54,062 nt of DNA, taken from positions 201,733 through 255,794 of the forward strand of contig NZ_JAAHGO010000007.1 of NCBI RefSeq assembly GCF_010672455.1. Reading direction: 5' to 3'. The stretch's first letter is position 1, and every line of letters starts with the position of its first letter. The position numbers and the translations under genes are program-made. This DNA is from Okeania sp. SIO2C9 (GTDB taxonomy: Bacteria; Cyanobacteriota; Cyanobacteriia; Cyanobacteriales; Microcoleaceae). Of this stretch, positions 1 to 54,062 are shown piece after piece. The notes beneath the pieces were generated by a model. The model was given only the letters and a program-made list of their open reading frames with translations. It did not search any database and was not told where the DNA came from.

Positions 1-1320
1 GCATCAGCATCTTTGGGATGAGATTTGATAACTGCCGTAAAATCAGCGATCGCCTCCTGATAATTTCCCATGACAGAGTGAAGACTTCCTCGGTTGTGGC
101 AAGCGTTAGGATCGCTAGGATCGATTTTAATCGCAGTAGTAAAATCAGTAAGTGCCTTTTGATAATCTTCTAAATGTGAATAAGCAACACCTCTTTCATT
201 ATAGCAGGTATAAATTTGATAGGGATCGAGATTAAATGTGAGAGCTTCAGTAAAATCAGCGATCGCCTCCTGATAATTTCCTAGTTGAGACCTGAGTTTA
301 CCTCGCTGGTAGTAAAGATCGGCTTCATTAGGATTAACTCGAAGTGCTTCTGTTAAATTAGCGATGGTTTTTTGAGGATCTTTTTCTTGAGGTTGAATTT
401 GTTTTTGCTTGTAGCGACCATCACTATCTTTAAAATTAGAAACATCATTTTTTGATGTCAGGGGCAAAACATCCCTAAAAACTGCTTCTGGAGATTTTTC
501 CATCTGAGTTTCTGATGTCTGTGGTGAAGTCTCCTCTACAGATGCTGGTGGAGATTTTTCCATCTGAGTTTCTGATGTCTGTGGTGAAGTCTCCTCTACA
601 GATGCTGGTGTAGACTGCTCCAATGTTCTAATCATTTTCATCACTTTCTGATAATCTTCGTTTTTTCCTTGTTGTTGATAAAGATCGGCTGCTTTTTCAA
701 GGTCATCTATTGCCTCTTGATATTTTTTAGTAAAGTAACGAAGTATACCACGATTATAATGAATTTTAGCATCTTTTGGTTCAAGCTTGATTGCTTCTGT
801 ATAATCATCTATTGCCTGCTGATAATCCCCTATTTCATAAAGACAAATACCTCGATTACTATAAGCATCAGCATCTTTGGGATGAGATTTGATAACTGCC
901 GTAAAATCAGCGATCGCCTCCTGATAATTTCCCATGACAGAGTGAAGACTTCCTCGGTTGTGGCAAGCGTTAGGATCGCTAGGATCGATTTTAATCGCAG
1001 TAGTAAAATCAGTAAGTGCCTTTTGATAATCTTCTAAATGTGAATAAGCAACACCTCTTTCATTATAACAGGTATAAATTTGATAGGGATCGAGATTAAA
1101 TGTGAGAGCTTCAGTAAAATCAGCGATCGCCTCCTGATAATTTCCTAGTTGAGACCTGAGTTTACCTCGCTGGTAGTAAAGTTCAGCTTCATTGGGATTA
1201 ACTCGAAGTGCTTCTGTTAAATTAGTGATGGTTTCTTGAATAACTTGTTCTTGAGGTTGAATTTGTTTTTGCTTGTAGCGACCATCACTATCTTTAAAAT
1301 TAGAAATATCATTTTTTGAC
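1..1320. repeat. 864-bp in-frame tandem duplication inside the TPR gene
   Basis: The sequence from 1 reappears from 865 with very few differences, through about position 450/1320. The offset of 864 nt is exactly 288 codons, so one TPR block plus part of its linker has been duplicated without breaking the frame. The copies still differ at a few bases, for example around 361-395 versus 1225-1259. A second short duplication of 60 nt lies at about 484-605. Confidence 0.85.
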
Positions 1321-3101
1321 ACCGGCAGCAAAGCATCCTTCAAAATTGCTGGTGTAGACTGCGAGACTGCTGTTTCTGGTGTCTGTGGTTCCTCTACAGA
1401 TGCTGGTGGAGACTGTTCTATTTCTGTTTCTGATGTCTGTGGTAAAGTCTCCTTTACTGATAGATCTCTCCGTAAATAACGATTTAACAAATTATTCACA
1501 AGGGAGTTAGCTGAATTATTGGAGATGTCTGATGTTTCTGGAGATTTTTCCTTTTCTATCTCTGTCTGTGGTCTTTGTGCTGTTGTTTCCTCCAAAGATA
1601 CATCTGGAGATTTCTCTGTCTCTGTCTGTGGTCTTTGTGCTGTTGTTTCCTCCAAAGATACATCTAGAGATTTCTCTGTCTCTGTCTGTGGTCTTTGTGC
1701 TGTTGTTTCCTCCAAAGATACATCTGGAGATTTCTCTGTCTCTGTCTGTGGTCTTTGTGCTGTTGTTTCCTCCAAAGATACATCTGGAGATTTCTCTGTC
1801 TCTGTCTGTGGTCTTTGTGCTGTTGTTTCCTCCAAAGATACATCTGGAGATTTCTCTATCTCTGTCTGTGGTCTTTGTGCTGTTGTTTCCTCCAAAGATA
1901 CATCTGGAGATTTCTCTGTCTCTGTCTGTGGTCTTTGTGCTGTTGTTTCCTCCAAAGATACATCTGGAGATTTCTTTCTCTCCACATCATTTTTTTGTTT
2001 CTGCGGTACATTCTTATCAACCGAACGACCTCTCTGCAAATAGTGATGTAACACACTTCTTATCGGATAGTTAGCTGAATTAGGAGATTTTTTCATCTCC
2101 ACATCATTTTTGGATTTCTGTGGTAAACTATCCTCAGCAGATACATCTGGAGATTTCTCCATCTCAATTTCAGTCTGTGGTTCTTCTGTTGTCGTTTCTT
2201 CTGCTGTCGTTTCTTCTGTTGTCGTTTCTTCTGCTGTCGTTTCTTCTGCTGTCGTTTCTTCTGTTGTCGTTTCTTCTGCTGTCGTTTCTTCTGTTGTCGT
2301 TTCTTCTGCTGTCGTTTCTTCTGTTGTCGTTTCTTCTGCTGTCGTTTCTTCTGCTGTCGTTTCTTCTGTTGTCGTTTCTTCTGCTGTCGTTTCTTCAGTC
2401 TGTGGTTCTTCTGTTGTCGTTTCTTCTGCTGTTGTTTCTTCTGCTGTTGTTTCTTCTGCTGTTGTTTCTTCTGCTGTTGTTTCTTCTGCTGTTGTTTCTT
2501 CTGTTGTCGTTTCTTCTGCTGTTGTTTCTTCTGCTGTTGTTTCTTCTGCTGTTGTTTCTTCTGCTGTTGTTTCTTCTGCTGTCGTTTCTTCTGCTGTCGT
2601 TTCTTCTACTACTGCTGCAGACTGGTTCTCTATCAGAGAAAGCAGATACTCTCGCTTTTGATTAGCTTCATCATAATCAGGATTTATTGTTAGTGCTTCT
2701 GTGTATGAGGCAATAGCTTTTTCACAATCTGCCATTGCTTCATATACAAAACCTCTATTGTAATAACTATCAGCATCATTAGGATTAAGTCGGAGTGCTT
2801 CATCTAAGTCAGCTATCGCTTCGGTATAATACCCCATTTGAGAAAGAGCTAAACCACGATTATTATAAAAATCGCTATTACTGGGATTAATTTTAATCGC
2901 TTCGCTATAATCAAAAATTGCACCTTGATAATCTTCTATTTGATGCTTGGCAATACCTCTATTGTAGTAAATCTCTGCATTACTTGATTCCATCTCTATC
3001 ACTGTCGTATAATCAGCGATCGCCCCATAATAATCTCCCCATTGGTAACGAGCTAGTGCCTGCTCATAAATAACTGCGATATCAATTTGATTATTTTCCA
3101 T
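1..3101 (-). CDS. TPR-repeat protein with low-complexity linkers (C-terminus outside window)
   Basis: The reading frame stays open from the ATG at 3101 to the window edge (at least 1033 codons). The first 150 residues are TPR units with motifs such as YNRG, GDYYGAIADYT and AIKINP. A linker of EETTA/EETTT pentapeptides follows, then seven copies of a 20-residue unit around KSPDVSLEETTAQRPQ, then a second TPR block, a short linker with a 20-residue unit repeated twice, and a third TPR block almost identical to the second. TPRs are protein-interaction scaffolds. No signal peptide or enzymatic domain is visible. The linkers are rich in E, T, S, P and Q and are probably disordered. Partner and role are unknown. 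The start is the first ATG before the TPR block and lacks a strong Shine-Dalgarno sequence. Confidence 0.85.
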   Translation of the reverse strand, partial: MENNQIDIAVIYEQALARYQWGDYYGAIADYTTVIEMESSNAEIYYNRGIAKHQIEDYQGAIFDYSEAIKINPSNSDFYNNRGLALSQMGYYTEAIADLDEALRLNPNDADSYYNRGFVYEAMADCEKAIASYTEALTINPDYDEANQKREYLLSLIENQSAAVVEETTAEETTAEETTAEETTAEETTAEETTAEETTTEETTAEETTAEETTAEETTAEETTAEETTTEEPQTEETTAEETTTEETTAEETTAEETTTEETTAEETTTEETTAEETTTEETTAEETTAEETTTEETTAEETTTEEPQTEIEMEKSPDVSAEDSLPQKSKNDVEMKKSPNSANYPIRSVLHHYLQRGRSVDKNVPQKQKNDVERKKSPDVSLEETTAQRPQTETEKSPDVSLEETTAQRPQTEIEKSPDVSLEETTAQRPQTETEKSPDVSLEETTAQRPQTETEKSPDVSLEETTAQRPQTETEKSLDVSLEETTAQRPQTETEKSPDVSLEETTAQRPQTEIEKEKSPETSDISNNSANSLVNNLLNRYLRRDLSVKETLPQTSETEIEQSPPASVEEPQTPETAVSQSTPAILKDALLPVSKNDISNFKDSDGRYKQKQIQPQEQVIQETITNLTEALRVNPNEAELYYQRGKLRSQLGNYQEAIADFTEALTFNLDPYQIYTCYNERGVAYSHLEDYQKALTDFTTAIKIDPSDPNACHNRGSLHSVMGNYQEAIADFTAVIKSHPKDADAYSNRGICLYEIGDYQQAIDDYTEAIKLEPKDAKIHYNRGILRYFTKKYQEAIDDLEKAADLYQQQGKNEDYQKVMKMIRTLEQSTPASVEETSPQTSETQMEKSPPASVEETSPQTSETQMEKSPEAVFRDVLPLTSKNDVSNFKDSDGRYKQKQIQPQEKDPQKTIANLTEALRVNPNEADLYYQRGKLRSQLGNYQEAIADFTEALTFNLDPYQIYTCYNERGVAYSHLEDYQKALTDFTTAIKIDPSDPNACHNRGSLHSVMGNYQEAIADFTAVIKSHPKDAD
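1559..1980. repeat. Seven tandem 60-nt repeats in the TPR gene linker
   Basis: Seven consecutive 60-nt units, each encoding 20 residues around KSPDVSLEETTAQRPQ on the minus strand. The units are almost identical, with single-base variants near 1664 and 1858. This implies recent expansion or active homogenisation. Confidence 0.95.
2180..2609. repeat. 15-nt tandem array encoding EETTA/EETTT
   Basis: About 27 units of 15 nt, two main variants (TTCTTCTGCTGTCGT and TTCTTCTGTTGTCGT plus third-position variants), interrupted once near 2396-2412 by a PQTE-encoding segment. On the minus strand each unit encodes five residues, so copy-number change alters length but not frame. Confidence 0.95.
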
Positions 3102-3726
3102 CTTGTTTACTAAATTTTTTCAATCAATTTTTTATGCTTTACCATATAGTAAATCATCTATGTTCAATATTTTTTATCAATGTCAAAAAAATTTATATAT
3201 TGGCCAAACTTTTTCCCATTTTTTATAATACTTATACTATGATTAATAGTATAATAATATTTTACTTTGAACAAATAAAAAGATGGTAATATCATGTCCG
3301 GTGAAATACTTATAAATAAGGGATTAAAGAGGGGGGAGCTAGGAGAGGGGAGAATAGAGAGATTTGCCCTGTGTAACGAGGATAGGTTTTTTCATCACTA
3401 ATTATCCGGACTTGATATAAATAATTCAAAATCAACAGAAGGAAAACAATTATATTAAACCCTCTTTTCTCTCAAAGGTGTTCATCTACAAGTTCTCAAA
3501 GTAGGACTAATTTTATAGCAAAGAATGGGTTGTTTAGGACAGAGATTGATGATGAATCTTAAATGAAGAAAGGTTTTTCCCAATAACTATTGCTTGTTGC
3601 CTGCTTTGAAATAACAACCAGCAATTTCTATTTCAAAAGAAAAATCTCCCCAGAGGTCAATCTGAAGAGACGAAATAAATGATTGAATTACTATTTTTTC
3701 AGGGAACAGTTTTGTGCTGATTCTAT
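3102..3726. repeat. Intergenic region with a TATCATGTCCGG inverted-repeat element
   Basis: No gene is visible. Positions 3290-3419 form a miniature element whose left end TATCATGTCCGG is mirrored by TCCGGACTTGATATA at its right end. The interior is purine rich. The same ends occur at several other sites in the window. The remaining bases, AT-rich sequence upstream of the TPR gene start, show no clear promoter. Confidence 0.6.
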
Positions 3727-4380
3727 CTATGATGCTGAAGCATTGAAACCTTGTCCTGCTTCCTGCTGTTCATTATTATCTGATTGATTTTTTTGATCCT
3801 GAACTGACTGCCAAATCAATCCACCTAAATGAGTAAATGCTAAAGCGATCGCTGGCACGGGTAAAAGATAACTATGTAAAGTGTACTGACGCAATACAGT
3901 CATTGTACTAATACCATTACCACCTGTTAAAATATATCGTAGTAAAGAACCAATAAAAGGAATAGTTTCTACAGTAGATAATTCTATAGAAAATCTCCAA
4001 AAACCTTCTTGAGACCAGTCAAGAATCATTGCTGTCCAACCCAAACCAATTGCTACTAAAACAAGGAAAATTCCACTAATCCAAGCAATCAACCAACTAG
4101 AGCGAAACTGCCGACTTAAAAACATAATTATTATTTGAATTAAGCCGAGAATAATGATACTGTTACCAGCATAATTGTGTAAATCTCGAATTATCCATCC
4201 GAAAGGAATTTGACTGGTAATCATTTCTAGAGATTTGTAAGCACCACCAGCGGTGGGTTGATAATTAAACGCTAGCAATGTTCCAGACAAGGCAGATATT
4301 ATAGTTAATGTCAAAATTGAGATAGCTACAATGGTAGCTAATCTCCGTAAACTCAAGGTCGAATTAATATTGTTAATCAT
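3727..4380 (-). CDS. Cytochrome b6-like membrane protein (PetB paralogue)
   Basis: 217 residues, close in length to PetB (about 215). The four-helix PetB plan is recognisable: helix A with LAFNYQPT (PetB YYKPT), GWIIRDLHNYAG (RSVHRWSA), ILDWSQEGFW (SLPWDQVGYW) and YTLHSYLLP (YSAHTFVLP). His68, His169 and His184 match three of the four axial haem ligands, but the position 14 residues after His68 is Gln82 where PetB has its second helix-B His. The Cys near the N-terminus that holds haem cn in PetB is also absent. It is therefore a divergent paralogue, probably keeping one b haem, not the housekeeping PetB. It is not next to petD or petC. The function could be an alternative electron-transfer or assembly role; that is inference. 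Confidence 0.75.
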   Translation of the reverse strand: MINNINSTLSLRRLATIVAISILTLTIISALSGTLLAFNYQPTAGGAYKSLEMITSQIPFGWIIRDLHNYAGNSIIILGLIQIIIMFLSRQFRSSWLIAWISGIFLVLVAIGLGWTAMILDWSQEGFWRFSIELSTVETIPFIGSLLRYILTGGNGISTMTVLRQYTLHSYLLPVPAIALAFTHLGGLIWQSVQDQKNQSDNNEQQEAGQGFNASAS

Positions 4381-4422
4381 TTAATGAGTGAAAGTCGATA
4401 AATTATTGCGGATATTAAAATT

Positions 4423-4538
4423 AGGACTTATGTACCTGCAACATATTTTCGCCATTGTTACCGATAGGGTTTGCGCAGCAATCCGGAACGGAAATCAATC
4501 TCAAATCCTAGTTTTTTGTACCTGATGCGTAAGTCCTG
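4423..4538. repeat. AGGACTTA...TAAGTCCT inverted-repeat element
   Basis: Terminal inverted repeats AGGACTTATGTACCTG and TACCTGATGCGTAAGTCCT flank about 80 nt that include a GTTTGCGCAGCAATCCGGAAC dispersed motif. The copy at 6587-6679 shares much of the interior. No coding potential, so a non-autonomous miniature element is likely. Confidence 0.65.
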
Positions 4539-4571
4539 AAAATTAAACAGATACAGCATTAAAGTCATGTG

Positions 4572-4980
4572 TTTGACTTCTCTCTCGGTTAAAATACGAG
4601 AGATTCTAAGCGGATGTTTCAAATCGGGTTAAAACCACGATTCTCCACGTTTCACACTTAACTGTCACCGACGATTAGTCAGTGGTGGCAGCTCATATAC
4701 CACCTGGACGCTCTCACATACTGATGATTAAACCATATGCTTTGCGCTTACTTTTACGATTATCCTTTCAGAGTGGTTTTACTCAAAGAGCGAGCTATAA
4801 ATCCCTATCTTTGCTGCCTGCTTGTCTGTTGCCTTGGTCTTGGTAGCGACAATACGTCCTACTAGTTTCCTGACCACAGGAATTTCACCCCTAAAAGATA
4901 GATAAAATCGCCACTCTGGATTTAGAGCGCTATTAACTTTAATCTGTGACCGTACTATATAAATCTTAACATAAAATTTT
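4572..4980 (-). mobile_element. Decayed TnpB-type (IS200/IS605) right-end segment
   Basis: Read on the minus strand, the segment ends in CCGCTTAGAATC followed by a hairpin with a TTTTAAC loop and then GAAGTCAA. The same arrangement follows the broken TnpB gene at 45556-46367. The preceding 350 nt have no intact reading frame but hold several short stem-like stretches, as expected of the non-coding right end that specifies the guide RNA in TnpB elements. No transposase gene remains. The family assignment rests only on the shared end. Confidence 0.35.
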
Positions 4981-5262
4981 TTTTTGTTGCAATTTAGGCA
5001 AAATTATCAAACATAATTAATAGCGATCGCTTATACCACAAAATGCGAATTATTTATGTATAATATTATACTAATATTATAATAGATTAAAAAAAAAAGC
5101 GTTTCCTGACGGAATGCTCCGCAAACAGCAATTGCTGCAATCAGAATTTTCTAAAGTCATGCTCTGCAAACAGCTTAGATTTATACTGAGACCGAGAGAA
5201 ATGCAATTTCAAAGAGGATTTCAACGCAAGCTGATAACTGAAAGCTTTTAGTCCAGAACTAG
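4981..5262. other. Intergenic remainder, AT-rich with dispersed repeat
   Basis: Contains a HIP1 octamer near 5022 and a GTTTCCTGACGGAATGCTCCGCAAAC motif (about 5101-5127, a member of the small GC-richer dispersed repeats). No gene seen. Confidence 0.4.
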
Positions 5263-6219
5263 TTAAAAATTATGGGTTTCTAAATTAACTTGTGTACGTT
5301 TCCAATGTCTAACACTAGGAGCTAAAGTAATTAAATCTTCAATATTGCGGTGCATTGCAATACAAATAGCATCTAAAGGTAAATCATTAGGATCGTAACC
5401 GAAAGGATTTTCTATTTCTAGAGCAATTTCTTCAATTCCAAATACTGTAAAACTGATTAAGGCAACTACTACACCAGTCCAAAAATGAAACTCATTAACT
5501 ATTTGAAATGGTAATGATAAACAATAAATTAACAATAATTGCCTCAGATGAATTGAATAGGCTAAAGGAATTGGTGTATTTAAAATTCCCTCACAACAAG
5601 TTAATGCTTCAACCATTCTATCCAACAACTTAAACATCGCAGTAAGTTGATAAGGATTAATACAACCACGTTCATATTGATGCTGGAGATAATCACTAAT
5701 CCAAAAAGCAATATGAATAGGAGGATGATTCATTGTTTTGAGCTTTTCATACCACTTTTTAGGCATATATCCCTCTAATTCTCTATTTACACTCTGACGG
5801 CGCAAATATAATTTACCAGCAATAGCAAAGGCTACTAATAACCTGATTATTTCCTCTTTTACTTTTCTATCTGCTGGTTCATTTTCTTCAACAGAAACCC
5901 AAATTTGTCGGGCAAAATTACGAACTGTATTAACAATTTTGCCCCATAGTTGCCGACCTTGCCAGAATCTTTCATAAGCAGTATTTGTTCTAAAAACTAA
6001 TAGTAAACCCAAAACCAAACTAGGAACAATACTACTTTTCGCCGGCAAAGTCACAGGAAAATTAAAATAGTTAAGTAAAGAAATCAAGCAACCAAAAAAT
6101 CCGCAGAATGTCACCCGAAAAATAATAGCCGGAATGACCGAATATCGCATTTGCAGAATAACCGTCAACCATTCTCGCTTTTCCCTATAGCGACCATCTA
6201 TCACCCTGTTTGTAAACAT
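5263..6219 (-). CDS. Bestrophin-family anion channel
   Basis: 318 residues, normal for prokaryotic bestrophin (UPF0187/RFP-TM) proteins of about 300. Family features: N-terminal REWLTVILQMRYSVIPAIIFRV before TM1, LGLLLVFRTNTAYERFWQGRQLWG (the conserved YERFWEGR segment), PIPLAYSIHLRQLL and the C-terminal IENPFGYDPNDLPLDAI. These channels are pentameric membrane anion channels. In phototrophs, relatives conduct chloride or bicarbonate across thylakoid or cell membranes. Which ion this one carries cannot be read from the sequence. It stands alone, with no operon partner within 880 nt either side. Confidence 0.9.
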   Translation of the reverse strand: MFTNRVIDGRYREKREWLTVILQMRYSVIPAIIFRVTFCGFFGCLISLLNYFNFPVTLPAKSSIVPSLVLGLLLVFRTNTAYERFWQGRQLWGKIVNTVRNFARQIWVSVEENEPADRKVKEEIIRLLVAFAIAGKLYLRRQSVNRELEGYMPKKWYEKLKTMNHPPIHIAFWISDYLQHQYERGCINPYQLTAMFKLLDRMVEALTCCEGILNTPIPLAYSIHLRQLLLIYCLSLPFQIVNEFHFWTGVVVALISFTVFGIEEIALEIENPFGYDPNDLPLDAICIAMHRNIEDLITLAPSVRHWKRTQVNLETHNF

Positions 6220-7186
6220 ATTAATTTAGCAAAATTTAGACAGATCGAAATAATCTGTACATTCATAGATACCCAAATTAATCTTACTCTCGTTTTTCTA
6301 TCAGATAAAGGGAGACTTCAAAAATGATAACTCTTGGGTTATATTATGTCCAGTCAATGAGCCTTGAAGAAGTAGTCATATCATGTCCGTTTAATTAGTT
6401 ATACCAATTCACTTTAGAGATGTCACAAATAGTTTCACATCTTAGATGTGAAACTATTTCTTGAAATTACTGTAGTGTCAAAGTTTTGAGCCTGTAAAAT
6501 CTTACTTTTAACTTTTAACTTTTGACTTTTGACTTCCGTGAAACGGTATTATAATAAAGTTCTTAGGTGGTAGGTGTAAATTCAATAGGACTTACGCATT
6601 ACAAAGTATTTTCGTCCGAAGCGACCCACAGGAAAGCAATCTCAGGCCCTAGTTTTTCGTACCTCATGCGTAAATCCTGTTCAAGTGAGAACACTGGAAA
6701 TGGAGCACAAATTTGGGATATTCCTTCAACATCGCTTCAATAGAACATTTTTATGATATTTAATCATCCGGACATGGTATCAGTAGAACTGAGAATGGGG
6801 TCGATGGGGATTTAAGCAATCGCATTAAACCTACAACTTTCTTCAATCTGTTTGTATGCCCAACCGTATATATGTTTTTTCAAAGTATTAATATTTAATA
6901 TACAACCATATAATTACTGATAGCTAAAATGGTGTTTAGTGTTTATAGTGTACTAGAGCCAAAATTCTATGCATATTCCATTATTGACTCTTTCCGAATT
7001 TTCTCCACCAGAGTTTTTTTTGACAATTGTTGATATTATAATTGTTTATATTATACGAAGAACAAAAGTGAGGCTATATATCCTATTTATTTATTAGCTG
7101 TAAGACTATTAGGTCTGAGTCACTTTTTTCTTTTTCAAGCTACTTTGAAATACTCCTGCTGGAAAATTCTGAAGAAAATAAAAATT
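6220..7186. repeat. Repeat-rich intergenic region
   Basis: No gene seen. It holds a TATCATGTCCG end at 6379 and a TCCGGACATGGTAT end at 6780, possibly one element 400 nt long enlarged by later insertions: an AGGACTTACGCATT inverted-repeat element (6587-6679), a run of heptamers (TTTTAAC/TTTTGAC, about 6505-6535) and a perfect hairpin at 6427-6459. The last 250 nt before the kinase gene are AT-rich and could hold its promoter. Confidence 0.55.
6427..6459. repeat. Perfect 15-bp hairpin
   Basis: AAATAGTTTCACATC and its exact reverse complement are separated by TTA. The stem is AT-rich with no U-run. It lies upstream of the bestrophin start and far from the kinase start, so it does not look like an intrinsic terminator for either. 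Confidence 0.8.
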
Positions 7187-10100
7187 ATGCTATATCTCCC
7201 TGACTATTCAAATTTACAAACCTTATATCAAGGCAACAACAGTATAATATATAGGGCATTACGGCAGTATGATCGCACCCTAGTTGTCCTCAAAACGCAA
7301 GTTTCTGAATACCCAGCCCCAGAAGAAATTGCGCGCATCAGACATGAATACAACATCCTTAACAACCTCAACTTTGAAGGAATTGTCAAATCTATAGACC
7401 TGATCCACCAGGAATATCGTCTCATCCTCATCCTCGAATACTTCAATCCCCTATCTCTCAAACAACATATAACAGACTCATTGATCGCAATTCCTCAATT
7501 TCTCAACATAGCAATCCAACTTAGTGACACCCTAGATAAAATACACCAACAACAAATAATCCACAAAGATATTAAACCCCACAACATCCTGATCGATCCC
7601 AGCACACAAGAAACAAAAATCATCGACTTCAGCATCGCCACCCGTCTAAAAACAGAAACTCAGACCATCATCAACCCAAATTATATAGAAGGCACTCTAG
7701 CTTATATATCTCCAGAACAAACTGGACGCATGAACCGCTGCATAGACTATCGCAGTGACTTCTACTCCTTGGGTGTCACCTTCTATCAAATCCTCACTAA
7801 ACAGCTTCCCTTCTATAGCAATGACCCAATGGAAGTCATCCACTCCCACATAGCTAAAACCCCTATCCCCCCCAACCAAATCAACTCCAAAATCCCTATT
7901 GCTATATCCTTAATAGTGATGAAACTGCTATCAAAAAATGCCGAAGACCGCTATCAAAGTGCCCTGGGATTAAAAGCAGACCTTGAATATTGCTTGACTA
8001 AACTACAAACCATTAACAGAATTCAAGTCTTTACTCCAGGGAAAAAGGATAAAAAAGGTCAATTTAGTATCCCTCAAAAGCTCTATGGTAGAAAAACAGA
8101 GGTTAGCCTCCTCTTGGAAGCTTTTGGTCGTGTAAGCAATACGGATGACGATAGCATCAGTCAATGCAATAAAGAAATCATTCTAGTTACAGGTTACTCT
8201 GGGATCGGTAAAACCAAAGTAGTTAATGAAGTACATAAACCCATAGTTAAAGCCAGAGGCTATTTCATTGGTGGCAAATTCGATCAATTCAAACGGGACA
8301 TTCCTTATGCTGCTATCAGTCAAGCTTTTCAACAGTTAATCCGCCAGTTACTTACAGAAACTACACTAAAAGTTAGCGAATGGAAGCAGAAACTATTAAC
8401 CGCATTAGGAGAAAATAGTCAAATCATCATTGATGTCATCCCAGAATTAGAATTAATCATCGGTAAACAAGGAAAAGTAGCCCAGTTAGGAGCAACTGAA
8501 TCACAAAACCGTTTCAATCAACTATTTGGAAAATTTGTCCGTGTCTTTGCTCAACTAGAACATCCATTAGTTTTATTTCTCGATGACTTACAGTGGGCAG
8601 ACCTCGCATCATTAAACCTGATCGAACAATTAATGACGGACAGCGAAACCCAACACTTATTATTTATTGGAGCTTATCGAGATAACGAAGTTAACCCAGT
8701 ACATCCGACCATCCAAACCATAGAAAAAATCAAAAAAACCAGCACAACAGTTAATCAAATTATATTAAAACCCCTAAAAATAAATTACATCAGACAATTA
8801 GTAGCAGAAACATTAGCAGAAGAAATTACTACAACTAATGAGCGACTCACTCAATTATCAGATCTACTATACAGTAAAACTCAAGGTAATCCCTTTTTCT
8901 TAACTCAACTACTCAAAACATTGTATACAGACAAATTATTAACATTTGATTTTACAGTGGGATTTTGGATGTGGGATATTGAACAGATTCAAAGTGTAGG
9001 AATAGCAGATTTAGGAGTAGTAGAATTAATTGCTAGGAATATTGAAAAACTATCAACAACTACTCAAAAAGTTTTAAAACTAGCAGCTTGTATTGGCAAT
9101 AAATTTAGTTTAGATGTATTGGCAGTTGTTAACGAAAAATCTTCGACTCAGACAGCAAAAGATTTATGGAGTGCTTTACAAACAGGTTTGATATTACCAC
9201 TCACTCAGGATTATAAAATCCCCTTATTATTTTCTGAAAATGACAATTCCCGAGAATTATTATTTGATGAATCTAGGGTAAGTTATCGTTTTTTACATGA
9301 CAGAGTCCAGCAAGCAGCATATTCAATTATTCCCGAAGAAAATAGAAAAAAAATCCATCTAAAAATTGGTAAGTTGTTGTGGAAAAGTCTGCCCTCTGAG
9401 CAAATAGAAGAGAACATATTTGACCTTGTAAATCAGTTGAATATAGGGCGAGATTTTATCACAGAAACAGAGTTACAAGAAGGGTTACTAAAATTAAATT
9501 TATGGGCAGGGAAAAAAGCCAAAGGAGCTACAGCTTATGAGGCTGCAGGTAGATATTTGAATGTGGGGCTAGAGTTGTTACCCACAAATAGTTGGGAGAG
9601 TAATTATGAATTGACGCGGGATGTTTATTTTGAGATACTAGAAGTTGAATACTTGAATGTGAACTTTGAGTCGGCGCAACAATTGTCGGAACTACTTTTG
9701 TCTAAGATTCAAAGCAATCTCGAACAAGTGAAAGTTTATGAGTTACAAATTCCATATTATTATTCTCAGAATCAATCACAGCCAGCTATAGATATTGCAT
9801 TGTTAGCGTTAAAGTATTTAGGAGCGCACCTACCTGCAAAACCAAATAAGGTCAATATTTTAGTGGAGTTAGCAAAAACTAAATTAGCTCTAAGTCATAA
9901 AAAAATCGAGGATTTAGCAAATATTGCCATTATGAATGATTCTGAACGGATAGCAACTATGCGACTGTTAATGGCAATGATTCCGGCTGCTTTTAATGCT
10001 AATCCGGCTCTGTTTCCTTTAGCTGTATTTAAAATGGTGAGAATCTCTTTGAAATATGGTAAATCTCATCTATCTGCTTTTGGATATGTCAATTATGGTT

Positions 10101-12604
10101 TAATTTTGTGCGGTGTTTTGGGAGACTTTAATTCAGGCTATCAATTTGGTCAATTAGCTTTGGATTTATTAGACCAACTCAATGCCAGAGAAATTAAAGC
10201 GAAAGTATATTTTGCTTTTAATAATTTTATTCGACACTGGAAAGAACATCTTCAGGAAACGATTAACTCATTACTAGAGGGATTTCAAAGTGGTCTATCA
10301 GTGGGAGATTTAGAGTTTGCTTCTTATTGTCTTTGTTTTTATACGAATAATAAATTTTGGGTGGGTGAGCATCTAGATACTGTCGATCAAACCCAAAAAC
10401 AATCTATTGATGTGATATTTAAATATAAACAAAAACTTGTTGGCGATCATTTGACAACTTGGAACCAACTTGTGTCAATGTTGAAAGCTGAAGTGCAGGC
10501 AACAGATGATTTATTGAAGCTAGGAGAAAAATTATCTGTTTTAAAACAGGCAAATGATAGTAGAGGGATAATTAATATTTACCTATCGCAACTAATTTAC
10601 TTTTATTTGTGGAAAAATTATGTGGCAGCTCTAGAAAAGGTGGGAGCAATGGCAGAATATCTAGAAGGAATGAAGGGGTCAATTGAAATTGTGCAATACA
10701 ACTTCTACTACTCTCTTTCTCTGCTAGGCAACTATCCAAGCGTCTCCGCAAAAGAACAAAAACAATACCTCAAGCAAGTCAAATCCAACCAAAAACAAAT
10801 GAAAACTTGGGCACAGCACGCCCCGATGAACTTCCAACACAAATACGACCTGATAGCAGCAGAAATAGCCAGAGTTTTAGGTGAAAATGAAACAGCAGCA
10901 ACCTACTACGAAAAAGCAATTTCAGGAGCTTCAGAAAACAACTACATCCACGAAGAAGCGATCGCCAACGAACGAGCGGCAGAATTTTATCTGTCTATTG
11001 CCAGAGAAAAAGTAGCCAAAACCTACATGACGGAAGCCTATTACTGCTATATTAGTTGGGGTGCTACTGGCAAAATCAAGAACTTAGAAGAACGCCACTC
11101 TAACTTAATTATTCGCACCCAAACACCAGAAATGCCAAAAATTGATGTCACAACAACTATATCCTCAATCACCAACACAACTAGTAAAAATCTCGACTTC
11201 TATACTATTATTAAAGCTTCCCAAACTATCTCAGAGGAAATCGAACTAAATAGCTTGCTTGATAAATTGATGCAAATTCTCATGGAAAACGCTGGAGCAA
11301 ATAAAGGAACTTTAGTTTTGAACAACTCTGGTAATTGGGAAATTCCTATTCAATGCCTGAGCGGCGGCTATGATTCATGCATCACATCTGTGAGTCAGAT
11401 TAATTTACCCCATACTGTGATCAATACCGTCAAACAGACTCAAAAAACTGTACTCATCAATGAGCTTGAAACAGAAACTACCTTCGCTGGAGATCCATAC
11501 CTGATTGAACACCAGCCAAAAAGTCTCTTGTGTACTCCTATCATCAAGCAAGGAAAATTTATTGCTCTCCTCCTCCTAGAAAACAGCCTTGCTACAGGAG
11601 CATTTACTCCCGATCGCATAAAAGTTCTTCATCTACTTATGACTCAAGCTGCAATATCCATCGAAAACGCTAGACTTTATCAGGGTCTAGAAAACCACAG
11701 CTACAATCTCGAAACCCAAGTTAAACAGAGAACTCATGCACTTCAAGAGAAAAACCAAGACTTAGAGCAAACCCTATTTCAATTGCAGCAAACTCAAACT
11801 CAATTGATCCAAACCGAAAAAATGTCTGCTTTAGGAGAAATGGTAGGAGGAATTGCCCACGAAATTAACAACCCCATCACCTTTATATCCAGTAATATCA
11901 TTCATGCTCGCAAATATTTCCAGGACTTACTAGAGTTGCTTGAGCTGTACCAACAAAACTCTCCTGAACCCAGTCCAGCTATCACAGAAAAATTAGAAGA
12001 GCTTGAACTAGAATTTTTGTCTGAGGATGTAGAAAAACTGTTCAATTCTATGGAAAAAGGGAGCGGTCGCATTAGTCAAATTATTCTCGGTTTGCGTAAT
12101 TTCTCCCGCCTCGACGAATCAGACATGAAGGAGGTAGATATCCACGAAGGATTAGAGAATACCTTAATGATTCTGCAACATCGCCTTAAAGCAGAGCGCT
12201 CCCGCCGAGAAATTGCTATAATTAAAAAATACGGAAAACTCCCCCCAGTCTACTGCTGGGCAAGTCAACTCAATCAAGTATTTATGCACATTCTTAGTAA
12301 TGCGATCGACGCTCTAACAACTTCGAGGATTGAGAGTTGCCCCGAAATTACGATCACCACTGAGGTGCGAGACGCAAAAACTGTCATAATTCGTATTGCC
12401 GACAACGGGGTAGGAATGAGCGACAGAGTTTGCCAACGAGTATTTGAACCCTTCTTCAGCACCAAGCAGATCGGTCTAGGAACAGGATTGGGATTATTTG
12501 TTAGTTACCAAATCGTGACTCAGCAACATGGAGGAAAGTTGAAGTGTATTTCTCAACTGGGACAAGGGACAGAATTTATTATAGAAATTCCTATTGAAGG
12601 GTAA
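7187..12604 (+). CDS. Ser/Thr kinase - AAA ATPase - GAF - histidine kinase fusion (HstK type)
   Basis: 1805 residues from the ATG at 7187; a TTG at 7145 is in frame but family members start just before the LPxY segment. Domains: Hanks-type kinase (1-270) with VVLKTQ lysine, IHKDIKPHNILI catalytic loop, DFS in place of DFG, and SPEQTGRMNR activation segment typical of this family; AAA_16 ATPase with Walker A GYSGIGKT near residue 338 and Walker B LVLFLDDLQWAD near 463; a long helical repeat region (about 640-1300); GAF domain (about 1350-1500); HisKA H-box AHEINNPI with phospho-His near 1558; and HATPase_c with the IADNGVGM and GTGLGLF boxes. Such proteins combine Ser/Thr and His phosphorylation and are abundant in filamentous cyanobacteria. 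No receiver partner lies nearby, so the signal and target are unknown. Confidence 0.92.
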   Translation: MLYLPDYSNLQTLYQGNNSIIYRALRQYDRTLVVLKTQVSEYPAPEEIARIRHEYNILNNLNFEGIVKSIDLIHQEYRLILILEYFNPLSLKQHITDSLIAIPQFLNIAIQLSDTLDKIHQQQIIHKDIKPHNILIDPSTQETKIIDFSIATRLKTETQTIINPNYIEGTLAYISPEQTGRMNRCIDYRSDFYSLGVTFYQILTKQLPFYSNDPMEVIHSHIAKTPIPPNQINSKIPIAISLIVMKLLSKNAEDRYQSALGLKADLEYCLTKLQTINRIQVFTPGKKDKKGQFSIPQKLYGRKTEVSLLLEAFGRVSNTDDDSISQCNKEIILVTGYSGIGKTKVVNEVHKPIVKARGYFIGGKFDQFKRDIPYAAISQAFQQLIRQLLTETTLKVSEWKQKLLTALGENSQIIIDVIPELELIIGKQGKVAQLGATESQNRFNQLFGKFVRVFAQLEHPLVLFLDDLQWADLASLNLIEQLMTDSETQHLLFIGAYRDNEVNPVHPTIQTIEKIKKTSTTVNQIILKPLKINYIRQLVAETLAEEITTTNERLTQLSDLLYSKTQGNPFFLTQLLKTLYTDKLLTFDFTVGFWMWDIEQIQSVGIADLGVVELIARNIEKLSTTTQKVLKLAACIGNKFSLDVLAVVNEKSSTQTAKDLWSALQTGLILPLTQDYKIPLLFSENDNSRELLFDESRVSYRFLHDRVQQAAYSIIPEENRKKIHLKIGKLLWKSLPSEQIEENIFDLVNQLNIGRDFITETELQEGLLKLNLWAGKKAKGATAYEAAGRYLNVGLELLPTNSWESNYELTRDVYFEILEVEYLNVNFESAQQLSELLLSKIQSNLEQVKVYELQIPYYYSQNQSQPAIDIALLALKYLGAHLPAKPNKVNILVELAKTKLALSHKKIEDLANIAIMNDSERIATMRLLMAMIPAAFNANPALFPLAVFKMVRISLKYGKSHLSAFGYVNYGLILCGVLGDFNSGYQFGQLALDLLDQLNAREIKAKVYFAFNNFIRHWKEHLQETINSLLEGFQSGLSVGDLEFASYCLCFYTNNKFWVGEHLDTVDQTQKQSIDVIFKYKQKLVGDHLTTWNQLVSMLKAEVQATDDLLKLGEKLSVLKQANDSRGIINIYLSQLIYFYLWKNYVAALEKVGAMAEYLEGMKGSIEIVQYNFYYSLSLLGNYPSVSAKEQKQYLKQVKSNQKQMKTWAQHAPMNFQHKYDLIAAEIARVLGENETAATYYEKAISGASENNYIHEEAIANERAAEFYLSIAREKVAKTYMTEAYYCYISWGATGKIKNLEERHSNLIIRTQTPEMPKIDVTTTISSITNTTSKNLDFYTIIKASQTISEEIELNSLLDKLMQILMENAGANKGTLVLNNSGNWEIPIQCLSGGYDSCITSVSQINLPHTVINTVKQTQKTVLINELETETTFAGDPYLIEHQPKSLLCTPIIKQGKFIALLLLENSLATGAFTPDRIKVLHLLMTQAAISIENARLYQGLENHSYNLETQVKQRTHALQEKNQDLEQTLFQLQQTQTQLIQTEKMSALGEMVGGIAHEINNPITFISSNIIHARKYFQDLLELLELYQQNSPEPSPAITEKLEELELEFLSEDVEKLFNSMEKGSGRISQIILGLRNFSRLDESDMKEVDIHEGLENTLMILQHRLKAERSRREIAIIKKYGKLPPVYCWASQLNQVFMHILSNAIDALTTSRIESCPEITITTEVRDAKTVIIRIADNGVGMSDRVCQRVFEPFFSTKQIGLGTGLGLFVSYQIVTQQHGGKLKCISQLGQGTEFIIEIPIEG

Positions 12605-12674
12605 CCATTTGAAAAAAAGATTACTACAAGTAAGTAGGTTTTAGGCAGTAAGTGGTCGATTTTAAATAATGCTT

Positions 12675-13439
12675 TTATTGGGCAGTATATCCTCCATCAA
12701 TCATCATATTCTGTCCTGTAATGAAGGAAGTCTTATCAGAACATAGCCATTTTACTGCTTCACCTACTTCATCAGGAGTACCTAAACGCTCTATAGGATA
12801 AGGATGGTCTGCCATGAACCGATCGAGTTGACTACCAGGTAATATTTTTTCTAGAATTGGAGTTTTAATAACAGCAGGACTCACAACATTAATGCGGATG
12901 CCTGATTTTGCATACTCAATAGCTGTTGCTTTAGTCAAGGCTATAATTCCGCCTTTGCTAGCTGAATAAATAGACAGTTCTGCTGTACCAGCTACACCAG
13001 CAACAGAAGCCATATTTACAATTGTACCACTACCCTGTTTCAACATTTGTGGAATCTCATACTTCAGAGAAAGCCATGTTCCCTTGAGATTAGTGTTAAT
13101 AATATAGTCCCAATCTTCTTCTGAAGAATCGATTAATGAACAGATTTTGCTAACACCAGCATTATTGAATGCACAGTCTAAACGACCATAAATATCTACG
13201 GTCTTGTTAACCAATGCTTCTATTTCACTAGCCTGAGACAGATCAGTCTTCACAAAAATAGCATCACCACCTATTTCACAAATTTCATGTACTGTTTGTT
13301 CTCCTTCAGCAACTCGTCTACCTGCGATGACTACCTTGGCTCCTTCCTGGGCAAACATCAGAGCTGTTGCTTTACCTATGCCTGATGAGCCACCTGTAAC
13401 TAACACAACTTTTCCGTTAAATTCTTTTGAGAATAACAT
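12675..13439 (-). CDS. Short-chain dehydrogenase/reductase
   Basis: 254 residues, the usual SDR length. TGGSSGIG nucleotide-binding motif at 16-23, NNAG at 92-95, and the Ser145/Tyr158/Lys162 triad (YSASK). An Arg-rich IAGRR after beta-2 favours NADP(H), but this is a weak indication. The C-terminus MMIDGGYT is typical of FabG-like and glucose-dehydrogenase-like classical SDRs. The start has a good ribosome site (AAAGGAGTG, 5 nt before ATG). It is the most downstream of five minus-strand genes with the KAS III-like enzyme, CoA ligase and ammonia-lyase, so a keto or alcohol reduction in that pathway is plausible but inferred. Confidence 0.9.
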   Translation of the reverse strand: MLFSKEFNGKVVLVTGGSSGIGKATALMFAQEGAKVVIAGRRVAEGEQTVHEICEIGGDAIFVKTDLSQASEIEALVNKTVDIYGRLDCAFNNAGVSKICSLIDSSEEDWDYIINTNLKGTWLSLKYEIPQMLKQGSGTIVNMASVAGVAGTAELSIYSASKGGIIALTKATAIEYAKSGIRINVVSPAVIKTPILEKILPGSQLDRFMADHPYPIERLGTPDEVGEAVKWLCSDKTSFITGQNMMIDGGYTAQ

Positions 13440-14598
13440 CTTTACACTCCTTTGATTTCAATAAATATAGCGCTACGCGCAAGGCAACAGGCAACAGGCA
13501 ACAGGCAACAGGCAGCAGGCGAATACAAAAGGGTTTGCTGCTTCTATTTATGTCAAACACCTTAATGCGTAGCGCTATATAATCTGGAAATGTGGAAAAT
13601 ATAGCAGTTGCCATTACTGTATTTGATATCAAATCCACTATTGTTCGGTATCAATGAGTTATATCAAATCCGGTAGCATCGGTGTTATTCAGTATTTTAA
13701 AGATAAGAGTCCATATTGTAGGGGCGAATGGCATTCGCCCCTAACCATTGTATGACGACGACAGAATTATATTGCTCCGAAGCCAACGGATTTGATATTA
13801 GGTAATAGGAAGACTTCCTTAGGTAGAGTCCCCGTCGGATTGGCGACGTACAGAAGTCAGCATGGAAAAGATAAAACAAGATTTGGTAATAGTGAATATC
13901 GAGATTTTTTTATACCTAAATTAAAAGGATTTGATATGACATATCAAAAGCTTAAAAATCAGACAACGCAAGATTTTTCCTTTTTGCTTGTTGCTTGTTG
14001 CTATCAATAATAAATTTTGTTGAGAAGGTGAAGTCTTTATACAAAATAATAAGTTTGTCTTGACTAACAAATACTTCACTCTCAAATGGAAATGATACTA
14101 ATATCATGTTCGGATGATCACTTATAATAAAGCCAGAATCATTACAGTAGAAGTCTTCAAATTTTATGGCCCAAAAGATGGCGTTCGCCAACTACCTCTA
14201 TGTTCTGACGATCGCTTATAACTGAACAGCCCTAGTTTGAGGCCACCAATGGAAACAAGTTATATCATGTCCGGATCAGAGCGCTTCGCAAAAAACTTTC
14301 TCTTCATTTATAGCTTAAAATTCCCTCCTCATAACTCATAACTCATTACTCATTACTCATAACTCATTACTCCTCCATTTTTATTTATAACTATTCAACC
14401 GAACATGATATAAATCCGCTGATGAAAAGGTACTTTTTTCAAATTATCTCTAATATCATGTTCGGATAATTAGTAAAGATACTATTTACAACCGGATTTG
14501 ATATGACTTCCACAGTAACTCTATTTGTAGGGCACGTCGCAACGTACCCTAAATCACAGTTAGAGTATAATAAAAAATTTGCGTAAGCTCTGATGAAC
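13440..14598. repeat. Repeat-filled gap between SDR and KAS III-like genes
   Basis: No gene seen in 1.16 kb. Contents: TATAGCGCTACGC inverted ends at about 13466 and 13581 around a GGCAACA heptamer array; ATCAAATCCGGTAGC and GGATTTGATAT motifs at 13624-13680 and 13785-13940; a GGGCGAATGGCATTCGCCC palindrome (about 13722-13740); an ACTCAGACAACGC-family repeat (13940-13985); one TATCATGTTCGG end (14102); a complete TATCATGTCCGG element at 14263-14412 carrying ACTCATT heptamers; and a 52-nt minimal version at 14454-14505. Confidence 0.6.
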
Positions 14599-15708
14599 TT
14601 AAACTCCTACTTTCATCAGGCTTTCTGATGGTGTAGGAGCAACTCCTAAAGCTACATCACCCCAACGCATCACCATTGCACCAACATTTGATGAAGTACC
14701 TAAGGTGTAGATGAGAACTAGGTCATTTTCTCGAAGTTTACCAGAATGAGTTGCATGATAGAGATTAGCAAGAGGTAAAACAGCGCCAATATTAGCGTAC
14801 TGAGAATGTAGATTAATAGTGCGTTTTGGATCTATATTTAATTTTCGCGCACAGACATCTACATACCAAGCAGTAGGACTATTGAAAGCAAAAAAATCAA
14901 TTTGATCTAGTGTCAAACCAGCTTCAGCAACAGCACCTTCGCAGCAAGTACGAATCACATTTGAACTCTCACTTAATACTTTACCTGCATTATTGCCAGC
15001 GCGGATCAACATTTTCACCTTGTTTTGCTCTTCTATAATGAATTCGTTAAAGAAAGCACCACAGGTATTACCTGTATTTAAAATTTTCGTGCCCAGGACA
15101 CCTTGATTTGCTTCTAGTTTACTAACCAACACAGCACCTCCAGCGTCACCGAGGAACCACGAGAAACTATCTCGCTCATCAGCAAAACGAGTATAAGTGT
15201 TTGAAACAACAACCAATACATTGTGATACAGTCCAGCTTTCACCATGGCGTTGGCAGTTTGGAGCGCTACCATAGCACTAGAGCAAGTTGCTTCAACGTT
15301 CCAAGCAGCTCCAGTATATCCTAATTTTTGGGAAAGATAGGCAGCGTTACCAGGGGCAATTTCTTCAGGAAAAATTGAAGCGACAAGCATTAAATCTACT
15401 TGGTCAATAGACATATTTGCTGCTTTGAGAGCATCGGTGGCAGCACGATATTCTAAGCTTAGTGAGGAGTCACCAGGGCCTAATACCCTACGTTCTACGG
15501 TACCACGAAAAGGGTCTTGAAGATATGGCTTCATCGCTTGACTGAATTCATTGCTGCTGGTTGAATTACTAGCTGAAAAAAGCTTTGCTAAGTTGTTTTG
15601 CTCTGCTTGAGCAACTAACTCAGGATACTTTTTTCGCCAATAATCATTAGTACGCACAACACTAGGAAAACTAACGGCAAGAGAACGAATACCTACAGGT
15701 TGATACAT
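14599..15708 (-). CDS. KAS III-like thiolase-fold enzyme with altered active site
   Basis: 369 residues, near the 320-350 of FabH-type ketosynthases plus an N-terminal loop insertion (about 30-70). Cys142 in VEATCSSAMVAL is the nucleophile, GDAGGAVLV is the usual core strand, and Asn306 in YANIGA matches the Asn of YGNTSA. The FabH PHQAN box is replaced by FNSPTAW, putting Asn276 where the catalytic His should be. The family includes acyl-CoA:ACP ketosynthases and non-decarboxylating acyltransferases. Loss of His favours acyl transfer or an unusual condensation over FabH housekeeping; this is inference. It has an AAGGA ribosome site 12 nt before ATG and sits between the SDR and CoA ligase genes on the same strand. 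Confidence 0.85.
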   Translation of the reverse strand: MYQPVGIRSLAVSFPSVVRTNDYWRKKYPELVAQAEQNNLAKLFSASNSTSSNEFSQAMKPYLQDPFRGTVERRVLGPGDSSLSLEYRAATDALKAANMSIDQVDLMLVASIFPEEIAPGNAAYLSQKLGYTGAAWNVEATCSSAMVALQTANAMVKAGLYHNVLVVVSNTYTRFADERDSFSWFLGDAGGAVLVSKLEANQGVLGTKILNTGNTCGAFFNEFIIEEQNKVKMLIRAGNNAGKVLSESSNVIRTCCEGAVAEAGLTLDQIDFFAFNSPTAWYVDVCARKLNIDPKRTINLHSQYANIGAVLPLANLYHATHSGKLRENDLVLIYTLGTSSNVGAMVMRWGDVALGVAPTPSESLMKVGV

Positions 15709-16144
15709 GATAGATTTATTCCTTAATTATGTACTTGTGAAAAACTTGATTTGTCAGTTCGACGATCGTCAAACTCTCAATTGATGCCTTTTGATTCTGA
15801 TCTAGATATGGTAATGTTCCATCTGAGCGCCATTGCCAAATCTTTCTTGATCTCCCCATCTCCCCACCCTCCCCACCCTCCCCACACTCTTTATCTAATT
15901 ACCGAAAAATTCAGGTATAAAGCCTCTCCATTCATGGAGAAAAAAGCGGTCGAGGGATGGCGAGGTCTCCTCGCCATATCCATGAGACCAAGAGAAGAAA
16001 AAAAATCCTTTGATCCAATCCTCTTAATTTATAAGAAGAGGTAATTCTAAATTCGCGCATTCTAAATTCGCGCATTCTTGAAACCAATGCTACCGGATTT
16101 GATATGAAACACTATTACTAACGTGCGGTGCTATATTTAGTCAA
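15709..16144. repeat. Gap with an ACCGAAAAATT...AGAGG repeat
   Basis: No gene seen. Positions about 15900-16045 hold a dispersed repeat starting ACCGAAAAATT and including AAAAAGCGGTCGAGGGATGG and a 3' AAGAGGTAATTCTAAATT segment; another copy is at 50530-50690. It is preceded by a run of CTCCCCACC units and followed by a doubled ATTCTAAATTCGCGC. The end of the region has the GGATTTGATATGA motif. Confidence 0.55.
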
Positions 16145-17635
16145 TTATTGTTGGCACAAAACACGCTTGAGAACTTTCCCCGTAGCATTTTTGGGAATAG
16201 AATCAACAAAGCGAAATGTATGAGGCACTTTATAATTTGCTATTCTCTGAGCACAGAAACTTTTCAGATCCTCAGCAGAAGCAAATTTACTAGGTTTGAG
16301 AACGATATTAGCATTAACCACCTCTCCTTTCAGGCGATCGCTCATACCATAAACCGCTGCCTCAACTACAGATGGATGTTCCAGAATCACTTTTTCCACT
16401 TCAGAAGGATACACTTTGAACCCAGAAACATTAATCATATCCTTCAAACGATCGACAATATAGAAATAGTTATCTTCATCCATCTTGCCTAGATCGCCTG
16501 TACGAAACCAGCCATTATCCAAGACTTTCTGTGTTTCTGTTGTACGATTCCAATATCCTAGCATTACATTCGGACCGCGTATTAACAGCTCTCCAACTTC
16601 CCCACATTCAAGCTCGTTGCCAGCTTCATTCACAACCTTCATTTCTACGTTTTCAATTGGCATTCCAATGGAACCCAATTTATATCTCAAATCGTGGTTG
16701 TAACAAGCAAAAGGTGAAGTTTCTGTTAATCCATAACCCTCATATATCAGTTTACCACAAAATTCTTGCCACTGACACACAAGGTCTACAGATATTTTAG
16801 CAGCAGCACTAAAATAATAGCGCACCGAGTTAAAATCTGACTGCGAGACACCCATCTCCAGCAAGCGTAAAAACACAGTCGGAACTCCAAACAACATGGT
16901 CACGCCATGATTTTGAACAGCTCTCAATACATCTTCTGGTTTAAACCGTCGCTGCAAAATAATTGTTGCGCCAGCATTTAACCCACCATTGAGAATAAAA
17001 TTCTGACCGAAACAGTGGAAAAGGGGTAAAAAAAGCAACAATTTATCATCAGAGTGGATCTTACAAGAATGCTTAACTGAGTGCATATTAGAACACACAT
17101 TCCCGTGAGATAGGGTTGCTCCTTTAGGAAAACCAGTGGTGCCAGAAGTGTAAACAATAGCAGCAGGAGCTTTCGGTTCCATGGAAACTGCCTTGAAATC
17201 AGCACTCCCTTTTTCGAGCAGAGTAGATAAGCTGATATCTGTATATGTTTCACCCTCAGCAATTAAAACATTTTTGAGAAAAGCTAAATCCCGATGGGGT
17301 ATTTGCTCCCTCAAAGATTCTGTTGTCACAACTGCTACTGCCTCACTATCATTTAGGATGAAGCGAACTTCATCACTTTTCAGCATTGAATTAACAGAAA
17401 CAACCACGGCACCACGTTTGAGAATTGCCAAATAAGTAATGACAAATTCAGGAATATTTGGCAAAAACAAAGCTATGCGATCGCCACATTTTATTCCCAA
17501 ATACCGCAAACCATTAGTTACACGATTTGCTAACTCATTTAGTTCCCCATAAGTAAAAGCTTTTTCTTCAAAAATTAAAGCTGTTTTGTGAGGAAAAAAT
17601 TGAGCGCCTCTTTCAATATGTTGTGTAATATTCAT
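16145..17635 (-). CDS. Acyl-CoA ligase (ANL superfamily, 4CL/long-chain type)
   Basis: 496 residues. Adenylate-forming motifs in order: P-loop YTSGTTGFPKG near 166, YEGYGLTE (A5), GWFRTGDLG (A7), RLKDMINVSG (A8 hinge) and PKNATGKVLKR with the catalytic lysine near the C-terminus. No carrier-protein domain, no N-terminal extension, and no FAAL-type insertion is obvious, so CoA thioester formation is the natural reading: acid + ATP + CoA to acyl-CoA. The acid is not deducible, but the ammonia-lyase gene upstream suggests a cinnamate-like aryl acid. The 79-residue gene starts 240 nt further upstream and ends 116 nt before this start. Confidence 0.88.
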   Translation of the reverse strand: MNITQHIERGAQFFPHKTALIFEEKAFTYGELNELANRVTNGLRYLGIKCGDRIALFLPNIPEFVITYLAILKRGAVVVSVNSMLKSDEVRFILNDSEAVAVVTTESLREQIPHRDLAFLKNVLIAEGETYTDISLSTLLEKGSADFKAVSMEPKAPAAIVYTSGTTGFPKGATLSHGNVCSNMHSVKHSCKIHSDDKLLLFLPLFHCFGQNFILNGGLNAGATIILQRRFKPEDVLRAVQNHGVTMLFGVPTVFLRLLEMGVSQSDFNSVRYYFSAAAKISVDLVCQWQEFCGKLIYEGYGLTETSPFACYNHDLRYKLGSIGMPIENVEMKVVNEAGNELECGEVGELLIRGPNVMLGYWNRTTETQKVLDNGWFRTGDLGKMDEDNYFYIVDRLKDMINVSGFKVYPSEVEKVILEHPSVVEAAVYGMSDRLKGEVVNANIVLKPSKFASAEDLKSFCAQRIANYKVPHTFRFVDSIPKNATGKVLKRVLCQQ

Positions 17636-17751
17636 TGTAATTTTTTACCCCAAATATTTGTTTTTCCATGGTGTATAAAGTAGTTTTATAGTAAGCATTT
17701 TCTACAAGGAATACTTACGTTTTATACATTGGAGTAATGTATCAAAGAAAA

Positions 17752-17991
17752 TCAAATTATTTGACAAAAACCGTAAGTTTTAACTGCCAAATTAGTAGTG
17801 TATTCAGCAATATAATCAGCCGGAGCTATGATTTGACAAATTTGTTGCCAATCACTAGCATCTAGTTGAAAAATTTTTCGGCAATGCTCGATTGTTTCTA
17901 CCCAAAATTGTAGTTTTTTGGAGAATTTAGTTTTCTGAAAAAAACACAACCATCTACAACAAACTTCTGGGAAAAAAGTTTGAATCTTCAT
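17752..17991 (-). CDS. Small Cys/Trp-rich protein of unknown function
   Basis: 79 residues, not recognised. It contains five Cys and four Trp, a basic-hydrophobic N-terminal third, then a segment that could form helices (HCRKIFQLDASDWQQIC). An AAGGATATTTCG ribosome site 7-11 nt before the ATG supports translation. It lies between the ammonia-lyase and CoA ligase genes on their strand and ends 116 nt before the ligase start, so co-transcription is plausible. No transmembrane helix or signal peptide is clear. Confidence 0.55.
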   Translation of the reverse strand: MKIQTFFPEVCCRWLCFFQKTKFSKKLQFWVETIEHCRKIFQLDASDWQQICQIIAPADYIAEYTTNLAVKTYGFCQII

Positions 17992-18843
17992 CGAAATATC
18001 CTTGTTTTTCTGGCTTAACTAATCAAAACAAGAACAAACTAATTATTGTTGATTAGTTACTATTAATTTTTAACGATTAGGCACAGACAAATGTTTGAAG
18101 AAGTGGGAGAGTGAGGGAGTGGGGGAGTAGGAAAGAAACCGATACAGTTGCAGGAGTGCCAAAATAATTAGTAGCTTACGTTGCAAAGCACTTTAAACTA
18201 CGGTACGGGTAGCATATAAATCAGATATTTCCTTAATTCCCGATTAATGAAAGTAGTTTTAAGGGTAACTGTATAATCGGTATTTCATATCAATCTGAGT
18301 AACGATTATTTCGCTTTACCTTGCAACTTTACCTATTTTTTTCTCTGTGTTTTTTACCGAAAAATTGTGGTTTAAAGCCTCCCCTTTTAAGGGGATAATA
18401 ATATCATGTCCGGATAATTAGTGATAAAAAACTTTCTCCTTCTTCTCCTGTTCTTCTTCTTCCTTCCCTCTTTCCTCCTGACTCCTGAGGACTGACTCCT
18501 GACTCCTCCGTCGTTATTTATTTATCACTGTTCAACCGGACATGATATAAGCGGTCGTTTGCGCAGCATGACCTAGGATGGGATGGCGAGGTCTCGGAGC
18601 CATATCCAATCGACTCCTGTGAAGAAAAATTTTCATGAATTTGTCAATCCTCTTCTTTCAAGGAGAGGTAATTATTCATTATTCATTATTCATTATTCAT
18701 TATTCATTATTCATTGTTGAAAGGTAATCCTAAATACTCAAAGTAACCTTCTTATAAGTAAAGATATAGGAGATAATCTAGTATTGTACACCCTAAACTT
18801 TACTCATAATTTTTTGAAAAGATAAAAACGAAGAGTTTTCTAA
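17992..18843. repeat. Nested dispersed repeats between small gene and ammonia-lyase
   Basis: No gene seen. An ACCGAAAAATT element begins at 18357 and continues after 18550 with AGCGGTCG, GATGGCGAGGTCTCGG and AAGGAGAGGTAATTATTC. It is split by a TATCATGTCCGG inverted-repeat element at 18402-18549 (left end TATCATGTCCGGATAATTAG, right end CCGGACATGATATA). The inner element carries ACTCCTG heptamers. An ATTCATT heptamer array lies at about 18670-18715. Confidence 0.7.
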
Positions 18844-20673
18844 TTATTTTTCATTCAGTAATTCAGAAAAAATATCAGAAACAGCTTGACTAATCTGACC
18901 AGGGTCACTCAAATCATCTACAATTCGTGAAATATAAATGTCTAAACTTTGTTCATCATCATCCCAGATCAAAGACTGTTCTTTTGACACAGGTTTTCCT
19001 AACAGTTCTCTGACTTTATTATACAACATTTTAGTTGCAGGTGACAAGTTTTTTTCAACATCATAATTACCAAAAACCAGATAATTTTTTTGCTCCACTG
19101 CCTGGACAGCAAAAATCAAAGCGATCGCTAAATATTGTCGGAATAAATCAATCGAAGTCCGTGCCAAATTAGCAGAACCAAATCCTTGACTATTAATATT
19201 CTGATTAAACTGTTCGGCATGAGTAGGAAAACGGTCAGCTAGAGAATTCCCATAAAAAGTCAACAACGGCATAATTGAATTGCCAGCAATTTGCAAACCC
19301 TTCAATCCCATATTCACTTTTCGTTGAGCATTCCCCACCAAAGAAGCAGGTAATCCACCATTAAATTCAGGAGTAACTAACAGAGCAATTTGAACATCTA
19401 AATGTTTAGCAATTAACCCCATAAAATAGCGCAGTCGGTCCATTGCGACTCCCACATATTGACCCAGAAAATTACCGCCGTGATAGCTACTTTGACGTTT
19501 TACATCAATTAAGGGATTATCAGTCACAGAATTAATTTCTGTCTCTATCTGACTAGCAATATCCGACAAACCATCCAGCACCGGACCCAAATACTGCGGT
19601 AAACAGCGCATAGAATAACGGTCTTGAATCAAATCGCCACCATCAAAGTGATTATCACCATTCAATTCATCGTAACTCAAACGGGAGTCACACAGCAAAT
19701 TTACCATTTGTTCTGCGACCCAGACTTGACCGGGGTGAGGTTTCAAACCATGGATAAATGGATGAAATGACTGATTTGTACCGCCCAGTGCTTGTATCAT
19801 TAATGCGTGAGTTGCAATAGCTACAGCAAATAATGAATGAGCATCATTTACACAATTGGCAGCTATTCCAGTCATCACAGAAGTACCATTAACCATTGCC
19901 AACCCTTCCTTAGCACGCAAAGACAAGGTTGGTAATTCAAGTCGCTTAAGAGCTTCAACGGCTGACATTTCTTTGCCTTTGAAATCTACAGTAAACGCTG
20001 GATCTAAACCTAGTAATGCTCCAGTAATATGTGTCAGAGGGACTAGATCCCCACTAGCACCAATGGAACCTAAATCATAAACATGAGGGGTAACTCCTTC
20101 GTTGAGGAATATCGCCATACGTTCGATTAATTCATAGCGAATACCAGAGGCACCTTTGGTATGAGAGTTCATCCGCAACAGCATAGCAGCACGAACATCA
20201 GCAATAGGGAGTCGATTTCCTGTTCCTACTTTGTGATACCAAATTAGGTTTTCTTGCAAGGCAGCAGCATCTTCACAGGAAATAGCTGTGTTAGCCATAC
20301 CACCAAATCCTGTAGTGACTCCGTAAATTGATTTTCCAGTTTCTACAGCATTGGCAATATAGTTGCAAGAGTCTTGGATACCTTGGCAGACATCTTGACG
20401 TTTTGTTAGTGTAACTGGCGCTCCTAATTTTGCTACCTTCGCTACCTGTCTGAGAGTGAGATTGTCTTCGCCAACAACTATTGGGTTTGATATTTGATCA
20501 GATTCAGATTTTCTGATGGATAAATGGTTCTCAATACTAGATGAAGTTTTAAGTTTGAGACTCTGATTATGGAGAGATGAAGAACTTTTATCCCCTACCG
20601 ATTCTTGAAGGGGTTGATTGTTCAGTAATTTATTTCTCAATTGTATTTTCTCCTCTTGAGCGATCGAAATCAC
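18844..20673 (-). CDS. Aromatic amino acid ammonia-lyase/aminomutase (PAL/HAL family, MIO enzyme)
   Basis: 609 residues from GTG. The Ala206-Ser207-Gly208 triad in GSIGASGDLVPL cyclises to the MIO cofactor, Tyr118 of YGVTTGFGG is the catalytic base, and NSVTDNPL and HAEQFNQNINSQG are further family boxes. It closely resembles the bacterial PALs described from Nostoc/Anabaena (about 567 residues), with a 45-residue longer N-terminus. The selectivity pair is Tyr146-His147 (IWYHK) instead of the Phe-Leu of strict PAL (VWFLK). A hydroxylated substrate such as tyrosine, or aminomutase chemistry, is possible. A GAGGAG site sits 9 nt before an in-frame TTG at 20640, which may be the true start. It is the first gene of the minus-strand set with the CoA ligase, KAS III-like enzyme and SDR. 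Confidence 0.9.
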   Translation of the reverse strand: MISIAQEEKIQLRNKLLNNQPLQESVGDKSSSSLHNQSLKLKTSSSIENHLSIRKSESDQISNPIVVGEDNLTLRQVAKVAKLGAPVTLTKRQDVCQGIQDSCNYIANAVETGKSIYGVTTGFGGMANTAISCEDAAALQENLIWYHKVGTGNRLPIADVRAAMLLRMNSHTKGASGIRYELIERMAIFLNEGVTPHVYDLGSIGASGDLVPLTHITGALLGLDPAFTVDFKGKEMSAVEALKRLELPTLSLRAKEGLAMVNGTSVMTGIAANCVNDAHSLFAVAIATHALMIQALGGTNQSFHPFIHGLKPHPGQVWVAEQMVNLLCDSRLSYDELNGDNHFDGGDLIQDRYSMRCLPQYLGPVLDGLSDIASQIETEINSVTDNPLIDVKRQSSYHGGNFLGQYVGVAMDRLRYFMGLIAKHLDVQIALLVTPEFNGGLPASLVGNAQRKVNMGLKGLQIAGNSIMPLLTFYGNSLADRFPTHAEQFNQNINSQGFGSANLARTSIDLFRQYLAIALIFAVQAVEQKNYLVFGNYDVEKNLSPATKMLYNKVRELLGKPVSKEQSLIWDDDEQSLDIYISRIVDDLSDPGQISQAVSDIFSELLNEK

Positions 20674-22065
20674 AAGTTTACATGACTCATATCACCAACA
20701 GGACAGAAAGAATCTATTATAATGAAAATAGATGTCTATACGTATCCATGTTGGATTGAGTGGCTAAGTTGAGTAAAACTGAACCACAAACTAACTCTAG
20801 AATTGCTACCAGAAACAGCAATTCGATATTTGAAAAGCTAAAGGCATCAATCAGTCTGTGATTGAGTAACCAATAGAAGATATTGTCAGTGTTCTCTATT
20901 GGTCGCTCTCAGCAGACTTTTATTTATTGGATTGTACAAAGAATTAAAACACAAACAGGCGCATCTAGGAGTTATTGATTAGTAGAGTTCATTGTTGAAA
21001 AGGTATTTACACACTACCTAACTTAAATGAAGTTTTACTGATGAAAGTGGACTTTAGGTGGGGATGATAATTTTCTGGGTCTAAGTTATGAGTAAGTAAC
21101 TAAATCATAGTATAACTCATTAAGCCTAACTTAATCTCAGCTAATTTATAATTTTAGCTAAAATAATAGTATCACAAAGACCGCTGAAAATTAACTGATT
21201 CAAACTTAATTTTGAGTATGTTTTTTATTCCCATGTGAAGTCAGTATTTTAACGGATATATTCCTTTGATTCATCAGGACAATAGTAATCGTAACTAACT
21301 GATTCAAACTTAATTTTGAGTATGTTTTTTATTCCCATGTGAAGTCAGTATTTTAACGGATATATTCCTTTGATTCATCAGAACAATAGTAATTTTAACT
21401 AAGTGATTCACACTTAATTCTGAAGTCAGTACTTTAACGGATATATTCGTTTGATGAGTCAGAACAATAATAATCTAACAATCTTTATATTAAGTTGTCA
21501 ATAGATATTTTCATAACCTACAACATTTTTTTTAAGTAGACTACACAATAATTCTTTTTACCTGTAGGAGTCAGAAGTAGTGGGAAGGGAGTAGAAAAAT
21601 GCTTTGGCAACTGTAGTCTATTTATTTTAGAACCACTATAAATTCGGCACGTCAATTTATATCAGTTGCCAGCTACTTACACTTTCGTTCATCATCTTTA
21701 ATTGGCCTTTTCTCAAAATCAAATCATCAGGAACAAATAAAGGCATAAATACTTGATTTATTCGTATTATTGGCGTTCGCTAGTCCCCCCGATTTTAAGC
21801 TAGTTTGACCCCTTTTAAGATCATTTCGGCTAATTACTGGCAATCAAAAAGTTGTGCTTCAATCCGTCATTGATGCCCCCTAAAAGGGGGTGGGGGGGAT
21901 ATAAATTCCGGCAAAGAAGATCGATAATCAAGCCTCTTGCTTTTTACCTCTTCCAACTGCTCTTCTGTGTTGCCTACTTTCCCAGAATTTTGTACCTCCG
22001 GAAAGTTGCAAAATGCTGCTCAGTAGAATTACCGAATATGATTATGATCATGCTGCTCAGTAGGA
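20674..22065. repeat. Long intergenic region upstream of the ammonia-lyase
   Basis: 1.39 kb without a recognisable gene. It contains three direct repeats of 104 nt (from 21193), AT-rich DNA upstream of the ammonia-lyase, and near 22013-22075 a tandem near-duplication of a GCTGCTCAGTAG segment that includes the last codons of ubiD. A regulatory role for the 104-nt repeats is possible but not shown. Confidence 0.5.
21193..21475. repeat. Three 104-bp direct repeats
   Basis: Copies start at 21193, 21297 and 21401 with AACTGATTCAAACTTAATT (third copy AAGTGATTCACACTTAATT). Each contains GAAGTCAGTATTTTAACGG and GATATATTCCTTTGATTCA. The third copy has lost an internal segment of about 25 nt. No open frame runs through the units. 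Confidence 0.9.
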
Positions 22066-23574
22066 TTACTGAATATCATATCCAAATAAATTCGGGTCAA
22101 CTTCTGCCAAATTCAAATCATCCAACCCATACTCAGTCCAACGTCTATCCACCATTGCAGCAACATCGGCATCGGACTCCAAAGCTGCACCCCACTCATG
22201 GTCAGTTTCAGGAGGAATTTTTGTAGTCGCATCTATTCCCATACGACCACCCAAACCAATTTTTTCGCTAGCAAAATCTAAACTATCAAAAGGTGTATTC
22301 GGCAAAATAAACACATCTCTAGAAGGATCGACTTTAGAGCTAATTGCCCATACTACCTGACGAGGGTCGCGAATATTAATCTTATCGTCCACCACAATTA
22401 CAAATTTTGTATAAGTAAACTGTGGTAAAGCACTCCAAAAAGCTAACGCTGCTCGTCGCGCTTGACCTGGATATGCTTTCTTAATAGAAATTACCGCAGC
22501 TTTGTAACTCAGAGCTTCCATGGGGAGGAAAAAATCAACAATTTCTGAAACTTGCTGTCGGAGAATAGGAGTATATATCCGGTTCAGAGCGATCGCCATC
22601 ATTGCTTCTTCTTTGGGCGGTCTCCCACTAAAAGTGGTCAAATAAATTGGGTCTTTGCGGTGAGTCATACAGTGAAATCTAACCACCGGAGAATCTTCCA
22701 ACCCACCATAATAACCCATGTGGTCGCCAAATGGGCCGTCAGGCAACATTTCCCCAGGAGTAATAGTACCTTCAAGGACAAATTCTGAATCTGCGGGTAT
22801 TTCCAAATCTAAGGTTTTGCACTTATTTAACTTGACACCTGAACCACCATAAAGTCCTGCGAATAGCCATTCTGACAAGTCTACAGGAATTGGAGTAGCA
22901 GCAGCCATAATAATTAATGGGTCTACACCAAGAGCAATTGCAATTTCCAACTTTTTCCCATTTTCTGCTGCTTTTCGCAAATGTCGCGCTCCACCACGGA
23001 CGGATAACCAATGTACAGTCATAGTGTTACGCGACTGTAACTGTAACCGATAAACCCCTACATTTGGTGTACCTGTTTCACAATCTTTTGTAATAACCAA
23101 ACCGAGAGTAATAATTTTACCCGCATCTCCAGGATAGGGACGAATCATCGGAATTTTGTTTAAGTCGAGAGCGTCTCCCTCAACAACGACTTGTTGACAA
23201 GGAGGGAAAAAGTCACGCCCTGGTTTTGCTTTGACAACATCAAACAAAACTTTGCCAAATTCTACTGCTTGGGAAATCTTTTTTGGTGGTTTTGGTTGTT
23301 GGAGCATCCCCAGTTTTTTGCCCAAGGTTTCCAATTCTTGGGGTTTTTCCATATTCATTGCCCAGCATACTCGTTGTTCTGTACCCAACAAGTTTATTGC
23401 TATGGGGTAGTCAGACCCTTTGACATTTTCAAACAGGAGACCAGGGCCACCCTTTTGCAGCATCCGATTACAAATTTCTGCTATTTCTAGGTCAGGGTCA
23501 ACTAAAGCTTTGATTCGGCATAGTTGTCCTCGGTCTTCTAAAATTTTCAGGAATCCTCTTAAGTCGCGGGCCAT
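22066..23574 (-). CDS. ubiD: UbiD-family 4-hydroxybenzoate decarboxylase
   Basis: 502 residues, the usual length. Start chosen at the ATG giving MARDLRGFLKILEDRGQL, the conserved UbiD N-terminus; 16 upstream in-frame codons lack conservation. Family segments: MLQKGGPGLLFENVKGS, VGVYRLQLQSRNTMTVHW, PDGPFGDHMGYYG (the acidic/His metal and prenyl-FMN region) and GRPPKEEA. UbiD enzymes use prenylated FMN made by UbiX to decarboxylate aryl acids; in cyanobacteria the conserved member acts in plastoquinone synthesis. The gene is 1.4 kb from the ammonia-lyase. A role in decarboxylating its product is conceivable, but the housekeeping role is more likely. Confidence 0.9.
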   Translation of the reverse strand: MARDLRGFLKILEDRGQLCRIKALVDPDLEIAEICNRMLQKGGPGLLFENVKGSDYPIAINLLGTEQRVCWAMNMEKPQELETLGKKLGMLQQPKPPKKISQAVEFGKVLFDVVKAKPGRDFFPPCQQVVVEGDALDLNKIPMIRPYPGDAGKIITLGLVITKDCETGTPNVGVYRLQLQSRNTMTVHWLSVRGGARHLRKAAENGKKLEIAIALGVDPLIIMAAATPIPVDLSEWLFAGLYGGSGVKLNKCKTLDLEIPADSEFVLEGTITPGEMLPDGPFGDHMGYYGGLEDSPVVRFHCMTHRKDPIYLTTFSGRPPKEEAMMAIALNRIYTPILRQQVSEIVDFFLPMEALSYKAAVISIKKAYPGQARRAALAFWSALPQFTYTKFVIVVDDKINIRDPRQVVWAISSKVDPSRDVFILPNTPFDSLDFASEKIGLGGRMGIDATTKIPPETDHEWGAALESDADVAAMVDRRWTEYGLDDLNLAEVDPNLFGYDIQ

Positions 23575-23786
23575 AATTTTATTAACTTTTGTTAAACAAC
23601 GGTATGATATCACAGGAGTCATATCAGTTATTAGTTGTCAGTAGCTAGAAAGGAGTTTTTTTATAGCAGAAGGAAGAATATTGCGTTGTATGAGTTTTAA
23701 GATTTTGGGCGTTGGTGAATCAACATAAGAATTATGAATACCCCTTTCATTACTTGCTTCCGAACAACCCGTAAACGAAATAATCT

Positions 23787-23814
23787 GTAGGGACGTTGCA
23801 TGCAACGTCCCTAC
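23787..23814. repeat. Perfect 28-bp palindrome
   Basis: GTAGGGACGTTGCA followed immediately by its exact reverse complement. Palindromes of the same kind with a GGGCGAATGGCATTCGCCC core occur at about 13722, 26150 and 28746. Confidence 0.9.
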
Positions 23815-24058
23815 CTGTTCCCTATTCCCTGTTCCCCATTCCCTGTTCCAGATTTTGATATGTCCGCACCCTTTCCTTCTACTGGTATATATCATGTATT
23901 TATAAATAGAAAGGTAGTTATGCATAGTTAGGAGTTATGCACTGACAATAGATATAGAGTTTCGCTCAGTTATGCTACCGCTAACACACCCTACTAATAG
24001 CGTTCATGCGTAAGTCCTGATAGTAATGGTAGATGAGAATTAACAACGGCGCTTCATG

Positions 24059-24333
24059 GGAGTAAGATACGAGCAAGGGAGCAAGATACGAGCAAGGGAG
24101 CAAGATACGAGCAAGGGAGTAAGATACGAGCAAGGGAGCAAGATACGAGCAAGGGAGCAAGATACGAGCAAGGGAGCAAGATACGAGCAAGGGAGCAAGA
24201 TACGAGCAAGGGAGCAAGATACGAGCAAGGGAGCAAGATACGAGCAAGGGAGCAAGATACGAGCAAGGGAGCAAGATACGAGCAAGGGAGCAAGATACGA
24301 GCAAGGGAGCAAGATACGAGCAAGGGAGCAAGA
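24059..24333. repeat. 19-nt minisatellite, about 14 copies
   Basis: Unit GAGCAAGATACGAGCAAGG, nearly perfect, with GAGTAAGATAC variants in the first copies. The unit length is not a multiple of three and the array is open in several frames, which reflects its composition, not coding. Confidence 0.95.
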
Positions 24334-24425
24334 TGCTCCCACTGCTAATTAAATACTTTTGACTTTTGACTTTTGATTTAATGGGTAATTCACCATAAGA
24401 TTATTGAAGATGAAATCAAATACTT

Positions 24426-24526
24426 AGGACTTATGCAAAGAAACTCAGTTTTTAGGGTAAATCGTTGTTTTTAACAATAGACATTAGGAAAAAACCAGGT
24501 TTCTGGGTTCACCTGCGTAAGTCCTG
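24426..24526. repeat. AGGACTTATGCA inverted-repeat element
   Basis: Ends AGGACTTATGCA and TGCGTAAGTCCT flank about 75 nt containing AACCAGGTTTCTGGGTT. It belongs to the same terminal-repeat family as 4423, 6587, 26108, 26494 and 26724 but has a different interior. Confidence 0.7.
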
Positions 24527-24571
24527 ATACTTTTAACTTTTGACTTTTAACTTTTAACTTTTGACTTATAA

Positions 24572-26035
24572 ATGAAATGTCCCAGTTGTGGTTCTCAATC
24601 TTTACGCAAAAATGGTCGTCCCAACAATCGTCAACGCTATCGCTGCAAAGATTGTGGTCGGCAGTTTATGGCAGAGTTGCCTACATCAAGGATAGGGCAG
24701 GAAATTTCTGTTAGTAAATCTGAACCGACAACTTTAACTGAAGCACCCGAAGTTGGAATTGCAATTTTATTATTAGATGTTGAAAATCTGAAAATTGATA
24801 TTAATACAGAGCAATTTTTAGCTAGTATTTCTGAATATTCTTTACAAGTTAAGATTGCTTTTGCTAACTGGAAAAATTCTAGTTTGAGCAAATATGATGC
24901 AGAACTTTTTGAGCGTGGATATCAACTTATTCATGTTCCGGAAGGTAAAAATAGTGCTGATGCTCAAATGATGTCTATGGGGGCAGCTATTGGTAGGCAA
25001 TATTCTGATGCTAAAGCTGTTTTTGTTTGTTCTTCGGATTGGTTATTGACTCACCTTTGTAATAGTTTACAAAATCAAGGTTTGATTGTTTATCGGGTGA
25101 GAAGACAACCAGATAATATTTTGAGCATAGAAAATCGAAATACTTTGGAGGTAAGGCATTATTCTCTGAAGATGGCAACAGAAATTCCACCATTAGAAGA
25201 GTTTGTGGAACAAATTCAAGAGTTGTTGCAAGTGGAAAATGAGTCAATTAGTCCGCGCAGCTCCGAGTTATCTATTATTGCTAGTTTATTGGAGAAACGA
25301 TGTGAAATTTCTCTAGTTCGAGAGTCTAAACAAAATTTATCACAGGTAGTTTCCGAAGATTCGGAGATTTTGGCAGCTAAAAATATTGCTACAGAATTAG
25401 TTGAAAATGAGGAAAATATTCAGCCAAAGATGGTTGATTTACCGGAGATTAATTCTCGAGTAGAATTTGAGAAAGAAGTGATGAAAATCATCTCTAATAT
25501 TCCACTCAAGAAGAATCAAATTTTTGTGAATTTGAACTTAGTTGATGAAAAATTTATGGCAATATTTGGGGAGGATATGGGGCAGGTATTAAAGGATTTA
25601 AAAATTAACAACGACCTGGATAACTTTTTCAAATTCTCTCCTAAATTTAGAGTGAAAAAAAAACCAAGGTCTAAAGAATATCAAGTGGCGATCGCTGCCC
25701 AAAATATACAGACTGTAAATTCACAGATAATTAGCTCTCCAGAACCTGCTGAAAATGTACCGACTGTAAATTCACAGATAATTAGAACTCCAAAAGAATT
25801 GGAAAAAGCGTTGGTGAATATTATTGAAGTTTTAGCTGCTCATGCTCCTCATGGCTACATTTGCATTTCTATTATTGGCACAGAATTTAAAAAACAATAT
25901 CGTCATTCTATTACTACAATCCTGAAACAGTTAAAATTAAGTGGTAAATTTCTCGACTTTTTAAAGTCTTCTAACGCCTTTAATTTGAAAAAAGTTGGTA
26001 ATAAATATCAAGTGGCGATCGTGAATCAGGAGTAG
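24572..26035 (+). CDS. Zinc ribbon - NYN (PIN-like) - double LOTUS/OST-HTH protein
   Basis: 487 residues. Residues 3-28 form a CxxC...CxxC ribbon (MKCPSCGSQS...YRCKDCGRQF) that strongly resembles the N-terminus of the IS1-family protein at 45243-45536. Residues 63-200 look like a NYN domain: LLLDVENLKI (Asp69), KNSADAQM (Asp130) and VFVCSSDWLL (Asp156) fit the acidic metal-binding positions of NYN/PIN RNases. Two C-terminal winged-helix LOTUS-like modules follow (about 296-376 and 407-485), each ending in YQVAI, joined by a linker with TVNSQII repeated twice. NYN plus LOTUS is the plan of RNA-targeting nucleases. The likely role is RNA cleavage or silencing; substrate unknown. It has no operon partner. 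Confidence 0.75.
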   Translation: MKCPSCGSQSLRKNGRPNNRQRYRCKDCGRQFMAELPTSRIGQEISVSKSEPTTLTEAPEVGIAILLLDVENLKIDINTEQFLASISEYSLQVKIAFANWKNSSLSKYDAELFERGYQLIHVPEGKNSADAQMMSMGAAIGRQYSDAKAVFVCSSDWLLTHLCNSLQNQGLIVYRVRRQPDNILSIENRNTLEVRHYSLKMATEIPPLEEFVEQIQELLQVENESISPRSSELSIIASLLEKRCEISLVRESKQNLSQVVSEDSEILAAKNIATELVENEENIQPKMVDLPEINSRVEFEKEVMKIISNIPLKKNQIFVNLNLVDEKFMAIFGEDMGQVLKDLKINNDLDNFFKFSPKFRVKKKPRSKEYQVAIAAQNIQTVNSQIISSPEPAENVPTVNSQIIRTPKELEKALVNIIEVLAAHAPHGYICISIIGTEFKKQYRHSITTILKQLKLSGKFLDFLKSSNAFNLKKVGNKYQVAIVNQE

Positions 26036-26849
26036 GAGAGTATAGCACAAATTAAAAGTCAAAAGTCAAAAGTCAAAAGTTAAAAGTTAAAAGTTAAAAG
26101 TTAAAAGTCAGGACTTACGCACGCTTAACCTTGAAAACCCCAGATGTAGGGGCGAATGGCATTCGCCCTCACTTGATTTAGTGTCTGTGCGTAAGTCCTG
26201 AAGTTAAAAGTAATCTCTGACTGAGTTTGAGCCTTTATAAATATCCTAACCTTTGTCTAGACTGCTATACAAGGTCTCGAAGATATGCAAGCTGCATTAT
26301 TACTTAGGAGCCAACCCACCCTCGCCCCTCCCAGGAGGTGAGCAAACCCATCCCTAACCGCTCCCAGGAGGGGAAGTCAGGAGTCAGTAGTCAGGAGGGA
26401 AGAAAGAAGAAGAAACCCCGAGTAGAAGGAGAAAGTTTTTTGGTCGCGTAAGCGGAACGGAGTTCTATCCGTAATTATCCGGACATGATATCATCAGGAC
26501 TTACGCACGCTTAACCTTGAAAACACCATATGTAGGGGCGTTTTGCTCCGCAACATATAAAGCGGAGCTTTGCGGAACGCAAATGGCATTTGCCCTCACT
26601 GGATTTAGTATCCGTGCGTAAGTCCCGATCATACCTCAAATCATCAACGCCAAACTTCGTTATTTAACCATTGAAATCATACTGCATAACCTATGACAGT
26701 CTCAGAAATATGAAAACTAACAGGACTTACACTGTAACTCAACTTGTATGGTGTCCTACAGGACAGTCTATACAGCGGCTAATAAAACCGGAATTTTGGG
26801 TAAGTCCTGAGTAGTATAAATGATAGGTTCTAGTTGGGGAAAAAAATTT
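26036..26849. repeat. Intergenic region with three AGGACTTAC elements
   Basis: No gene seen. AAAGTCA/AAAGTTA heptamers at 26053-26108; inverted-repeat elements with AGGACTTACGCA ends at 26108-26201 and 26494-26628, sharing the interior CGCTTAACCTTGAAAA; a third with AGGACTTACACTG ends at 26724-26812. A TATCATGTCCGG-family end (CCGGACATGATATC) abuts the second at 26479-26493. The second copy has its GGGCGAATGG palindrome interrupted by a GC-richer repeat (26533-26580). Confidence 0.65.
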
Positions 26850-27092
26850 ATGTCCAAAACCATAGCGATTTCACGAATAGAAGCAGAAACTCAGGAAATA
26901 GACCCTCTAACATTGCTTAATATTCGAGAAGGATTAACCAGAGATTCTTTAGCCTTAATGTTAGGAGTAACCAGAGATACAGTAGACAAATGGGCAGCAC
27001 AAAGAAGGCAACCATCTCGGCCTATTCGTCGTCTTGCTGCAGAAATTTTGGCACGTTGGGAACGCGATCGCATTACGGAGCGAAAAATGTAA
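26850..27092 (+). CDS. Small helix-turn-helix protein
   Basis: 80 residues from the ATG at 26850 (GGGGA 11 nt upstream); an ATG at 26820 would add ten residues. LTRDSLALMLGVTRDTVDKWAAQRRQPSRPIRRLA is a clear helix-turn-helix of the XRE/Cro-like type: helix 2 DSLALMLGV, turn, recognition helix RDTVDKWAAQRR. It is probably a DNA-binding regulator or an antitoxin-like protein without a toxin partner next to it. It lies 139 nt before the three-gene ATP-grasp set on the same strand and could regulate it; that link is inference. Confidence 0.7.
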   Translation: MSKTIAISRIEAETQEIDPLTLLNIREGLTRDSLALMLGVTRDTVDKWAAQRRQPSRPIRRLAAEILARWERDRITERKM

Positions 27093-27231
27093 ATCATTTT
27101 TAGGTTTTTGTCCTACACACTTGATAATTATCAGGCTAAGGTAGATACAGGTGAACAAAAAACACCAAAAAAAATCAAAGTTATCAATCATATTTGATGA
27201 CAAAACAACTACTTTTTGTTGAGGACAAATA

Positions 27232-28038
27232 ATGCTAGTTTCAACTTTTGAACTACTTTTAAAACCTATCACTCCTACTGTAGGAAATATTCCTAATTCT
27301 GACCGTCAAGTTCTCCAAGGTTACTTTTTAACTATTGCTAATCCTAATAACACTGACTTGAGGCTTCGACTCCAATTTACAGCTACAACACCTAACTTAA
27401 ACTTAGCTGATACTATTACTATTAGTGACGTAGCTGGTATTAACGTATTTGGCGATTTAACTCCCACCCCAGACCCTCGTAAATTCACTCTTGATGTAGG
27501 AATAGCCGCCCACGATACAGGATTAGTGATTTTACAGCCAGATATTACTACTCTCAATCCACAGGTAGATGAAGTCGAATTTCGTGGATTTGTCGAAATA
27601 TTTTTGCGCGCTCCTGGTGGTAAATTTAATGTGCTACTAACTCCCGAACATCGAGGCACATTTGTCAGTGAAAACCCACCTATTGTTTCTGATTTTGACC
27701 AACTGGTTTATGCCCTACCAACTTCTAATGGAGGTAGTCTATTTACACTTAAACAAGAGCTAGTAGATAAGGATGTTAAAGAAGTAAAACCAGAAGTCAA
27801 AGAAACCAAAGAAACCAAAGAAATCAAAGAAATCAAAGAAATCAAAGACGTTCCCGACAAACTACCCAAAGAAAATATCGAAACAGTTACGGCTAACCTA
27901 ACAAGCGAAGTGCAACAAACACTAGCTTTAATGGCTCAAAGTATTGATAACATCGAACAACGTCTAGCAACACAAGAAGCTTTCATATCTTCTGAAGAGC
28001 GTCCTGCTGTTGGTGAAACTGCTGTTAACAACGGATAA
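27232..28038 (+). CDS. Unknown protein with beta-rich domain and KE-rich linker
   Basis: 268 residues, family not recognised. Residues 1-165 look beta-rich, with alternating hydrophobic strands (LQGYFLTIANPNNTDLRLRL, VEFRGFVEIFLRAPGG). Residues 185-215 are a charged repeat (KETKEIKEIKEIK). The last 60 include a helical stretch (LTSEVQQTLALMAQSIDNIEQRLATQE) that could form a coiled coil. No signal peptide. GAGG ribosome site before the ATG. The next gene starts 14 nt after its stop, so the two are almost certainly co-transcribed; with the ATP-grasp enzyme downstream it could be that enzyme's substrate or partner, but nothing in the sequence proves it. Confidence 0.7.
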   Translation: MLVSTFELLLKPITPTVGNIPNSDRQVLQGYFLTIANPNNTDLRLRLQFTATTPNLNLADTITISDVAGINVFGDLTPTPDPRKFTLDVGIAAHDTGLVILQPDITTLNPQVDEVEFRGFVEIFLRAPGGKFNVLLTPEHRGTFVSENPPIVSDFDQLVYALPTSNGGSLFTLKQELVDKDVKEVKPEVKETKETKEIKEIKEIKDVPDKLPKENIETVTANLTSEVQQTLALMAQSIDNIEQRLATQEAFISSEERPAVGETAVNNG

Positions 28039-28052
28039 AAAGGAGTAGAGTA

Positions 28053-28745
28053 GTGCTTGTTGTTATTGCTAGTAAATATGACAAGTCTGCTCGGTCTTTT
28101 GTTGAACATTCGGCAACTGATGGTGTAACGCTACTCACCCCTGAAGATTTATCAGTGGTTGGGTGGCGACACCATCTGGGAAATACCAAAAATTCCACAG
28201 CGGTAGTGGGAGGAAAAATTATAGAAGTTGCACAAATAACAGGTGTGTTAACTCGCCTCCCAGCAGTTTTTCCAGAGGAACTTTTTCATATTGTTCCCAA
28301 TGACCGCACTTATGTAGCTGCTGAAATGACAGCATTTTTGGTTTCCTGGTTAAATACATTAAAATGCCCAATGCTCAACAGACCGACACCAACTTGTCTA
28401 CTTGGACCAAATTGGCGATCGCCCCAATGGATTTATGCTGCTGCTCAAGTGGGGATGTCTGTGCGTCCTCTGCATCAACATATTGCTCTAGGGAAGGAAA
28501 ATTTGCCAGAAGTAATTCCAAAATATTCCGCAACAGTAACTGTTGTTGGTAAAAGTTGTATTGGTGAAGTTGATGCCACCTTAGCAACTCAAGCTAGATA
28601 TCTTGCTGATGCTGCTGGAGTTGATTTATTAACTGTTCAATTTAGTAAAGCTGATGCTGATGCAGAATTTATTGATGCTAATTTGTGGGCAGATATTTCT
28701 CAACCAGCGATCGCTACTGCTATTCTAGAGTATTTTAACTTGTAG
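28053..28745 (+). CDS. ATP-grasp-like protein lacking the catalytic half
   Basis: 230 residues from GTG, with AAAAAGGAG upstream. The segment around 55-125 (ITGVLTRLPAVFP..., TAFLVSWLNTLKCPMLNRPT, QWIYAAAQVGM) parallels the pre-ATP-grasp region of the ligase encoded downstream (VTGVYLRPHN..., NALLSWVEMTSALILNRPS, QLQQICKFGF). After that the ligase's nucleotide-binding lysine, glycine-rich loop and metal-binding E-x-N are missing; instead there is a short alpha/beta tail (SATVTVVGKSCIGEVDA). It may therefore be a non-catalytic partner of the downstream enzyme. Its TAG stop is followed at once by a GGGCGAATGGCATTCGCCC palindrome. Confidence 0.65.
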   Translation: MLVVIASKYDKSARSFVEHSATDGVTLLTPEDLSVVGWRHHLGNTKNSTAVVGGKIIEVAQITGVLTRLPAVFPEELFHIVPNDRTYVAAEMTAFLVSWLNTLKCPMLNRPTPTCLLGPNWRSPQWIYAAAQVGMSVRPLHQHIALGKENLPEVIPKYSATVTVVGKSCIGEVDATLATQARYLADAAGVDLLTVQFSKADADAEFIDANLWADISQPAIATAILEYFNL

Positions 28746-28764
28746 GGGCGAATGGCATTCGCCC
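28746..28764. repeat. GGGCGAATGGCATTCGCCC palindrome at a gene end
   Basis: An almost perfect 19-nt palindrome starting on the base after the stop codon of the upstream gene. It could form a strong hairpin and act as a weak terminator or RNA-stabilising stem, but no T-run follows. Confidence 0.8.
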
Positions 28765-29055
28765 ATACTTTGAGCTATGACGCAGGATTGCTGAGTCGGG
28801 GCCATTTCAGTTATTAGTACTGATTGCTAAGTGCTGAGTGCTTACCTTTTGGTCTCAAACCTCCCTCTTTTAAGGCGATAAAAAGCGGTCGAGAGATGGA
28901 TGGGATACCTAACAATATCTTATTGACCAAGAGAAAGAGAATATTCAATATTTCAATTCACTTTGCTTTCCTAGGTCATGCTGCGCAAACAGCTAGAGGT
29001 ACTGATAACTGATAACTGATAACTGAAATGACCACTTTTTTAACGAGGAAAAAAA
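28765..29055. repeat. Short gap with ACCGAAAAATT-family fragment and ACTGATA heptamers
   Basis: Contains TTTTAAGGCGATAAAAAGCGGTCG (about 28868-28891), a truncated member of the element family at 18357 and 50530, then a GTCATGCTGCGCAAACAGC repeat and ACTGATA heptamers up to 29025. No gene. Confidence 0.6.
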
Positions 29056-29997
29056 ATGTTAATTCTGTTATGGGGTTTACCCGGAGATTCACCTTTAGCA
29101 GCAGTACAGAAAGAATTACAAAATTTAGGTATACCTCATGTACTGCTGAACCAACGAGAAATTCTTGAAACTGAAGTTAAGCTTTCTGTAGGGGAAAAAA
29201 TTACAGGGGAAATCTGGACTTCTACTCACAAAATAGACTTGAGTGCAGTCACAGGAGTTTATTTGCGTCCCCACAACTCCTACAAACTTCCAGAAATCAT
29301 GGAAGCAGGACCTGAGAGTTATGCTTGGCAACACGCGACTGCAGTAGACAATGCTTTGTTGTCATGGGTAGAAATGACTTCTGCCTTAATTTTGAATCGC
29401 CCTTCAGCAATGGCAGCGAATAATTCTAAACCGTATCAGTTACAGCAAATTTGTAAGTTTGGGTTTCAAGTACCTGAGACTTTAGTTACTACCAGTCCTA
29501 ATGCGGTAAATGAGTTTTGGCAAGACCATGGCAGTGTGATTTACAAATCTGTTAGTAGTACCCGCAGTAAGGTTTCTCAGTTACGTCCAGAACACACCGA
29601 ACGTTTAGATAATGTTGCTTCTTGTCCAACTCAATTTCAGCAATATATACCTGGTAGAGATTATCGGGTTCATGTAGTGGGTGGAGATGTATTTGCCTGT
29701 GCTATTAGTTCTGCTGCGGATGATTATCGTTACGCGGGAGTTGCCAATGCTCCTGAAATTTTTAGTTGTCGTTTACCGGAAGATATAGAAAATAAATGTA
29801 GATTAATGGCAGCAGAAATGGAATTATCTTTAGCTGGCATAGATTTGCGAGAAACTCCAGAGGGGGAATGGTACTGTTTTGAGGTTAATCCTTCTCCAGG
29901 ATTTACATATTATCAGCAAGAAACAAATCAACCTATTAGTAATGCCATAGCTAGATTATTGGCATCGGGACTTTATAAGTCAAAAGTTAAAAGTTAA
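29056..29997 (+). CDS. ATP-grasp ligase (RimK-like)
   Basis: 313 residues. N-terminal pre-ATP-grasp domain (1-130), then VIYKSVSSTRSKV with the nucleotide-binding lysine near 170, FQQYIPGRDYRVHVVGGDVFACAI (central ATP-grasp strands), and LAGIDLRETPEGEWYCFEVNPSPGF with the metal-binding Glu-x-Asn. ATP-grasp enzymes join a carboxylate to an amine or thiol through an acyl phosphate; RimK-type members modify peptides or proteins. AGGA ribosome site. The last residues KSKVKS are encoded by AAAAGTC/AAAAGTT heptamers and are probably a fortuitous extension. It follows the unknown protein and the half ATP-grasp gene. Confidence 0.8.
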   Translation: MLILLWGLPGDSPLAAVQKELQNLGIPHVLLNQREILETEVKLSVGEKITGEIWTSTHKIDLSAVTGVYLRPHNSYKLPEIMEAGPESYAWQHATAVDNALLSWVEMTSALILNRPSAMAANNSKPYQLQQICKFGFQVPETLVTTSPNAVNEFWQDHGSVIYKSVSSTRSKVSQLRPEHTERLDNVASCPTQFQQYIPGRDYRVHVVGGDVFACAISSAADDYRYAGVANAPEIFSCRLPEDIENKCRLMAAEMELSLAGIDLRETPEGEWYCFEVNPSPGFTYYQQETNQPISNAIARLLASGLYKSKVKS

Positions 29998-30307
29998 AAG
30001 TTAAAAGTCAAAAGTCAGATTTTACAGAACTACAAATAAAAATCAAAAGTCAAAAGTCAGATTTTACAGAACTACAAATAAAAGTTAAAAGTCAGATTTT
30101 ATAGAGGTGCAAAAGTTTAATTGTACAGTAATTTACGGAAGTTATAAGTCAAAAGTCGGTGTTGCATAAATGCGAGATGATTTTAATAGTTTTGTGGAAG
30201 TGGAATGGGCATCTTGCCCGTTCCTGATATTTTTCCCCGTTACAAAAATAACTTCTGACTTCTGACTTCTGACTTCTGACTTCGTTCTTCTTCCCTGTTA
30301 TAAAATT
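29998..30307. repeat. Heptamer-repeat intergenic region
   Basis: No gene. AAAAGTT/AAAAGTC heptamers, three copies of GTCAGATTTTA(C/T)AGA separated by ACTACAAATAAAA, then TTCTGAC heptamers at 30251-30282. Confidence 0.75.
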
Positions 30308-31267
30308 ATGAGTTTAAAATTCACACCACTTTCTTTCAGTTGGGTAGCACTTCATCCTCAACCTTGTGGAATTATCCAATTTATCGGCGGAGCTTTTTTT
30401 GGCAGTTTCCCAACGATTTTTTATCGCTATTTCTTAAGTCAAATGTATGCTGAAGGATACAGCATTATTGCTTTACCTTTCCGCTTTAGTTTCCAACATT
30501 GGCCTATTGCTATTAGTTTATTAAAAGAACAAAGTGTTTTAGCAAAAGCCATGCCAGAACTTGCTGAAAAATTGGGTTATCAAAATAATATCTATACTGA
30601 CAAATCAAAATATTTTTGGGTTGGTCATAGTTTAGGATGCAAGTATATTATGCTGCTAGAATTCTTGAGTGAAAATGGATGGCAAAACAAACTCAGAAAA
30701 TATGTTAATGCTGGAGAAGTAGAAAAAATAGAAAGAATTTTCCATCAAATTCATCCTAGTATAACTACTATTTTAAATCAGCATTCTTTGTTAATAGCTC
30801 CAGATATTAGTGACACAAATAGCGCTATACCTATCCCTGCTTTAGCAAAATTAATAGACCGAATTGGTTTAGGAGCAAAACCCAATCGAAAACAAACCCA
30901 ATCTTTGATTAAACATAGTGATTTATTTCAGTTAATTTCCATGATTTCTTTTACTCAAGATACTATTGCAGGGAGTATCACAGACCGAGAAAAAAGTAAA
31001 GAAATTCAAGATAAAAGTGATGTACTTTGGTTAGTAAATACCTTGAAAAATCGAGGCTTATTACATCAAGAAATTCAGGGAAAACATTTAGAACCAGTGG
31101 GAATAAAAGTAGGCAACTATATTGTTTATCTGAATCCCTTAGATAAATTTATTCAGCCAATTTATCACAGATATTTAGAACAAATAGCTTTACATTTATT
31201 GGTTGAAGAAGAAAGAAGTAAGAAGGAAGAAGGAACAAAGAACAAAGGAAAATATTGCGTTGTCTGA
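30308..31267 (+). CDS. DUF1350 family protein (alpha/beta-hydrolase-like)
   Basis: 319 residues. Matches the DUF1350 proteins common in cyanobacteria and plastids: SWVALHPQPCGIIQFIGGAFFGSFPTIFYR at the N-terminus, YSIIALPFRFSFQHWPIA, and YFWVGHSLGCKYIMLLEFL, where GHSLG is a nucleophile-elbow motif. VGNYIVYLNPLDKFIQP is near the C-terminus. Function unproven; a hydrolase fold is likely. The C-terminal VEEERSKKEEGTKNKGKYCVV is encoded by a purine-rich dispersed repeat and probably extends the native protein. Confidence 0.8.
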   Translation: MSLKFTPLSFSWVALHPQPCGIIQFIGGAFFGSFPTIFYRYFLSQMYAEGYSIIALPFRFSFQHWPIAISLLKEQSVLAKAMPELAEKLGYQNNIYTDKSKYFWVGHSLGCKYIMLLEFLSENGWQNKLRKYVNAGEVEKIERIFHQIHPSITTILNQHSLLIAPDISDTNSAIPIPALAKLIDRIGLGAKPNRKQTQSLIKHSDLFQLISMISFTQDTIAGSITDREKSKEIQDKSDVLWLVNTLKNRGLLHQEIQGKHLEPVGIKVGNYIVYLNPLDKFIQPIYHRYLEQIALHLLVEEERSKKEEGTKNKGKYCVV

Positions 31268-31334
31268 GTTTTAAGTTTTTGATATCCTGACCTTTTCTTC
31301 GAGTGCGATCAAGATTGGTATGGAGAGGCTTTAT
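31268..31334. repeat. ACTCAGACAACGC-family repeat (reverse)
   Basis: TTGCGTTGTCTGAGTTTTAAG near 31256-31276 overlaps the end of the DUF1350 gene and continues here. Related copies are at 13940, 23677, 35512, 42748 and 53193. Confidence 0.6.
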
Positions 31335-31588
31335 ACCTTAATTTTTCGGTAAGGGCGAATTTCTCTAATGGCTTTTTCTAAAGATTCATAATTTTTCTGG
31401 CTTGATTAAAACAAGCAGAGCCATTCTTCGTCTGTACAGATTTCGTCACTCTACCAATAACTGCTAGTTATAGAGCTGAAAATTTAAATACAAGCAGCTA
31501 GTCTTTTTTCAAGCAAGTATTTAGCTATGTTATCCGCATCTTGTCTACTGGAAGTTGTCGTAATTACCATAAGATATTCTGGTGACAT
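31335..31588 (-). pseudogene. cutA: cutA pseudogene with in-frame stops
   Basis: Starting at the ATG at 31588 the frame reads MSPEYLMVITTTSSRQDADN, then ...EKRLAACI followed by a stop. Past the stop the same frame continues as IFSSITSSYW-stop-SDEICTDEEWLCLF-stop-SSQKNYESLEKAIREIRPY, matching CutA1 (AACIQI, SYWW, EEWLCLIK, LEKAIREIHPY). Three nonsense codons sit where Gln, Trp and Lys are expected, without frameshifts. The end merges into an ACCGAAAAATTAAGG repeat, removing the last 25 or so residues. CutA is a small trimeric protein of about 110 residues linked to metal tolerance. Only a 34-residue fragment could be made. Confidence 0.85.
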
Positions 31589-31753
31589 TTTATTTTCTTC
31601 CTTCACTAAAATTTTGTTTGAAACTTCAAGTATTAGTCTCTTGCAAAAGTAACATAAAACTGAGATATTGTATCGGTCAAACAATTCTTAACTACTCCCC
31701 CACTCCCCTACTCCCCCACTCCCCTACTCCCCTACACCTTCTTCCTTCTTCAA
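31589..31753. repeat. CTCCCC(A/T)A low-complexity tract
   Basis: An array of ACTCCCC/TACTCCCC-type units at about 31690-31735 lies just downstream of pstB. No clear terminator hairpin. Confidence 0.6.
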
Positions 31754-32548
31754 TTAACCAATTCTGCCATGTAAATAATCTTCTGTTTTCTGATTTTTAG
31801 GGTCAGCAAATAAATCTTTAGTTTCACTAAATTCTATCAACTCCCCTAAATACATAAACGCCGTATAATCAGATAATCTTGCAGCTTGCTGCATACTATG
31901 AGTCACAATTAAAATAGTTATCTTTTCTTTTAATTGACTCATCAACTCTTCAATTTTAGCAGTAGCAATTGGGTCAAGAGCAGAAGTAGGTTCATCCAAT
32001 AAAATCATCTCAGGTTCTCCTACTAAAGCACGAGCTATACATAGACGTTGTTGTTGACCTCCAGACAAATTAAAAGCTACTTCTTTTAATCTATCTTTAA
32101 CCTCATTCCACAAAGCTGCACCTCGAAGAGCTTGCTCTACTTTTTCATCAATTAAACTCCGTTTTTTTTCACCACGCACCCGCAAACCATAAGCCACATT
32201 TTCATAAATTGATTTGGGAAACGGATTGGGTTTTTGAAATACCATACTAATTCGCATTCTTACTTCTATCGGGTCAATATTTTTAGCCAAAATATTCTCT
32301 GAATCTAGCCAAATTTCTCCTTCATAGTAATTTCCTGGATACAAATCGTGCATCCGATTAAAGCAGCGTAATAAAGTAGTTTTTCCACACCCTGAAGGTC
32401 CGATTAATGCAGTAATTTGTTTTTCTGGTACAACCAAATTAATATTTTTTAAAATATTGGATGAACCATAATAAAAATTCAGTTCTTTGACTTCTGCTTT
32501 GGGTGTTATAGTAATTAATTCTTGTTTTTTTCTATAAAAATTTACCAT
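31754..32548 (-). CDS. pstB: Phosphate ABC transporter ATP-binding protein
   Basis: 264 residues, full length. Walker [10 protein letters not shown], signature LSGGQQQRL, Walker [14 protein letters not shown] and the switch His in IVTHSMQQA. PstB-specific features include CFNRMHDL after Walker A and [18 protein letters not shown]. It hydrolyses ATP to drive phosphate import with PstA, PstC and PstS at the inner membrane. The start overlaps the end of pstA by 7 nt (ATGGTAA), indicating translational coupling. Confidence 0.97.
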
Positions 32549-33486
32549 TTGATACCTTTACGAACTAGATAACGTAAATAAATAGCTAGAGTATTGATTG
32601 TCAAAGTCATAATAGTTAATATAGTACCCGCTGCTGCTGCATTTATTTCAAATGCTTTTTGTGGGCGAGAAACCCAATTAAACATCTGAATTGGCATTAA
32701 TGTAAATGGAGCTTGGAGCCAGGAAAAAGAAATAAACGGAAATTCACTTTTCACCGGAGATTCTGGTAAAAAAGCAATAAATGTCAATGCACCAATAGTA
32801 ATAACTGGAGCTGTTTCTCCTATTGCTCGTGATAAACCAATAATTATACCAGTAAGAATAGTACCAAAAGAGTAAGGCAAAAGATGGTCCCAAATCATTT
32901 GCCATTTACTTGCTCCAAGAGCATAAGCAGCTTCTCGTAAATTAGTTGGAATGGAGCGGAGAGCTTCACGAGTAGTCACAATAACTATAGGTAAAATTAA
33001 TAAGGCTAAAGTTAAGCCTGCGGTGAGAATACTTTCCCCTAAATTTAACTGATAAACAAAAAATCCTAATGCTAACAAACCATAAATAATTGAAGGTACA
33101 CCTGCAAGATTTGTCACATTAATTTCTATTAGATTGGAAATCCAATTTTTTCGAGCATATTCTTCTAGATAAATACCAGAAGCAACTCCTAGAGGAACTG
33201 CCACTAATGTAGTTACTAACATCACTAAACAAGTACCTACCCAAGCTGATAAAATTCCGGCTTCTTCCGGTTTTCTACTAGGGAAAGAAAATAAGAAGTT
33301 CCAATTTAGGCGTGGTAAGCCATCAATCATCATTTTAATTATTAAAGCAGCTAATATTAATATTGAACCCGTAATTACTAACAAACCAATTACGGCAAAA
33401 ATACTATTAACCAAATTTCGTTTATTAAGATTATTTTTAAGATAGTTTAAAGGTAAAAAAATATTTGTAAAATCTTGATTTGACAT
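32542..33486 (-). CDS. pstA: Phosphate ABC transporter permease PstA
   Basis: 314 residues with six predicted membrane segments; the first is [13 protein letters not shown] near residue 40. The permease EAA loop is present as [23 protein letters not shown], and [17 protein letters not shown] is a PstA hallmark. Located between pstC and pstB; overlaps pstB by 7 nt. It forms the channel with PstC. Confidence 0.96.
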
Positions 33487-34248
33487 CTATATTAAGTTCC
33501 TATAATTCATCGACATATATTTAACAATTAATAATTAATAATTAATAATTAATAATTACCTCTTCTTTTCAAGGAGAGGATTGAAGCGTAGCGTGAAAAT
33601 TTTTTCTTTTCTCTTGGTCGATTGGATATGGCTCCGAGACCTTGCCATCCAAGCTCCGAAGATCGACCGCATAACAGCTTCTTACTTTTTCCTTCTTACT
33701 TTTTCCTTCTTACTTCTTCCTTCTTCCTTCTTCCTTCTTTTAATATATTTTTGAATGTCTTGGATTTGTTTGACATTCTATTATCATAGTATTTAGAACG
33801 CAAATATAACTTCATAGTTATCCTCTCAATGCACAAATTTTATGAAAATATGTTGGCTAGTATCAATAACCAATTTAAAAACATAACAGCTTCTTACTTT
33901 TTCCTTCTTACTTCTTCCTTCTTCCTTCTTCCTTCTTTTAATATATTTTTGAATGTCTTGGATTTGTTTGACATTCTATTATCATAGTATTTAGAACGCA
34001 AATATAACTTGATAGTTACCCTCTCAATGCACGAATTTTATGAAAATATGTTGGCTAGTATCAATAACCAATTTAAAAACATAACAGCTTCTTACTTTTT
34101 CCTTCTTACTTCTTCCTTCTTCCTTCTTCCTTCTTCCTTCTTCCTTCTTTTGAATGCACGAATTTTATGAAAATATGTTGGCTAGTATCAATAACCAATT
34201 TAAAAACATAATAGCTTCTTCCTTTTTCCTTCTTCCTTCTTTGTTCTT
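33487..34248. repeat. Direct repeats of about 200 bp between pstC and pstA
   Basis: Copies beginning CATAACAGCTTCTTAC(T) start at 33670, 33882, 34080 and a last shortened one at 34207 (CATAATAGC). Each contains CTTCCTT heptamers and a block with CTTGGATTTGTTTGACATTC and AATATGTTGGCTAGTATC. The copy next to pstC lines up with the pstC stop region (TTTTAATATATTT), so the duplication seems to have begun at the pstC 3' end. Positions 33510-33670 hold an ACCGAAAAATT-family element in reverse. Confidence 0.85.
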
Positions 34249-35178
34249 TTAATATATTTCGCGATAATGTTTAGCTAGAAAATGACCGATTATATTTAAT
34301 ATTAAAGTTATCAATACTAAAGTTAGACCAGCAGCAAAAATTGTTTGATAAGCTAAAGTACCATGAGGTAAATCACCAAGACTAACCTGGACAATATACC
34401 CTGTAATAGTAGCAGCTTGATCTGTAGGATTCAAAGTAAAATTGGGCTGCAAGCCAGCCGCAATAGCAACAATCATTGTTTCTCCTACTGCACGGGAAGC
34501 TCCCAGAATATAAGCCGAACAAATACCAGAAATAGCAGCCGGAAATACAACTAATAATGATGTTTGAAACCTAGTTGCTCCCATAGCAAAAGATCCTTCT
34601 CGTAAACCTACTGGCACAGAACGCATAGCATCTTCACTTATAGAACTAATAAATGGAATAATCATTATTCCTATTACTAATCCTGCACTCAACATATTAA
34701 AAGTTGGCAAATTTGGAAATATTTTTTGTAATAGTGGAGTGACATACAATAGTGCGAAATAACCATAAACTACTGTGGGAATAGCAGCCAATAATTCTAA
34801 GAATGGTTTGATAGTTTCTCTACATTTTATTGGGGAAAATTCACTCAGATAAATTCCTGCTATAGTGCCCAGTGGAATAGCTATCATTAAAGCAATAATT
34901 GAAGTTACTAAGGTTCCTGAAACTAAAGGTAAAATTCCATATTGTGGATTTTGAAATAAGGGAGTCCATTGTGTACTTGTCAGGAAGTCTAATATGGATA
35001 TTTCTTGAAAAAATAAAACTGATTCTCTGACTAATATAAACAAAATTGCTATTGTAGTTGCTATAGAGGAAAAAGCTGCTAAAAACAAAATATATTCAAT
35101 TATTTTTTCTCGTGTATCTTGAACTAATCTTGATGAAAATTTTGGTAATTTTATTGATTTTAAAAGTTTCTTTCTCAT
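34249..35178 (-). CDS. pstC: Phosphate ABC transporter permease PstC
   Basis: 309 residues, membrane protein. EDAMRSVPVGLREGSFAMGATRFQ is the EAA loop, GASRAVGETMIVAIAAG is typical of PstC, and SAGLVIGIMIIPFISSISEDA is also conserved. It partners PstA in the phosphate importer. It is 760 nt from pstA and 820 nt from pstS, unusually far for a pst operon; the gaps are repeat-filled. Confidence 0.96.
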   Translation of the reverse strand: MRKKLLKSIKLPKFSSRLVQDTREKIIEYILFLAAFSSIATTIAILFILVRESVLFFQEISILDFLTSTQWTPLFQNPQYGILPLVSGTLVTSIIALMIAIPLGTIAGIYLSEFSPIKCRETIKPFLELLAAIPTVVYGYFALLYVTPLLQKIFPNLPTFNMLSAGLVIGIMIIPFISSISEDAMRSVPVGLREGSFAMGATRFQTSLLVVFPAAISGICSAYILGASRAVGETMIVAIAAGLQPNFTLNPTDQAATITGYIVQVSLGDLPHGTLAYQTIFAAGLTLVLITLILNIIGHFLAKHYREIY

Positions 35179-35998
35179 TCAATACTCAGTGATTAAGTAA
35201 ATAATAATGGTCAGCATTCAGTTAAGTAAGTAGGTATTTCTAATTAAACGTTAAAAAAATTGTACGGGTGGGTTTAGCCGAAAGCCTTGATAAATTAGCT
35301 ATATAGTCCTAAAAACCCGCCGTACACTTGTTGCATTTATTTATGCTTACCTACTTATTAGCGGTCAACATTCAGTAGTAAAAATGAATTAGGGTGATGA
35401 TTTGTTATATAGCTAAAGTTAGCCTATCTGCTTTTCTTAATACTTTTAATTCTGCCTCATTCTCTCAACGCTTACTTATATAGCAGTCGAAGGAAAAGTT
35501 AGAACATATCAAAAACTTAAAACTCAGACAACGCCATATTTTTCCAACTTCGTTTCTTCCTTTTTCCTTCTGCTATACGGTTGAATTTTGAATGCTTACT
35601 AACAATAATCAATAATAATTGATGCTTATACAAAATTAATATGAATCTGCATAGAATAATATTTAAATCAGAGTTCACTGTAGATTGAGAAAGACTTGTT
35701 AATAAATTTCATAATTCTGTACAGCCTCACATAAAATTGATACTTAGACATTAGCCGATAATTTATCTAATTTTCGGTGTTGCTGAGTGGTAATGATTTT
35801 TAGATTAAGTATCAACGCGAAACATAAGTTTTTCAATTTTACCTTCAGCTACTTACCATTACATTTCAGCAATCCCTAATTTTCAGCACTAATTTACATA
35901 ATGAAATATATTTGCCACTTGAATCTAGTTTAGTATGAAAAATCAAAGAATTACTCTACTTAAAAATAGTTTAAGTCTTCATTATTAAGATTTAAAAT
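35179..35998. repeat. Intergenic region between pstS and pstC
   Basis: No gene recognised in 820 nt. It includes an ACTCAGACAACGC-family repeat with GAACATATCAAAAACTTAAA at 35507-35555 followed by CTTCCTT-type heptamers. The rest is AT-rich. A short imperfect inverted repeat around TACGGGTGGGTTT / AAACCCGCCGTAC (35262-35332) could form a hairpin and may attenuate read-through from pstS. Confidence 0.5.
35262..35332. terminator. Possible hairpin downstream of pstS
   Basis: GTACGGGTGGGTTT at 35262-35275 pairs with AAAACCCGCCGTAC near 35312-35326 (one mismatch), loop about 36 nt. It lies between pstS and pstC. A terminator/attenuator role is only a possibility because no clear U-run follows on the minus strand. 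Confidence 0.3.
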
Positions 35999-36982
35999 TT
36001 AACTATCACTCCCAATAACACGATTTTTAAAACGTTCCATTGCTTCCTGATATTCTAGTTCGGAAAGAGGTACAGAATTTACTTCTTTAACTAATTGAGG
36101 AGCATTCTTGAGATAGAATTCAACAAATTCTTTAACTTCAGGACGCTCTGCCACTTTAGCATTAACATAAATAAAAATTGGTCTGGCCAGAGGTTGGTAT
36201 TCTCCACTTCGCACTGTTTCCAGTGAAGGTTTAACAGGTCCATTACCATTGTCTATAGCTATTGCTTTTATTCGGTCTCGGTTCGCTTCATAATAAGAAT
36301 AGCCAAAATAAGCAATAGCATTAGGGTCATTAGCAACAGCTTGAACCAAAACATTATCATCTTCACTAGGTGTATAGTCAGAACGACTAGCCTTAGACTT
36401 ACCAACTATTTCATTAGTAAAATAGTCAAATGTACCTGAATCTGCACCTGGTCCATACATTCTAAGTTCTACATCAGGCCAATTAGAGTTCACCTGATTC
36501 CACTTCATAACTTTACCTTGGGCATCCGGTGCCCACATCTTTTTGAGCTCCTCCACACTCATAGTATCAACAAAGTTTTCAGTATTAACAACTACAGTAA
36601 TAGCATCATAAGCAATAGGTAATTCAATAAATTCAATTCCTGCAGCTTTACATTTTTCTATTTCAGATGGTTGAATAGTTCTGGAAGCATCAGAAATATC
36701 TGTTCTAACGGAATCTTCTAGAGAACAAAATTTTTTAAAGCCTCCCCCTGTTCCAGAAATTCCAACCGTTACCCGTATAACACCTCTTTTCTCTTTTTGA
36801 AATTCTTCTGCTACTGCTTCGGTAATAGGGTAAACTGTGCTAGAACCATCAATTTTAATTATAGACTGGCTTTGAGACCTAACTACAGGAATACTTATAG
36901 CTAATGTTGTAGCTACTAGAGCAAAGACACTAGCTAATTTCCACTTATTCAGCTTCAAATTCTTTACTTTGGTAGTTAGCAT
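35999..36982 (-). CDS. pstS: Periplasmic phosphate-binding protein PstS
   Basis: 327 residues. An N-terminal signal peptide (basic start, then WKLASVFALVATTLAISIPVV) with likely cleavage before SQSIIKIDGSS. IDGSSTVYPITEAVAEEF and GISGTGGGFKKFC are the phosphate-binding segments, and DISDASRTIQPSE and GPGADSGTFDYF complete the pocket as in PstS/SphX proteins. It captures phosphate in the periplasm for PstCAB. A Pho box lies about 100 nt upstream. SphX-like paralogues exist in cyanobacteria; the gene order here supports PstS. Confidence 0.94.
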   Translation of the reverse strand: MLTTKVKNLKLNKWKLASVFALVATTLAISIPVVRSQSQSIIKIDGSSTVYPITEAVAEEFQKEKRGVIRVTVGISGTGGGFKKFCSLEDSVRTDISDASRTIQPSEIEKCKAAGIEFIELPIAYDAITVVVNTENFVDTMSVEELKKMWAPDAQGKVMKWNQVNSNWPDVELRMYGPGADSGTFDYFTNEIVGKSKASRSDYTPSEDDNVLVQAVANDPNAIAYFGYSYYEANRDRIKAIAIDNGNGPVKPSLETVRSGEYQPLARPIFIYVNAKVAERPEVKEFVEFYLKNAPQLVKEVNSVPLSELEYQEAMERFKNRVIGSDS

Positions 36983-37083
36983 ACTCTTGTTTTCCTAGAG
37001 TTTTTATCAAAAATATAGGCAATTAAACATTTATATAATGTAAAAATAATAATTGTTATTTAGAGTCTCAGTATAATTCTTTG

Positions 37084-37124
37084 AGAATAAGTAAAATTTA
37101 AGCACAGTTTAAATATAGGTTAAT
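37084..37124 (-). promoter_or_regulatory. Pho box: four octamers upstream of pstS
   Basis: On the minus strand four octamers spaced by 3 nt: ATTAACCT, TTTAAACT, CTTAAATT, CTTATTCT. This 8+3 periodicity and the TTAA core match the cyanobacterial PhoB (SphR)-binding box. It is about 100 nt from the pstS start and only 26 nt from the divergent lpxC start. Confidence 0.75.
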
Positions 37125-37149
37125 AGCTAACAATAATTATAACAAAAAT

Positions 37150-38139
37150 ATGGATAACCAATATACTTTGGCAGCAGAATTTTCACAGTGGGGAATAGGT
37201 CTGCATAGCGGTATTAAATCTCATATTAGAGTTATACCTGCCCCCAAAAATGCAGGTAGATATTTTGTTAGAGTTGACTTACCTAAGACTCCTAGTATTC
37301 CAGCTCTCATAAATTTTGTAGTCTCTACCACTCTCTCTACTGAATTTGGTATTGAAAATATTCGTATTCGTACTGTAGAACATTTATTGGCTGCCTTGGC
37401 AGGAATGGGAGTAGATAATGCTCGAATTGAAATTGATGGCCCTGAAGTCCCCTTATTGGATGGGTCGGCTAAATTCTGGGTAGAGGCGATCGCTTCTGTA
37501 GGATTAGTTGCTCAACCAGAGGAGGAAAATGAGGAGATGGGGAGATGGGGAGATGGGGAGATGGGGAGATGGGGAGATGGGGAGATAGGGGGATGGGGTG
37601 ATAGGGTGATGGGGCAAAAAAATATTAACAATACTTATCATCCACAGCCAATAAACCACACCCTCAACCCAAAATTAAAGACAAAAAATTCCCTCGACCG
37701 ACCAATTTGGATAAATCAAGGTGATGCTTTTGTCGCTGCTTTACCTAGTCCAGAAACTCGATTTACTTACGGAATAGATTTTAATCTACCAGCTATTGGT
37801 AATCAGTGGCATAGTTGGTCTCCAGAAACAGAAAGTTTTGCTGACTGTATTGCCCCAGCTCGTACATTTGCCTTAGGACATCAAATTGACCAATTACGAG
37901 AAGCTGGTTTAATTAAAGGTGGTAGTTTAGACAATGCTCTAGTTTGTAATGAGTCTGGATGGTTAAATCCACCCTTAAGATTTGAAAATGAACCTGTACG
38001 TCATAAACTTTTGGACTTAGTAGGAGATTTGAGTTTATTAGGTAGTTTTCCTCAAGCTCATTATCTGGCTTACAAAGCTAGCCATAAATTACATATTCAA
38101 TTAGCTCGTGCGATTCGTTCTTGGCCTGAAATAGCTTAA
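37150..38139 (+). CDS. lpxC: UDP-3-O-acyl-N-acetylglucosamine deacetylase
   Basis: 329 residues; family members without the insertion are about 275-300. GIGLHSG start region, zinc ligands His78 ([17 protein letters not shown]), His285 and Asp289 ([11 protein letters not shown]), plus [16 protein letters not shown] and His312. It catalyses the committed step of lipid A synthesis in the cytoplasm. Between the two halves, residues about 124-183 are a non-family insertion; its core MGRWGDGE repeats come from an 8-nt tandem array. All catalytic residues lie outside the insertion. lpxC is divergent from pstS and starts the lpxC-fabZ-lpxA-lpxB series. Confidence 0.93.
37532..37617. repeat. lpxC: 8-nt minisatellite inside lpxC
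   Basis: Six or more tandem GGGGAGAT units followed by degenerate GGGGATGG/GGGTGAT units. Three units make 8 codons (MGRWGDGE). Gain or loss of one or two units would shift the lpxC frame. Confidence 0.95.
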
Positions 38140-38145
38140 AAGCTA

Positions 38146-38335
38146 TCTAAGCCTGGGGATAGAGAAATCTATCTAACTCTTATATCGATGTAGGTGAAAG
38201 TCCTACCCTTTAGGGATGAAGTGACTCCTTACTTGGCCACGATGAGTAAGCTCGGAATCTTACAGGTCGAAGCTGGCAACAGGGCGCAATCATAACGAAA
38301 GCAGATAGTTACACTGGCGCTCATAGGGGGATAAT
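38146..38335 (+). mobile_element. 5' fragment of a group II intron (domain I)
   Basis: GATAGAGAAATCTATC, TAGGTGAAAGTCCTACC and the AAGCTCGGAATCTTACAGG-TCGAAGCTGGCAACAGGGCG series are typical of domain I of cyanobacterial group II introns, as recalled from the family. No reverse transcriptase frame, domain V or 3' end follows; after 38340 the sequence turns into other repeats. It begins directly after the lpxC stop. Confidence 0.5.
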
Positions 38336-38582
38336 ATGATTCAATAATGGATAATTGATCATTACCTCTCCCTAAAAGGAAGAGGATTGACCAACTCCGA
38401 AAAAATTTATTTTTTTCCCCTTGAAAGGGGAGGCTTCAAGGCGCGAATTATTGAATTATTGAATTATTAATTTTTCGGTAAAATAAGTCCTAAAAAAGTT
38501 TCTCATTGCAAGAAGCTATGGATTTAGACCAGTTAGAAGTGCAGATGATGCACAGAAACTTCTATTTTTGACTACTCCCCGC
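38336..38582. repeat. ACCGAAAAATT-family element (reverse) and AT-rich filler
   Basis: TTACCTCTCCCTAAAAGGAAGAGG (from about 38366), CCCCTTGAAAGGGGAGGCTT and TTTTTCGGTAAAAT (to 38484) form a reverse copy of the element seen at 18357 and 50530. No gene. Confidence 0.55.
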
Positions 38583-39060
38583 AGCTGTTGCCGAGGGGAT
38601 TCTAAGTTTATACTACCCAACAGGATAAATCCATGTTGCTTCGTTTTTTCGAGCGCTGACCAAAGATATACTCTTTGGGGACAAGTCAAAGTCCCCCTAT
38701 ACAGTCGGCTTAAGTTTAACTCTAGCTTTCTGCTTACTTTTGTCTAAATTGTATATTCAGATAATAGCACAGGACAACTAAAGTTGTCTAGTCTAAACGA
38801 CTCCCTTGTTTTCATCGCATATTCTGATTGCTTTTTCACATAGTTAGTAAAGACTTTTTTAGCTTCTAAAATGCGTAATGCGTAACTCAAGCTAACTTTC
38901 TGACCACGTTTGTTAACTTTGGTCATGGCAGAAGTTCCATTAACCATACTGAGACCATAGTTGTAAACGAAACGAGCATAACCAGCACATTGAGCCATAA
39001 GTGATCGCTCCTGATTACTGAGTTTTAATTCAAATTTTTTGGCGTACAATCAAATCACCT
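38583..39060 (-). mobile_element. TnpB element remnant with right-end hairpin
   Basis: On the minus strand a TnpB N-terminus (38744-39049) is followed by non-coding DNA and the end ACTTAGAATC-CCCTCGG...GCGGGG-AGTAGTCAA at about 38570-38604. This resembles the CTTAGAATC-hairpin-AGTCAA ends at 4574, 39317 and 46386. The transposase's central and catalytic parts are deleted. Confidence 0.55.
38744..39049 (-). pseudogene. tnpB: TnpB N-terminal fragment
   Basis: 101 codons. MYAKKFELKLSNQERSLMAQCAGYARFVYNYGLSM is the N-terminal segment of IS1341/IS607-type TnpB proteins, and LRILEAKKVFTNYVKKQSEYAM continues it. The RuvC-like nuclease and zinc-finger domains are absent, so the element cannot act. 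Normal TnpB proteins are about 400 residues. Confidence 0.7.
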
Positions 39061-39399
39061 CCAAGCACATTGTCAACTATTTTTTTGGCCTTGTCAAAAA
39101 AATCCCCATCATATCTGTCAGTTATTGCCGGAAATTGCCATAGATATTGATACTAGCAATCAGCTCCCGAAAGCTAACAAAAAGTAAGCACAATCTGTAT
39201 AACTTAATGTCAATACAAGTGAGTTTCTAGGGGCGTTTTGACTCGTCCCACCCGGATAAATTTCTGGGTGACAGCTAAGAAGAAGCGAGCAATGTTTATT
39301 TATCCCGTTGCGTAGCATCTGCTTAGAATCTCTGTCTATTTAGAGCAGCGAGAAGTCAATAATGGTAAAATCGAGACTGCAAATCAAGAACTGTACATA
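39061..39399. other. fabZ upstream region with a right-end-like hairpin
   Basis: CATCTGCTTAGAATCTCTG...AGAGCAGCGAGAAGTCAAT at 39317-39360 is a plus-strand copy of the TnpB right-end hairpin, with a GTTGCGTAGCATC repeat before it and stems such as CCCACCCGG...CTGGGTGA at about 39248-39272. The fabZ start is 40 nt beyond. It could be a leftover guide-RNA end that now forms part of the fabZ leader. Confidence 0.4.
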
Positions 39400-39924
39400 A
39401 TGTCAACCTCTGAAAAAACTACAACAGATTCAGCACAAACAACAGAAAATGCTTCAACTCAGGTAAATCAAGATACTGGGACTACTGGGGCAAATATTCT
39501 GACTATTGAAGAGATTCACAAAATATTACCCCACCGATACCCTTTTGCTTTAGTAGACCGCATCATAGAATATATACCGGGAGAAAAAGCAGTTGGTATT
39601 AAAAATGTGACTTTTAATGAACCCCATTTTCAAGGACATTTTCCTGGAAGACCAATTATGCCAGGGGTGTTAATCATAGAAGCATTGGCTCAAGTTGCAG
39701 GTATAGTCTTTGCTCAAATGCCAAATATTCAGAAAGGATTATTTGTATTTGCAGGTATGGATAAGGTAAAGTTTCGTCGCCCAGTAGTTCCAGGAGACCA
39801 GCTAATATTAAAGACAGAATTATTATCTGTTAAAGGTGGCAGGTTTGGCAAAGTGCAAGGTCTTGCAGAAGTGGATGGTCAAAAAGCCGCAGAAGGAAAT
39901 TTGATGTTTTCAATAATGGATTGA
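39400..39924 (+). CDS. fabZ: (3R)-hydroxyacyl-ACP dehydratase
   Basis: 174 residues. Hot-dog fold enzyme: [13 protein letters not shown] contains the catalytic His, and [20 protein letters not shown] the catalytic Glu on the central helix. It dehydrates 3-hydroxyacyl-ACP in fatty-acid synthesis and supplies the lipid A acyl pool. The first 35 residues are a Ser/Thr/Gln-rich tail beyond the normal 140-150 residues. lpxA begins 3 nt after the stop, so the two genes are co-translated. Confidence 0.96.
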
Positions 39925-39927
39925 GAT

Positions 39928-40755
39928 ATGCCTACTCTGATTCACCCAACAGCTGTTATTGCTGAAAGTGCAAACCTGCATCCTACTGTACAGGTGGGTC
40001 CTTATGCTGTAATAGGGGAACAGGTTGAGGTAGGTGCGGGAACTACCATTGGCGCTCATGTTGTGATTGAAGGGCCAACAAAAATTGGCTCTGGTAATCG
40101 AATTTTTCCTGGGGCAGCTATTGGTATAGAGCCACAAGATTTAAAATATGCGGGTGCTCCGAGCATGGTAAAAATTGGCGACAATAACCAAATCAGGGAA
40201 TTTGTTACGGTTAACCGTGCTACTTATGCAGGAGAGAGTACCGTGATTGGTAATGGTAATTTACTAATGGCTTATGTTCATGTGGCTCATAACTGCATTA
40301 TTGAAGATTCTGTGGTCATAGCTAATGCTGTATCTTTAGCAGGTCATATCAAAATTGAGTCTAAGGCTGTAATTGGTGGAGTATTGGGTATTCATCAGTT
40401 TGTCCATATTGGTAAAATGGCAATGGTGGGTGGTATGAGCAAGGTAGTTAGAGATGTACCACCATTTATGTTGGTCGAAGGGCATCCTTGTTTGGTGCGA
40501 TCGCTTAATTTAGTAGGATTAAAGCGTGCTGGTTTGACCAGTGCAGATTTAGCAATATTGAAAAATGCTTTTCGGATTCTCTATCGTTCGGGTAAACTTT
40601 TTAGTGAAGCTTTAGAGGAATTAGAATTACTTTCAGAGAATAGGTATATCCAAGAATTACATCAGTTCTTAAGTATGTCTCTTGGGTCTAAACGTCGTGG
40701 ACCGATGCCGGGAAAAATGTCTAAGGGAGTGAAGTTAGAGGAAGTTGATAATTGA
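39928..40755 (+). CDS. lpxA: UDP-N-acetylglucosamine acyltransferase
   Basis: 275 residues. Left-handed beta-helix hexapeptide repeats (IHPTAVI, VGPYAVIG, IGAHVVIEG...), the catalytic-His segment MAYVHVAHNCIIED, and GVLGIHQFVHIGKMAMVGGMS typical of LpxA. C-terminal helical domain from 195. It transfers the 3-hydroxyacyl chain from ACP to UDP-GlcNAc, the first step of lipid A synthesis. Confidence 0.97.
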   Translation: MPTLIHPTAVIAESANLHPTVQVGPYAVIGEQVEVGAGTTIGAHVVIEGPTKIGSGNRIFPGAAIGIEPQDLKYAGAPSMVKIGDNNQIREFVTVNRATYAGESTVIGNGNLLMAYVHVAHNCIIEDSVVIANAVSLAGHIKIESKAVIGGVLGIHQFVHIGKMAMVGGMSKVVRDVPPFMLVEGHPCLVRSLNLVGLKRAGLTSADLAILKNAFRILYRSGKLFSEALEELELLSENRYIQELHQFLSMSLGSKRRGPMPGKMSKGVKLEEVDN

Positions 40756-40868
40756 TAGACGTTTTTGCCACCAAATAGAGGGAGAAAATTGCTTTCCCAG
40801 CAGAAGCTTTAGCTCTAGTTGAAAAACTTGCATTATCTATGTTGCTATAACCCCGGAAATTTTCCACC
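40756..40868. other. lpxA-tnpB spacer
   Basis: Contains the likely left end of the IS605-type element before the TnpB start. No gene. Confidence 0.3.
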
Positions 40869-42167
40869 ATGCGAACCGCTTACCAATATAAATTAAGGCC
40901 CAACTCATATCAAATAGCCACAATAGAATTGTGGTTGGAATTGTTGCGTCGGCAGTACAACTATAGGTTAGGTGAGCGGTTCTCGTGGTGGGAAGAAAAT
41001 CGCTGTCCGGTTAATGCTTGCCCCAAGGTGCATGCCAATTCCTCAACTAACAGATAATCCAGATTATTACTCTCAAAAACGAGATTTGGTCAATACCAAA
41101 GACAAGTTTCGGGGGTACAAACTAATTCATTCTCAGGTTTTACCGCGATTGCATTAAACGGGTAAAACTTGCCTTTGATAGATGGTTTAAGGCAAACAAG
41201 AGTGGACAGAAATTAGGAAAGCCAAGGTTTAAGGGAAAAGGACGTTATCGCAGTTTTACTTATCCTCAAATCAAGCAGGACTGCATAGAAGGAAACAAGA
41301 TAAACTTGCCCAAAATAGGCAATATAAAATTGATTCAACATCGGCCGCTACCATTAGGTTTTCAAATAAAAACTGTAACTATTAGTCGTAAAGCTGATGG
41401 TTATTATCTGACTTTATCCCTAGAAGACAAATCAGTTCCAGCTTTGAGTTGTAATATTGAACCTACATTAAAAAACACTCTGGGAATCGATATGGGGTTG
41501 AAAGAATTCTTAGTAACCAGTGAAGGAGAATCTATACCCATACCTCAATACTATCGAAAATCTCAGCAGCGATTAAAGACTCTACAGAAACGTTTATCTC
41601 GAAAGAAAAAAGGCAGCAAAAGGTGGTTAAAAGCTGTTAAAGCTGTAGCCAAACAACATAAAAAGGTCGCTGATAAACGTAAAGACTTTCATTTCAAAAC
41701 AGCCAATGAATTGTTATTAAAAGCTGAGATTATCGCCCATGTAGACGCGGAGCGGCGTGCCGGAGGCAAACTTAAATATCAAAGGGCTAGCAAAGACCCG
41801 TTTTAGTAAATCAATTAATGATGCTGGATGGGGCAAATTTCTAACTATTTTGACTGTCAAAGCCGGAAATGCTGGGCAGAAAACTATAGGAGTGAACCCC
41901 AAAAATACTAGCCAAGATTGCTCAAACTGTGGAAAAAAAGTCGATAAAGAATTAAACATACGAACTCATTCTTGCCCGCACTGCGGCATAGTAATAGACC
42001 GCGACTTGTTTGCGTTTGCGCAGCATCCCGTAGGGAAGCATTCCGTAGGAAATGCGGCGATAAATATCAAAAATAGGGCGGTAGGGCATTCCGTCCTTAA
42101 AGCTTGTGGAGCCCGACGGAATACCGGGGCTGGGAAACAAGAATCCCACACTATAACACTAGCTTAG
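40869..42167 (+). pseudogene. tnpB: IS605-family TnpB, frameshifted and invaded by small repeats
   Basis: N-terminus MRTAYQYKLRPNSYQIATIE... (40869) shifts frame near 41030, continues as DNPDYYSQKRDLVNTK, shifts again near 41150, and resumes as KVKLAFDRW... through [15 protein letters not shown] (first RuvC Asp). At 41741-41771 a GC-richer repeat replaces the start of the EDLNIKG motif, removing the catalytic Glu and shifting the frame. The zinc finger (CSNCGKKV...CPHCG) follows, and at 42010-42053 two more repeat units sit in frame between DRD and [12 protein letters not shown]. Intact relatives are about 400 residues. It lies between lpxA and lpxB and no TnpA is present. Confidence 0.9.
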
Positions 42168-43412
42168 TGTGAGAGTATGTCACTGTTGGTACTGCTTCAT
42201 GCGAAAGACCAAAAAATTCAGAAAACAATAAAGCCTACAAAAGAGTTACTAAAGAGTTGAAGCAAACCTGAGAAAAACATGAGGATCTTAGAGACGAGCA
42301 AAGATATACTTTGAATTTAGGACAATACAAAAAATACGAAAGAAAATGTTCATCCAAGACTGAAAAGACTGAAAAAGAGACAGTCATTCAACGTAGAGTT
42401 ATTATAATTAGTATTACAGATAGAGACACAGATGTTAATTTAAAGCAGGCACTTCGTGATGCTATTAAAAATAGGGAAGATTTGTCATTTGATATCGAGA
42501 ATTATAGTCTTTTTGAGCTGACAGAAAGTAATTGAGGTTTGAACTTTAATATTTGTACCTCACATACTGGGAATCTGTTGTATTGCGAATTTCATCTCAA
42601 TCAGTTCACTATTAGCGGGCAAGATGCCCGCACTATTAGACTGAAAAATCTAAAATGGTACATTACGATATTTCTATAATATCTATTAGACTTCTTCCAT
42701 TTATATCCATAATCATAGCAATCGAAGCAAAGGGCGCGGACAGCTCAAAAGTTTAAAACTCAGACAACGTAATACTTTTCCTTCTTTTTTCTTCCTTCTG
42801 CTATAAGCCTTCTTCCCTCTTCCTTCTTCCTTACACTTATCTTGCAATGCTGATGCTACTGGACTTGATATTAAGTTAACATCTGCAACCTTTGCTTTAA
42901 CTGCTATATTATGGATAATATTTCAATTCATTTTAATGAGCACCTACGCAGAGCTACAGACTTGTTATCAATATACATCAAAATTGACCGAGTGGCAAAA
43001 AATCTGTATCTACTGCATATCAAGACTTATAGCGTTTATGAAAAGATTGCTCATACAGGCGCGAAATCTCGATTTTTCCCTCAAATTTGCCTTTCAATAG
43101 CTCATTTGAACTTTTTTTGTCAAAATCAATTTAAATTATCAATATATTAATCAATTAATGATAAATTTAGTTAATATTCTATTATTTAAAAGTCTTGTTG
43201 CGCTATGGACAAGGTAAAAGTAAAAAATAATCTATGATTGAGTTCAATCATTTAGAAATATCTGAATCTTTTGCTATATAGTTTATTTCAGTTGCAATGA
43301 AGTAATTGAGGTTTGAATTTTTATATTTGCACCTATTTTGCTGATAACTGTTAACGCAGTTCCTCCGATAGGAGGCTAACTGATAACTGAAATAACCAGT
43401 CCCCCATGTCTT
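42168..43412. repeat. Gap between TnpB and lpxB
   Basis: No convincing gene. A CACTAGCTTAGTG hairpin at 42158-42171 marks the end of the TnpB gene. A 74-codon TTG-started frame at 42311-42535 (charged, VIIISITDRDTDVNLKQALRDAI) is possible but unsupported. An ACTCAGACAACGT repeat with CTTCCTT heptamers sits at 42748-42835, and a GGACTTGATATT motif at 42863. Just before lpxB is an AACTGATAACTG run and GATAGGAGG (43370-43378). Confidence 0.45.
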
Positions 43413-44606
43413 ATGAAAATTTTTATTAGTACAGGTGAAGTTTCTGGAGATTTACAAGGGTCTCTATTAGTTGAAGCACTCTACCGTCAAGCTCAATTTC
43501 AAGGTTTAAATTTAGATATTGTTGCCTTGGGGGGCGATAGAATGGCTGCTGCTGGTGCTACTTTATTAGGAAATACGACAAAAATCGGTGCTGTCGGAAT
43601 TATTGAATCTTTGCCTTTTGTTTTTCCTACTCTGAAATTACAACAAAAAGCAAAAGAATATATACATAATGAATCCCCTGATATAGTTGTTTTAATTGAC
43701 TATATGGGACCTAATATTAGTATTGGTAGTTATATCCGTAAAACCTGGCCGAATTTACCGATTATTTGGTACATTGCTCCTCAAGAATGGGTTTGGTCTC
43801 TGGGAAAGGGTAAAACAAATAAGATAGTAAATTTAGCAAACAAAATTTTGGCAATTTTTCCGGAAGAAGCAAATTATTTTCGACAAAAAGGAGCTAAAGT
43901 TACTTGGGTAGGTCATCCCATAATTGACAGAATAAAAATAGCTCCTAGTAGGGAAAAAGCACGTCATAATTTGGGTATAAATCCAGATACAATAGCGATC
44001 GCTTTATTACCAGCATCTCGACAACAAGAAGTTAAATATTTAATGCCAGTAATATTTCGAGCAGCACAAATAATCCAGGAAAAATTACCTCAAGTTCATT
44101 TCCTAATTCCTCTATCTTTAGAAAGTTATCGTCATCCTATTGAAGAGGCAATTAAGAAGTATCAACTACAGGCAAAAATTTATCCATCTCTTCTACAAAA
44201 TAATCAAGAAATACAAGAAAGTAAAAATTTAGAAATTCTGGCTGCAGCCGACTTAGCGATCGCTAAATCTGGTACTGTAAATTTGGAAATAGCTTTGCTA
44301 AATGTACCGCAAGTAGTAGTATATAAAGTTAATCCAATAACTGTTTGGATTGCCAGGAATATTTTGAGATTTTCGATTCCATTTATGTCGCCACCAAATT
44401 TAGTACAAATGAAGGCTATTGTGCCAGAATTGTTTCAAGAAAATGCTACTCCTGAAAAGATTGTTTCTGAAAGTTTAGAACTTATATTAAATTATCAGCA
44501 CCGAGAAAAAATGATAGTAAATTATCAGGAAATGCATCATGCTTTGGGAAAAGAAGGAGTTTGTGGTCGTGCAGCTCAAGCAATTTTGGATTCAGTTTTG
44601 ACGTAA
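43413..44606 (+). CDS. lpxB: Lipid-A-disaccharide synthase
   Basis: 397 residues, full length for GT19. Starts MKIFISTGEVSGDLQGSLL, typical of LpxB; also IVVLIDYMGPNI, PIIWYIAPQEWVWSLGKGK, VGHPIID, LLPASRQQEVKYLMPV and AKSGTVNLEIALLNVPQVVVYKVNP. It condenses UDP-diacylglucosamine with lipid X at the inner membrane. In related genomes it directly follows lpxA; here 2.66 kb of mobile-element debris separates them. Confidence 0.97.
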   Translation: MKIFISTGEVSGDLQGSLLVEALYRQAQFQGLNLDIVALGGDRMAAAGATLLGNTTKIGAVGIIESLPFVFPTLKLQQKAKEYIHNESPDIVVLIDYMGPNISIGSYIRKTWPNLPIIWYIAPQEWVWSLGKGKTNKIVNLANKILAIFPEEANYFRQKGAKVTWVGHPIIDRIKIAPSREKARHNLGINPDTIAIALLPASRQQEVKYLMPVIFRAAQIIQEKLPQVHFLIPLSLESYRHPIEEAIKKYQLQAKIYPSLLQNNQEIQESKNLEILAAADLAIAKSGTVNLEIALLNVPQVVVYKVNPITVWIARNILRFSIPFMSPPNLVQMKAIVPELFQENATPEKIVSESLELILNYQHREKMIVNYQEMHHALGKEGVCGRAAQAILDSVLT

Positions 44607-44769
44607 TCAAACTTCTTGGCAAAATTACTATTTTATAGTCATCCTAAATTTTTTTTAGCAAGATGTGAGTAATAGTTAATTATTCATCATTTTCGCTATC
44701 TACAGTGTAGTTGTCTTGATGAATTTAATCGCGATCAGAAAATTTATAGGTAGTCCTGCATAGTAATGG

Positions 44770-45276
44770 TCAAGTAAAAATTGTGGCATTATAGTAATGT
44801 ATGAAGTTCCATATGGCTCCAATGTGATTACTTAACTTTTTAGAAAACGATAACGTTTTTCGTACCTTACGTCCGATACGTTGTCGCATCGTATTGTTAA
44901 ACCTTTCTATATAGCTAGTTTGACCAGTTTCTTTCCCGACAGCCCTGTGTCCCATTGATGGTAATACCATTGCGTAGGCTTCCCCAAAATCAGTGTAGCA
45001 AATTGCACATTGACGATATACTCCAGGTAAAGATTCCCAAAGACCTTGAGCTGACTGCCGGGAGCGGTCGCCAATATATACTCCTACAACTGAGCGATCG
45101 CCAACATCTATAGCGAGCCAAATCCATTTCTTATTATTTTTAGACCCAACATAAGACCACATTTCATCGAGTTGAATTGTTAATTTACCCGTTTTTTTTT
45201 TGAGTAACATCAACTTTTTGTTTAATTTGCTCATACTTATTATTAACGTAAATCCGTAGCCATCTTTCTGAAACAC
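44770..45276 (-). pseudogene. IS1 InsB-type catalytic frame
   Basis: 168 codons. KLTIQLDEMWSYVGSKNNKKWIWLAIDV carries the first DDE Asp, CAICYTDFGEAY the second, and the Glu lies in TSYIERFNNTMRQRIGRKVRKTLSFSKKLSNHIGAIWNFIHYYN. The first frame (after removing the 22-nt insert) would reach this one by a -1 shift on A10C at 45191-45201, as IS1 transposase is made. With the insert present the fusion cannot form, although the catalytic part is undamaged. Confidence 0.88.
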
Positions 45277-45536
45277 CAGTAATTCTTGCGTTCGCGTAGC
45301 GTCCCGTAGGGAATCGCAGCCAATGCTAATCGCTCTAACAACATTTTATCAATCATCACTCTTGTTGCCTCATCAATAGGCTGTCTGCTAGGATTCTCGA
45401 CAAATTGTCGTCCACAATCTAGGCAACGAAACCGAGGCTTACCGTAGTGAGTATGTCCATATTTGATGATTTTAGTAGATTGGCATTTAGGACAGTGCAT
45501 AGCTAGAAAATCAAATTTAAATTTAAATTTTACCAT
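45243..45536 (-). pseudogene. IS1 InsA-type first frame, broken by a 22-nt insertion
   Basis: Zinc ribbon MHCPKCQSTKIIK...RFRCLDCGRQFVENP and DNA-binding helix region ETRVMIDKMLLERLALAAI are intact. After that, CCCTACGGGACGCTACGCGAAC (22 nt; shown as 11+11) interrupts the sequence; removing it restores ARITGVSERWLRIYVNNKYEQIKQ, the expected continuation. Because 22 is not a multiple of 3, the frame now ends after an unrelated tail. Confidence 0.88.
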
Positions 45537-45555
45537 TACTATGCAGGACTACCCC

Positions 45556-46367
45556 CAGGAACAAATGTTTTTATCTGGAGTTTGCTTATGAACAACCACA
45601 ACCGGAAAAGACTCAAGCAATGGCAGGGAATGTATTAGGTATAGATCCTGGATTAAACAACTGGTTGATCTGTGTGAGTAATGTGGGCAAAGCTTTTATA
45701 ATTGATGGAAAAAAGGTTAAATCCCAAAATCCATGGTACAACAAGCAAGTAGCCAAAATCAAAGCAGGTAAGCCTAGTGACTATTGGGATGATAAGTTAG
45801 CAGCTATCACTGAAAAGCGTAACCGTCAGATGCGGGATAATGTGAACAAAGCAGCTATATTTGTTATGAACTGGTGCATTGAGCATCAAATAGGTACAAT
45901 AGTTTTTGGGTGGAATCAACGCCAAAAAGATAATATTAACATTGGCAAGAAAAATAACCAACAGTTTGTTCAAATACCAACAGCCAAGTTAAAAGCCAGG
46001 ATAGCTGAATTGTCTGAGCAGTATGGAATTAAGTTTGTTGAGACTGAGGAGAGTTACACGAGTAAGGCTAGTTTTCGTATCGGAAGATTTCTTACCGACA
46101 TTTGGTGAAAAACCCGTTTGCGTAGCATTCCGTAGGAAAAGGTGGGAAGCTTCAGGAAAGCGTGTCAATCGTGGTTTGTATCGTTCAGCAACAGGTCAAT
46201 TAATCAATGCTGATACTAATGGAGCAGCCAATATTTTAAGAAAAGTATCGACACAGCTAGAAATTAATCTAGTCAAGGTCTGTAGGGGAGTCTTGATGCT
46301 CCCACAACGATATAAGTTAGATTCTCTAACTAAAAAATATCGTAAGCAGTGCGTCGCGTGGCAATAG
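45556..46367 (+). pseudogene. tnpB: TnpB (IS605 OrfB type), N-terminus lost
   Basis: Readable from FAYEQPQPEKTQAMAGNVLGIDPGLNNWLICVSN (RuvC Asp) through GTIVFGWNQRQKDN and QQFVQIPTAKLKARIAELSEQYGIKFVETEESYTSKASF. There an extra base near 46069 shifts the frame; it resumes with SEDFLPTFGEKP. A CGTTTGCGTAGCATTCCGTAGG repeat is inserted in frame (46118-46139), then SGKRVNRGLYRSATGQLINADTNGAANILRK. The N-terminal half is absent: the IS1 element abuts at 45553. The right-end hairpin follows at 46386. Confidence 0.88.
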
Positions 46368-46383
46368 CGCCCGCACCCATCAC

Positions 46384-46425
46384 ATCCGCTTAGAATCCAG
46401 GGTGTTTTAACCCCTGGAGACATCA
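46384..46425 (+). ncRNA. TnpB right-end hairpin (putative guide-RNA end)
   Basis: CATCCGCTTAGAATC followed by CAGGGTG-TTTTAA-CCCCTGG and AGACATCAA. In TnpB elements the right end supplies the 3' part of the guide RNA. Here it directly follows the broken TnpB gene. Whether RNA is made is unknown. Confidence 0.4.
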
Positions 46426-46662
46426 ATAGACTAAGTAATAGCATTTATCATGGATTATTGCTATACATCAATTTCTGTATAAATCACTGTAGAGGGTAAC
46501 TCTCCCCTGGGCACTAGTTTATTAAATTGGTATAATTATTATTAAGATAAAAGTTGCTCGTAGAATTAATATATTAACTACTACTATTTATGAATACTAT
46601 TTATCTTTTTCTTCTGCTTTATTCTGACACTATTTATTGATGAGTTAAACAAAGAAATAAAA
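46426..46662. other. AT-rich spacer before the secreted-protein gene
   Basis: No gene or clear repeat. It probably contains the promoter of the following gene. Confidence 0.4.
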
Positions 46663-47184
46663 ATGCAAAATAAATTGTATAAATTATTTATTATTGTCAT
46701 AAAATTTTTTCTACTTTTAGGTGCTGTAATAGTTCTAAATCCCCTAGTTTTTGCTGGAGAAATTAGAAGTAATATTATGTCTCCAGAATTGAGAAAAAAA
46801 CTAGAGATCAAGGGATTTATTGATGGTTATCAAAGGTCTAAATCTGGTTTAGAGCCATCTATAGAAACAGAATTTGAAAAATTAAACATCGCAGAAAAAA
46901 TTGAAAATAATATTTATGCAGATGCTTATCTACAAGGCTATACTCAATTTGAAATAGATTTAGGGGAGTACATAAGTATTAATCAGAATGAACATGAGCT
47001 ACAAGTTATTGCGTTTAAAGATGGTTGTTTGATGGCACAAACAGGACTGAATGAATTTCCAGAAATAGGTATGAATAAATTAGGACTCGAAGAATTAAGA
47101 GAACAGTTAATTTATCTTGATGCCTATCAACAGGGTTATACTAGGTGGCTGTTGACTTATTCTTGTATACCTTCACCATATTAG
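46663..47184 (+). CDS. Predicted exported protein of unknown function
   Basis: 173 residues. N-terminal signal peptide (LYKLFIIVIKFFLLLGAVIVLNPLVFAGE), with likely cleavage after FAG. The mature part is acidic and mostly helical, with two similar segments YADAYLQGYTQFEI and YLDAYQQGYTRWLL, suggesting an internal repeat, and Cys in DGCLM and YSCIP that could pair in the periplasm. Family not recognised. Its base composition matches neighbouring genes. Confidence 0.7.
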   Translation: MQNKLYKLFIIVIKFFLLLGAVIVLNPLVFAGEIRSNIMSPELRKKLEIKGFIDGYQRSKSGLEPSIETEFEKLNIAEKIENNIYADAYLQGYTQFEIDLGEYISINQNEHELQVIAFKDGCLMAQTGLNEFPEIGMNKLGLEELREQLIYLDAYQQGYTRWLLTYSCIPSPY

Positions 47185-47540
47185 ATATAGTAGAAGGAAA
47201 AAGGTAGAGTTTTTATTATTGATATTCATTTCGGTTGTTTTAGTTATTTGATAAATCAAATACAGTAATGACAACTGCTATGACTAAGGAATAAATTTTA
47301 CTTGTTAAACAGGGTATTGAACTTCATTATTTTAGTTTTTTTAGAGTCCAGGAGTAGAATTTTGGAAGAAAGTTGTTAAGCTTACAGCAGTTTTGGAGTT
47401 GATGAGGTACAAAATTTTAGGACTTTAGGGAGTAGGGAGTAGGGAGTAGGGAGTAGGGAGTAGAGAAAAAAAGATTAATTTTAAAACTGTACCTCACGCT
47501 TCCTAAAAAGTGCTGTAAAACTGCTACTTTTTATGAAAAT
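47185..47540. repeat. Intergenic gap with GGGAGTA heptamers
   Basis: No gene. GGGAGTA repeated five times at about 47427-47462. A TACAGTAATGACAACTGCTATGAC segment at 47263-47286 resembles the IS1-like fragment at 50410. Confidence 0.6.
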
Positions 47541-47963
47541 ATGAAAAGATATAGAATTACAATTCTAATTTGTTTGATATTGACTTTAATTTTAGGTTTT
47601 GTAACTAAATTTTATCAAGGACTATTTTCGGAATGGCTGAATAATTCTTTTAGTTCAATTTTTTATGAAGCATTCTGGATTTTTTTAGTGATTTTTATTC
47701 GACCTCGACTTCAACCAGGTTTAGTGGCTTTTTGGGTATTTATTGTCACCTGTTTTCTAGAATTTATGCAGTTATGGAAACCACCTTTTTTACAAGCTAT
47801 TCGAGCAACTTTAATTGGCAGACTGTTGTTAGGAAATACTTTTGTCTGGTGGGATTTTTTGTACTATATATTAGGTTGTACATTGACTTGGATATTTTTA
47901 CGTTACTTCAAGTTTTATGATAAGAGGAGTCAGTTCTCAGGAGTCAGTAGGAAGAAAGGATGA
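47541..47963 (+). CDS. DUF2809 membrane protein
   Basis: 140 residues with four hydrophobic segments. RLQPGLVAFWVFIVTCFLEFMQLWKPPFLQAIRATLIGRLLLGNTFVWWDFLYYILGC is the diagnostic DUF2809 sequence (E-x-x-Q-L, R-x-x-x-GRLLLG, F-x-W-x-D). Function unknown; inner-membrane protein. The tail DKRSQFSGVSRKKG is encoded by a GGAGTCAG repeat and is probably not ancestral. Confidence 0.85.
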   Translation: MKRYRITILICLILTLILGFVTKFYQGLFSEWLNNSFSSIFYEAFWIFLVIFIRPRLQPGLVAFWVFIVTCFLEFMQLWKPPFLQAIRATLIGRLLLGNTFVWWDFLYYILGCTLTWIFLRYFKFYDKRSQFSGVSRKKG

Positions 47964-48477
47964 GAGTGGGAATTATCTGGGGATATTCCGGCGTTTTATG
48001 TCTGCATTGAATGGAATTAGAAAGTGCGATAACTGTATAACCGGATTTTATATCACATACAATTTAGCTAATTTAAAAGATAAAATAGCAATTCAATAAT
48101 TAATATCCCTCTATATACTAATTAGGGTTTGCTGAAAAAAAGTCTTTTTGCCAAGGCAGGGAGTAGTTAAGAGTCAAGAGGAATAGGGAGTTATAGAGGA
48201 GGTACTCAGAAAAATTATCCCAAGATTGTTCTGCCCAACTCTTACGCAAATACTAACTTTTTGAGCCTTCTTAGCCGAAAATATGGTACTTTTTTCGCTC
48301 CTTAAATGCTACAACCAATATCAGTCAATCCTTTCATATTTAATCACCTAATTAGGGTTTGCTGAAAAAGTCTTATGAGTGAGGGAAGGAATCAGGAGTC
48401 AGTCCTCAGGAGTCAGATTTTCTTACTTTTAACTTTTAACTTTTGAATTTTGACTTTTAATTCCTTTTTTCTTACTT
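47964..48477. repeat. Intergenic region with AGGGTTTGCTGA elements
   Basis: No gene. GATAACTGTATAACCGGATTTTATAT at 48027-48052 recurs inverted at 50071-50096 around the CobA-HemD start. AGGGTTTGCTGAAAAA ends occur at 48124 and 48354; the first element's right end (ATTTAATCACCT) looks truncated relative to the coiA copy. TTTTAAC/TTTTGAC heptamers occupy 48424-48505 and run into the 3' end of the next gene. Confidence 0.6.
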
Positions 48478-50055
48478 TTAACTTTTGACTTTTGACTTTT
48501 GACTTTGAATTCCTACCCACTTAATAATAGCTTCAGTCAATCCATCCAAAGTATATTCTTCAGCTTCCACATCTACCCTACCTAACAAACTTTGACAACT
48601 TTGAGAAGTTTGAGGTCCGATAGAAGCAATACAAATATTTTCTAACCAATTTTGCGGTAAATTATCTTGATTTTCAGCCGTCAAATAACAAAAATTTCGC
48701 ACCGTTTTAGAACTAGCAAAAGTCATAATATCTATCTGACGATTTTGTAATGCGAATAAAGCTTCTGGTAAAATATTTTCTGGACAACTAGACTCATAAG
48801 CAGCTACTTCTATTATCTGGGCACCTTGACTATTTAACTCATTCACTAATACTTCCCTACCACCAGTCTCTACTCTGGGAAATAAAACCTTTTTTCCACT
48901 TAAATTTTCAGGGAAATTTACCACCAAAGAATCAGCAACAAAATTAGGTGGAATAAAATCTGGTTTCAAACCACGAGCATTCAAACTTCCCGAAGTTTTT
49001 TTACCAACAACTGCTATTTTTACACCAGATAAAGCACGACTATCTTTACCTTTCTTTGCCAACCTTTCAAAAAAGTAATCTACCCCATTAGTAGATGTCA
49101 AAATTAACCAATCAAAACTATCTATATTATTAATAGCCACATCTAAATCATGCCAACTTGAAGGAGGAGTAATAACTAAAGCTGGCATTTCAATTACTTT
49201 CGCCCCTACTTTTTGTAGGCGATCGCTAAACTTACTAGACTGACCTGCTGCACGAGTAACTAAAACAGTTTTATTTGCTAAAGGGACTATTTCAGTTTTT
49301 GCTACTGACTTTTCTATAACCATATTATTTGGAGATTTTAAATAATCTCGTAATCTGACTACTTCTCCTACTATTATCACACAAGGGGACAAATATTCGG
49401 CATAGGTTTTTTGAACAATATCCCCTAAACTACCAATCCAAATTTGTTGTTTTGGAGTGGCACAATTTTGAATAATTGCCACAGGAGTTTGAGATGTTCT
49501 TTTATGTCTTAATAACTGATGTACAATTTCATCTAAATTTCGTGCCCCCATTAAAATTACTAAAGTTTCAATTTGAGAAATTCTTTCCCAGTATAATGCT
49601 TCTATATCGTGAGCAGTCAAGACGACAAAAGCTCTACTCATTACTGCATCTGTTAAAGGAATATTTGCTAGTAAAGGTGCTGTTAATGCAGAAGAAATTC
49701 CTGGTACAACTTCAAATTCACAACCAGCTTCAATTAATGCTTGAATTTCTGTAGTACCACGACCAAAAATAAAAGGATCTCCTCCTTTTAGTCTAATTAC
49801 TTGTTTGCCTAATTTACATTTTTCTACTAACAAGCTATTAATTTCTGACTGAGAAATACTGGGTTTACCACCACGTTTACCCATCTCTATTTTCAAACAA
49901 CTTTCTGGTGCTAATTGTAGAATTGAGTCATCAACTAAGGCATCATAAATTAAGACTTCCCCTTGAGTAATTAGGGAATGTGCTTTGACGGTCAAATATT
50001 CTTTACTTCCGGGTCCAGCTCCAACTATATATACTTTTCCTAGTGATTTAGTCAT
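48478..50055 (-). CDS. cobA-hemD: Uroporphyrinogen-III C-methyltransferase / uroporphyrinogen-III synthase fusion
   Basis: 525 residues from the ATG at 50055 (MTKSLGKVYIVGAGPGS). CobA/SUMT half (1-240): GAGPGSKEYLTVKA, RLKGGDPFIFGRG, VVPGISSALTAPLLANIPLTD. HemD half (about 265-515): KTVLVTRAAGQSSKFSDRLQKVGA, DWLILTSTNGVDYFFERL, FPRVETGG, IASIGPQTSQSC. It makes uroporphyrinogen III from hydroxymethylbilane and methylates it to precorrin-2, at the branch to sirohaem and cobalamin. Such fusions are known in bacteria including cyanobacteria. An upstream extension to 50145 exists but lies in a dispersed repeat. The C-terminal KSQKSKVKS is heptamer-encoded. Confidence 0.93.
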   Translation of the reverse strand: MTKSLGKVYIVGAGPGSKEYLTVKAHSLITQGEVLIYDALVDDSILQLAPESCLKIEMGKRGGKPSISQSEINSLLVEKCKLGKQVIRLKGGDPFIFGRGTTEIQALIEAGCEFEVVPGISSALTAPLLANIPLTDAVMSRAFVVLTAHDIEALYWERISQIETLVILMGARNLDEIVHQLLRHKRTSQTPVAIIQNCATPKQQIWIGSLGDIVQKTYAEYLSPCVIIVGEVVRLRDYLKSPNNMVIEKSVAKTEIVPLANKTVLVTRAAGQSSKFSDRLQKVGAKVIEMPALVITPPSSWHDLDVAINNIDSFDWLILTSTNGVDYFFERLAKKGKDSRALSGVKIAVVGKKTSGSLNARGLKPDFIPPNFVADSLVVNFPENLSGKKVLFPRVETGGREVLVNELNSQGAQIIEVAAYESSCPENILPEALFALQNRQIDIMTFASSKTVRNFCYLTAENQDNLPQNWLENICIASIGPQTSQSCQSLLGRVDVEAEEYTLDGLTEAIIKWVGIQSQKSKVKS

Positions 50056-51330
50056 ATTTATATTAGTCATATAAAATCCGGTTATACAGTTATTGTACTT
50101 GTGCTTCTCCATTAAATATAGACTTTTGAAGGAGTATCCCTGCAAATTTCCACCTAAAAATTATTCCTAATTCCTGAATTATTACTCTTTGATTGCATGA
50201 TAACTAATTAGCCGGATTATCAATAAATATACTTGGGTTTTAGTTCTATCAGAAAGTTTAATCGACCATATTATATGGCATATATAATAGTTACCTTCCA
50301 AATTTTTAGCTGATATAGCAAAAGCAAGAAGGAAGGGCTGAAATTGAAGGAAGCTTGATTATTGATCTTTTCAAGTTTGAAGCTTTTTCATAAGTAAAAT
50401 AAATATAGTAATGACCACTGCTATATAAAAATATTTTGGTAGTGGTGCATTGTAATTTTTTCGGTAACGGTATAGCAAGCATTTCAGCCACCATTGACCA
50501 TTACTATACAGGACTACCAATATTTTTACCGAAAAATTAAGGTATAAAGCCTCTCCATTCATGGAGAAAAAAGCGGTCGAGGGATGGCGAGGAAACCTGC
50601 GCCATATCCAATCGACCAAGAGAAGAAAAAAATTCCTTTTAACCTAATCCTCTTCTTTTCAAGGAGAGGTAATTCTAAATTATTAATTCTAAATTCTTAA
50701 TTATTGAAAGTATTGATACATTTTTTTTGCTTTCAAATATTTTGATAGAAAAATTATTTCAATTCAGTATTATTTCAATCTGAAACAAAGGTAACACTGT
50801 CGATGACGTTTAGCTTCTTACCACATAGGTTTTATACAAAATTAACCCCAAAGGAGTTATATATTATTATCTATGTTTTGTGCCTATAGTATAAAATTTC
50901 CTCCCTTGCTAATATTGTAATTTTTTTAATTTTTTCCTCTTTTATCTTATACCATTTATCTGCAACAATGCGCTTAATAATTGTCGATCAGACCTTATTA
51001 AACTCACTATTCTCATCTTTATATTAAGTGCAACTTCATGGAGAAATGGTATTAGTGCCCTACCAGGTATGTCTAGGCTTTTACAGAGGAACTAACACCG
51101 ACACGGGGTAACCATTTTTATAAATTTATCTTTGTTTTTTTCTATTAATAATTCAATGACTGTAGCAATATTTTAAAAATTGCTATTAATAAGATTAAAG
51201 ATTAGCAATTACAACAAAAATTCCGATTTTTTGAATAGCACCAATGAGGAAAATCTTGTTTTTATTAAGAGATATTAACTGTTGTTTCAAAATCAATATG
51301 TTGAACATCCTCATACTAAACATTGCAAAT
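50056..51330. repeat. Intergenic region with IS1-like fragment and ACCGAAAAATT element
   Basis: No gene in 1.27 kb. ACCATTACTATACAGGACTACC at 50496-50517 is an IS1-type end; the opposite end is degenerate near 50408. It is followed by a full ACCGAAAAATTAAGG element at about 50529-50690 (AAGCGGTCGAGGGATGG, AGGAGAGGTAATTCTAAATT). 50700-51330 is AT-rich with no recognisable structure. Confidence 0.55.
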
Positions 51331-52535
<1,205 letters not shown>

Positions 52536-53507
52536 AACTTTATGGTAAAAAAAAATCCTAAATTTTTATCTTTTGGGGATGCTCAACTTTTATTAAGTAA
52601 ATCTGTTTTTGAGATAATTTATTTGTAAGCATTTAGCCGTCAGCTATCAGCAATAAGCTTCATTACCTTTAAAAGAGGAATTAGTATGAAAAGGTAAAGA
52701 GATTGAGGTAAAAAAGGTATGGATAAAAGTACCATAGCTACCCCATAACTCATACAGTCTGTGATTTATTCTTGCTACTGAATGCTGTCTGCGATCTGCT
52801 AAATGCTTAAATTTATTTGCTCCTATTTATAGTCATATTACTTAGAAAAGATGTCACCAAAAATAAAATTATTTAGCTTTTTTATTTTACTCACTTTCCG
52901 GATAAGTTTCACGCTACATTTTATTCTCATCATCATCTAATTTGTAATAATTTTACTTGCCATTCCCTACATCCACATTTCCCAGAAAAAATCCCCTCAT
53001 TAACAATATAAACTCTGAAATTATTACCTTTTTTCCCCAGAGCTAACTTTTCCTAATTCCCAGAAATTCTTGAAACAATCAAAATCTGACTACTATCAAA
53101 AACAACCCATAGGAAAATTCAATATTCTCGGAAAAATATAGAAGAAGGAGGAATACTTTAGTTATCTAGTCCAGAAGGAAGAAATAAAAATTTTGCCTTG
53201 TCTGAGTTTTAAGCTTTTGAGATGTCTAATATAGAAGAAGAAGGAATACTTTAGTTATCTAGTCCAGTCTGAAATTATTACCTTTTTTCCCAGAGCAGAC
53301 TTTTCCTAATTCCCAGAAATTCTTGACACAATCAAAATCTGACTAATATCAAAGACCACCTATGGAAAAAATTAGGGTAGTCCTGCATGGTAATGGTGAA
53401 GATATATCTTTTTTAATTTCTCCCGCACTCCCCATCCCCCCATCTCCCCATCTCCCGCACTCCCAATCTCCCCACACACTCTCTACCATTACTATGCACC
53501 ACCACCT
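52536..53507. repeat. Intergenic region leading into 237-bp tandem repeats
   Basis: No gene. Degenerate copies of the downstream repeat lie at about 52960-53140 and 53268-53375. Between them are duplicated GAATACTTTAGTTATCTAGTCCAG segments (53151-53174 and 53246-53269) and an ACTCAGACAAGGC repeat in reverse (53193-53222). Confidence 0.6.
53376..53506. mobile_element. IS1-derived miniature element
   Basis: Starts GGTAGTCCTGCATGGTAATGG and ends ACCATTACTATGCACCACCACC, like the IS1 element's ends. The interior is CTCCCCAT/ACTCCC low-complexity DNA with no transposase. It interrupts a copy of the 237-bp repeat between ATTAG and TAAATAGAC. Confidence 0.75.
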
Positions 53508-54062
53508 AAATAGACAAAAATCCAAATCATCATCTCATCTATCAGAATTTGACTTGCCATCCCCTATACCCATATTTCTCAGAAAAAATACCCCGAACAA
53601 AAATAGAAAATCTGAAATTATTACCTTTTTTCCCAGAGTAGACTTTTCCTAATTCCCAGAAATTCTTGACACAATCAAAATCTGACTACTATCAAAGACC
53701 ACCTATGGAAAAAATTAGATATTCTGCGAAAAATACTTTCCCAATAAATAGACAAAAATCCAAATCATCATCTCATCTATCAGAATTTGACTTGCCATCC
53801 CCTATACCCATATTTCTCAGAAAAATACCCCGAACAAAAATAGAAAATCTGAAATTATTACCTTTTTTCCCAGAGTAGACTTTTCCTAATTCCCAGAAAT
53901 TCTTGACACAATCAAAATCTGACTAATATCAAAGACCACCTATGGAAAAAATTAGATATTCTGCGAAAAATACTTTCCCAATAAATAGACAAAAATCCAA
54001 ATCATCATCTCATCTATCAGAATTTGACTTGCCATCCCCTATACCCATATTTCTCAGAAAAA
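53508..54062. repeat. Tandem direct repeats of about 237 bp
   Basis: Copies begin AAATAGACAAAAATCC at 53508, 53746 and 53983 (spacing 238 and 237). The sequence within copies is almost identical: TTGACTTGCCATCCCC, CTGAAATTATTACC, AGACTTTTCCTAATTCCC, CAATCAAAATCTGACTA. The array continues past the window edge. No frame is consistently conserved, so it is probably non-coding. Confidence 0.92.

What the first reader, a model, noticed from the sequence alone, without database searches (positions are those of the whole stretch)
12675..20673. Possible arylacrylate pathway: ammonia-lyase, CoA ligase, KAS III-like enzyme, SDR
Five same-strand genes in succession encode a PAL/HAL-family MIO enzyme, a small protein, an ANL acyl-CoA ligase, a KAS III-like enzyme with an altered active site and an SDR. 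The first two known activities would give a cinnamate-type acid and its CoA ester; the KAS III-like protein could transfer or extend it and the SDR reduce it. The combination resembles plant phenylpropanoid logic without a chalcone synthase. The wide, repeat-filled gaps leave co-regulation unproven.
Basis: partly seen in the sequence, partly recalled or inferred. Interest (0 to 1): 0.7.

Follow-up and report, generated by a model that had tools for sequence, protein, structure and literature searches.

The report
Furanolide-type cluster missing its acyloin synthase
A filamentous cyanobacterium carries three of the four enzyme types known to build furanolide natural products, plus a reductase, but no gene for the fourth was found in its genome, so it probably joins a cinnamate-type building block to some other, still unknown, partner.

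Summary
They are not a plant-like or chalcone-type pathway. Lyase, ligase and KAS III-like protein belong to the families of CybB/MacB, CybC/MacC and CybF/MacF, enzymes of cyanobacterin and maculalactone (furanolide) biosynthesis; CybF is itself described as a 3-oxoacyl-ACP synthase. The fourth signature enzyme, the thiamine-dependent acyloin synthase CybE/MacE, was not found in the window or the 10.9-Mb genome. It is also missing from nine of the ten other genomes found in this family with lyase-ligase-KAS together; the tenth (G430) has it. Trees need at least two changes, most simply losses. The order lyase-small ORF-ligase-KAS-SDR recurs in four relatives (small ORF broken in one). A congener has lost the block but for a ligase fragment. 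At the same locus three congeners carry a KAS only about 40% identical to the window's, whose nearest kin is an E-linked furanolide synthase; the lyase's selectivity pair differs too. Best reading: an aryl-acrylate pathway derived from furanolide clusters, whose CybF-type enzyme uses a partner not made by CybE. Partner and SDR step are unknown. New variant of a known kind.

The parts
18844..20673 (-). aromatic amino acid ammonia-lyase (CybB/MacB family), GTG start, 609 aa; MIO motif Ala-Ser-Gly kept; selectivity pair Tyr146-His147
17752..17991 (-). small ORF (79 aa), shortened and probably decaying relative of a 110-aa two-repeat protein found between lyase and ligase in other genera of the family
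16145..17635 (-). acyl-CoA ligase (CybC/MacC family), 496 aa
14599..15708 (-). KAS III-like protein of the furanolide synthase (CybF/MacF) family, 369 aa; Cys142, Asn276 in place of the FabH His, Asn306
14612..14670 (-). 3' end of the KAS gene, 90% identical in DNA to congener L183 although the rest of the gene gave no DNA match there: likely recombination breakpoint (inference)
12675..13439 (-). SDR-family oxidoreductase, 254 aa; in 37 genomes searched the copies beside a KAS are 66-71% identical, one on a short separate contig 63%, all others 58% or less
7145..12604 (+). neighbour, not counted as pathway gene: 1819-aa Ser/Thr kinase-AAA-GAF-histidine kinase, beside 8 of the 10 E-less clusters
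22066..23622 (-). neighbour, not part: UbiD-family decarboxylase, the only one found in the genome, so probably the plastoquinone housekeeping enzyme (inference)

Best explanation
The locus is an aryl-acrylate pathway derived from a furanolide (cyb/mac-type) gene cluster that has lost the acyloin synthase CybE. Proposed steps: (1) the ammonia-lyase deaminates an aromatic amino acid, more likely tyrosine than phenylalanine because of its Tyr-His pair, to coumarate or cinnamate; (2) the CybC-type ligase makes the CoA ester; (3) the CybF-type KAS III-like enzyme takes the acyl group on Cys142 and transfers it to, and probably forms a C-C bond with, a partner that is not a CybE product; (4) the SDR reduces a carbonyl of a partner or product. 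Shown by sequence: family membership of each enzyme, conserved order, no CybE found in the genome, different KAS at the same locus in congeners. Inferred: every reaction, the preference for tyrosine, the identity of the partner and the step of the SDR.
For: Window identities to these two: PAL 63-65%, ligase 58-63%, KAS 60-61%. KAS is also 60% to Nostoc sp. 210A (L106), whose nostoclide-like cluster is in print (PMC5987646, passages). CybF is described as 3-oxoacyl-ACP synthase (PMC8777810, section 7). CybE profile: 945 bits in G430, at most 195 bits (generic ThDP enzymes) in the other 12 of 13 genomes, G000 included. No CybE remnant in the window (best E 0.12). KAS tree of 27 rows: window with E-linked L103, support 97/95. 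KAS position 276 is Asn in the window and in 23 of 26 E-linked lyase-ligase rows, Tyr in 8 of 9 E-less ones. PAL and ligase dN/dS 0.25-0.29 against three congeners. Same-genus G418 lacks PAL, KAS and SDR at this locus and keeps only ligase residues 21-230 between UbiD and the kinase.
Against: No gene product or activity has been observed. The SDR is beside the KAS in 5 of 10 E-less clusters only. Active-site letters do not mark the presence of CybE cleanly: the E-linked rows L165, L180 and L123_2 have Tyr, Phe and His at position 276. The window KAS departs from the E-linked consensus at 19 of 143 well conserved positions, against 12 for L103 and 17 each for L034 and L120. dN/dS of PAL and ligase is well above that of UbiD (0.03-0.04), so constraint is moderate. 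An E-linked type of KAS in a genome without CybE is odd if the enzyme's partner really has changed. The genome is in 317 contigs, though rated 99.98% complete; one of the other nine E-less genomes (G413) is only 87% complete.
Confidence: 0.6

Rival explanations
1. Decaying furanolide cluster: CybE was lost and the rest is a relic, kept for a time by chance.
For: No CybE found; small ORF shortened, frame broken in L183; congener G418 shows loss of the block.
Against: Four full-length open genes; PAL and ligase dN/dS 0.25-0.29; at least two changes of the E state in the PAL and ligase trees, with PAL-ligase-KAS retained across several genera; a KAS of another lineage sits at the locus and is open.
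Confidence: 0.2
2. The furanolide reaction still runs, on acetolactate or 2-aceto-2-hydroxybutyrate made by the housekeeping acetohydroxyacid synthase, which like CybE products are alpha-hydroxy-beta-keto acids; product: a small methyl-substituted furanolide.
For: CybE joins two alpha-keto acids to such an acid (PMC12395478, passages; PMC13288894, parts 1-3); the genome's two ThDP matches are distant CybE relatives, 26-27% (which of them is acetohydroxyacid synthase was not checked); the CybE/CybF assay accepted a methyl group at the beta position (PMC12395478, passage). The chemistry of acetolactate is recalled.
Against: No direct evidence. PMC13288894 describes furanolides as having a conserved aromatic gamma substituent; acetolactate would give none. 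Acetolactate should be available in most relatives, so this does not explain why they keep CybE.
Confidence: 0.15
3. The KAS III-like enzyme is only an O- or N-acyltransferase that makes a coumaroyl/cinnamoyl ester or amide of an unknown acceptor; no C-C bond is formed.
For: FabH His replaced, Cys kept; O-acylation is the first published step of CybF.
Against: The window enzyme has the E-linked state at 9 of 13 columns that separate 23 E-linked from 9 E-less rows, but three E-linked rows that blur the contrast had been left out of that set.
Confidence: 0.2
4. Chain extension with malonyl units, as in plant chalcone synthase or Photorhabdus StlD/DarB stilbene and dialkylresorcinol pathways.
For: PAL plus ligase plus condensing enzyme is also the logic there (recalled); StlD/DarB model matches weakly (E 6e-6).
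Against: 25.5 bits against a cut-off of 450 for the StlD/DarB model; FabH His absent; the nearest relatives with lyase and ligase sit in furanolide-type clusters.
Confidence: 0.05

Closest known systems
maculalactone cluster mac (Nodularia sp. NIES-3585; PMC13288894)
   Same: ammonia-lyase, CoA ligase and KAS III-like furanolide synthase of the same families, same order, 58-65% identity to L026/L027, which have the gene content of mac
   Different: mac has MacE, DAHP synthase, chorismate mutase and tyrosinase; the window cluster has none of these, no MacE was found in the genome, and it has an SDR
cyanobacterin cluster cyb (Tolypothrix sp. PCC 9009; described in PMC12395478, PMC8777810)
   Same: lyase CybB, ligase CybC, 3-oxoacyl-ACP synthase-like CybF
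   Different: CybE and halogenase/tailoring genes present there; the sequence of cyb itself was not available here
nostoclide-like cluster of Nostoc sp. 210A (L106; PMC5987646)
   Same: lyase (Tyr-His pair), ligase, KAS 60%
   Different: has the CybE-type enzyme, DAHP synthase and chorismate mutase nearby
Oscillatoria princeps RMCB-10 cluster (L103)
   Same: nearest KAS (64%), lyase-ligase-KAS-SDR in the same order
   Different: CybE-type gene directly before the KAS
PqsBC / FabH (solved structures)
   Same: fold of the KAS model (Foldseek E from 6e-28)
   Different: 18-24% identity in the listed matches; not tested for the same substrates

Membership tests
furanolide BGC (cyb/mac/ncl type) | ammonia-lyase CybB | tested here: met
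   63-65% to the mac-like clusters
furanolide BGC (cyb/mac/ncl type) | acyl-CoA ligase CybC | tested here: met
furanolide BGC (cyb/mac/ncl type) | ThDP acyloin synthase CybE | tested here: not met
   not found in window or genome; found with the same profile in G430
furanolide BGC (cyb/mac/ncl type) | furanolide synthase CybF | tested here: met
   by family, motif and tree; activity not tested
furanolide BGC (cyb/mac/ncl type) | gamma-butyrolactone product with aromatic gamma substituent | not testable with these tools
   needs expression or metabolite analysis
KAS III (FabH) beta-ketoacyl-ACP synthase | Cys-His-Asn triad | tested here: not met
   Cys142 and Asn306 present, His position is Asn276 (the triad itself is recalled)
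KAS III (FabH) beta-ketoacyl-ACP synthase | FabH-type fold | tested here: met
StlD/DarB family ketosynthase | score above NCBIfam cut-off | tested here: not met
   25.5 bits, cut-off 450
tyrosine- versus phenylalanine-specific ammonia-lyase | selectivity pair next to the aromatic ring | tested here: inconclusive
   Tyr-His in the window, Phe-Leu in congeners and in mac-like L027; meaning of Tyr-His in this group not shown by any search

The most novel reading that the evidence does not exclude
Furanolide-type clusters have repeatedly thrown away their acyloin synthase and turned into three-enzyme pathways whose CybF-type enzyme couples a coumaroyl or cinnamoyl unit to a partner taken from primary metabolism (for instance acetolactate), with the SDR finishing the product. 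In the window species the pathway was then retooled by exchanging the KAS, together with the lyase's selectivity residues, giving an undescribed scaffold.
Probability: 0.3. Interest if true: 0.7.

Novelty: new variant of a known kind. Interest (0 to 1): 0.5.

Why it matters
CybF is described as the first enzyme found to catalyse a Morita-Baylis-Hillman reaction (PMC8777810), and furanolides are reported to have algicidal, cytotoxic and antibiotic activities (PMC12395478, abstract listing and passages). A natural group of relatives that work without CybE would show what else this fold can join, and ten such loci, one with an exchanged KAS, form a ready experiment in how a condensing enzyme changes its partner. 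It also gives relatives of the Anabaena and Nostoc phenylalanine ammonia-lyases a pathway context in another family of cyanobacteria.

Tried and rejected
UbiD (22066-23622) as a cinnamate decarboxylase of the cluster: rejected as unlikely; it is the only UbiD match in the genome, is present once in all four congeners including G418, which has lost the pathway, and no UbiD match lies in the E-less loci of other genera.

Chain extension by malonyl units: disfavoured.

A CybE pseudogene in the gaps: none found (76 CybE-type queries against the window, best E 0.12).

A CybE gene elsewhere in the genome: none found (single query; profile).

Position of the window KAS: the quick 106-row tree warned that long branches meet. 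I rebuilt with 27 rows only: the 36 rows with lyase and ligase nearby, less eight long-branched E-less rows and L123_2; the 70 rows without a lyase-ligase pair were also left out. The pairing with L103 rose from 80 (SH-aLRT) to 97/95 (bootstrap/SH-aLRT). Weakly supported deeper forks are not used.

The acetolactate idea has no direct support and is kept as a rival.

Literature: library searches for cyanobacterin/furanolide (10 of 19 listed), phenylalanine ammonia-lyase with cyanobacteria and cinnamoyl-CoA, 'furanolide synthase', CybE/acyloin/thiamine/cyanobacterin, CsmA/BpmA and Morita-Baylis-Hillman (10 of 261 listed) listed no paper whose title or abstract start is about CybE-less clusters. 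Of PMC13288894 I read parts 1-3 of 6, of PMC8777810 passages and section 7, of PMC12395478, PMC5987646 and PMC9002059 passages only. Subscription papers, including the original cyanobacterin paper, were not readable, so I do not claim that none exists. Two searches on lyase selectivity (2 papers, 10 of 12 listed) gave nothing on the Tyr-His pair.
Full report
Observation. The five minus-strand ORFs are at the stated places. Four are clear enzymes: aromatic ammonia-lyase, AMP-forming acyl-CoA ligase, KAS III-like protein and SDR. The lyase is closest to solved Anabaena and Nostoc phenylalanine ammonia-lyases (790-794 bits). The KAS keeps the FabH Cys and Asn but has Asn276 where FabH has His. 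Its model (AlphaFold2 with 28 sequences, pLDDT 85.9, pTM 0.89) has the FabH/PqsBC fold. The 79-aa ORF has no family.

Distribution. In one sample of 386 cyanobacterial genomes the KAS (E to 1e-40) is in 19 and a close lyase (62% identity or more) in 9 (at E to 1e-60, 20 further genomes hold only a distant lyase, 33-38%). Seven hold both (P = 7e-9), and in all seven the two genes are within 5 kb. Reading 112 neighbourhoods (window, 31 fetched stretches, 80 loci) gives 106 distinct KAS rows: 26 with lyase, ligase and CybE-type enzyme, 47 with the CybE-type enzyme but no lyase-ligase pair, 10 with lyase and ligase but no CybE-type enzyme, 23 with neither. Some neighbourhoods are cut by contig ends, so absences there are not firm. 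The named loci are the best 80 of 129 confirmed candidates.

What the family is. This is the gene content printed for the maculalactone cluster (PMC13288894, parts 1-3 of 6 read), where B is the lyase, C the ligase, E the thiamine enzyme and F the furanolide synthase. CybF is described as a 3-oxoacyl-ACP synthase (PMC8777810, section 7). L106 is from Nostoc sp. 210A, for which a nostoclide-like cluster is in print (PMC5987646, passages). That L027 is the NIES-3585 cluster is inferred from gene content. The KAS of the window is 58-61% identical to those of L026, L027 and L028.

The missing enzyme. With one MacE query over 21 genomes and a profile of eight CybE-type proteins over 13 genomes of the window's family, the window genome shows only two generic thiamine enzymes (26-27% to MacE; at most 191 bits against the profile). 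In that family the KAS was found in 12 of 61 genomes; 11 of them have lyase, ligase and KAS together, the twelfth (G415) has the KAS at a contig edge. Ten of the eleven (G000, G129, G203, G336, G391, G392, G413, G419, G420, G421) show no CybE-type gene genome-wide. The eleventh, G430, scores 945 bits, and there the gene lies inside the cluster (L180). G413 is only 87% complete, so its absence is weaker. No remnant lies in the window. In the PAL and ligase trees G430 is sister to the window's genus (support 100), and the E-less state needs at least two changes. CybE was therefore probably lost more than once; a gain in G430 is possible but less likely given how widespread CybE is.

Order and losses. 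Lyase-small ORF-ligase-KAS-SDR is found in the window, L045, L046, L181 and L183 (there the small ORF is broken and the SDR doubled). The other five of the ten E-less loci show no SDR beside the KAS; in L186 the contig ends there, and that genome has a 63% SDR on another short contig. In 37 genomes the SDRs beside a KAS are 66-71% identical to the window's, the G421 copy 63%, and all other matches 58% or less (matches to E 1e-60). SDRs of 60-65% also sit in clusters of the E-linked kind outside those genomes, for example L103, L122 and L155, so the SDR is a recurrent member of the wider family. In same-genus G418 the place between UbiD and the kinase holds only a ligase fragment (residues 21-230) and no lyase, KAS or SDR: the block is dispensable and was lost by deletion, which also removed the kinase's 3' end.

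Different KAS at the same locus. Congeners L183, L184 and L186 have UbiD 98-99%, lyase 90-91% and ligase 92-93% identical, but KAS only 39-41%. The window KAS groups with L103 (Oscillatoria princeps, CybE present; 97/95 in a 27-row tree; 80 in the 106-row tree), whereas lyase and ligase group within the genus. In DNA the KAS gene gave no match to the congeners except 59 bases at its 3' end (90% to L183), as expected if the gene was replaced by recombination; that is inference. Of 13 columns that separate 23 E-linked from 9 E-less KAS, the window has the E-linked residue at 9, the E-less at 1 and neither at 3. L123_2, L165 and L180, E-linked but long-branched or E-less-like, were left out of that set beforehand; at position 276 they have His, Tyr and Phe, so these letters do not mark the presence of CybE cleanly. 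The window thus has a furanolide-synthase-like enzyme in a genome without CybE, which counts against a simple story in which E-less clusters all use the divergent KAS.

Lyase selectivity. The position known to govern Phe/Tyr choice (His89 in R. sphaeroides TAL; PMC9002059, passages) lies in a pair that is Tyr-His in the window, Phe-Leu in the three congeners and His-Leu in L180. Over 38 rows (three of them repeats of others) 22 are Tyr-His, 15 Phe-Leu and 1 His-Leu. L027, which matches the maculalactone cluster whose preferred acyl unit is cinnamoyl, is Phe-Leu. That Tyr-His means tyrosine is inference; the placing of His89 on this pair, and its correspondence with Phe107-Leu108 of the Anabaena enzyme, are recalled.

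Selection. dN/dS of the window against the three congeners is 0.25-0.29 for lyase and ligase, 0.45-0.92 for the small ORF, 0.03-0.04 for UbiD. The lyase and ligase are constrained, less than a housekeeping gene; the small ORF hardly is. The KAS has no close orthologue for such a test.

Mechanism. Published steps for CybB, CybC, CybE and CybF (deamination, CoA ester, acyloin condensation, O-acylation with Morita-Baylis-Hillman closure and hydride shift) give a clear expectation for three of the window's enzymes. Without CybE the nucleophile must come from elsewhere. The CybE/CybF assay accepted small alkyl groups at the beta position, so a primary metabolite such as acetolactate is conceivable, but nothing here shows it. 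The SDR could act on the partner or the product.

Verdict. The better frame is a CybE-less derivative of furanolide clusters. By the published description (all four signature enzymes) it is not a furanolide cluster; in three of four enzymes it works like one. The corrections made on checking did not require a change of the odds.

Noticed in passing
window 7145-12604; L034, L045, L046, L181, L183, L184, L185: A 1819-aa Ser/Thr kinase-AAA-GAF-histidine kinase (or relative) lies beside 8 of the 10 E-less clusters, in 5 of the 8 on the same strand downstream; the window genome has about 15 such genes (16 matches at E to 1e-80, two of them halves of one), so chance proximity would be a few per cent. 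Possible regulator.
   Followed up: partly
L127-L178 (many), e.g. L138, L149, L155: 47 of 106 KAS rows have a CybE-type gene but no lyase-ligase pair nearby, some with the SDR: an E-F(-SDR) module whose acyl donor is unknown; some of these loci are cut by contig ends.
   Followed up: no
L032, L033, L038, L040-L044, L047, L048, L150, L159, L160, L167, L171-L173, L177: A supported clade of 18 KAS rows, most with a C-terminal extension (about 500 aa in all), without CybE or lyase; several lie beside an AMP-ligase and an NRPS-like protein of about 1158 aa.
   Followed up: no
L123:10001-12367: Two KAS genes in tandem after a CybE-type gene, the second strongly diverged: a possible route by which a cluster comes to hold the other KAS kind.
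   Followed up: no
L180:4897-6393 and L122:4942-6324: Likely tailoring genes inside relatives' clusters: a Rieske ring-hydroxylating oxygenase and a cytochrome P450.
   Followed up: partly
L187:5880-10957: In G418 the deletion that removed the pathway also removed the 3' end of the neighbouring kinase gene.
   Followed up: partly
window 24058-24334 and 21192-21423: Tandem arrays: 19-base unit, 14.6 copies, 98% matches; 104-base unit, 2.2 copies, upstream of the lyase.
   Followed up: no
window 24572-26035: NYN-domain protein with an N-terminal zinc ribbon of the IS1/IS1595 transposase type.
   Followed up: no
window 37150-44606 and 45620-46108: Lipid A genes lpxC, a FabA-like dehydratase, an lpxA-like acyltransferase and lpxB in order, then an IS605 OrfB-type transposase fragment.
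   Followed up: no
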